Assembly (NCBI GenBank): GCA_026984055.1
Contig: JALSSX010000281.1
Coordinates: forward strand, 1 to 32,705
Direction: 5' to 3'
Origin: Sedimenticola sp.
GTDB taxonomy: Bacteria > Pseudomonadota > Gammaproteobacteria > Chromatiales > Chromatiaceae
Length of the DNA stretch: 32,705 nucleotides
Shown: piece after piece, positions 1 through 32,705 of the stretch
Position numbering within the stretch: position 1 is the first letter of the stretch
How the letters are laid out: each line of letters opens with the position of its first letter
The notes under the pieces: generated by a model
Seen by the model: only the letters and a program-made list of their open reading frames with translations
Databases searched by the model: none
What the model was told of the DNA's origin: nothing
Program-made: the position numbers and the translations under genes

Positions 1-2043
1 GTCGACGCCGATGGTTTCGGCGAAAGCGTCGAGGTTGGTGATCGTTGGCAGGCAATGGTTGCCTTCACAGATCCAGGCGACCGGTTCGCCGTCGGCTTGA
101 GTGGTTTTTGCTGCCAGCGAGGGGGGCAGGTCGATACTCTCCGGCGGGATCAGGATGGACAATGTCTTTGGCCGGTAGGCGCGATGCACGGCGTCGAGCC
201 AGGGGCGAACAGTCTCGTGGTCGCCGCGAAGGATGATCTGCTGACCGGGATCCAGGAATTCGTCCAGTGCGTCGAGCAGGGTGCAGCAGGCCCAGGGGTT
301 TTGTTCGATGAATCCCCAGGCGGCATGCAGGCAGCGTTCCGCCGCATCCAGGTAGCCCGGATTGTCGAGCAGCCGGCCAAGGCGTAGCAGGGCGCGCGCG
401 GCGATACCGTTGCCAGACGGCGTGGCATTGTCGGCGAAGGGTTTTGGCCGCTGGATCAGATGTTCGTGGTCGTCCGAGGTGAAGAAGAAGCCGCCTTGCT
501 CGCGGTCTTCGAAATGTTTCAGCAGCGCGTCCGCCAGTTGGGTGGCAAAGGTCAGTTCTGCATTCCGCCAGCGGCATTGCAACAGTTCGAGCAAGGCGTC
601 GAGCAGAAAGGCGTAGTCGTCCAGGTAGGCGTTCAGGTGGGCCTTGCCGTCCTTGCTGGTGGCCAGCAGACGCTTGCCATCCCATAGCTGTTCGTGGATG
701 AACCGCAGCGCGCGGGTTGCGGAGTCCAGCATGCTGGCATCGTTGAGCAGGCGCGCGGCGCGCGCTATGCCGCTGATCATCAAGGCGTTCCAGGCGGTTA
801 GGATCTTTTCGTCGCGACCAGGGTGGATGCGCTGCTCGCGGGCCAGAAAGAGTTTCTCGCGGGCCGATTCCAGGTGTTGTCGGGCGGTTTCCAAGGGCAT
901 GCCGAGTCGTTCGGCGATCGCGTCCAGTGGGACGAAGACGTGCAGGTGCCAGGTGCCCTCGAAGTTTGCCGGTCGGTCCAGCCCCCAATGGGGCGCGGCG
1001 ATAGCGTATTCCGGCGCATCGAGCAGGGTTTCGACCTGTTGCGGCGTCCAGGTGTAGAAACGCCCCTCGGCGCCCTCGCTGTCGGCATCCAGCGAGGAGT
1101 AATAGCCGCCTTGCGGTGATTGCATCTCGCGCATCACCCAGGCGGCGGTGTGTTTTGCGGTGGTGGCGAACAATGGCTTGCCGGTTGCCCGCCAGGCGTC
1201 GGCGTACAGGCCGAGCAGCGGGCCGTTGTCGTACAGCATTTTCTCAAAATGTGGAATCATCCAGTCGTCGTCCACGGAGTAACGGCAGAAACCACCGCCG
1301 AGTTGGTCGTCGATGCCGCCATCGGCCATCCGTTCCAAGGTGAAGTCGACCATCTCCAGAGCCTTCTGGTCGCCGCTGGCCGCCCAGTGACGTAGCAGGC
1401 GTTCGAGATTGCTCGGGTGCGGGAACTTCGGCGCCTTGCCAAAGCCGCCGCGTTTCGCGTCGAACTGTTGGGCGAGCGCGCGGCGCGCGAGATCCAGTGG
1501 TGCGTTGTTCAGTTCGCCCATCGACGTGGTGGATGAGTCCACTTGTTTCAGCGCCTCCAGCAGCGCCTGGTTTTGTTCACGAATCGCTTCCTGTTGTTCC
1601 TGCCAGGCGTCGCTGATCTGTTGCAAAAGATCACGGAAAGCCGGCAGCCGATGGCGCGGCGTCGGCGGGAAGTAGGTGCCGGCAAAGAACGGCATATGGT
1701 CATCCGGGGTCAGAAAGACAGTCAGTGGCCAGCCGCCGGGGCGCTGCACCAGCAACTGGTGGGCGGTCTGGTATATCTGGTCCAGATCGGGGCGTTCCTC
1801 TCGGTCGACCTTGATATTGACGAATAATGCGTTCATCAGGGCGGCGGTCTGTTCGTCCTCGAAGGATTCATGCGCCATCACATGGCACCAATGGCAGGCG
1901 GAATAGCCAATGGACAGCAGGATCGGCTTGTTTTGTTCGCGCGCGGCCCGTAACGCTTCGGGTCCCCATTCCCACCAATCGACCGGGTTGCCGGCGTGCT
2001 GTTGCAGATAGGGGCTGGTGGCGTGCTTCAGTCGGTTGCTCAT
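1..2043 (-). CDS. Thioredoxin domain-containing protein, DUF255/YyaL (spermatogenesis-associated protein 20-like) family; 3' end outside window
   Basis: Open minus frame from ATG at 2043 ([31 protein letters not shown]...[18 protein letters not shown]) through position 1 (...[25 protein letters not shown]). Absent from the ORF track because no stop lies in the window. CHWCHVM and NPVDW motifs are typical of the family. Confidence 0.93.
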
Positions 2044-2111
2044 CGTGGCATTCATCACTGTTGAAAGACGGTATCATACGGGACTTTTTTCACAGTCAGT
2101 GGATTTCTCTC

Positions 2112-3311
2112 ATGTCCTTACCCCTGTTGAAACTCCGGAAAAACCAGGATAGACGCCTGCGCGCCGGGCATCCGTGGATCTATAGCAACGAGGTCGATGT
2201 CGCCGTGACGCCGCTGAAAGCCATGGAACCGGGGCAGTTGGCGCAGATTCAGAATGCCGCTGGAAAATGGCAGGGCTATGCCTATGTCAATCCGCATTCG
2301 CTGATCTGCGCGAGGCTGCTGAGTCGTGACCGGGATCATGTGCCAGACCGCTCCCTGGTGGTGCATCGCATCAAGATCGCATTGGCTGGCCGTAAGCGCC
2401 TGTATGCCGAACCCTGTTACCGGCTGGTATTCGGTGAGGCCGATGGTCTGCCCGGTCTGGTGGTCGATCGCTATGCCGATGTGCTTGCCGTGCAGATCGG
2501 CACGGCCGGCATGGAGCGCATGCGCGATGATATCGTCGCGGCGTTGGACAAGGTGTTGCAGCCGAGCGCGATCTTGTTGCGCAATGACAGTCCGGCGCGC
2601 GAGGTCGAGGGACTGACGCGCTATATCGAGCCAGTCAAGGGGACAGTACCCGAGTATGTCGCGGTGACGGAGAACGGCGCGCGTTTCGAGGTATCCTTGA
2701 CTGAGGGGCAGAAGACCGGCTGGTTCTTCGATCAGGCCTACAATCGTGATCTGATGACACGCTTCGTCGACGGCAAGCGAGTGTTGGATGTGTTCAGCTA
2801 TGTCGGTGGCTGGGGGATACGCGCGGCGCTGGCAGGCGCCCGGCGGGTCACGCTGGTGGATGCTTCCGGACATGCGATCGACATGGGGCTGCGCAACGCC
2901 GAACTGAATGGCGTGGAGAAATCCGTCGATGCGTTGCAGGGCGATGCCTTCGATGTCCTAAGGGCCTTGCGCGAGCAGCGTCAGCGTTTCGATGTGGTCG
3001 TCGTCGATCCACCTGCCTTCATCAAGAAGCGCAAGGATCACAAGGCGGGCGCGATGGCCTATCAACGTATCAACGATGCGGCGTTGAGGGTATTGGAAAG
3101 GGATGGAATACTGATCAGCTCGTCTTGCTCGCACCATTTTCCGGAAGAGCAGTTGCTGGATCGTGTGCAACGCGCCGCACGACATACGGATCGGTTTGTG
3201 CAATTACTATTGCGTGGCAGTCAGGCGCCGGATCATCCGGTGCATCCGGCGATCACCGAGACACATTACCTGAAGGCCCTGTACTTTCGGAGTTTGACGG
3301 GGTTCATGTAA
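2112..3311 (+). CDS. rlmI: Class I SAM-dependent 23S rRNA (cytosine-C5)-methyltransferase, RlmI-like
   Basis: ATG at 2112 (MSLPLLKLRKNQDRRLRAGHPWIYSNEV), PUA-like N-terminus, VLDVFSYVGGWGIRAALAGA, VVVDPPAFIK, SSCSHHF motifs. The ORF call from 1827 is over-extended. Confidence 0.9.
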   Translation: MSLPLLKLRKNQDRRLRAGHPWIYSNEVDVAVTPLKAMEPGQLAQIQNAAGKWQGYAYVNPHSLICARLLSRDRDHVPDRSLVVHRIKIALAGRKRLYAEPCYRLVFGEADGLPGLVVDRYADVLAVQIGTAGMERMRDDIVAALDKVLQPSAILLRNDSPAREVEGLTRYIEPVKGTVPEYVAVTENGARFEVSLTEGQKTGWFFDQAYNRDLMTRFVDGKRVLDVFSYVGGWGIRAALAGARRVTLVDASGHAIDMGLRNAELNGVEKSVDALQGDAFDVLRALREQRQRFDVVVVDPPAFIKKRKDHKAGAMAYQRINDAALRVLERDGILISSSCSHHFPEEQLLDRVQRAARHTDRFVQLLLRGSQAPDHPVHPAITETHYLKALYFRSLTGFM

Positions 3312-3430
3312 ATCAATGGCCATGGCCAGGCAAACCTTGGAATTTTTGCGAATCCTTTCGTCCCGTGCCAGGAATGGAACGGCGCGCATGAGAAAATCGG
3401 GTGTTTAAGGGGCGTGACGGTAATGGGGAA

Positions 3431-3457
3431 AGGGTCGGGAAGCCGCGTCCCGACCCT
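3431..3457. terminator. Perfect 10-bp hairpin AGGGTCGGGA-agccgcg-TCCCGACCCT between convergent genes
   Basis: Inverted repeat read directly, followed by gtgtttt; lies between rlmI (+) and the XRE regulator (-). Confidence 0.65.
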
Positions 3458-3502
3458 GTGTTTTGGAAACGCATCGCGCGCGCGTTTCTCACTGGTGGAC
3501 GG

Positions 3503-3859
3503 CTAGTATTCCAGCAGGTCCATGATCTCTTGATGAATACGCTCCTTGTCCGCCGGCGGTAGTTTCGACCAGGCTTCGGCGACTTCCAGTGCCTCCTCGG
3601 GAAGTTGCGCGCTGTATTCATCACCGAACATCAGCCATGCCGGATTGACGTTGAGCACGTCAGCGATTTCGTTGATCTTGCGGGGGCGTAGGCTCTTGCC
3701 GTTCTCGATCTTCTGGATAACGGCCTGGTTGGTGCCTGCCTGGCGGGCAAGCTCTTCCTGGGTCCAACCCATTTGGCGGCGTTGATAGCGCAGGCGCTCG
3801 CCGAGTGTTTTCAAATGCCTGCTTATCCCATTGGTAAGTGTCATGCTAACTAGCCTCAA
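3503..3859 (-). CDS. XRE-family helix-turn-helix transcriptional regulator
   Basis: LGERLRYQRRQMGWTQEELARQAGTNQAVIQKIENGKSLRPRKINEIADVLNVNPAWLMFG: classic HTH_3. Confidence 0.9.
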   Translation of the reverse strand: MRLVSMTLTNGISRHLKTLGERLRYQRRQMGWTQEELARQAGTNQAVIQKIENGKSLRPRKINEIADVLNVNPAWLMFGDEYSAQLPEEALEVAEAWSKLPPADKERIHQEIMDLLEY

Positions 3860-4086
3860 ATTTTGATTTGATGGTATTGCCGCTGCCGTTAATCTTGCTT
3901 ATTTTCACAAGAGGAAAATATGCGGAATCTGACAGTGACGTGTTGTTGTGTAATACCGCTAACGGCGTTCCCACGGCTAACTTGAGGACGGATGTTCCCG
4001 GTTAATGCTATCGATCTTAATCGGATAATTATAGCGGGGAAGTGAAACAAATACCGTAAATGCTGGTTACTGAAGAAGTTTATTCC

Positions 4087-5343
4087 TTATTTCAGTAGTA
4101 TTGAGGTATTCAGGCGGGATTTTATTTCGGTAAGGATTTTCTGATAGGCGTCACTCTCTGTGTTGGTAAAACGCCGCGAGAAAGCATTCGCCGACAAACG
4201 TTCCGGAAGGTCTTCGATACGTGGCAGCAAATCGCCGTCGAGAATACCCCTGGCAATGATTTTCTGTATCTCGGTTGCGGAGTTCCTGGTAATCGTGGCG
4301 CGTTCTCCAAAACGCGTACCGGCCATGTCGGCGGCCAAGTCGGTGAAACTGAATCCACTGCCACGCCAACTGTCGCGAATTTCCTTGTACAGACCGATGG
4401 CGTTTGCCAAGCTGGTATCGCTGCCGACGGTGATGCCAGCCGAGATCAGAAAATGTTGTGCCAGATCGCGGCGGCCGCGCAGCACCGGATAGATTTTCAG
4501 CGGTTGTGGTTTGCTGCTGTGCCCATGAACCAGCGCGGACATGCCATGACCACCGACCCAGGCGGCGAGGATAGCCAGCAGGGCTCGGTTTTCGCCTATC
4601 GGGTCACGGTCGCGCGAACGCTGCCGGGCCGCCTTGAACAGAGGGGGCAGCAGTTTGTACAGCGATACCTTGGTGAATGCGCGGAATTGCCGACTGGTTC
4701 GCGCCAGTGCCTGGTAGTAGAAATCCAGGCTGTGTTGATCCAGGGCGCCGAGCAGGCTGACGCGCATCGTGTCCAGGCTGTCCTGGCTCCAATGGTAGAG
4801 GGCATAAAGGCGGTCGTCGAAGAATTTGACGCGCCGCACCATATTGAGGATGGGTCCCACGCGGCTGTCTTTCGACAACAGATGGCGCGCCAGACAGGAC
4901 AGAGGTGGTAAGACGGCCTCTGGCAGCCTCAATGAACCGATCTTTAGCTCGATGATGCGCGGATAGGGATTGGCATCGGAGATCGCCAGTTGCAGGTTGA
5001 TCCAACGGTGTGGTAACAGTTTGGGTAGTTTTAGGCTCAGGCGCGCGGCCATCTTTCCTCGTGTCAAGTGGAGATCGGTCGAGCCCCTGCCGGTGCGTTT
5101 CAGAAGATAGTTCAGCGCGACATTCAAGTCATGCTGGCTGAGCAGCAGATGGCGGGTAAGGCTGTTGTGCCTGCGTCGCGGGTCATGCTGGCGGAGGAGA
5201 GCCTCGGCATGCGCGATGTCGGTGGGGGATAGCTCGTACTGGGTGCCGGGCAAGGGTGTCGCGCTGGTGGCCAGCATAAGCAACCCGATGGCGGCGATGA
5301 AGGCAACGACCAGCAGCCAGAAGAGAAACCGCAGTGTTCGCAT
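4087..5343 (-). CDS. Conserved hypothetical membrane-anchored protein
   Basis: 418-aa ORF with an N-terminal hydrophobic segment (MRTLRFLFWLLVVAFIAAIGLLML); no family recognised with certainty. Confidence 0.75.
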   Translation of the reverse strand: MRTLRFLFWLLVVAFIAAIGLLMLATSATPLPGTQYELSPTDIAHAEALLRQHDPRRRHNSLTRHLLLSQHDLNVALNYLLKRTGRGSTDLHLTRGKMAARLSLKLPKLLPHRWINLQLAISDANPYPRIIELKIGSLRLPEAVLPPLSCLARHLLSKDSRVGPILNMVRRVKFFDDRLYALYHWSQDSLDTMRVSLLGALDQHSLDFYYQALARTSRQFRAFTKVSLYKLLPPLFKAARQRSRDRDPIGENRALLAILAAWVGGHGMSALVHGHSSKPQPLKIYPVLRGRRDLAQHFLISAGITVGSDTSLANAIGLYKEIRDSWRGSGFSFTDLAADMAGTRFGERATITRNSATEIQKIIARGILDGDLLPRIEDLPERLSANAFSRRFTNTESDAYQKILTEIKSRLNTSILLK

Positions 5344-5437
5344 CGGCGCAGCATAACGAATGTTTGGCGGCGGACCAAGTGACGACGCGGTTTCTTCGTC
5401 CCGCTACCGGTTTTGCCGGAATGATATACTCCGCAGC

Positions 5438-6280
5438 ATGATCTATCCCGCTATTGACCCCGTGATTTTCTCCCTTGGTCCGATCAAGGTGCATTGGTAC
5501 GGACTGATGTATCTGTTTGGCTTTGCCGGCGCCTGGTGGCTGGGGCGTCTGCGCGTGCGCCGCCCTGGCGCGGTTATTACGACACGGGAGATGGATGATC
5601 TGTTGTTCTACGCGGCGGTGGGCGTAGTGTTGGGCGGGCGCATCGGTTATCAGTTGTTCTATGGACTGGACAGCCTGTTGGCGGACCCCTTGCAGCTGTT
5701 TCGCATCTGGCAGGGGGGGATGTCGTTCCATGGTGGCTTGCTAGGCGTGCTGCTGGCGATGTGGCTGTTTGGGCGCAAGCACCAACTGGGCTTCTTCCAA
5801 TTGACGGATTTCATTGCTCCCTTGGTGCCGGTCGGCTTGTTTGCCGGGCGCATCGGGAACTTCATCAATGGCGAACTCTGGGGCAAGGCCACCGATCTGC
5901 CCTGGGGCATGCGTTTGCCATGTCTGGAATTTCCACGTTATTGCGAGCAGTTGCCGGCCGCCATGCTGTACTCTCTGCCCCATCACCCGAGCATGCTCTA
6001 TGAGGCGCTATTGGAAGGGCCGGTGTTGTTCGCGCTGCTGTGGTGGTTCTCGTCGCGTTCGCGGCCGACGATGGCGGTATCCGGGCTGTTTCTGCTGGCT
6101 TATGGCCTGTTCCGCTTTGGCGTGGAGTTCGTGCGCTTGCCGGATGCGCATATCGGTTATCTCGCCTGGGGCTGGTTGACCGAGGGCCAGGTGTTGAGCA
6201 CGCCGATGATTCTGTTCGGACTGTTGTTGTTGGTGCTGGCATATCGCGGTCGCGAGACAGACGATGCGGCCGTATCTTGA
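5438..6280 (+). CDS. lgt: Prolipoprotein diacylglyceryl transferase
   Basis: [29 protein letters not shown]..., [30 protein letters not shown] signature. Confidence 0.97.
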
Positions 6281-7058
6281 ACTGATGCGCCATGTGCGCG
6301 AACACGGTACGCGCAAGCAGGATCGTACCGGCACCGGTACGCTCAGTGTGTTCGGCTATCAGATGCGCTTCGATCTGCAACAGGGCTTTCCGCTGTTGAC
6401 GACGAAGAAATTGCATCTGCGCTCTATCATCCACGAACTGCTGTGGTTTCTGCGCGGCGATACCAATATCGCTTATCTGCGCGACAACGGGGTGCGCATC
6501 TGGGATGCATGGGCCGATGAAAACGGTGATCTTGGGCCAGTATACGGCTACCAGTGGCGATCCTGGCCTGCCCCGGATGGACGGCATATCGATCAGATCG
6601 CACGCTTGCTGGAGCGGATCCGAACAACGCCGGATTCACGGCGCTTGATCGTGTCGGCATGGAACCCTGCGCTGGTGGACGATATGGCGCTGCCGCCTTG
6701 CCACGCACTTTTTCAATTCTACGTCGCCGATGGGCGTCTCTCGTGCCAGCTCTATCAGCGCAGCGCGGACATTTTTCTGGGCGTGCCATTCAATATTGCC
6801 TCGTATGCGTTGTTGACGCTGATGATCGCTCAGGTCACCGGCTATCAAGCAGGTGAATTCATCCATTCCCTCGGTGATGCGCACCTGTACCTGAACCATC
6901 TGGAGCAGGTGGATCTACAATTGTCGCGCGAACCACTGGTGTTGCCGCGCATGCGGTTGGATCCGACGGTCGACGACCTGTTCGCTTTCCGCTTCGATAG
7001 CTTCGAATTGCTCGATTACCAGACGCATCCACATATCAAGGCGGAGGTCGCGGTATAG
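6264..7058 (+). CDS. thyA: Thymidylate synthase
   Basis: [53 protein letters not shown]. Overlaps the lgt end by 17 bp. Confidence 0.98.
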
Positions 7059-7108
7059 GCGGCTTGCAGGTAACCGATCACGTACTTTCGCGTTAACAGG
7101 CTCTAACA

Positions 7109-7148
7109 GGCCGTTGAAAAAGTCCTTTCATGGACTTTTTCAACGGCC
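7109..7148. repeat. Perfect 17-bp palindrome (GGCCGTTGAAAAAGTCC-tttcat-GGACTTTTTCAACGGCC); terminator/dispersed repeat candidate
   Basis: Inverted repeat read directly. A related palindrome lies at 29707-29749. Confidence 0.85.
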
Positions 7149-7212
7149 AGCTAAAGACTTTTCAGCGCGTGCCGCTTGGAATCTGGACCCGTTACCAGAT
7201 TCAGGGAGTATC

Positions 7213-8550
7213 GTGAGCGTACCCGAACAAGCCATGACGTCGCTTTCCGGCGAGGAACGCAGCGAATTGGAGATGCTGCGTGCCCAGGTCGAGGAATTGT
7301 CGCGTTCAGGCCATCAGTTGATTTCCACCCAGACGCAGATGCAGTCCTTGTTGCACAATGCCTCGGATGCGATCATCGAATTCGAGCCGGATGGCACGGT
7401 GAAGTCGTTCAACAGCGCGGCAGAGGCTGTCTTTCATTGCGCCGAGATCGAGCTGCTGTTCCAGAAAATCGACCATCTGATCCCTTGTCCGAAACATTTC
7501 GATGGTGACGTGCCCGCTTATCTGCTGTGGTATCGCGATAATGTCCAGGATCAGTATGAGCAACCTCTGAAGGGTCGGACCCGTGATGGCGAGGATCTGT
7601 TGCTGGCGGTGTCGGTGGGCATCATCGAATCGAACGACCTGTTGTTGTTCGACGACAGCTTCGATGAAGCGAATGCCGGTGGCGACGATGCGCCGACTTT
7701 CGAGGCTTTCCTCTGCATCCTGCGCGATCTCACCGAGCGCAAGCGCATCGACGCCGAGCTGGAGCGCCATCGCAACGAGTTGGAGGCGCTGGTGCGGGAG
7801 CAGCTTGTCGAGATCGTCGCGGCCAAGGAGGCGGCGGAGCAAGCCAATCGCGCGAAATCCGAGTTCCTGGCGAATATGTCGCATGAGCTACGTACGCCGA
7901 TGCACGCCATCCTGAGTTTTGCCGACTTCGGCATCAAGAAGATCGACAGGGCCAGGCCGGAGAAACTGCAACAGTATTTCAGTCGCATCCATACCGCCGG
8001 CGAGCGCCTGCTCGGCATGATCAACGATCTGTTGGATCTTGCCAAGTCTGAGGCGGGTAGCCTGAGCTACAATATGGCCGAGCACGATCTACGCGAGGTC
8101 ATCGCGGTGGTCAGCGACGAGATGTCCAGCTTGGTCGAGACGAAGGGTTTGTTCCTGGATGTCGATATTCAGGCCGACGACACCCGGCTGGAGATGGATC
8201 GCGAACGCATCGGCCAGGTATTGCGCAATCTGCTGTCGAATGCGATCAAGTTCACGCCTGAAGGTAAGCGCATCCGCTTGCGCATCACGACGGATGCCGA
8301 TGTGATATCGATCGAATGCGCTGATCAGGGCATTGGAATTCCGGAGGATGAACTCGACGCGGTATTCGATAAGTTTGTGCAGAGCAGCCGCACCCAGAAT
8401 GGTACCGGCGGTACCGGCCTGGGCTTGCCGATCTGCAAGGAGATCGTCGAGGCTCACGCTGGCGCGATTCGTGCGGCGAGCAACGCGGATGGCGGCGCTT
8501 CCTTCCATGTCGATCTGCCTAAAGTCCCCGCCGGGCAGGCCGATGGCTGA
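7213..8550 (+). CDS. PAS domain-containing sensor histidine kinase
   Basis: GTG at 7213 with upstream AGGGAG. H-box NMSHELRTPMHAILSFADF, N-box NLLSNAIKFTPEGKRI, G-box DQGIGIPEDE / GTGLGLPICKEIV. The ORF call from 7114 begins inside the palindrome and is probably too long. Confidence 0.9.
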   Translation: MSVPEQAMTSLSGEERSELEMLRAQVEELSRSGHQLISTQTQMQSLLHNASDAIIEFEPDGTVKSFNSAAEAVFHCAEIELLFQKIDHLIPCPKHFDGDVPAYLLWYRDNVQDQYEQPLKGRTRDGEDLLLAVSVGIIESNDLLLFDDSFDEANAGGDDAPTFEAFLCILRDLTERKRIDAELERHRNELEALVREQLVEIVAAKEAAEQANRAKSEFLANMSHELRTPMHAILSFADFGIKKIDRARPEKLQQYFSRIHTAGERLLGMINDLLDLAKSEAGSLSYNMAEHDLREVIAVVSDEMSSLVETKGLFLDVDIQADDTRLEMDRERIGQVLRNLLSNAIKFTPEGKRIRLRITTDADVISIECADQGIGIPEDELDAVFDKFVQSSRTQNGTGGTGLGLPICKEIVEAHAGAIRAASNADGGASFHVDLPKVPAGQADG

Positions 8551-8581
8551 TTCCGTGAGCCTAGCAACCGGAGGGACCGCC

Positions 8582-9496
8582 GTGTCCGATATCACTATCC
8601 TGCTCGTCGACGATGAGCCCTTCAATCTGGAGATCCTTGAGGAATATCTGGAGGATGGCGGCTATACCCTGGATACCGCCGACGATGGCGCCGAAGCATG
8701 GGAAAAGCTGGAGGCCGACCCTGGTGGCTACGATATCGTCATCCTCGATCGCATGATGCCGCGCATGGATGGGCTGGAGGTGCTGAGGCGCATGAAGGCG
8801 CACAACGAACTCGATACCGTGCCCGTGATCCTGCAAACCGCGATGGCCGCGCAAGACGAGATCAACGCCGGCCTGGCGGCTGGCGCCTTCTATTACCTGA
8901 CCAAGCCGTTCGACGAGGAAATGCTACGAAACGTCGTGGCGACAGCGGTCGAGGACCGGCGCCGCTATCGTCAGATGCAGGAATCCATCGATGCGGCGTC
9001 ACGTCTGTTCGGCATGATGCGCCGCGCCAGCTTCCAGATTCGCACGGTGGAAGAGAGTCGCGACCTGGCCACCATGCTGGCGAATGCCTGCCCTGACCCG
9101 AATCGCTCCGTGGTCGGCTTACTGGAGCTTCTGTTGAATGCTGTCGAGCACGGTAACCTGGGTATCACCTATGAGGAGAAATCGGTGCTGCGTGAGCAGG
9201 GTACCTGGGAAGAAGAGATCGAGCGACGCCTGCGCATGCCGGGCTACGCGGAGCGCTGGGTCGATGTCGGCTTCACGCGCGACGACAGCGCGGTGGAGAT
9301 CCATATCAAGGATCAGGGCGAGGGATTCGAGTGGGAGAAATACCTGGATTTCGACCCGGAACGCGCTTTCGACAGCCATGGTCGCGGCATCGCGATGTCA
9401 CGCATGATGAGCTTCGACGAGCTGGCTTATCGCGGCCGGGGGAATGAGGTGGTCGTCAAGGTCTATCTCGGTCAGGCGCGCCGCGAAGCGGCCTGA
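8582..9496 (+). CDS. Response regulator with C-terminal HATPase_c (RsbW-like) domain
   Basis: GTG at 8582 preceded by GGAGGG. Receiver: ILLVDDEPFNLEILEEYL...VILDRMMPRMDGLEVL...YYLTKPFDEEML. C-terminus: LLELLLNAVEHGNLG...VEIHIKDQGEGFEW...GRGIAMSRMMSFDEL. ATG at 8543 is an alternative start. Confidence 0.9.
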   Translation: MSDITILLVDDEPFNLEILEEYLEDGGYTLDTADDGAEAWEKLEADPGGYDIVILDRMMPRMDGLEVLRRMKAHNELDTVPVILQTAMAAQDEINAGLAAGAFYYLTKPFDEEMLRNVVATAVEDRRRYRQMQESIDAASRLFGMMRRASFQIRTVEESRDLATMLANACPDPNRSVVGLLELLLNAVEHGNLGITYEEKSVLREQGTWEEEIERRLRMPGYAERWVDVGFTRDDSAVEIHIKDQGEGFEWEKYLDFDPERAFDSHGRGIAMSRMMSFDELAYRGRGNEVVVKVYLGQARREAA

Positions 9497-9509
9497 ACGT
9501 CGGATCCGG

Positions 9510-11225
9510 TCAGGATTCGGCGAGCTTGCCGAGCAGGAAGTCCACCGCGCTGTCCCGGGCGATCAGGCTGGCTGTCTCGTCGGTGCGTCCCTTGTATTCG
9601 AACTCACCGGCGTCCAGCGAGCGCTCGCCGATGACGATGCGGTGCGGGATGCCGATCAACTCCATATCCGCGAACATGAAGCCGGGGCGTACCGGCCGGT
9701 CGTCGAGTAGCACATCGATGCCAGCCGCCTGCAATTCCGCATGCAGCGACTCCGCCGCCTCGCGCACACGCGGCGATTTATCCATCTTCATTGGGCAGAT
9801 CGCGACCTCGAACGGGGCGATGGCCGCTGGCCAGACGATGCCGCGATCGTCGTGGTGTTGCTCGATCGCCGCGCCGACGACGCGCGACACGCCAATGCCG
9901 TAGCAGCCCATGATCATGGTTTGGCTCTTGCCGTTCTCGTCCAGCACCTCCGCTTGCAGCGCTTTCGCGTATTTGTCGCCGAGCTGGAAGATGTGCCCGA
10001 CCTCGATGCCGCGCGCAATGGTCAGACTGCCTATTCCATCCGGGCTGGGGTCGCCTTCCTGGACGTTGCGCAGATCGGCCGCGCGGGGCACGGGCAGGTC
10101 GCGTTCCCAGTTCACCCCAGTCAGATGTTTGCCATCCTGGTTGGCGCCGCAGGTGAAATCGACGACCGCCAGCGCGGCGTGGTCGGCAATGATCGGTATC
10201 TCCAGCCCTACCGGGCCGATGGAGCCGGCATGCGCGCCACAGACTGACGGAATCTCGTCATCACCGGCCAGCGTCAACGGCGCGGCGACGCCGTCGAGCT
10301 TGGCGGCCTTCACTTCGTTCAGCGCATGATCGCCACGCAGCACCAGCGCGATCAAGCTGCCTTCCTCCTCGCCGGCGACGATCAGGGTCTTGAGCGTTTG
10401 GCTCGCTGGTAATTTCAGGAAAGTGCTGATCTCCTCGATGCTGTGTTTTCCCGGGGTGTCGACCACCTGCATCGGCTGTCTCGGTTCGGCCCGCGCCGTC
10501 GCTGGCGGAACGGCCTCGGCCATCTCGACGTTCGCGGCATAGTCGCTATTGGTAGAGAAGGCGATGGCGTCCTCGCCGGCGGCGGCGAGGACATGGAATT
10601 CATGCGAGGCATTGCCACCGATGCTGCCGGTATCAGCCTGTACCGCGCGGAATGCAAGCCCGCAGCGGCTGAAGATGCGGCAGTAGGTTTGATACATCTG
10701 CTCGTAGGTCTGTTGCAGCGAAGTCTGATCCAGGTGGAAGGAATAGGCGTCTTTCATGAGGAATTCGCGCGCGCGCATGACGCCGAAGCGTGGCCGGATC
10801 TCATCGCGGAACTTGGTCTGGATCTGGTAGAAATTGATCGGCAGTTGCTTGTAGCTGCGCAGTTCGTTGCGCGCCAGGTCGGTGATGATCTCCTCGTGCG
10901 TCGGGCCGAGGCAGAATTCGCGCTGGTGGCGATCGCGAAAACGCAGTAATTCCGGGCCATATTGCTCCCAGCGGCCCGATTCCTGCCAAAGTTCGGCCGG
11001 TTGCACCACCGGCATCAGCGTCTCCAGCGCGCCGGCGGCGTTCATCTCTTCACGCACGATCCGTTCGACCTTGCGCAGTACGCGCAGGCCCACCGGTAGC
11101 CAGGTGTACAGGCCAGAGGCCAGCTTGCGCACCAGGCCGGCGCGTAGCATCAGTTGGTGACTGGCGATCTCGGCGTCCGCCGGGGTTTCCTTCAGGGTCT
11201 GGATATGGAAGTTGCTGGTGCGCAT
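9510..11225 (-). CDS. proS: Prolyl-tRNA synthetase
   Basis: [62 protein letters not shown]...[49 protein letters not shown]. Confidence 0.98.
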
Positions 11226-11429
11226 GCTGGTGGTTCCCGGTCTTGGAATAAAACGCGAATATCTATGGCCAAAGTCAGCCGAACGTCGGCATAAAGTGTG
11301 TGCGCCATTCCTGGCAAGGCGCGAGGAGGCCATGGGGTGCTTTCCACAACGAGCGATACCGCCAGGGACGAAAAGGAGCGCGCAATACTTCCGAGGTTTG
11401 GCTGACCGTGGCGATATCTTACCAAAGCC

Positions 11430-12224
11430 GTGTCGAATCAGACAGGCGATCGTAAAGCCCGCCGGGTATCAGCCGCTGACTGGGGTGTGAACAGTCAAGC
11501 CGCCAGGGGACTTCCATGTCGCTTATTCAAATGCTTTATCCAATGCTGTGCGAACTCATGCAAGCGTGGTTGCCGGCGCCTGCGCTCGGGGCTTGCCGGC
11601 CTGCTGCTGAGCACCTTGCCGCTGCCGGCCTTGTCCGGGTCTCCGGGGCTGCCGGCGAGTCTGTTTAGCTGGGTTCAAAATGCCTATGGCGCCGAGGCCC
11701 GGGATCGGGTCGAGGCGTGGTCCCGATTGCTTGCGCGCGCAGCCAGTCTGCCGGAACGGCGTCAGCTCGAAGCGGTCAACGATTTTTTCAATCGGGTGCC
11801 ATATCTTTCCGACAGCCAGACCTGGGGGCGCGAGGACTACTGGGCGACGCCGGTCGAGATGCTCGCCGAGGATGCCGCCGATTGCGAGGACTACGCGATC
11901 GCAAAATACTATACCCTGCGCCAGTTGGGGGTTGCCGAGGACAAGCTGCGCATCGCTTACGTCAAGGCGTTGAATCTGGATCAGGCGCATATGGTGCTGA
12001 CCTATTATCCGACGCCGGAAGCGGTACCCTTGGTGTTGGATAATCTCCAGAGGCGCATCGAACGCGCTACCGAGCGTACCGATCTGAAACCGGTATACAG
12101 CTTCAATGGCGATGGGTTGTGGTTGGCGGTGAGTCGCGCCGAGGGCCGGCGGGTAGGCGACGCCACGCGCATCAAACTATGGCAGAATCTATTGACTAAG
12201 CTGGGCCTGGAGATGGCCCGCTGA
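11430..12224 (+). CDS. lapG: LapG-like transglutaminase-like cysteine periplasmic protease (BTLCP family); exact start uncertain
   Basis: [37 protein letters not shown]...AHMVLTYY: Cys-His-Asp motif of BTLCP. Directly upstream of a LapD-like gene. Confidence 0.88.
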
Positions 12225-12241
12225 TTATCGAGAATCCCTTC

Positions 12242-14194
12242 ATGAGTTTGTCCCGACAACTGGTCGTCCTGATCGTTCTGCTGCTGCTGTTGGCGTTTGC
12301 CGGCAGTTTTTGGATCGCCTTGGGCAATACCCGAGACTATGTGCAGCAACAGTCCGCCTCGCACGCGCGTGATACCGCCAGGGCGCTGGGGCTGGCGGCG
12401 AGTACCGCGTTGCGCGACGAGGACCGGGCGACCCTGATTGCGATGGCTCGTGCGTTGTTCGACAGCGGCTACTACGAAGCGCTGCGCATATTGAAGGCAG
12501 ATGGTGAGGCGCTCGTGGACCTGCGCCAGCCGGGTGATCCGGATGTGCCGGAATGGTTTCGCCATCTGTGGCCGCTGACACCGGCTGAGCAGGCCGCGTC
12601 GGTGATGGCTGGCTGGCGGCAGGCGGGGCGGGTTGTCGTGCAGAGCCATCCGGGACTGGCGTATCGCCAGCTGTGGAACAATGCGCGGGATCTGTTGCTG
12701 TGGTTTTTGCTGCTTGCCGCGGTTGCGTTGGTGTTGGGTTTGTTGCTGCTGCGCGCGTTGCTGCGCCCGCTGCAATCGATCGAGGCGCGCGCGCTGGCGA
12801 TCAGCGAGCAGGATTTCGGTCATATCGAGGAGCGTCCGCGTAGCCGCGAGCTGGCGCGCATCGTCACCGCGATGAATCATGCCACCGATCGCATCCGGCG
12901 GATGCTCGCGGATAAGGATAAGCTGGTTGCCGCATTACGCGAGCAGGTCTATCAGCACCCGGTCACCCATCTGCCTAACCGGCGCTTCTTCATGAATCAC
13001 CTGGAGCGCGAACTGGATTCGCCGGAAACCGATGCATCCGGCGCTCTGCTGTTGATCCAGGTGGCTGGTTTCAAGGGCTATAACGATCGCAATGGCTACG
13101 CTAGGGGCGATGAACTGCTGCGGCGCGTGGCCGATGTGCTGACTCCCCTGGCCAGTGAGAAGATGCGGCTGGCCCATCTGAACGGCGGTGATTTCATCTT
13201 GCTGGCGGCGGGCTCGGGACGCGATCAGAGCCTGCAACTCGCGAAGCGGCTGCGTGATGCCGTCGGTGTGGAATTGATCGATACGTTGCTGGATTGTCAT
13301 ATCGGCATCGCTTTCTATCAATGTCCCGAACTTGGGCAAGCGCTGCTGGCGCGTGCTGACACGGCCTTGCGCAAGGCCGCCGGGGATATCGAATGTATCG
13401 GCGTGTCGGAGGATATTGCCGTTGAAATGCTCGATGGCTACACCGTCGCGGCCTGGCGCGAGGAACTGCGGCATGCGGTCGATGACCAGCGGGTTCTGTT
13501 CGCACTGCAGCCGGTAAAGCCAGCGCGGGAAACGGCAGCGGCGCGAGAGGTACTGCACCTTGAGGCACTGATGCGGCTGCGCCTTCGCGCGGATGATAGC
13601 ATTGTCACGGCCGGTCGGTTTCTGCCGGTCGCGGAACGCTTTGGCCTGGCAGATGGTTTGGATGTGGCCCTGCTGGGAGCGGTGCTGGCCTGGCTCCGGG
13701 AACAAAAGGTGGGAGCGCGCCGCCGAATTGCCGTGAATCTGTCGGCGCAAAGCCTGGCGAAGGAATCCGAGGCTGGTGCGATTGCCACGTTGCTCGAAGC
13801 ATACGCCGATCTCTGCGGCGATTTTCTGTCGCTGGAGGTCAGCGAACGATTGGTCACCCGCATGCCCGGTCATATCGTAATATTGCGTGATCTGGCCGAC
13901 CGATTCGGCGTGGAACTCGGCGTGGATCACGTCGGCACCGGGTTCGATTCCTTCGCCTATATCAATGCGCTCAGGCCAGCCTACATGAAGATAGATGGCA
14001 GCTTTGTGCGTGATGTCGAGTCCAATCCCGACAATCAATTCTACATCCGCGCGTTGGGTGATATCTGTCGAGGGCTTGGCAGCCTGGTGGTGGCCGAATG
14101 CGTCGAGTCCGAGGAGGTGATGAGTCAGTTGACTGCGTTCGGAGTGGATGCGTTGCAAGGCTATCAGGTGGGAAAGCCGACGCTTGTGGTATGA
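12242..14194 (+). CDS. lapD: LapD-like c-di-GMP receptor (LapD/MoxY N-terminal, HAMP, degenerate GGDEF, EAL)
   Basis: N-terminal MSLSRQLVVLIVLLLLLAFAGSFWIALGNTRDYVQQQ and LFDSGYYEALRI periplasmic module. GGDEF motif degenerate (HLNGGDFILL); EAL domain LEALMRLR. Confidence 0.9.
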   Translation: MSLSRQLVVLIVLLLLLAFAGSFWIALGNTRDYVQQQSASHARDTARALGLAASTALRDEDRATLIAMARALFDSGYYEALRILKADGEALVDLRQPGDPDVPEWFRHLWPLTPAEQAASVMAGWRQAGRVVVQSHPGLAYRQLWNNARDLLLWFLLLAAVALVLGLLLLRALLRPLQSIEARALAISEQDFGHIEERPRSRELARIVTAMNHATDRIRRMLADKDKLVAALREQVYQHPVTHLPNRRFFMNHLERELDSPETDASGALLLIQVAGFKGYNDRNGYARGDELLRRVADVLTPLASEKMRLAHLNGGDFILLAAGSGRDQSLQLAKRLRDAVGVELIDTLLDCHIGIAFYQCPELGQALLARADTALRKAAGDIECIGVSEDIAVEMLDGYTVAAWREELRHAVDDQRVLFALQPVKPARETAAAREVLHLEALMRLRLRADDSIVTAGRFLPVAERFGLADGLDVALLGAVLAWLREQKVGARRRIAVNLSAQSLAKESEAGAIATLLEAYADLCGDFLSLEVSERLVTRMPGHIVILRDLADRFGVELGVDHVGTGFDSFAYINALRPAYMKIDGSFVRDVESNPDNQFYIRALGDICRGLGSLVVAECVESEEVMSQLTAFGVDALQGYQVGKPTLVV

Positions 14195-14226
14195 CTGTCA
14201 AGATATTTTACAGCGGCCTGACAGTC
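14193..14226. promoter_or_regulatory. Dyad element TGTCAAGATATTTTACAG within GACTGTCA...TGACAGTC inverted repeat
   Basis: Read directly. The TGTCAnnATATTTTACAG ... CGGCCTG pattern recurs at 26699-26727 upstream of the PEP-CTERM gene. Confidence 0.55.
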
Positions 14227-14323
14227 TGAGTAGCGGTGATATTCGACGTTGGAACCACAAGGGCTTTATAAGTCTTTGTTTATCGCGTATTATTGAAATG
14301 CGTTGGAGTTTCTTGTTTTAGCT

Positions 14324-14339
14324 TGGCGCGATTATTGCA
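14324..14339 (+). promoter_or_regulatory. Candidate sigma-54 promoter TGGCGCG-ATTA-TTGCA
   Basis: One mismatch to TGGCACG-N4-TTGCW, with correct GG-N10-GC spacing; about 100 nt upstream of the start at 14443. Confidence 0.65.
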
Positions 14340-14442
14340 TTTGTTTCTTGGGTTTCCGCTGCCTGTTTTCCCCAATATTCGATGGTGTCGGCGGTATTTC
14401 GGGTGCGGTTTTTACGCAAGATGAATTTTCGAGGTGATGGTA

Positions 14443-14847
14443 ATGTTAAGGAGAATCTACTCACTGATGTTGGGTGGGATGTTGCTGGTGGCGGGCAGCG
14501 CCAATGCGGGCATCGCGGACGATCTGATGGCTTTGGTAAACAGTGGCAAGACCCTCGCCGATGCGGTGGCGCAGCTGGTTGCGGCGGATCCGGCCAAGGC
14601 CGGTGATATCGTTTCCGTTGCCGCGGATCTCGTCTATCGCCTCTCACCGGAGCAGTGTGCCCTGGATGAGCGGAACAAACCGCTGCGTGATTGCGGCGAT
14701 GGCATCGTGGCCTCGGCAATTGCCGCGGGCGGTGATCCGGGCGACGTGACGGAAGCCGCGGCCGCAGGCCTGGCTTCCGCCGGTGGCGGCGGAGGGATTG
14801 CCGGGGGAAGCAGTGGCGGTGGCGGATTGACTGCCAGCGGGGGGTGA
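14443..14847 (+). CDS. Small secreted protein with Gly-rich C-terminal tail, EPS locus-associated
   Basis: MLRRIYSLMLGGMLLVAGSANAG signal peptide; ends SAGGGGGIAGGSSGGGGLTASGG; SD GAGGTG 6 nt upstream of ATG 14443. Confidence 0.75.
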   Translation: MLRRIYSLMLGGMLLVAGSANAGIADDLMALVNSGKTLADAVAQLVAADPAKAGDIVSVAADLVYRLSPEQCALDERNKPLRDCGDGIVASAIAAGGDPGDVTEAAAAGLASAGGGGGIAGGSSGGGGLTASGG

Positions 14848-15401
14848 TGGTATCAGTATGACCGGTTGCGACAATGCAATATACACGAAGCAGGCTCTGG
14901 CAGCCGGATTTCTCCTGACATTGAAGTGACGCAACGAGCAATACGAGCCGTTCCCTGACGAATCGTGCCGAGGCATGGCGATTTTTGGGGTTCGAATCGC
15001 TTGTCGGGAGGCATGTTTGTTATTCCATGGCATGCGGCGCGACGTGATTCTTCATTGGGGTAATATACCGGGGTGATCCGATGTGCCGTCCGCCTTGCGG
15101 TTTGACCCCAAGCCATTTTGCTACCGAAGCACTTTTGCGTGATCGGCATCTTTAAACCTAATTGAGTATTGTTTTGTAACTATTCAACGAGTCGTTCGCG
15201 GGCAAAGTCACTGTTCGGATTGCTTTGAAAACCATCAAGCCATCAATCGAGGCAATAAATGCCCGGGTCACGGATGGTATATGGATCATTTTGGGGGGGC
15301 AATTGTCGAGGATTTGCAAGGGTAAGCGGGCATTATTGAACGCAGAGATGGCGTATTTTTGACTGGTTGCATTGATTTTTACGTTTTGACTTTAGCGATT
15401 G

Positions 15402-16622
15402 ATGGAGCGGGGCATGTGGGTACGGCAGCAGTTTTTGGAATGGGCGATACTGGTGATGTTGTTATCCTGCTTGGGTGTGAGCCAGGCGGAAACCTATGCG
15501 GACACCTATGCTCGCGAAAGCGGTGGCGGTCGCCCGGTACCAGGCTTTTACGGTAGCATCGAGGGTAATCTGGTCTCCGATGAGAATATTCGTCGCACCG
15601 ATTCCGACGAACAGTTCTCCCTGGTACCCATGATAAAGCCAGATATGAGTTGGGTGGCCGTGGAGCGTAAACACGTCTTTCGTCTTGGTTATCAGGGTAC
15701 CTATGCGCGTTTTCTGTCCAATCACTTCGAGGATTTTGACGATACCACGCTCTATGGCGATGCCTTTCTGAGTCATTCGAAGCGATTGCGCACGGCGTTT
15801 GGCGCGGCGTTTCGCCGTGGTCATGATGAGCGCGGGGCCTCGGGTATCATCGATATCTTCCAACGGCCAAATATCTGGAATCAGTGGTCTTTCCAGGCCG
15901 AGGGCCTGTATGGCCGGAAGATCGCCAAGGCGCAGGCCGGCCTACGTTGGGAGGCCGACCGCCGGCGCTACCTGAACAACAACCAGGATTTCCGGGATTA
16001 CAACGATTGGCGCCTGACCGGGTTGTTCGTGTACAACCTGGGGTCGAAAACTCAGTTGTTCTTCGAGCCTAGCTATGAAAAGCGTAATTATCTAAGCTCT
16101 TTCGACAGTGTGGCCCCCGATCTGGATAACAGCACGATGCGTTATTTGCTTGGCATCTCCTGGGAACTGACGGCCAAGACCACAGGGGTGTTCAAGGCGG
16201 GTTATTACAACCGTGACTATGATGGTGATGTGTACGAGGACGGCGATGGTCTGGCGGTGTCGGCGGATATCACTTGGCAGCCAAAGACCTACAGCAAGGT
16301 CAACTTGGTGTTGTCGCGGGATATCAACGATGCGACTCAGACGGTGGCGACCAACTATGTCTCGACGCTGGCGAAACTTTCATGGGAACACCAGTTGCCA
16401 CGTTTCAAGACCCTGGAACTCGGGGTCAGTTACCAGAACGATGACTATAATGTATTGCGTGAAGATGATATCTATAACGTTAATATTGGTTTCAGCCAGT
16501 CATTGAGTCGTCGTCTTTCCGTTGGTATCCGGTATGACTACGATAACCGCGACTCGAATCTCATCGGTAACAATTACAGGGACAACCGCATCACCCTGGG
16601 CGTGAGGTATGTGTTCCGCTAG
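15402..16622 (+). CDS. Outer-membrane beta-barrel protein of exopolysaccharide/PEP-CTERM loci (EpsL-like); start 15402 or 15414
   Basis: Signal sequence (LEWAILVMLLSCLGVSQAE), alternating-strand repeats, C-terminal ...NNYRDNRITLGVRYVFR ending in an aromatic-x pattern. Confidence 0.78.
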   Translation: MERGMWVRQQFLEWAILVMLLSCLGVSQAETYADTYARESGGGRPVPGFYGSIEGNLVSDENIRRTDSDEQFSLVPMIKPDMSWVAVERKHVFRLGYQGTYARFLSNHFEDFDDTTLYGDAFLSHSKRLRTAFGAAFRRGHDERGASGIIDIFQRPNIWNQWSFQAEGLYGRKIAKAQAGLRWEADRRRYLNNNQDFRDYNDWRLTGLFVYNLGSKTQLFFEPSYEKRNYLSSFDSVAPDLDNSTMRYLLGISWELTAKTTGVFKAGYYNRDYDGDVYEDGDGLAVSADITWQPKTYSKVNLVLSRDINDATQTVATNYVSTLAKLSWEHQLPRFKTLELGVSYQNDDYNVLREDDIYNVNIGFSQSLSRRLSVGIRYDYDNRDSNLIGNNYRDNRITLGVRYVFR

Positions 16623-17008
16623 GGGGATGTTGACAGGCCCTAGTTGCAACCGGGTTCCGTTGCCTGAATGGCTCCAATCCTTGGGCTTTGGTGGGGTACG
16701 TGAAGGCGGTTTCGCGGGCTGTGGCTATGTAGCGGCGGCATGTTTTGTTTCCAGCATGGCGGTCAGCGTGAAAGTCGGTTGTCTGTGGGCCGCCGTGATA
16801 CGTCCCTTGTAGGCTTGGCCTCGGCATAATCCACAGTGTGTGCTGCCTCGGGCATATTCCGCAACCGAGACATTGGCAGCTTTTTCATGAAGGCGGGGTT
16901 GCCATTATGAAAGCTCGCGTCGCTTGAGACTGCGGTTCACTACCGAGCGGGAACCACTTCCATGTGGTGCTGTCGGACGGCGAATGGCCATAAGCAAGAG
17001 GTGGAATC

Positions 17009-17548
17009 ATGTGGTGTGACAGTGTGCTGACGAGGATCCTCGTTCTCTGGGTGATGGTAATGCTATCTCCGCTGGTTTCCGCTGGGGAGCGAAGCTACCG
17101 AATCGATTCGGAAGACGTTTTGTCGGTAACTGTGTTCGACGAGCCGGAGTTGAGTGTCGAGGAGTTGAGAGTTTCCGCGGATGGCACGATATCCATGCCG
17201 CTGCTTGGCGCGATCAAGGTCAAGTCGCTGACCACGGATCAGGTCGAAAAGAAGATCGCCCGACTCCTTGCCGATGGTTATCTGAAGAATCCGCGCGTCA
17301 ATGTCTCCGTTGTCGAATACCGTTTCGTCTATGTCAATGGCGCGGTCAAGACGCCGGGTGGCTATAACTATCAGGATGGGCTCACCGTCCAGAGGGCTAT
17401 CGTGTTGGCTGGCGGACTGGACGAACGCGCCTCGGAAGACAAGATCACGATCACTCACGAGGGTGACGAGGATCACCCAGTACGCGTGGACATGAATGAT
17501 CCGGTGCGTCCAGGTGACGTGATTTCCGTGGGAGAAAGTTTCTTCTGA
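17009..17548 (+). CDS. Polysaccharide export protein (Wza/EpsE-like, SLBB domain)
   Basis: YRIDSEDVLSVTVFDEPELSVEELRVSADGTISMPLLGAIKVKSLTTDQVEKKIARLLADGYLKNPRVNVSVVEYRFVYVNGAVKTPGGYNYQDGLTVQRAIVLAGG. Confidence 0.93.
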   Translation: MWCDSVLTRILVLWVMVMLSPLVSAGERSYRIDSEDVLSVTVFDEPELSVEELRVSADGTISMPLLGAIKVKSLTTDQVEKKIARLLADGYLKNPRVNVSVVEYRFVYVNGAVKTPGGYNYQDGLTVQRAIVLAGGLDERASEDKITITHEGDEDHPVRVDMNDPVRPGDVISVGESFF

Positions 17549-17928
17549 TTGCCGCCGGTCGCTTTGCTTTATCGTCACGGTCAGCCGAACATCGGATTTT
17601 ATTGATCCGGCGACCAATCGCGCCGCCAGGGGCGGAATCGGACGTGCGATATTTCCGGGGCTTGACTGGTCGTTGCTGTGCCATCACGGTTTCTGGGTTT
17701 CGTTTGATCGGTATCATATTTCCCGGGAGCGCGCGGGTTTCAGGGATATTCGGGCATCGCGCCTGGTTGGCGGCGCCTGTAGTATCATGCGGGAACTCCA
17801 TTGTCCGGTAGTGTCATGATTTGTTTATTCCTTTCTGTTCTCCGTGGCGCCTGGGGCCGACCTCGAATGCCATGGTATTCCGCGCGCATGCATTCTGTTT
17901 CTTCCGGGACAAGGTAGGCTGAAAGCTT

Positions 17929-20160
17929 TTGAGTACATTGCCCGAATCTCCCCCATCGGTCGTTCCTCCTCGCTTGCTTGGCGGTGTCGCCGAAAGCCTC
18001 GATATCCGTCGCTATATTCGAATACTCCGACAGTATAAATGGAGCATCCTCGGTATCGCGCTGTTGCTGGCCGCGTTGGCCGCGCTGATCTCGTTCTGGA
18101 TGACGCCCAGCTATCGGGCGCAGGTCGATCTGTTGGCTGATCCGTCTCAAACCGGCGTCGCCGATGATTCGAAGCGCGTCAGTAGCGCAATGGTCTGGCT
18201 GTTCTACGAGACGCAGAAAGACATCCTCGACAGTCGGCGTGTCGCGCTTTCGGTCGTGGACAGGTTGCACTTGGTCGAGCGTTACCAGCAAGAGCAGCGG
18301 AAGAAAAGCGCGCGTTCCTTCGATCTGTTGAAGCAGTGGTTCGATATCGACTGGAGGCTGTGGATGCCCGAGACCTGGCGCGACAAGCTCGAGCAGGGGG
18401 GGGGGCGGGTCGAACCGCGATTGATGCTTGCCGATCGCCTGCGCAAGGCGCTGCGCATCGAAACGCGGAAGAACAGCCAGATCATTTCGGTCATTTATCC
18501 GAACAAGGATTCGGCATTGGCGGCTGATGTCGCGAACGCGGTTGCCGATGCCTATATCGAATTCGGTTTGGCATCACGCTTGGAGACAGTTGCTCAGCAA
18601 AGTGCTTGGTTGAATGAACAACTGGCTGGATTGAAACAGAAGCTACGTGAATCTGAATTGGCCCTGCAAAAATTTCAGCAGGAACAGGGTTTGATTGGCT
18701 CGAAAAATCAGGAGGATCTGATATCCACTGAGTTGAGCAGTCTGTCGGTGGAGCTGGTCCGGGCTCAGGCTAAACGGGGCGAGGCAGAAGTGCGCTATCG
18801 TCAAGTACAGAAGATCAAGAAGCAGGGTGGCGACTACAATACGCTGGCCAGCGTGCTGCACAGCCCGCTGATCACTCGCTTGAAGGACAAGCAATCGGAG
18901 CTGTATCGCAAGGTTTCGGAGCTATCCAGTCGCTACGGGAAGAAGCACCCGAAGATGATTGCGGCGAAATCGGATCTGAAGGAGGCCACGCGCGTGTTGA
19001 ACAATGCGATCAACAAGGTCGTTGGGGGCTTGAGGCAGGAATACGAGATCGCCCGGGCCAAGGAACGGCGTATTCGCGGCTTGATGTCCGCGAGGAAACG
19101 CGCGATCCGTAATCTGAAGGGCAAGGGCTTCGAACTCGGTCAGTACGAACGCGAGGTCGAGAACAATCGCCTGGTCTATGAGAGCTTTCTCTCCAAATTC
19201 AAGGAGATGGACGTTACCGGTAACTATGATGGCTCGAATATCAAGATCGTCGATCGAGCCATCGCGCCAAGCAAGCCGTATAGCCCGAAGCGCATGCAGA
19301 TCACGCTCGGCGCCTTTATCGTCGGTTTATTGCTCGGCACCATCATCGTGTTTCTGCGTGATCGTCTCGATAGTCGTTTTACCTTGCTCGAACAGGTGGA
19401 GAGCAACCTGAACCTGCCGGGACTGGGTGTTGTTCCCAGTGTTCGCATGCGTCGCAAGGATCCCGACGTGGCGGTTTGGTACCGGGCAAACGCGGGGTCG
19501 CCCTTTGCCGAGGCGATCAATCACATCCGTACCGGCATTTTGTTTTCTGATATCGATTCACCTCCGAAAGCCATCATGGTGACCTCGGCGCTGCCTGGAG
19601 AAGGTAAGACGACGTTGGCAAACAATCTGGCGCTGGCTTTCGCCCAGCTGGGTCGCACGGTGTTGCTCGAATGTGATCTTCGGCGTCCCCGCGCCCGGGA
19701 TATCTATGAACTGGATAGTGATTCAGGGTTGACGGACTTGGTGCAGGATCCCGGGCTGAGGGATGTCTGTATCCATAAACCCTTCGAGGATCAGGATTTC
19801 TATGTGCTCCCCGCCGGAGAAAAGGTTCCGAATCCCCTGGAGTTGTTGTCTTCCGATACCTTTTCCCGGGTGTTGCGGGAACTCCGAGAGGAATATGAGC
19901 ATGTCATCCTCGACGCGCCGCCGGTGCTGCCTGTCAGTGATGGGGTCGTGCTGGGCCACCGGGCCGATGGCGTCGTGGTCGCGATTCGCTCGCGGGATAC
20001 GACGGAAAAGGCCGCCCGGGATGCACTGCGTCGGTTGCGAGCCGCGCGTATCGAGCCGTTGGGCGCGGTGCTCACCCAGGCGCATGCAAAGAAGATGGCC
20101 TATTATGGCAGCCAGTATTACGCCGATTACTCTTACTATGGTGATAAGGCTTATCGTTGA
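17929..20160 (+). CDS. Wzz-domain polysaccharide chain-length / BY-kinase (Wzc/EpsF-EpsG-like tyrosine kinase)
   Basis: Two TM segments, long coiled coil, Walker A SALPGEGKTTLANNLALAFAQLG, ECDLRRPR, Tyr-rich tail YYGSQYYADYSYYGDKAYR. Start TTG 17929. Confidence 0.93.
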   Translation: MSTLPESPPSVVPPRLLGGVAESLDIRRYIRILRQYKWSILGIALLLAALAALISFWMTPSYRAQVDLLADPSQTGVADDSKRVSSAMVWLFYETQKDILDSRRVALSVVDRLHLVERYQQEQRKKSARSFDLLKQWFDIDWRLWMPETWRDKLEQGGGRVEPRLMLADRLRKALRIETRKNSQIISVIYPNKDSALAADVANAVADAYIEFGLASRLETVAQQSAWLNEQLAGLKQKLRESELALQKFQQEQGLIGSKNQEDLISTELSSLSVELVRAQAKRGEAEVRYRQVQKIKKQGGDYNTLASVLHSPLITRLKDKQSELYRKVSELSSRYGKKHPKMIAAKSDLKEATRVLNNAINKVVGGLRQEYEIARAKERRIRGLMSARKRAIRNLKGKGFELGQYEREVENNRLVYESFLSKFKEMDVTGNYDGSNIKIVDRAIAPSKPYSPKRMQITLGAFIVGLLLGTIIVFLRDRLDSRFTLLEQVESNLNLPGLGVVPSVRMRRKDPDVAVWYRANAGSPFAEAINHIRTGILFSDIDSPPKAIMVTSALPGEGKTTLANNLALAFAQLGRTVLLECDLRRPRARDIYELDSDSGLTDLVQDPGLRDVCIHKPFEDQDFYVLPAGEKVPNPLELLSSDTFSRVLRELREEYEHVILDAPPVLPVSDGVVLGHRADGVVVAIRSRDTTEKAARDALRRLRAARIEPLGAVLTQAHAKKMAYYGSQYYADYSYYGDKAYR

Positions 20161-20621
20161 CGGGCGTTATGTATGGGGAGAGCGGCTGTGTGAAAGGGTG
20201 GTTCGGCAAGTCTCGGCTCTGTTTGATCGTCGTTTGGCTGCTGCTTCGTTTGCAATGGCGACGGCACGAGACCTTGCCACGTTTACTCGATCGAGTCGTG
20301 TTATGGCGAGGCATTCCGGTATGTGTCGGTACCGCCGAGGCGGTGGATGCGGTAGCCTGCGTATTTCATCATGCCCGGCGGATTCCCGGTCTGTGGGTGA
20401 GTTGTATTCCGCGCGGAGTGGTTCTCGCGGCGTTACTCAGAGATAGCCCGGGCACCTGCCTGAAAATTGGCTTTTCCCCGATAACCGGGCATCGACAAGG
20501 CCATGCTTGGTTGAGTCGCGAAGGCGAGCCGTTGATGCCCGAAGACAGCGAGCTGTTGGCTAGGCATCGCTACGCCGCGGTTACATCCTTGCCATTACGG
20601 CTTCACCGGAGAATACATTGA
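20157..20621 (+). CDS. Lasso peptide biosynthesis B2-like transglutaminase-family protease
   Basis: C-terminal motif SCIPRGVVLAALLRDSPGTCLKIGFSP...GHAWLSREGEPL matches the Cys-His arrangement of B2 proteins (Transglut_core3). TTG start overlaps the BY-kinase stop (TTGA); ATG at 20169 is an alternative. Confidence 0.82.
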   Translation: MTGVMYGESGCVKGWFGKSRLCLIVVWLLLRLQWRRHETLPRLLDRVVLWRGIPVCVGTAEAVDAVACVFHHARRIPGLWVSCIPRGVVLAALLRDSPGTCLKIGFSPITGHRQGHAWLSREGEPLMPEDSELLARHRYAAVTSLPLRLHRRIH

Positions 20622-20902
20622 ACGATATTCCCGCGACGCTATTCGGCTTTTCCCGGCGTCTTCGAGACGGTGATCTGTGCCTTACCGAGCTGGGTGACGG
20701 TAGTGGTGTGATATTGGATTTGGACGGTCATCAGGTATTGACCTTGAACGGTAGTGGCGTTGTGCTCGTCGATGCGATTGCCGCCGGGACGCTGGCGATC
20801 GACGACTTGGCGAAGATACTTCGCGAACGCTTCGATGTGGAGGAAATGGTTGCGGAGCGCGATGTACAGGCGTTTCTGGAGGAGCTGGGTGGCTATGTGT
20901 AG
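20618..20902 (+). CDS. PqqD-family protein (lasso B1/RRE-like precursor-recognition protein)
   Basis: LRDGDLCLTELGDGSGVILDLDGHQVLTLNGSGVVLVDAIAAGTLAIDDLAKILRERFDVEEMVAERDVQAFLEEL is PqqD-like. TTG start overlaps the B2 stop (TTGA), with GGAG 6 nt upstream. Confidence 0.85.
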   Translation: MNDIPATLFGFSRRLRDGDLCLTELGDGSGVILDLDGHQVLTLNGSGVVLVDAIAAGTLAIDDLAKILRERFDVEEMVAERDVQAFLEELGGYV

Positions 20903-20945
20903 TCGCCGCTACCCGCGCAAGGGGACTCTGCTCCGGCCCGCCTGT

Positions 20946-21263
20946 CTACAGCAGCGCTCGGAAGAAGGGCGTCCATGCGAGTGCGACCAGCAATGCGGCG
21001 GTAAGACTCAGGTACATATGCTGGCGATGCGGATTTGCGGTCCCTGCCTGTAGCGCATCCACCGCGAATACCTTGCTCATCAGTGCATCCAGCAGTAAAA
21101 CGAAGAATAGCAATACGGCGAGAGCCGGGGCGATGTACGAGACGGTCGTCAGCCAATTGGTTTCGGCATTACTGTCCGCGATAAAGGCGAGTGGCGTAAT
21201 CGCCAGCGCCAGCAGATAGAGGCAGAAGCGGGCCGGGCCGAGAGATTTGATCGTGGATAGCAT
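20946..21263 (-). CDS. Small hypothetical membrane protein
   Basis: MLSTIKSLGPARFCLYLLALAITPLAFIADSNAETNWLTTVSYIAPALAVLLFFVLLLDALMSKVF...; three hydrophobic segments. Confidence 0.65.
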   Translation of the reverse strand: MLSTIKSLGPARFCLYLLALAITPLAFIADSNAETNWLTTVSYIAPALAVLLFFVLLLDALMSKVFAVDALQAGTANPHRQHMYLSLTAALLVALAWTPFFRALL

Positions 21264-21480
21264 GGCGGGATAACGAGGATAAGGAATTGCTGCTATTATC
21301 CCGGCGGTTGAAGCGGGAGGCAATGATTTAATGGCCACGGCCAGTCGAGCTTCGAATTTCAGCGTGCGGGCGAGCATTCCGATGTTTGCTTGTCTGTGGC
21401 TATTATATATTTCCCCGGAGTCCGTCTTTTCCTTCAGCGGCCGGCTACTTGTCAAGTCCAATTTGGAGACTTCATCCCCC

Positions 21481-22293
21481 ATGCGAATCGTATCCTTCAA
21501 TACCAACGGTATTCGTGCGCGTGAACATCAATTGGAACGCCTGCGCGATGAACTGAGCCCAGATGTGATTGGGATCCAGGAAACCAAGGTCCACGATGAC
21601 ATGTTCCCGCTGGATATGATGAAAAGGCTCGGATATCACGCTGAATATTTCGGCCAGAAGGGCCACTACGGCGTGGCTCTACTGTCGCTCCAGCCGCCGG
21701 AGCGGGTCATCAAGGGGCTGCCGGGGGAGGACGAGGCCGATCAGCGCCGCATGATCAGCGCAACCTACACCTTCTCTGGGCAACCGGTAAGTGTGATGAA
21801 CGGTTATTTTCCGCAGGGCGAAAGCCGTGATCATCCAGAAAAATTTCCGAACAAGCAGCGTTTTTATCAGAACCTGCTGGATACCTTGCGCGCCGATCAT
21901 GACCCCGGCGAGAACCTAGTCGTTCTCGGCGATATGAATGTGGCCCCCCTGGATCGGGATATCGGTATCGGGCCAGACAATGCGAAACGCTGGTTGCGCA
22001 GCGGCAAATGCAGCTTTCTCCCGGAAGAGCGGGAATGGTTGCAACGTCTGATGGACTGGGGACTGCAAGACACCTTTAGGGTTTGTCATCCGGATGCCGA
22101 CGATCGTTTCAGTTGGTTCGATTACCGCAGCAAGGGTTTCGATCGCGAGCCGAAACGCGGTTTGCGCATCGACTTGATCATGGCGACCGAGCCGCTGATC
22201 CGGAAACTGAACGGCGCGGGCATTTCGTATGAGATCAGGGGGATGGAAAAGCCTTCCGATCACGCGCCGATTTGGGCGGATTTCGATCTCTGA
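21481..22293 (+). CDS. xth: Exodeoxyribonuclease III
   Basis: [21 protein letters not shown]...[16 protein letters not shown]...[13 protein letters not shown]...[11 protein letters not shown]...[10 protein letters not shown]. Confidence 0.94.
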
Positions 22294-22303
22294 GCGATAG
22301 CCG

Positions 22304-23626
22304 TCAAGCCGGCGCGGGATTCCCAGCCGGGCCGGAAACCGCCGGGTGGGCCTCGATGAAATTGCCACAGGAACTGATTCGCGAGAGTTCCACCTCGATG
22401 ATCTGGTTGGCCCGCTCCAGACCGAGTTCAGTGATGGCGACGCGTAGAAAATTGGGCGTATAACCGCTGACGGCGTAGCTTTTCCCTTCCGCCCTCAGTG
22501 AAGCGGCTTCGACCAAGACCGGCAACCGTTCGCCGATGTGGTGCCGCTGGATATTGCGTTTCATTCCTGCAGCCAGCGCGTGCAGCGCTTCGCTGCGTTC
22601 CCGTTTTAGCGTTCGTGGGAGTTGTTCTGGCAGCATCGCTGCTTTTGTGCCACCACGCGGGGAATAGCTGAAGATATGGATATGGCCGAAGCCGGTGGTC
22701 TTGATGAAATCCAGGGATTCCTGCCAGTCGGCTTCGCTTTCACCAGGGAAGCCAACGATGATGTCGGTAGTAATGTTGAGTCGTGGCACCGTCTGCCGGG
22801 CATGCTCGACGAGAGCGCTGAATTCGGCGGTTTTGCAGCGTCGCGCCATGCGTCGCAATGTGCGGTCGCAACCGCTTTGGAGTGGCAGATGCAGGTGCGG
22901 CATCAGGCGCGGGTTGTCGAACAATGTCCAGAAGTTCTCTGGTATGTCCCAGGGTTCCAGCGAGCCCAAGCGGATGCGTGGCATGCCGGTTTCAGCCAAT
23001 ACCCGGGCGATCAACCGGCCGATGTCGCTGTCCGTGTCGGCGCCGTAACCGCCAAGATGCACGCCTGTCATCACGATCTCGCGGACACCTTCGTCGTGAA
23101 GTTGGTTGATCTCCGAGATAATTTCACCCAATGGACGGCTGCGTTCCTCGCCGCGCGCGACGGTGACGATGCAGAATGTGCAACGATAGCGGCAGCCATC
23201 CTGAACCTTGACGAATGCGCGCTGCCGCCCCGCCGGCAACAGTGGTGCGTGGCTGTCGTCGATGTGCGTGGCCGGCATCGTGGGCACGGACAGGGATTCA
23301 CTCACCAGTTCCGCGAGGCGGTGCTTGTCTCGGTTTTCCACCAGCAGATCGACACCGAGATCCGCTGCGGCGGCGTCGGCGTTCAATGTGGCATAGCAGC
23401 CACTCAGCACCAGTTTCGCTTGTGGATTGCCACGTTGCGCGCGGCGCACCAGCTTGCGGGATTTACGCACTGCCTCTTCGGTAACCGCGCAGCTGTTGAT
23501 CACGATCAGATCCGCCTCTTCGACCTGATCGGTATCGTGATGACCCAGGGCGAGAAAATCGCGGCGCCAAGTCTCGGTTTCGGCCTCGTTCAGTCGGCAG
23601 CCCAGGGTTTTGAAGTGGATACGCAT
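22304..23626 (-). CDS. mtaB: tRNA (t6A37) methylthiotransferase MtaB-like radical SAM protein
   Basis: MRIHFKTLGCRLNEAETE, VINSCAVTEEAVRKSRK, VQDGCRYRCTFCIVTVARGEERS (CxxxCxxC), LPLQSGCDRTLRRMAR. Confidence 0.94.
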   Translation of the reverse strand: MRIHFKTLGCRLNEAETETWRRDFLALGHHDTDQVEEADLIVINSCAVTEEAVRKSRKLVRRAQRGNPQAKLVLSGCYATLNADAAAADLGVDLLVENRDKHRLAELVSESLSVPTMPATHIDDSHAPLLPAGRQRAFVKVQDGCRYRCTFCIVTVARGEERSRPLGEIISEINQLHDEGVREIVMTGVHLGGYGADTDSDIGRLIARVLAETGMPRIRLGSLEPWDIPENFWTLFDNPRLMPHLHLPLQSGCDRTLRRMARRCKTAEFSALVEHARQTVPRLNITTDIIVGFPGESEADWQESLDFIKTTGFGHIHIFSYSPRGGTKAAMLPEQLPRTLKRERSEALHALAAGMKRNIQRHHIGERLPVLVEAASLRAEGKSYAVSGYTPNFLRVAITELGLERANQIIEVELSRISSCGNFIEAHPAVSGPAGNPAPA

Positions 23627-24056
23627 GATATAGTCACGGGAAGATGTGGCGCGCTGAAGGGTAGCCCGGGTTGCGAGTCAGTGGAATACTATGCTGCCGG
23701 TGTAGTCACGGTCAGCCAAGCGTTGGAATTATCGCACGTTCCTTTCGCCCCGGGCCGTGTTGCTCGTCGTTTATTTGGAATGGCCAAAGGTCACGCCTCG
23801 CGCCTTGATTTGCGCTTTTTCAGGGGCAACAGAGTCCATTGCTTTCGTGTTAACAGTCCCTCGAAGCCTGCCGGGTTTAGGATGATTCTACTGCGGCGGT
23901 GGGAAATTGGTCCATTTTCCGATCTTTTTCGTTGCGTAGCCCCACTATGCACCTCAAAAGACCGAAAAATTGTCCTCGATTTCTCACTCGCCTTGTTACG
24001 AACCCTTAACAGGCTCCTAGGTTTGCCGCGGCGACGCAGCAAGGTGATGATACCAA

Positions 24057-25592
24057 ATGACTGATTTGAATGCGTTGTCTCACGATCCCGCTTTGTTGCT
24101 GCTGGTCATCGCCAGCCTCTTTTTGTTGCTGTTGGTGCTGCTGTTGATCGCCGTCGCCGATTTGCGTCGTCAGCAGGCGGTCATGGCTGAGCGCATGGCG
24201 AGAGATATGGCCGAGATGCTCGAAGCGCAGTTCACCGGCATGGAATTTCTACGCACCCAGCAGGCGGAATCCGAACGCCGCCAGAGCAACTTGATTGTCA
24301 CCTCGGCGGCAAATGCCCAGCGCGATCTCGACGGAGTGAAGGATAGCCTGATGTTTCAATTTGCTGAACTGTCTTCCGCGCAGCAGCGAGATATCTCGCG
24401 CGCCGCCCGCGATACCGGCGAGGCGCTCATTACCCTGCGCGAGCATCTGGGCGAACGCTTTTCCACGTTGGAGCAGGGGGTGAAAGCCGGACATGCGGAG
24501 ATGTCCGCGCAGCAAGTGTTGCGCGCAAATCAATTGGAAGCGGTTGTGCAGGGACTGTTCGCGGAGAACAAGACGGCGTTGGAAAAGCGTCATGCCGATG
24601 TACTCACGATTCAGCAGGAAGTGCTATCGCGGCAATTGGCCGCCGTCGCAGCGAGTATCGAAGCCAGCCTGGGGCGTCAGAATGAGACCATCGAGCGGCA
24701 CATCGATGGCTTGACGAAAACCACGGATGCCCGCTTGCGGGCCATCAGTGAGCAGGTGGAGCAACGGCTGGACAAGGGTTTCGAGAAGACGACCCGGGTG
24801 TTTTCCGAGGTATTGGAACACCTGAACCGAATCGATGAAGCGCAGAAGAAGATCACCGAGTTGTCGGCTAGCGTCGTCAGCCTACAGGAGGTATTGTCGG
24901 ACAAACGCTCGCGTGGGGCGTTCGGCGAGGTGCAACTCAGCGGTCTGGTCGCCAATCTGATGCCGGAAAAGGCCTTCAGCCTGCAACACACGTTGAGCAA
25001 CAAGATGCGTGTCGACTGTCTGCTGTTTCTTCCCGATCCTACCGGGAATGTTGCCATCGATGCCAAGTTTCCATTGGAGAGCTATCAGAGGATGCTCGAT
25101 GATCGTGCCTCGGATATCGATCGAGCTGCCGCGCGGCGTCAATTTCGCCTGGATATCCGCAAGCACATCGAGGCCATCTCCGGAAAATACATCATTCCGG
25201 GTGAAACCGCGGATGGCGCGGTGATGTTCATCCCTGCCGAGGCGGTATTCGCCGAGATTCACGCGCACTTTCCCGAGATCGTCAACGAGGCCCAACGACG
25301 CCGCGTGTGGCTGGCGTCGCCGACAACGATGATGGCGATCCTGACCACCGCGAGAGCGGTATTGAAGGACGAAGCCACGCGAGAGCAGGTGCATATCATC
25401 CAGGCGCATCTGAATGCCTTGTCTGGGGATTTCTCCCGCTTTAAGAAACGTATGGATACTCTCGCCAGGCACATCCGCCAAGCGAACAAGGATGTCGACG
25501 AGGTCAGCACCTCGGCGCGGAAAATCAGCGATCGATTCGAAAAAATCGAGTTGGTCGAGTTGGATGAGCGGCCTTCCTTGAGTGAAAAGTAA
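24057..25592 (+). CDS. rmuC: DNA recombination protein RmuC
   Basis: Long coiled coil, then SDKRSRGAFGEVQLSGLVANLMPEKAF...DCLLFLPDPTGNVAIDAKFPLESYQRML...LASPTTMMAILTTARAVLKDE. Confidence 0.96.
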   Translation: MTDLNALSHDPALLLLVIASLFLLLLVLLLIAVADLRRQQAVMAERMARDMAEMLEAQFTGMEFLRTQQAESERRQSNLIVTSAANAQRDLDGVKDSLMFQFAELSSAQQRDISRAARDTGEALITLREHLGERFSTLEQGVKAGHAEMSAQQVLRANQLEAVVQGLFAENKTALEKRHADVLTIQQEVLSRQLAAVAASIEASLGRQNETIERHIDGLTKTTDARLRAISEQVEQRLDKGFEKTTRVFSEVLEHLNRIDEAQKKITELSASVVSLQEVLSDKRSRGAFGEVQLSGLVANLMPEKAFSLQHTLSNKMRVDCLLFLPDPTGNVAIDAKFPLESYQRMLDDRASDIDRAAARRQFRLDIRKHIEAISGKYIIPGETADGAVMFIPAEAVFAEIHAHFPEIVNEAQRRRVWLASPTTMMAILTTARAVLKDEATREQVHIIQAHLNALSGDFSRFKKRMDTLARHIRQANKDVDEVSTSARKISDRFEKIELVELDERPSLSEK

Positions 25593-25610
25593 GGTGAGTG
25601 GGAGGCGACC

Positions 25611-26600
25611 ATCCTGACCCTGAGTCTTGCGGATGTCGATCTGCGGGTCGATGTCGACGGCTTGTCGCTAGCCGCCTTGGAGGCGCGCTACGCGTTTCTG
25701 CGGCCACGCGTCCATGCGGCGTCACCCAAGGAATCATGGCCCTGCATCCATGTGCGACCGTCGTTGCCGATAGAGCTACGGGATGCCCTGAAGGTGCTTC
25801 GATGCAATGACGAAATCCCGTGTGCGCGGGGAGGAGATAGGCGAGTTTATTTTCCTGATGGCTGTCACGTCTATGATGTCTCGAAAACCACGTCCGAAGT
25901 GATGCAGCCTCATTCTGAGGCGGGGGCGGCCGTGAACGCCGCCATCGTGCGCGCGTTCGCGCTGTGTGGAGGAATCATCGTGCATGGCCTGGCTTTCGAG
26001 CATGGCGACAAGGGCTATTTGGCGCTGGGAGACAGCGGTTCGGGGAAGTCCACCCTGGCGACCGCGATCCTACTTGCCGGTGGCCGGATCGTCAGTGACG
26101 ATCTGGTGCTGTTGGGAAGAGCGTCCGATGGCGGGGTTCGGGTATTACCCTTTCGTGCCGACATGGTGTTGCGCGATCCGAGCTATCGGCGATTTCGCGC
26201 GAGATTGGAACTGAACGGCATGGAGTTGGATGAGTTGCGCGTGAATGGCGAACGAAAGTGGAGAATCTCGCGAGATCGGCATCCGGAGTGTTTTGTCCGA
26301 GCGGTATCGGTTGCCGCTGTTTTGTGCCTTGCTTCTCCCGACGGGGAAGGCAATTGCGTGCTCAGCCTCATTACTCAGGCCGAGGGTTACGCGGCGATCG
26401 CACGGGACAACTATTTCTTCAACAGCCCTCATCCTTTGGAGCAACGCGCGATGAGCCAGACTCTCGGCGCTTTGCTGACCACGGTTCCGGTGCTGAAGGT
26501 CGCATCCTCCAGGCGATTGTTCTTGAGGCCGGTCGAGGAGGTCGATGGCTTGCTTCGGCGCATTGAAAAACATGCGTGTCAGCATCATTTACATCTGTGA
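25611..26600 (+). CDS. HPr kinase/HprK-related serine kinase-like protein (lasso/RiPP locus kinase candidate); start uncertain
   Basis: P-loop YLALGDSGSGKSTLATAILLAGGRIVSDDLVLL. Frame open from 25593. GGGAGG (25600-25605) precedes ATC 25611/CTG 25614; the tool start is TTG 25662. Confidence 0.82.
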   Translation: MLTLSLADVDLRVDVDGLSLAALEARYAFLRPRVHAASPKESWPCIHVRPSLPIELRDALKVLRCNDEIPCARGGDRRVYFPDGCHVYDVSKTTSEVMQPHSEAGAAVNAAIVRAFALCGGIIVHGLAFEHGDKGYLALGDSGSGKSTLATAILLAGGRIVSDDLVLLGRASDGGVRVLPFRADMVLRDPSYRRFRARLELNGMELDELRVNGERKWRISRDRHPECFVRAVSVAAVLCLASPDGEGNCVLSLITQAEGYAAIARDNYFFNSPHPLEQRAMSQTLGALLTTVPVLKVASSRRLFLRPVEEVDGLLRRIEKHACQHHLHL

Positions 26601-26698
26601 TCCGGTTCTCGTTGTGCAATTTAACTTTTATTTAACAGTGGGTTGCTTGCATCCTGTTTATGTTTTTCTTTAATGTGCCACATGGTTTGGCGTGTGGG

Positions 26699-26716
26699 TG
26701 TCAGTATATTTTACAG
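26699..26716. promoter_or_regulatory. Dyad element TGTCAGTATATTTTACAG upstream of the PEP-CTERM gene
   Basis: Same TGTCAnnATATTTTACAG word as at 14196-14213, again followed by CGGCCTG. Confidence 0.55.
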
Positions 26717-26831
26717 AGTGCCGGCCTGCCCCAGAGCATCAATGGTAAAAACTATTAAATTCAATTTCTTACTGGTGATGGCATGAAATATGTATATCAG
26801 TAATGACACTGTTTTTCTGGGCATTACCTCC

Positions 26832-27518
26832 ATGAATTTTTTAAAAATTATCGTTATCGGCGCCTTGCTTGGCGCCTCTTCGGTCCACGCCGCACTGATT
26901 GACAACGGGGCGCCGGATGCCCAAAGCGGCGTCACGATTGCGAATGCGAAGACCGGCGCGGACGATTTCGTGCTGTCACGCCTAGAGAACACCTTGCTGG
27001 GTGGAAGCTTCTGGACTTTGGAATCAGATCCGACGAGCTGGGATGGAACTCTGGAGATACGCTTTTATGACGATGCCGGCGGAAACCCGGGTAATGGTAC
27101 TCCTACTCCGGTGCAAACGGTGATGCTGCACTCGGCGGATATCAGCCGCACGCAGACTGCGGCGGGTATTTCCCTGGGACTGTTTACCGGTCTGGTCGAA
27201 TATCGGAATGTTTTCACCTTTACGACACCGGTGGACTTGATCGGCGGCCACTACTGGATGGCGTTGTATATGCAGGGTGACCTGAACAACAACAATCCGG
27301 AGATATTCTGGGAGACCACCGGTTCTCAACATTATTTTGCTGCTGCGCAGTCCAGCCGCGCGGTGCCCCCGTTGGCGTGGAACAATGTATACCACCCTTC
27401 GGGTCCCACCGATCTGGCTTTCACCTTGAGTTTCGATATTCCGGAGCCGGTGCCTGCTGTATTGATGTTGGCGGGTGTGGCGGCTATGATGGCTGGAAGA
27501 AGGAAAAAGGCTGCGTAA
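26832..27518 (+). CDS. PEP-CTERM sorting domain-containing protein
   Basis: Signal peptide MNFLKIIVIGALLGASSVHA; C-terminus FDIPEPVPAVLMLAGVAAMMAGRRKKAA (PEP, TM helix, basic tail). ATG 26832 preferred over 26790. Confidence 0.9.
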   Translation: MNFLKIIVIGALLGASSVHAALIDNGAPDAQSGVTIANAKTGADDFVLSRLENTLLGGSFWTLESDPTSWDGTLEIRFYDDAGGNPGNGTPTPVQTVMLHSADISRTQTAAGISLGLFTGLVEYRNVFTFTTPVDLIGGHYWMALYMQGDLNNNNPEIFWETTGSQHYFAAAQSSRAVPPLAWNNVYHPSGPTDLAFTLSFDIPEPVPAVLMLAGVAAMMAGRRKKAA

Positions 27519-27583
27519 CAGCGCCTTTACCAGACTATACCCGATCGACTTTACTATCGGGTGGGATGATTGTTGAGTTTGTA

Positions 27584-27748
27584 ATGATGAAGCAAGAGAT
27601 GCGCACTATCAGTGAGACGAGCCGCCAGGACGAGAAGCGCCTATATGAACCACCGAGCGTCGAACGTCAGCGTTTGGACGCAGTGGTCAAGGCGGGTGGT
27701 AATGGCTCCGTCGACAGCCCTTTTGGTACAAAGAATGAAATTCCCTGA
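27584..27748 (+). CDS. Putative lasso-type RiPP precursor peptide (54 aa)
   Basis: MMKQEMRTISETSRQDEKRLYEPPSVERQRLDAVVKA|GGNGSVDSPFGTKNEIP. YxxP leader motif, Gly at the expected core position, Asp at core position 7; close to kinase and cyclase genes. Confidence 0.72.
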   Translation: MMKQEMRTISETSRQDEKRLYEPPSVERQRLDAVVKAGGNGSVDSPFGTKNEIP

Positions 27749-27771
27749 TGGATCGTCTCGTTCGAAACGTG

Positions 27772-27803
27772 AAAAGGCTCCTCCTTGTTGAGGGGCCTTT
27801 TTT
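27772..27803. terminator. Rho-independent terminator between convergent precursor and cyclase genes
   Basis: AAAAGGCTCCTC-cttgtt-GAGGGGCCTTTTTT hairpin with U-tract (A-tract on the opposite strand, so possibly bidirectional). Confidence 0.8.
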
Positions 27804-27870
27804 CATGCGTCGGGAATACTCTATCTGGTAAGGTGCTTATCATGAGGGGAGGATGAACGAGGCGTGCGAT

Positions 27871-29697
27871 TCATCCCGATTCGCCGCGTAAGGCCTCCAG
27901 GAATATCTCGGTTGTGACGAGATTGGACAGTTCGGCTGGGAGTTGTGAGCCAAGGGGTCGCGTCAGCTGAGTCGTCAGCCAGGAGGGGTTTACGATGCCG
28001 ATTTCGCTCAGAAGCCAGTACCGCGCGGCGGGGACCATCCCTAGCAGTCCGGTATCGTTTACCCCGGGGATATTGAAGTTGGGTTTGCTCGGGTAAGAAA
28101 GCACAGCCTCCGGCAGTCGATTCCGCATGGCTCGGCGTAGCAGGGCCTTGGGTTCGTTATCGGGGTAGACGAGCAAGTCGGGTGGGGTGCGAAAGCCGAA
28201 TTCGATCAGACTACGATGCATCAGTGGATGACGGATATCCAGTTGGTGCCCGGCCGCGAACTGTTGATTGGGCGCCATGCCATAGGTAGCGAACCAATTC
28301 AGTGCGCTGAGTAGACGACTGCGTCGAACCCCATTTTCCAGGCACGACTGTTCCTTCAATGCGAGCATGTCACGATACAGCTCATGCCAAGCAGGGTGTA
28401 GCCATGCGGGCGGCCTGCGGAGCTGGTTGTAGAGGCGTCGCGGCCACGAACCTTCCCGGGCCAGCGTCAGTTTGAAGGCGCGGCGCAGATTCGCGCCTGG
28501 GTTGCGTCGGCGGGTCCATTGGTTTCCTTTCCAGGCGGCCATGAGTGCCTCGATTCGCCTGCCGGAGCTCCAAGCATCTCCGAGATGGAACTGGCTGGGT
28601 TCGAACCATTCATCACCGCCGATGCCCAGCAGCAAGGTTCCGCGGCCCTGTTCGTGGACGAAGCGATAGAAGGGTTCGTAATAGTAAGCGTTTGGGGCCA
28701 CGATATAATCCAGTCTTTCGGTGAGCGCCTGGATAAAGTCCGTATTGCGAAAAGTCGAGACATCCAGTTTCTTGACCGTTACCCCATGGAAGCCTTCATG
28801 CAGGTGGATGATCCGGCTTTCGTCACAGGTCTGTCCGGGAAAAATCTGACTGAAGGCGCTTGTGCTCGCGGCTCGCTGATCGCCCCGTGCGGCCAGATGG
28901 CGGATCGTGCCCCACAGACTGCCCGAGTCGAGACCGCCACTTAGGCTCAGGCCGGTATTCTCATCGGGAATCGCATGCTCTACCGCGTGGTCGAGCAGCA
29001 TGCGTAGTTCAGCGGCGCGTTCGGCTTGGTTTCGTTGGGAAGGGACGACTGTCTCGGTGTCTGGCGGTTGCCACAATGGCTGGACTACGGCCTGCTTCTT
29101 GCCGGGCGAGAAGCGATACAGTCGTCCGGGTAGGATGCGAGAAATACCCTGGTAATAGGTCTTACCCGGTTGTGACAAGGTTTGGTTGAACAACAGATAC
29201 TCGACCAGGGCGCCGTGATCGATGCTTGGAGTTTCGTCGTTCAGGAGATGAAGCTGGCGGATATCGGTCGCGATGACCAGGTTGGCGTGACCGTGACGGT
29301 AATGCAGCGCGCGGATGCCGTCGATCGAAGTGTAGACACTCGTTACGCCATCGGCGGCGCAGATGATGGTCGAGAACTCTCCATCCAACTGAGCCAGGGA
29401 TTCGGTGGGGACGCGAGACAGGAAGCGGCCCAGGCGTTCGGCGTCCGATTTGCCCTGGATGCTCGGGTCGATGTCGCGCCAGTTCGCGATATAGCCGTCG
29501 ACGGCGATAAGTCGCCCGCCCTGGCGGCAAAGACTGGTCTCGCCAGCCAAGTGTTGAATCGCCAGTACCCGCCTGTCGATTCGATGACTGAGCGTTTTGC
29601 CACGAAACGGCGTGGCCGCGCCCAGGCGTCGAATCTGTGCGCTCATCTTGGGAGAGGGAGCGTCGCTGGGGTAAGCGATAAAGGTAAGTGAACTCAC
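27871..29697 (-). CDS. Asparagine synthetase-like protein, probable lasso peptide cyclase (C protein)
   Basis: GTG start; degenerate N-terminal glutaminase-like domain without MCG; ATP-pyrophosphatase motif TGLSLSGGLDSGSLWG; AsnB-like C-terminal half (PLMHRSLIEFGFRTPPDLL...KALLRRAMRNRLPEAVL). Confidence 0.82.
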   Translation of the reverse strand: MSSLTFIAYPSDAPSPKMSAQIRRLGAATPFRGKTLSHRIDRRVLAIQHLAGETSLCRQGGRLIAVDGYIANWRDIDPSIQGKSDAERLGRFLSRVPTESLAQLDGEFSTIICAADGVTSVYTSIDGIRALHYRHGHANLVIATDIRQLHLLNDETPSIDHGALVEYLLFNQTLSQPGKTYYQGISRILPGRLYRFSPGKKQAVVQPLWQPPDTETVVPSQRNQAERAAELRMLLDHAVEHAIPDENTGLSLSGGLDSGSLWGTIRHLAARGDQRAASTSAFSQIFPGQTCDESRIIHLHEGFHGVTVKKLDVSTFRNTDFIQALTERLDYIVAPNAYYYEPFYRFVHEQGRGTLLLGIGGDEWFEPSQFHLGDAWSSGRRIEALMAAWKGNQWTRRRNPGANLRRAFKLTLAREGSWPRRLYNQLRRPPAWLHPAWHELYRDMLALKEQSCLENGVRRSRLLSALNWFATYGMAPNQQFAAGHQLDIRHPLMHRSLIEFGFRTPPDLLVYPDNEPKALLRRAMRNRLPEAVLSYPSKPNFNIPGVNDTGLLGMVPAARYWLLSEIGIVNPSWLTTQLTRPLGSQLPAELSNLVTTEIFLEALRGESG

Positions 29698-29706
29698 GAT
29701 AGCGCG

Positions 29707-29749
29707 CTAGCAGGCCGTTGAAAAATGGTATTTTTCAACATCCTGCTAG
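29707..29749. repeat. Imperfect 20-bp palindrome CTAGCAGGccGTTGAAAAAT-ggt-ATTTTTCAACatCCTGCTAG
   Basis: Read directly; shares CAGGCCGTTGAAAAA with the palindrome at 7109-7148. Confidence 0.85.
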
Positions 29750-29834
29750 GCTTGCGGCCAGCCGCGACTCTAGCCACGGCGATATTCAACCGGGCCGAGT
29801 AATATTGGGTGAGGATGAGGGAACGGTTTTATCT

Positions 29835-30179
29835 TCAGAAGGTTGCGCCATTCCATCCCCACATATGACGTGGAGGCGAGGAAAACTCGATATAGACCCG
29901 CGTGGCTGGTATACCGAGCCGATTGGAAATGATGTCCGACAGTTGTGCCGAAAAGCGCTTGGTGTCTGTTTCCGGCAGGCCGAGACTTTTCAACTCCACA
30001 TAAGCCAGTGGCTCGGTGCTACCGGCAAACAGCATGTTACGGTTGCTCGTCAGGTTGACCATGACGTATTGCTCCGGTTTTCCCAGCATCTCCGCTATTG
30101 CGCTTGAAAGCGTGGCGAGGAATGCGTCGCGGTTGGTGTCTTCCGGGGGCGTGTTCGTTGTAAGCTGTATCAATGGCAT
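29835..30179 (-). CDS. MIF/phenylpyruvate tautomerase-family protein
   Basis: MPLIQLTTNTPP with Pro2 (catalytic after Met removal); LGKPEQYVMVNLTSNRNMLFAGSTEPLAYVELKSLG; LGIPATRVYIEFSSPPRHMWGWNGATF. Confidence 0.9.
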   Translation of the reverse strand: MPLIQLTTNTPPEDTNRDAFLATLSSAIAEMLGKPEQYVMVNLTSNRNMLFAGSTEPLAYVELKSLGLPETDTKRFSAQLSDIISNRLGIPATRVYIEFSSPPRHMWGWNGATF

Positions 30180-30191
30180 GAGATTTCCGCG

Positions 30192-30686
30192 CTATTTGCA
30201 GTAGGTCTTTATCCGTTTCCTGGCCGTGGTGATCATCTGTTGGCGTTCTTCCTCGGTCGGGCGATAATAGTTCCCATCGCTACCCTTGATGCGCTTTCGC
30301 CCGAGAGACTCCAGGCCCTTCAGATTGCGTGTCGCGGCAGAGCAGTTGGCTTCTTGCCTCCGGGTTTCGGCGCGCTGTTCGGCAAGTTTCTTTGCGGCCA
30401 ACTCCCGGTCCTCGCGCCGATCATACATATCCTGTAGGCGTTGCTTGAGGTTTTCCCGCTGTTCAGTGACAGTCTCGCCCGAGACGCGATTTTTCTCCGG
30501 GATGGCGTCTAGCCGGGTGAAATCTCGCCGAGTCGGTGGATTTTGCGAGTAAACCGTGCGACCGGCGGCGTCCACCCACTTATACATCTCCGCATGGCTG
30601 GGCGCGACCGGAAAAAGCAGGCCGACGCCAATCAGTGTCGTGCCCAATAGGCGTTCTTTTCGATGGATCGTAGCGGCTGGCATCAT
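30192..30686 (-). CDS. DUF4124 domain-containing protein
   Basis: Signal peptide, then AEMYKWVDAAGRTVYSQNPP, typical of DUF4124. Confidence 0.88.
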   Translation of the reverse strand: MMPAATIHRKERLLGTTLIGVGLLFPVAPSHAEMYKWVDAAGRTVYSQNPPTRRDFTRLDAIPEKNRVSGETVTEQRENLKQRLQDMYDRREDRELAAKKLAEQRAETRRQEANCSAATRNLKGLESLGRKRIKGSDGNYYRPTEEERQQMITTARKRIKTYCK

Positions 30687-30692
30687 CTTGCT

Positions 30693-31577
30693 TCACCGAG
30701 TGAAAAGTTGGTTGTCATCCCCAAACTGCCAGGTCCGGGTGATGTCTAGTACGTCGACATGCTTGCGAATCTCCTCGGGAAAAGGGGCGAACGGCGCCGC
30801 CAGTTTCACGATGCGTATCGCCGCGTCGTCGAGAACCTTGATACCCGAGCTGCGCAATACGCGCACGCGTTCCAGCGTGCCATCCGCGCGCACGGCGACA
30901 TGCAGCACAAGTTCACCATAGAGTTTCTTGCGTTTTGCTTCCTCTGGATAATTCAGGTTTCCAATGCGCACTACCTTACGGCGCCACGCGTTGAGGTAGC
31001 CGGCATAGAGATACTCCTTGGTGGCGGCGCTGATATGTTTTCTACGGCTCTTTTGCGAAAACATTCGATTGCGTTGATCGATCTCGGCTGTCAGTTCATT
31101 GATCTGCTGGTTGGTCGATGCGAGTATCTCCTTTAACGTCGGGGGACTTTTCTTATTGAGTGTCTTGCTGTCGTTTTCCCGGTTTACCACCTTCACGGTG
31201 GATCTCTTCACCGTTACAACTTTTTCGGCCTTGACGGGAGTCTCCGGGAGGTTCGTCTCCGCCGGTGTTGTGGTGGCTTGGATAGGAGTCGGCGTTGGCG
31301 GAATGGGTTGGCTGGGCCGACTGCTGGGACGTTTCTCCATATCGGTTTCTCCGCCGCCTTGCTGTGAGGCCTGCGCGAAGAATCGCGCATCATCGGCGGG
31401 TTCGCTTTTTTTTGGTTGGCGTACCACAATGATATCCAGGGTACGCTGCGCGGGAGGTTGTGAAGCACGGTCCGTGAAGTCGAAGGTGATGCCGAGGATG
31501 ACTACCGCGTGGATCACGACGGCGACAAATAGCATGATGCCGAGTCGATCGAAGGAGTTGTCTGTCAATGTCGCCAT
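30693..31577 (-). CDS. Energy transducer TonB-like protein
   Basis: N-terminal TM anchor, Pro/Lys-rich linker, C-terminal GNLNYPEEAKRKKLYGELVLHVAVRADGTLERVRVLRSSGIKVLDDAAIRIVKLAAPFAPFP. Confidence 0.92.
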   Translation of the reverse strand: MATLTDNSFDRLGIMLFVAVVIHAVVILGITFDFTDRASQPPAQRTLDIIVVRQPKKSEPADDARFFAQASQQGGGETDMEKRPSSRPSQPIPPTPTPIQATTTPAETNLPETPVKAEKVVTVKRSTVKVVNRENDSKTLNKKSPPTLKEILASTNQQINELTAEIDQRNRMFSQKSRRKHISAATKEYLYAGYLNAWRRKVVRIGNLNYPEEAKRKKLYGELVLHVAVRADGTLERVRVLRSSGIKVLDDAAIRIVKLAAPFAPFPEEIRKHVDVLDITRTWQFGDDNQLFTR

Positions 31578-31580
31578 GGT

Positions 31581-32624
31581 TCAGCGATTTCCAATCAGGG
31601 TGGCGCGGTGGCGCATCTTGTTGCTTATCTCAATCTTGCCGTTGGCGGCGACCAAGAGAACCTGGTCCACGCCCAACCGGTGGGCAATGTCCCGCCATTT
31701 CCCAGGGCCGGCGATAAACAGCGCGTTGGCTGCGGCGTCGGCGATGGTCGCGCTGGGATGAATGACTGTGACCGAGTAGGCATGTTCGATCGGCCGCCCG
31801 CTTCTGGGATCGATGATATGCTGTCTATCGATCCCATTGCAACGATTGCTTGGGACATAATCACCGGCGGTAAACACGCTTTCGTCACCGGATATATCCA
31901 CGCTGCCGAGTACACCTCCTCCACTTGGGTTGCGTAGCGCGATACGCCATGGCACCCCGCGTCGGGAACCGATGGCTCGTAAGTCACCTCCGATGTTGAC
32001 CAGCGCGTTTTCTATCCCCAGTTCTTGCATGCGCTGAATCGCGAGATCGATAGCGTAGCCTCTTTTTAGTCCGGTGAAATCGAGTTGGACGTTCGGATTC
32101 CTCGCGCAGATTTGAATGCCGTGTATCTCGATGTCATCCATGCCGATGTTTTGCGAGATCAATGCGTCGATCTGTTTTTGACCGGGTGCTGGACGGCACG
32201 CCTGTCCAGCTTGCCGCTGGAGTCCCCACAAGGCATTGAGTTTGCCGGCGGCGGGATTGATCAGGTGGTTGGACTTGGCATACAGACGCTTGCCGATCTT
32301 GATCAGCGGCATGATCGATGGGGCGACGCTGAAGCGCTTTCCGGTAGATAACAGGTGATTTGTCCTGGCCAGGGGGGGGGCGTCTGGGCTGCCCCACAAT
32401 GCATGCATGGAGGTTAGTTCGTCGACGACTTCGGCAATCGCCTTCCTGGCTTGCTCCTTGGGTGCGCCGATGACGGTGATGTCGACGAACGTGTCGGGGA
32501 GTTTCGTCCGGTGGTTGTAGACTGGGTTTGAGGAAGGGATGCATGCCGTCAGAAGTAATATCAACCCTAGCGTGGCGGCGATTCGGGGAAACCACCGAGG
32601 TGAAACCGAGTACAGCTCTTTCAT
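31581..32624 (-). CDS. apbE: FAD:protein FMN transferase (ApbE family lipoprotein)
   Basis: Lipobox LLTAC; LDFTGLKRGYAIDLAIQRM; ALVNIGGDLRAIG; HIIDPRSGRPIEHAYSVTVIHPSATIADAAANALFIAG. Confidence 0.92.
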   Translation of the reverse strand: MKELYSVSPRWFPRIAATLGLILLLTACIPSSNPVYNHRTKLPDTFVDITVIGAPKEQARKAIAEVVDELTSMHALWGSPDAPPLARTNHLLSTGKRFSVAPSIMPLIKIGKRLYAKSNHLINPAAGKLNALWGLQRQAGQACRPAPGQKQIDALISQNIGMDDIEIHGIQICARNPNVQLDFTGLKRGYAIDLAIQRMQELGIENALVNIGGDLRAIGSRRGVPWRIALRNPSGGGVLGSVDISGDESVFTAGDYVPSNRCNGIDRQHIIDPRSGRPIEHAYSVTVIHPSATIADAAANALFIAGPGKWRDIAHRLGVDQVLLVAANGKIEISNKMRHRATLIGNR

Positions 32625-32630
32625 GGCGGG

Positions 32631-32705
32631 TCAGGAAGCTTCCATGCGATCGAAGAGCATGGCGCTGATATTCAGTTCGAATTGTCGGTCCAGCTCGCGA
32701 ATGCA
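32631..32705 (-). CDS. C-terminal fragment of a CDS continuing beyond the window; family unknown
   Basis: Minus frame ...CIRELDRQFELNISAMLFDRMEAS* open to the window edge. Confidence 0.45.
   Translation of the reverse strand, partial: CIRELDRQFELNISAMLFDRMEAS

Follow-up and report, generated by a model that had tools for sequence, protein, structure and literature searches.

On the evidence of its sequence, the Sedimenticola locus described here is a complete gene set for a kinase-type lasso peptide, and this (phosphorylated) lasso peptide system is probably tied to the PEP-CTERM/exopolysaccharide (EPS) program. Profile searches and inspection of open reading frames (ORFs) identified all five lasso genes (B2, B1, K, A, and C) in the window, that is, the whole analyzed stretch of 32,705 nucleotides, at the coordinates that an earlier note had assigned to them. 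The gene order wzc-B2-B1 ... rmuC-K-PEP-A-C is common to three Sedimenticola species, comprising the source genome and two others (G001 and G002).

Layout of the locus and the leader-processing genes

The genes form two blocks, B2-B1 after wzc and K-PEP-A-C, with a gap of 4.7 kb, and a gene encoding a predicted PEP-CTERM protein is positioned between K and A. The earlier note counted three separate blocks, but there are two, since only the PEP-CTERM gene interrupts the run of K, A, and C. The dispersal that it stressed applies to B1 and B2, which are indeed separate, but not to the remaining genes, which lie together; in G049, a genome from another order, the genes for B1, C, A, K, and the PEP-CTERM protein sit close together. 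Conservation of the order in two other Sedimenticola genomes indicates that the arrangement results neither from chance nor from an assembly fault. We also considered the split of B2/B1 as an assembly artefact and rejected it based on the identical order in three assemblies. Overall, the proposal of a lasso-type RiPP with a kinase, split over two sites in an EPS/PEP-CTERM region, is supported, and we agree that there is no ABC exporter within the window. A second, canonical lasso cluster located elsewhere in the genome carries an MsbA-like ABC gene.

B2 and B1 are attached to a wzc-type gene for an EPS chain-length/tyrosine autokinase (positions 17,929-20,160, forward strand; TIGR01005, E = 2e-86). 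The B2 leader peptidase gene (20,157-20,621, forward; likely start at 20,169-20,190) also follows wzc in G001 and G002. The window B2 matches lasso_biosyn_B2 (E = 8e-6) and Transglut_core3 (E = 6e-5), both just under the curated cut-offs, which counts against our reading. Its orthologues score 45.9 bits (G002) and 37.2 bits (G001) against a cut-off of 33, and the Cys-His-Asp residues (C71, H104, and D118 in alignment numbering) are invariant in three species. Overlapping the end of B2, B1 (20,618-20,902, forward) encodes a PqqD-like RiPP recognition element (PF05402, E = 1.3e-12) with 90% identity in G002, 70% in G001, and a dN/dS of 0.04.

Kinase, precursor, and cyclase

K (about 25,662-26,600, forward) encodes an HprK-like kinase with an intact P-loop and SDD. 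All eight residues of the lasso-kinase motif of BsfK (H-G-G-G-K-S-D-D; PMC10368454) are present as H108, G123, G126, G128, K129, S130, D146, and D147 at a constant offset of 40. This motif is kept only in part in the G049 copy. The best family match of K is HprK_rel_A, which is weak at 29.5 bits versus a cut-off of 200.

The lasso precursor A (27,584-27,748, forward) has 54 amino acids (MMKQEMRTISETSRQDEKRLYEPPSVERQRLDAVVK / AGGNGSVDSPFGTKNEIP). Its leader motif Y21-x-x-P24-x-V26, with Val instead of the Leu of the YxxPxL type, is invariant across four species. The predicted core (27,692-27,745, forward) would form a ring between Ala1 and Asp8 or, if it starts one codon later, between Gly1 and Asp7. 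Val35 occupies position -2 when the core starts at Ala37, whereas a start at Gly38 places Lys there; the precursor of cluster L134 (G260) has V(-2) and Asp8 at the same spacing as A. Asp44, at core position 8 (or 7), is invariant. The only Ser and Thr residues in the core AGGNGSVDSPFGTKNEIP are Ser6, Ser9, and Thr13, and it lacks both the C-terminal Ser found in paeninodin and the Ser3 of BsfA. We therefore assign A to neither subtype, given that their known phosphate acceptors are absent; this absence is a further point against our reading. Downstream of A is a weak intrinsic terminator-like stem (27,781-27,795, forward), with a stronger stem at the same place in G001.

Omega of A is 0.12 overall, and a comparison of codons 28 to 54 between the window and G002 revealed 0 nonsynonymous and 13 synonymous changes. 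This bears on the possibility that the scattered cluster is decaying and has ceased to yield a product, as might be suggested by the position of B1/B2 apart from the remaining genes and by B2 being the most divergent member of the gene set. We consider decay hardly credible in view of dN/dS values of 0.04-0.24 across all genes, intact active sites, and a core protein sequence that is unchanged despite heavy synonymous change.

The cyclase C (27,871-29,697, reverse) has an Asn-synthase fold (Asn_synthase, E = 2e-27), lacks the glutaminase Cys2, and is placed in the tree on the lasso side of a branch (100/100) separating MCG-type asparagine synthases. An identity as an asparagine synthase or XrtA amidotransferase was rejected based on the missing N-terminal Cys2 nucleophile and the tree position with lasso cyclases. 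C obtains a slightly higher score with asn_synth than with lass_lactam_cya. Away from lasso loci, most class-wide matches to the cyclase profile belong to the MCG-type asparagine synthases, so the profile score by itself does not demonstrate a lasso function. A profile search of genome contigs with the cyclase alignment yielded a single distant cluster apart from the two Sedimenticola relatives already known, and a plasmid search with the window cyclase gave no match. The earlier note had considered that relatives might carry these genes without any precursor ORF, or that the AsnB-like protein might belong to the ordinary amidotransferases; instead, all close relatives that were found have a precursor ORF along with the cyclase, and C groups with lasso cyclases.

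The HPr-rel-A system (NCBIfam TIGR04352) combines an HprK-like kinase with a PqqD-like protein, as in Sedimenticola. A phosphorylated RiPP that is not a lasso peptide but belongs with the HPr-rel-A or LPP systems, possibly linear or not threaded and with C forming some other amide, would be in keeping with the top match of K and with the slightly higher asn_synth score of C. It would also agree with LPP-type systems (HprK, NTP transferase, and RRE) in polysaccharide loci, which mostly lack a lasso cyclase (PMC13381572). Such a product is improbable, however, since K falls far under the HprK_rel_A cut-off and the Sedimenticola locus has B2 and a precursor with a lasso-type leader, as well as a cyclase that lacks Cys2 and groups in the tree with lasso cyclases.

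The PEP-CTERM gene and its probable promoter

The gene for the predicted PEP-CTERM surface protein (26,832-27,518, forward; start placed downstream of the sigma-54 site) is probably a cluster member and not a bystander, which corrects the earlier note. In the C terminus of the protein, IPEPVPAVLMLAGVAAMMAGRRKKAA, a PEP motif, a hydrophobic stretch, and RRKK are visible, with a TIGR02595 score of 13.9 bits versus a cut-off of 16. An AlphaFold2 model had a mean pLDDT of 44 and was not used.

Upstream of the gene are two copies of PEP-CTERM motif 1 (PMC1569441). The first (TGTCAGCATCATTTACA; 26,577-26,593, forward) overlaps the 3' end of K, and the second (TGTCAGTATATTTTACA; 26,699-26,715, forward), a probable PrsR enhancer, is followed after 63 nt by a sigma-54 -24/-12-like element (TGGCATGAAATATGTA; 26,779-26,794, forward). 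At one mismatch or fewer, 3 matches to motif 1 were found versus 0.04 expected by chance. The combination of TGTCAG-N5-TTTACA, 63 nt, and a sigma-54-like site precedes the PEP-A pair in all three Sedimenticola genomes with identical spacing, and the sigma-54-like site agrees at 8/11 positions in the window, 9/11 in G002, and 10/11 in G001. The regulon motif of Haft 2006 ends in TTTACA, is sometimes repeated, and has a mean spacer of 62.8 (PMC1569441). The source genome contains PrsR above the cut-off and an exosortase (G000:C11) at 251 bits versus a cut-off of 105.55. These sequence features suggest that the PEP-A unit carries a PEP-CTERM regulon promoter. Against our reading stand the weak match of the window sigma-54 site, which is strong in G001, the failure to find an exosortase in G001 (genome 99% complete), and the absence of motif 1 from G049 at two mismatches or fewer.

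In G049, PqqD, C, A, and K all lie within 5 kb, together with a homologous PEP-CTERM gene. A profile built from the three Sedimenticola precursors only identified the G049 precursor (E = 3e-8) as the sole significant match in 615 frames. Outside the genus, G049 also gave the strongest match for C (4.6e-40, next 6e-17), K (3e-16, next 3e-6), and the PEP-CTERM protein (67 bits, next 44). All three fall into a 4-kb stretch of a single contig and were obtained before any profile included G049. In the wider phylum sample there was no further strong case of the PEP-CTERM gene, and other matches (G100, G153, G154, G231, and G335) are distant, and none of them neighbors K, A, or B2. In G154, a match to the cyclase profile 8 kb from the PEP match was discarded after it fell among asparagine synthases in the tree. 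The link between the PEP-CTERM protein and the lasso cluster rests on two lineages by position, which weighs against our reading, and on one genus by promoter.

An ordinary kinase-type lasso peptide, acting as an antimicrobial or signal, could have an incidental PEP-CTERM neighbor and a regulon promoter upstream by happenstance. PEP-CTERM genes are common in genomes of this kind, and none was seen near the K-bearing lasso clusters L056, L129, L130, L138, and that of Paracoccus. Nevertheless, in another order K has the gene for a homologue of this PEP-CTERM protein as its neighbor, and the PEP-A adjacency with the terminator-like stem behind it is conserved within the genus, so that we regard an incidental neighbor as unlikely, if worth serious consideration. 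A putative envelope or biofilm function, as proposed in the earlier note, gains support from the regulon promoter of the PEP-A unit and from the recurrence of the PEP-CTERM homologue in the cluster of the other order.

Related systems and a proposed role

The bsf cluster of Bradymonas sediminis (BsfA/B1/B2/C/K; PMC10368454) shares the eight-residue kinase motif, segregated B1 and B2, a small residue 1, and, if the Sedimenticola core starts at Ala37, an Asp8 ring and a non-Thr residue (Ile/Val) at -2. It differs in phospho-Ser3 and in Tyr at -17 (-16 here if Val is -2), and the available part of the paper reports no PEP-CTERM gene, unlike the Sedimenticola locus. The paeninodin and pseudomycoidin clusters (PadeK and PsmK/PsmN; PMC9266682) and relatives in Bacilli capsule loci (PMC13381572) share an HprK-like kinase and a lasso set in a polysaccharide locus, the latter setting being already published for Bacilli (PMC13381572). 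They differ in a C-terminal Ser as phosphate acceptor and in Gram-positive capsule loci, and the accessible portions of both sources describe neither a PEP-CTERM partner nor a PrsR/RpoN signature. The features shared with the proteobacterial PEP-CTERM/EpsH regulon (PMC1569441) and the RpoN-dependent pepA of Aquincola (PMC9850573) are motif 1, the length of the spacer, a sigma-54 element, PrsR, an exosortase, and EPS genes. PEP-CTERM genes are mostly single-gene operons there, whereas in Sedimenticola the lasso precursor follows the PEP gene, probably within one unit. A plasmid cluster of Paracoccus sp. MC1862 (NZ_CP067230) contains PqqD, B2, a cyclase, a serine kinase, and an ABC exporter, flanked by a sugar transferase, an O-antigen ligase, and a GNVR-domain gene; it differs in being compact, in having its own exporter, and in lacking a PEP-CTERM gene in the stretch seen. 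In the papers that we searched, there was no precedent for a partnership between a lasso peptide and a PEP-CTERM protein.

In the proposed pathway, PrsK/PrsR and RpoN would activate the PEP-CTERM regulon and yield a single transcript for the PEP-CTERM protein and A. B1 would then bind the YxxPxV leader, K would phosphorylate a Ser/Thr in the core, B2 would cleave after Val(-2)-Lys(-1), and C would form the Ala1-Asp8 isopeptide ring. The mature, presumably threaded peptide would be exported and may act at the envelope or matrix along with the PEP-CTERM protein. More speculatively, and we think doubtful, the peptide could function within the PEP-CTERM/EPS matrix itself, either bound to the co-expressed PEP-CTERM protein or the polysaccharide or linked to one of them covalently, for instance via its phosphate. 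If true, the peptide would serve as a structural element or cargo, a role that no lasso peptide is known to have.

For kinase-type lasso peptides, PMC13381572 states the biological role as unknown and calls a biofilm role tempting in Bacilli. In Aquincola, a flocculation protein is under the control of a regulator-sigma factor pair of the PrsR/RpoN kind (PMC9850573). The Sedimenticola locus links a kinase-type lasso precursor with both a named surface protein and such a regulator-sigma factor pair, and the putative PEP-CTERM switch upstream of PEP-A would make a matrix or envelope role of this lasso class directly testable.

Locus layout and enzymes

The window holds a real kinase-type lasso peptide system. 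The leader peptidase (B2), PqqD-like RRE (B1), HprK-like kinase (K), precursor (A) and cyclase (C) named in the earlier note were all confirmed at the positions claimed for them. Their dispersal was also borne out, as two blocks instead of the three described: wzc-B2-B1 (17929-20902) and K-PEP-A with C in reverse orientation (25662-29697), where PEP is a PEP-CTERM protein gene. DUF, xth, mtaB and rmuC genes separate the two, and an EPS block of an EpsL-like gene (15399-16622), a Wza-like gene (17009-17548) and a fused Wzc gene (17929-20160) precedes the lasso genes on G000:C281. The same genes occur in two other Sedimenticola genomes, G002 (contigs C261 and C355) and G001 (C1, C238 and C233), so this arrangement is both old and stable. 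In G001, PEP-A ends common to C238 and C233 suggest that K-PEP-A-C is contiguous. G049, the sole genome of its order in the examined set, has the order PqqD(-), C, A, K, PEP, with B2 unlinked on C51; B2 thus lies apart from the other lasso genes in both lineages.

The cyclase lacks Cys2. The earlier note took this AsnB-like protein for a lasso cyclase, and in a maximum likelihood tree of 33 sequences a 100/100 branch indeed separates MCG-type asparagine synthases, including E. coli AsnB, from the cyclases of lasso loci, with which the window clade (97/96, including G049) groups. Its placement within the lasso side is unsure because branches are long. K carries H108, G123, G126, G128, K129, S130, D146 and D147, identical at all eight positions, with an offset of 40, to H148-G163-G166-G168-K169-S170-D186-D187 of BsfK, the kinase of a published lasso cluster (PMC10368454). 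In the G049 kinase, GKS and DD are retained but the first glycines are not. B2 retains its catalytic Cys, His and Asp. The system is not assigned to the paeninodin or BsfA subtype, because it lacks the phosphate acceptor of either.

The precursor and its predicted core

A encodes 54 amino acids. Compared with G002, the window gene has 0 nonsynonymous and 13 synonymous differences in codons 28-54, which cover the core and the later half of the leader; all 10.5 nonsynonymous differences fall in codons 1-27, a pattern indicative of a real gene under selection on its core and leader motif. When a profile built from the three Sedimenticola precursors was run on 615 frames taken from parts of the G049 contig, it matched a single one (E 3e-8), which lies between C and K. 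Tyr21, Pro24, Val26, Val34, Val35 and Asp44 are invariant in these four precursors.

If Val35 is position -2, the predicted core, AGGNGSVDSPFGTKNEIP, would carry an Ala1-Asp8 ring, and that of G049, GIGGSAVDTSNNIRIGI, a Gly1-Asp8 ring. Val(-2) is documented in phosphorylated lasso peptides (PMC10368454). With this register, each of the four precursors has a small residue at position 1, and an independent precursor in locus L134 (LVQ/GGGGFPLD) agrees; Tyr then falls at -16 versus the published -17. A register with Lys/Arg at -2 and a seven-residue ring is a possible alternative.

A probable PEP-CTERM partner and its predicted promoter

TGTCAG-N5-TTTACA (motif 1) occurs twice upstream of PEP-A, at 26577 and 26699; at up to 1 mismatch, the window holds 3 copies versus 0.04 expected by chance. 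A -24/-12-like element follows the 3' copy by 63 nt, matching 8/11 positions in the window, 9/11 in G002 and 10/11 in G001 at identical spacing. Haft et al. (2006) described before PEP-CTERM genes a 17-nt motif ending in TTTACA, sometimes repeated, then a mean spacer of 62.8 nt and a sigma-54 motif, with PrsR as predicted activator (PMC1569441). The region upstream of PEP-A fits this signature exactly. The host genome encodes PrsR (701 bits, cut-off 503) and an exosortase, and at the other loci where exact motif 1 was found (G000 C209, G049 C51 and G015) it precedes PEP-CTERM-like genes. Motif 1 was not found at the G049 cluster. Terminator scans, whose hits were near chance level in number, lend weak support to a joint unit: they predict a terminator after A, stronger in G001, and no forward terminator in the gap between the two genes. 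PEP and A are probably co-transcribed as part of the PEP-CTERM regulon.

The G049 PEP protein is the best out-of-genus match found in the class sample (67 bits versus 44 for the next). Among 369 class genomes, PEP, C and K occurred in strong form only in G000 and G049, counted with profiles that included G049; the fair comparisons, those not trained on G049, gave the same answer.

Elsewhere in the window, at 14196-14847, a copy of motif 1 with one mismatch and a sigma-54 site matching 10/11 positions precede a 137-aa ORF of no known family, with a Gly-rich tail, that heads the EPS block; G002 shows the same arrangement. At G000:C209 (L037:3397-5496), another HprK-like gene adjoins a PEP-CTERM-like gene that has a separate motif 1 and sigma-54 site; a WecA-like gene lies beside this kinase/PEP-CTERM pair, which has no PqqD, cyclase or other RiPP genes.

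Lasso genes beside polysaccharide genes

Among the loci sampled, cases of lasso genes next to polysaccharide genes recur: G000 C306, G162, G112, G176, SZAS-69 and a Paracoccus plasmid. A lasso/capsule-locus association has been published for Bacilli, where its function is unknown (PMC13381572). The host's second, canonical cluster on C306 (L017:2903-7508; MsbA-like ABC, B1, B2, cyclase) adjoins a WecG-like glycosyltransferase, and no precursor was recognized in it. In the SZAS-69 MAG (L056:4616-16085), a lasso cluster between EPS genes combines three cyclases and two HprK-like kinases with about three precursor-like ORFs. At G162:C1 (L131), EpsL-Wza-Wzc-CpsB adjoins an ABC gene and lasso B2, with the cyclase 7 kb off, a second instance of lasso genes dispersed within an EPS locus. 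G002:C328 (L087) carries a fragment of a second B1-B2 pair with a TGA stop within the B2 match. In G049 (L016:5174-6406), an NTP_transf_5 nucleotidyltransferase adjoins the lasso PqqD; an annotated nucleotidyltransferase, PsmN, has been linked to the hexose on phosphorylated pseudomycoidin (PMC9266682). Just upstream of the window's EPS genes (11430-14194) lie a LapG-like BTLCP peptidase and a LapD-like GGDEF/EAL protein, a pair for c-di-GMP adhesin control.

In conclusion, this system stands out by its PEP-CTERM partner, its regulon promoter and a B1/B2 pair split off from the other lasso genes. No lasso peptide tied to PEP-CTERM or exosortase was found in the literature searched, where a paper mentioning both does so in unconnected places; the novelty of this link is provisional, because the search covered open-licence literature only. 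Our best guess is that the lasso peptide has a role in the matrix or envelope.

Follow-up and report, generated by a model that had tools for sequence, protein, structure and literature searches.

The open reading frame at 27584-27748 on the forward strand raises the question of whether so short a frame is a gene and, if so, which peptide is released from its product and how that peptide is modified. The frame, here called A, encodes 54 residues (MMKQEMRTISETSRQDEKRLYEPPSVERQRLDAVVKAGGNGSVDSPFGTKNEIP*) and lies in a window of 32,705 nucleotides, by which we mean the whole stretch of DNA that was analysed. Judged from sequence comparison, the locus probably encodes a kinase-bearing lasso peptide pathway of the group with Ile or Val at leader position -2, with an Ala1-Asp8 ring, phosphorylation of Ser6 and a secreted protein, for which we coined the name E, at the cell surface.

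A is a genuine conserved gene and not a chance frame. Homologues are found in two relatives from the genus of the window, with 83% identity in G084 (E 1e-23) and 61% identity in G043 (E 1e-14). Between the window and G084, the changed codons among codons 1-27 comprise nine non-synonymous and three synonymous ones, compared to none and 12 among codons 28-54 (Fisher p = 3e-4). This split implies that the entire core and the final part of the leader are selected as protein, under strong purifying selection, while the early leader drifts. Translation may start at 27584 or 27587, the latter being possible because G043 has a single Met at that place. Downstream, an intrinsic terminator at 27772-27803 (+) separates A from the convergent gene C; the region 27766-27812 folds with -22.3 kcal/mol (z -4.8), and the same stem-loop lies 3' of A in G084. 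A promoter scan gave a result on par with chance, and A had no family match in Pfam or NCBIfam even at E 10. In G043 both A and E are present twice, at two contig ends (L033 and L034; G043:C238 and C233), with a single base difference between the A copies, which is probably an assembly overlap and possibly a duplication.

Further members were found by profile searches, after which the loci were read for frame and neighbours; weak matches (E 0.01-1, family and class searches) were taken as chance unless both fitted. Homologues of A occur in 11 genomes, a count that leaves out loci L039-L056 and weak loci beyond G208, whose neighbours were unread. They represent three genera of one family (G000, G084 and G043 from the genus of the window; G088 and G051 from g51; G185, G190, G178, G127 and G081 from g39) and one genome of another family, G208. 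C, K and B1 accompany A in every one of the 11 genomes, C and K lying on separate contigs in some of them, and B2 is nearby in 10, the sole B2-family match of G208 being on another contig. The association of A homologues with C, K and B1 supports the lasso-type precursor proposed in the sequence-only reading. In G088, G185, G190, G127 and G081 the genes lie on one strand in the order C-A-K-E-B2-B1, with C of G185 cut by the contig end. The block is split in the genus of the window, where A, E and K are inverted relative to C, and B2-B1 stand beside a Wzc gene beyond xth. As B2-B1 have the same position in G084 and G043, an assembly error in a single genome is ruled out. The cyclases of different genera are only about 24-28% identical, so the linkage of the cassette must be old. 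The genome of the window also carries a second lasso-like cluster (L100, G000:C306:1-18000, at about 6902-11507) with an ABC transporter and a 79-residue ORF alongside; there B1 matches PF05402 with E 4e-17, B2 matches PF13471 with E 1e-15 and the cyclase matches NF033535 with E 8e-74.

B1, B2, K, C and A all lie within the one window. The putative leader peptidase B2 (20157-20621, +) is transglutaminase-like and matches NF033537 (lasso_biosyn_B2) with E 8e-6 and 26.2 bits, under the curated cut-off of 33, and PF13471 with E 6e-5. That cut-off is passed by B2 of G088, G190 and G127, and the Cys of SCIPR and the His of GHAW are aligned in 9/9 B2 proteins compared, BsfB2 included. B1 (20618-20902, +), a PqqD-like RiPP recognition element, is over the cut-off of PF05402 (E 1e-12) and under that of the lasso PqqD family NF033530 (E 5e-8), and shares 49-56% identity with its counterparts in G088 and G185. 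Neither gene, nor that for E, appeared in the sequence-only reading. B2 shares 4 bases with B1 and, at its start, overlaps the stop of the Wzc-like gene that precedes it; the pair lies 4.8 kb away from K, with rmuC, mtaB and xth between. The arrangement at 17929-20902, a Wzc/XrtA-type polysaccharide gene followed by B2-B1 with overlapping stop and start, recurs in G084 and G043 (L098, L099), and in these three the lasso peptidase pair is apparently joined to an exopolysaccharide operon.

K (25662-26600, +) is HPr-kinase-like and presumed to be the precursor kinase. It matches TIGR04352 with E 4e-7, far under the cut-off, and its His, its Walker motif GDSGSGKST and its Asp-Asp pair (SDD) align with the residues named for BsfK. 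The phosphorylated mass given earlier implies such a gene, and its presence in the window supports the possible phosphorylation raised there. The AsnB-like neighbour mentioned with it is real: C (27871-29697, -), the putative lasso cyclase, matches PF00733 with E 2e-27, as well as the lasso cyclase family NF033535 (E 1.5e-21) and the asparagine synthase family TIGR01536 (E 1e-25), the last two under cut-off. C lacks an N-terminal Cys and has the ATP-binding motif SGGLDS. The glutamine amidotransferase Cys2 is missing in 7/7 C proteins compared, which start MGxx or SSLT, and the PP-loop is kept in 6/7. In the window, B2, C and K thus all score under NCBIfam cut-offs; phmmer searches of the PDB with K, C and B1 gave remote or generic matches only. 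No exporter or transporter gene was seen in the window. The low family scores, the distance between B2-B1 and K and the missing exporter gene count against the proposed pathway.

The residues used earlier to describe the leader are all present in the translation: numbering from Tyr as 0, Pro at 3, Val at 5, Arg at +9, Lys at +15 and Gly at +17. Conservation of the YxxP leader had been named as decisive for the precursor, and 11/11 homologues retain Tyr (codon 27644-27646), Pro and Leu(+10). The core start at +17, in contrast, is probably wrong, as position -2 would then be K, R, Y, H, A or L, with no pattern. We consider it likely that the core is AGGNGSVDSPFGTKNEIP (27692-27745), starting with Ala1 one residue earlier, after a predicted leader ending in LDAVVK (27584-27691). 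This placement is favoured because position -2 becomes Val or Ile in 11/11 members (Tyr+14; Val codon 27686-27688 in the window) and because BsfA fits gap-free at its own cleavage site. BsfA is cut after Ile(-2)-Arg(-1), as LAAIIR/GTSGNEVD, according to mass spectrometry; its predicted acceptor is Asp8, and lasso peptidases rely on leader position -2 (Duan et al., PMC10368454). That stretch aligns without gaps with LDAVVK/AGGNGSVD of A. When a profile built from nine family members was scored against BsfA, the best ungapped match, LAAIIRGTSGNEVD against LDAVVKAGGNGSVD, fell exactly at the experimental cleavage site with a score of 21.2, compared to a mean of 2.6 (sd 3.7) for shuffled BsfA, and 0/5000 shuffles were as good. 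A canonical relative in G142, ...LDIMSVLTK/GGGNIQGGDNPFVNGS, has Thr-Lys at the site of Val-Lys in the window. The description of the leader as non-canonical holds, Thr being absent at -2, where Val or Ile stands in 11/11 (Lys, Arg and others under the other boundary), but leaders of this Ile/Val(-2) kind had already been described.

The new boundary also alters the ring and the masses. The Asp or Glu within core positions 7-9 is Asp8 (27713-27715), or Asp7 with a Gly start, so that the 7-residue G1-D7 ring proposed earlier is probably wrong and the Ala1 start gives an 8-residue Ala1-Asp8 ring. The choice of Asp as acceptor is supported, the aligned Asp being kept in nine close homologues and offset by one in G127. 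Aligning GGNG with GGAG of microcin J25 had displaced the core by one. The masses quoted for the GGNGSVD... core are arithmetically correct (1656.774 Da cyclised, [M+H]+ 1657.782, phosphorylated 1737.748). Under the Ala1 start, the masses to look for move to the calculated [M+H]+ of 1728.82 for cyclised AGGNGSVDSPFGTKNEIP and 1808.79 with one phosphate.

Two features speak against Ala1: the spacing from Tyr to the cut is 16, compared to 17 in BsfA and canonical leaders, and three members would have an unusual residue 1 (Met in G190, Phe in G178, Val in G127). The same pathway acting on the core GGNGSVDSPFGTKNEIP, with a 7-residue Gly1-Asp7 ring, would restore the canonical distance of 17 and give Gly as residue 1 in 7/11 members and Ser in two (G127, G081). 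Yet Gly or Ala is residue 1 in 8/11 under the Ala1 start, and with such similar counts residue 1 decides neither. A Gly start would leave K, K, R, R, R, Y, R, H, A, R and L at position -2, place Ile in G208 and Gln in G051 at residue 1, and put the cut one residue after the point at which both BsfA and the canonical G142 relative align. We therefore regard the Gly start as unlikely, and the rule of counting 17 residues from Tyr, by which all conservation at -2 is lost, as the less likely guide to the core.

Within the Ala1 core, the candidate for phosphorylation is Ser6 (27707-27709). BsfK phosphorylates Ser3 in the ring of BsfA, aided by BsfB1 (PMC10368454); core position 3 is Gly in the window, a point against the proposed pathway. 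Our best guess is that phosphorylation occurs within the ring, since every predicted ring has a Ser (at position 2 or 4-6) and the tails of G051 and G185 are free of Ser and Thr. Phosphorylation of a C-terminal Ser was rejected, as the core of the window ends in Pro; the C-terminal residues of the 11 cores are P, P, P, L, Q, A, G, M, I, T and S, with Ser only in G127.

From these genes, their conservation, the identity of their motifs and their association, all directly observed, we infer the following chemical steps. The YxxPxV leader would be bound by B1 and the precursor handed to K and B2. K would phosphorylate Ser6 in the future ring, and B2 would cleave after Val(-2)-Lys(-1). C would then use ATP to activate Asp8 and couple this residue to the Ala1 amino group; the resulting peptide would have 18 residues, eight of them in the ring, and would probably be threaded. 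Bulky residues that could serve as a plug are scarce in tails such as SPFGTKNEIP, where Phe11 is the only large one, and HprK/RRE RiPP clusters that lack a lasso cyclase occur in Bacillota (PMC13381572); both points would suit a product of the same enzymes that is a branched-cyclic unthreaded peptide or a linear phosphopeptide. We consider such a product quite improbable, since C, with its homology to lasso cyclases, is present in 11/11 genomes and the acceptor Asp is conserved in most. That C is instead an amidotransferase of an XrtA/PEP-CTERM polysaccharide system, with A unrelated or no precursor, is very improbable and was rejected: the genome has exosortase genes as well as a Wzc gene of the EPS type, and TIGR03108 (XrtA amidotransferase) matches C with E 9e-14, but this match reaches 51 of 817 bits, far under cut-off, and the match to the lasso cyclase family is stronger, C has no Cys2, and A co-occurs with C, K and B1 in 11 genomes.

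If the Ala1 boundary is right, the cassette would belong with the kinase-bearing Ile/Val(-2) lasso peptides of the bsf type. The bsf cluster of Bradymonas sediminis (BsfA, BsfK, BsfB1, BsfB2; PMC10368454) has the same split B1/B2, an HPr-kinase-like K with the same motif, a YxxPx(L/V) leader, Ile/Val(-2) followed by a basic residue, an Asp8 acceptor and no C-terminal Ser. The window differs in that Tyr is one residue closer to the cut, the ring Ser is at position 6 rather than 3, the cassette includes a PEP-CTERM-like protein, the host is a Sedimenticola-like gammaproteobacterium, and no transporter or nucleotidyltransferase gene is seen within it. Ser position, leader spacing and a recurring surface protein thus set the cassette apart from that group, and the PEP-CTERM-like partner is new here. 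Near the G208 cassette, a 410-residue ORF (L072:4174-5406) without an NCBIfam match looks nucleotidyltransferase-like by eye (cf. BsfN in bsf). Kinase-bearing Ile/Val(-2) lasso peptides have so far come from Bradymonadales, Acidobacteriaceae and Sphingomonadales (PMC10368454); the present cassettes would extend them to a Sedimenticola-like gammaproteobacterial group and offer 11 natural variants for testing the rules of leader cleavage and ring phosphorylation.

The paeninodin type (PadeK, SyanK, ThcoK) shares the gene content A, B1, B2, C and K, but has Thr(-2) and a phosphorylated C-terminal Ser where the window has Val(-2) and a C-terminal Pro. The G142 locus (LTK/GGGNIQGGDNPFVNGS) resembles this type; its canonical-looking kinase-type precursor, MAKEAEPHTKPREDVSANRRVRKEYAPPRLQTLDIMSVLTKGGGNIQGGDNPFVNGS, lies at L112:9066-9239, with a K-like match 2.2 kb off. 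In microcin J25, the leader ends with Leu-Thr-Lys before GGAGHVPE, which is comparable to VVK/AGGNGSVD of the window, and the ring likewise has eight residues. Unlike the window, microcin J25 has a Glu8 acceptor, a fused B protein, no kinase and a dedicated exporter.

E (26790-27518, +, possibly translated from Met-15 at 26832) combines a signal-like N-terminus with a PEP-CTERM-like tail, IPEPVPAVLMLAGVAAMMAGRRKKAA, as in the PEP-CTERM/exosortase sorting system. Its match to TIGR02595 is borderline (18.2 bits in the genome scan and 13.9 in the protein scan, with a cut-off of 16), and that to PF07589 is under cut-off. A secreted protein with such a tail is found in the cassette in 11/11 genomes. 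Ten of the ectodomains are mutually homologous, while that of G088, with the same kind of tail, has no detectable similarity to the other ten. The genomes have 5-22 PEP-CTERM matches each; chance adjacency of E to the cassette is conceivable in any single case, but unlikely. In a search of 194 genomes of the family, the E profile matched at E 1e-5 in 9/10 cassette genomes compared to 12/184 others, with a Fisher p of 3e-9 that is biased, as the profile was drawn from most of the cassette genomes and the genomes are related to one another. The fair part of this comparison is formed by the five strong matches, at E 1e-20 or better, that came from outside the profile: two, in G127 and G081, lie in new A cassettes, and near the other three, in G143, G036 and G193 (L106, L107, L108), no match to C, K, B1 or B2 was seen. 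E is therefore a constant companion of the cassette here, although members of its family also occur outside it. All nine genomes searched have exosortase genes, and E would be secreted and likely anchored at the surface by the exosortase of the genome, where it may hold the peptide, receive it or be protected from it. Its role may thus be that of an anchor, receptor, target or immunity protein. An AlphaFold2 model of E from two sequences had a mean pLDDT of 42. An incomplete literature search found no link between a lasso cluster and a PEP-CTERM protein. We tentatively suggest, as a possibility that is less likely than not, that the lasso pathway and exosortase-sorted E form a unit in which E anchors, receives or is the target of the peptide, the peptide acting at the surface or polysaccharide matrix of its producer and not as a diffusible antibiotic. 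A recurring surface-protein partner offers a testable clue to the purpose of such silent clusters.

Two further ORFs were noted in passing. One, of 418 residues, lies at 4087-5343 (-) of the window and has no Pfam match. The other, of 60 residues, contains YSKPSTLSREPLEAMAVVCSGP and directly follows a gene that looks radical SAM-like by eye (L061/L074, G571:C74:7556); it is possibly an unrelated RiPP precursor with a YxxP-like leader.
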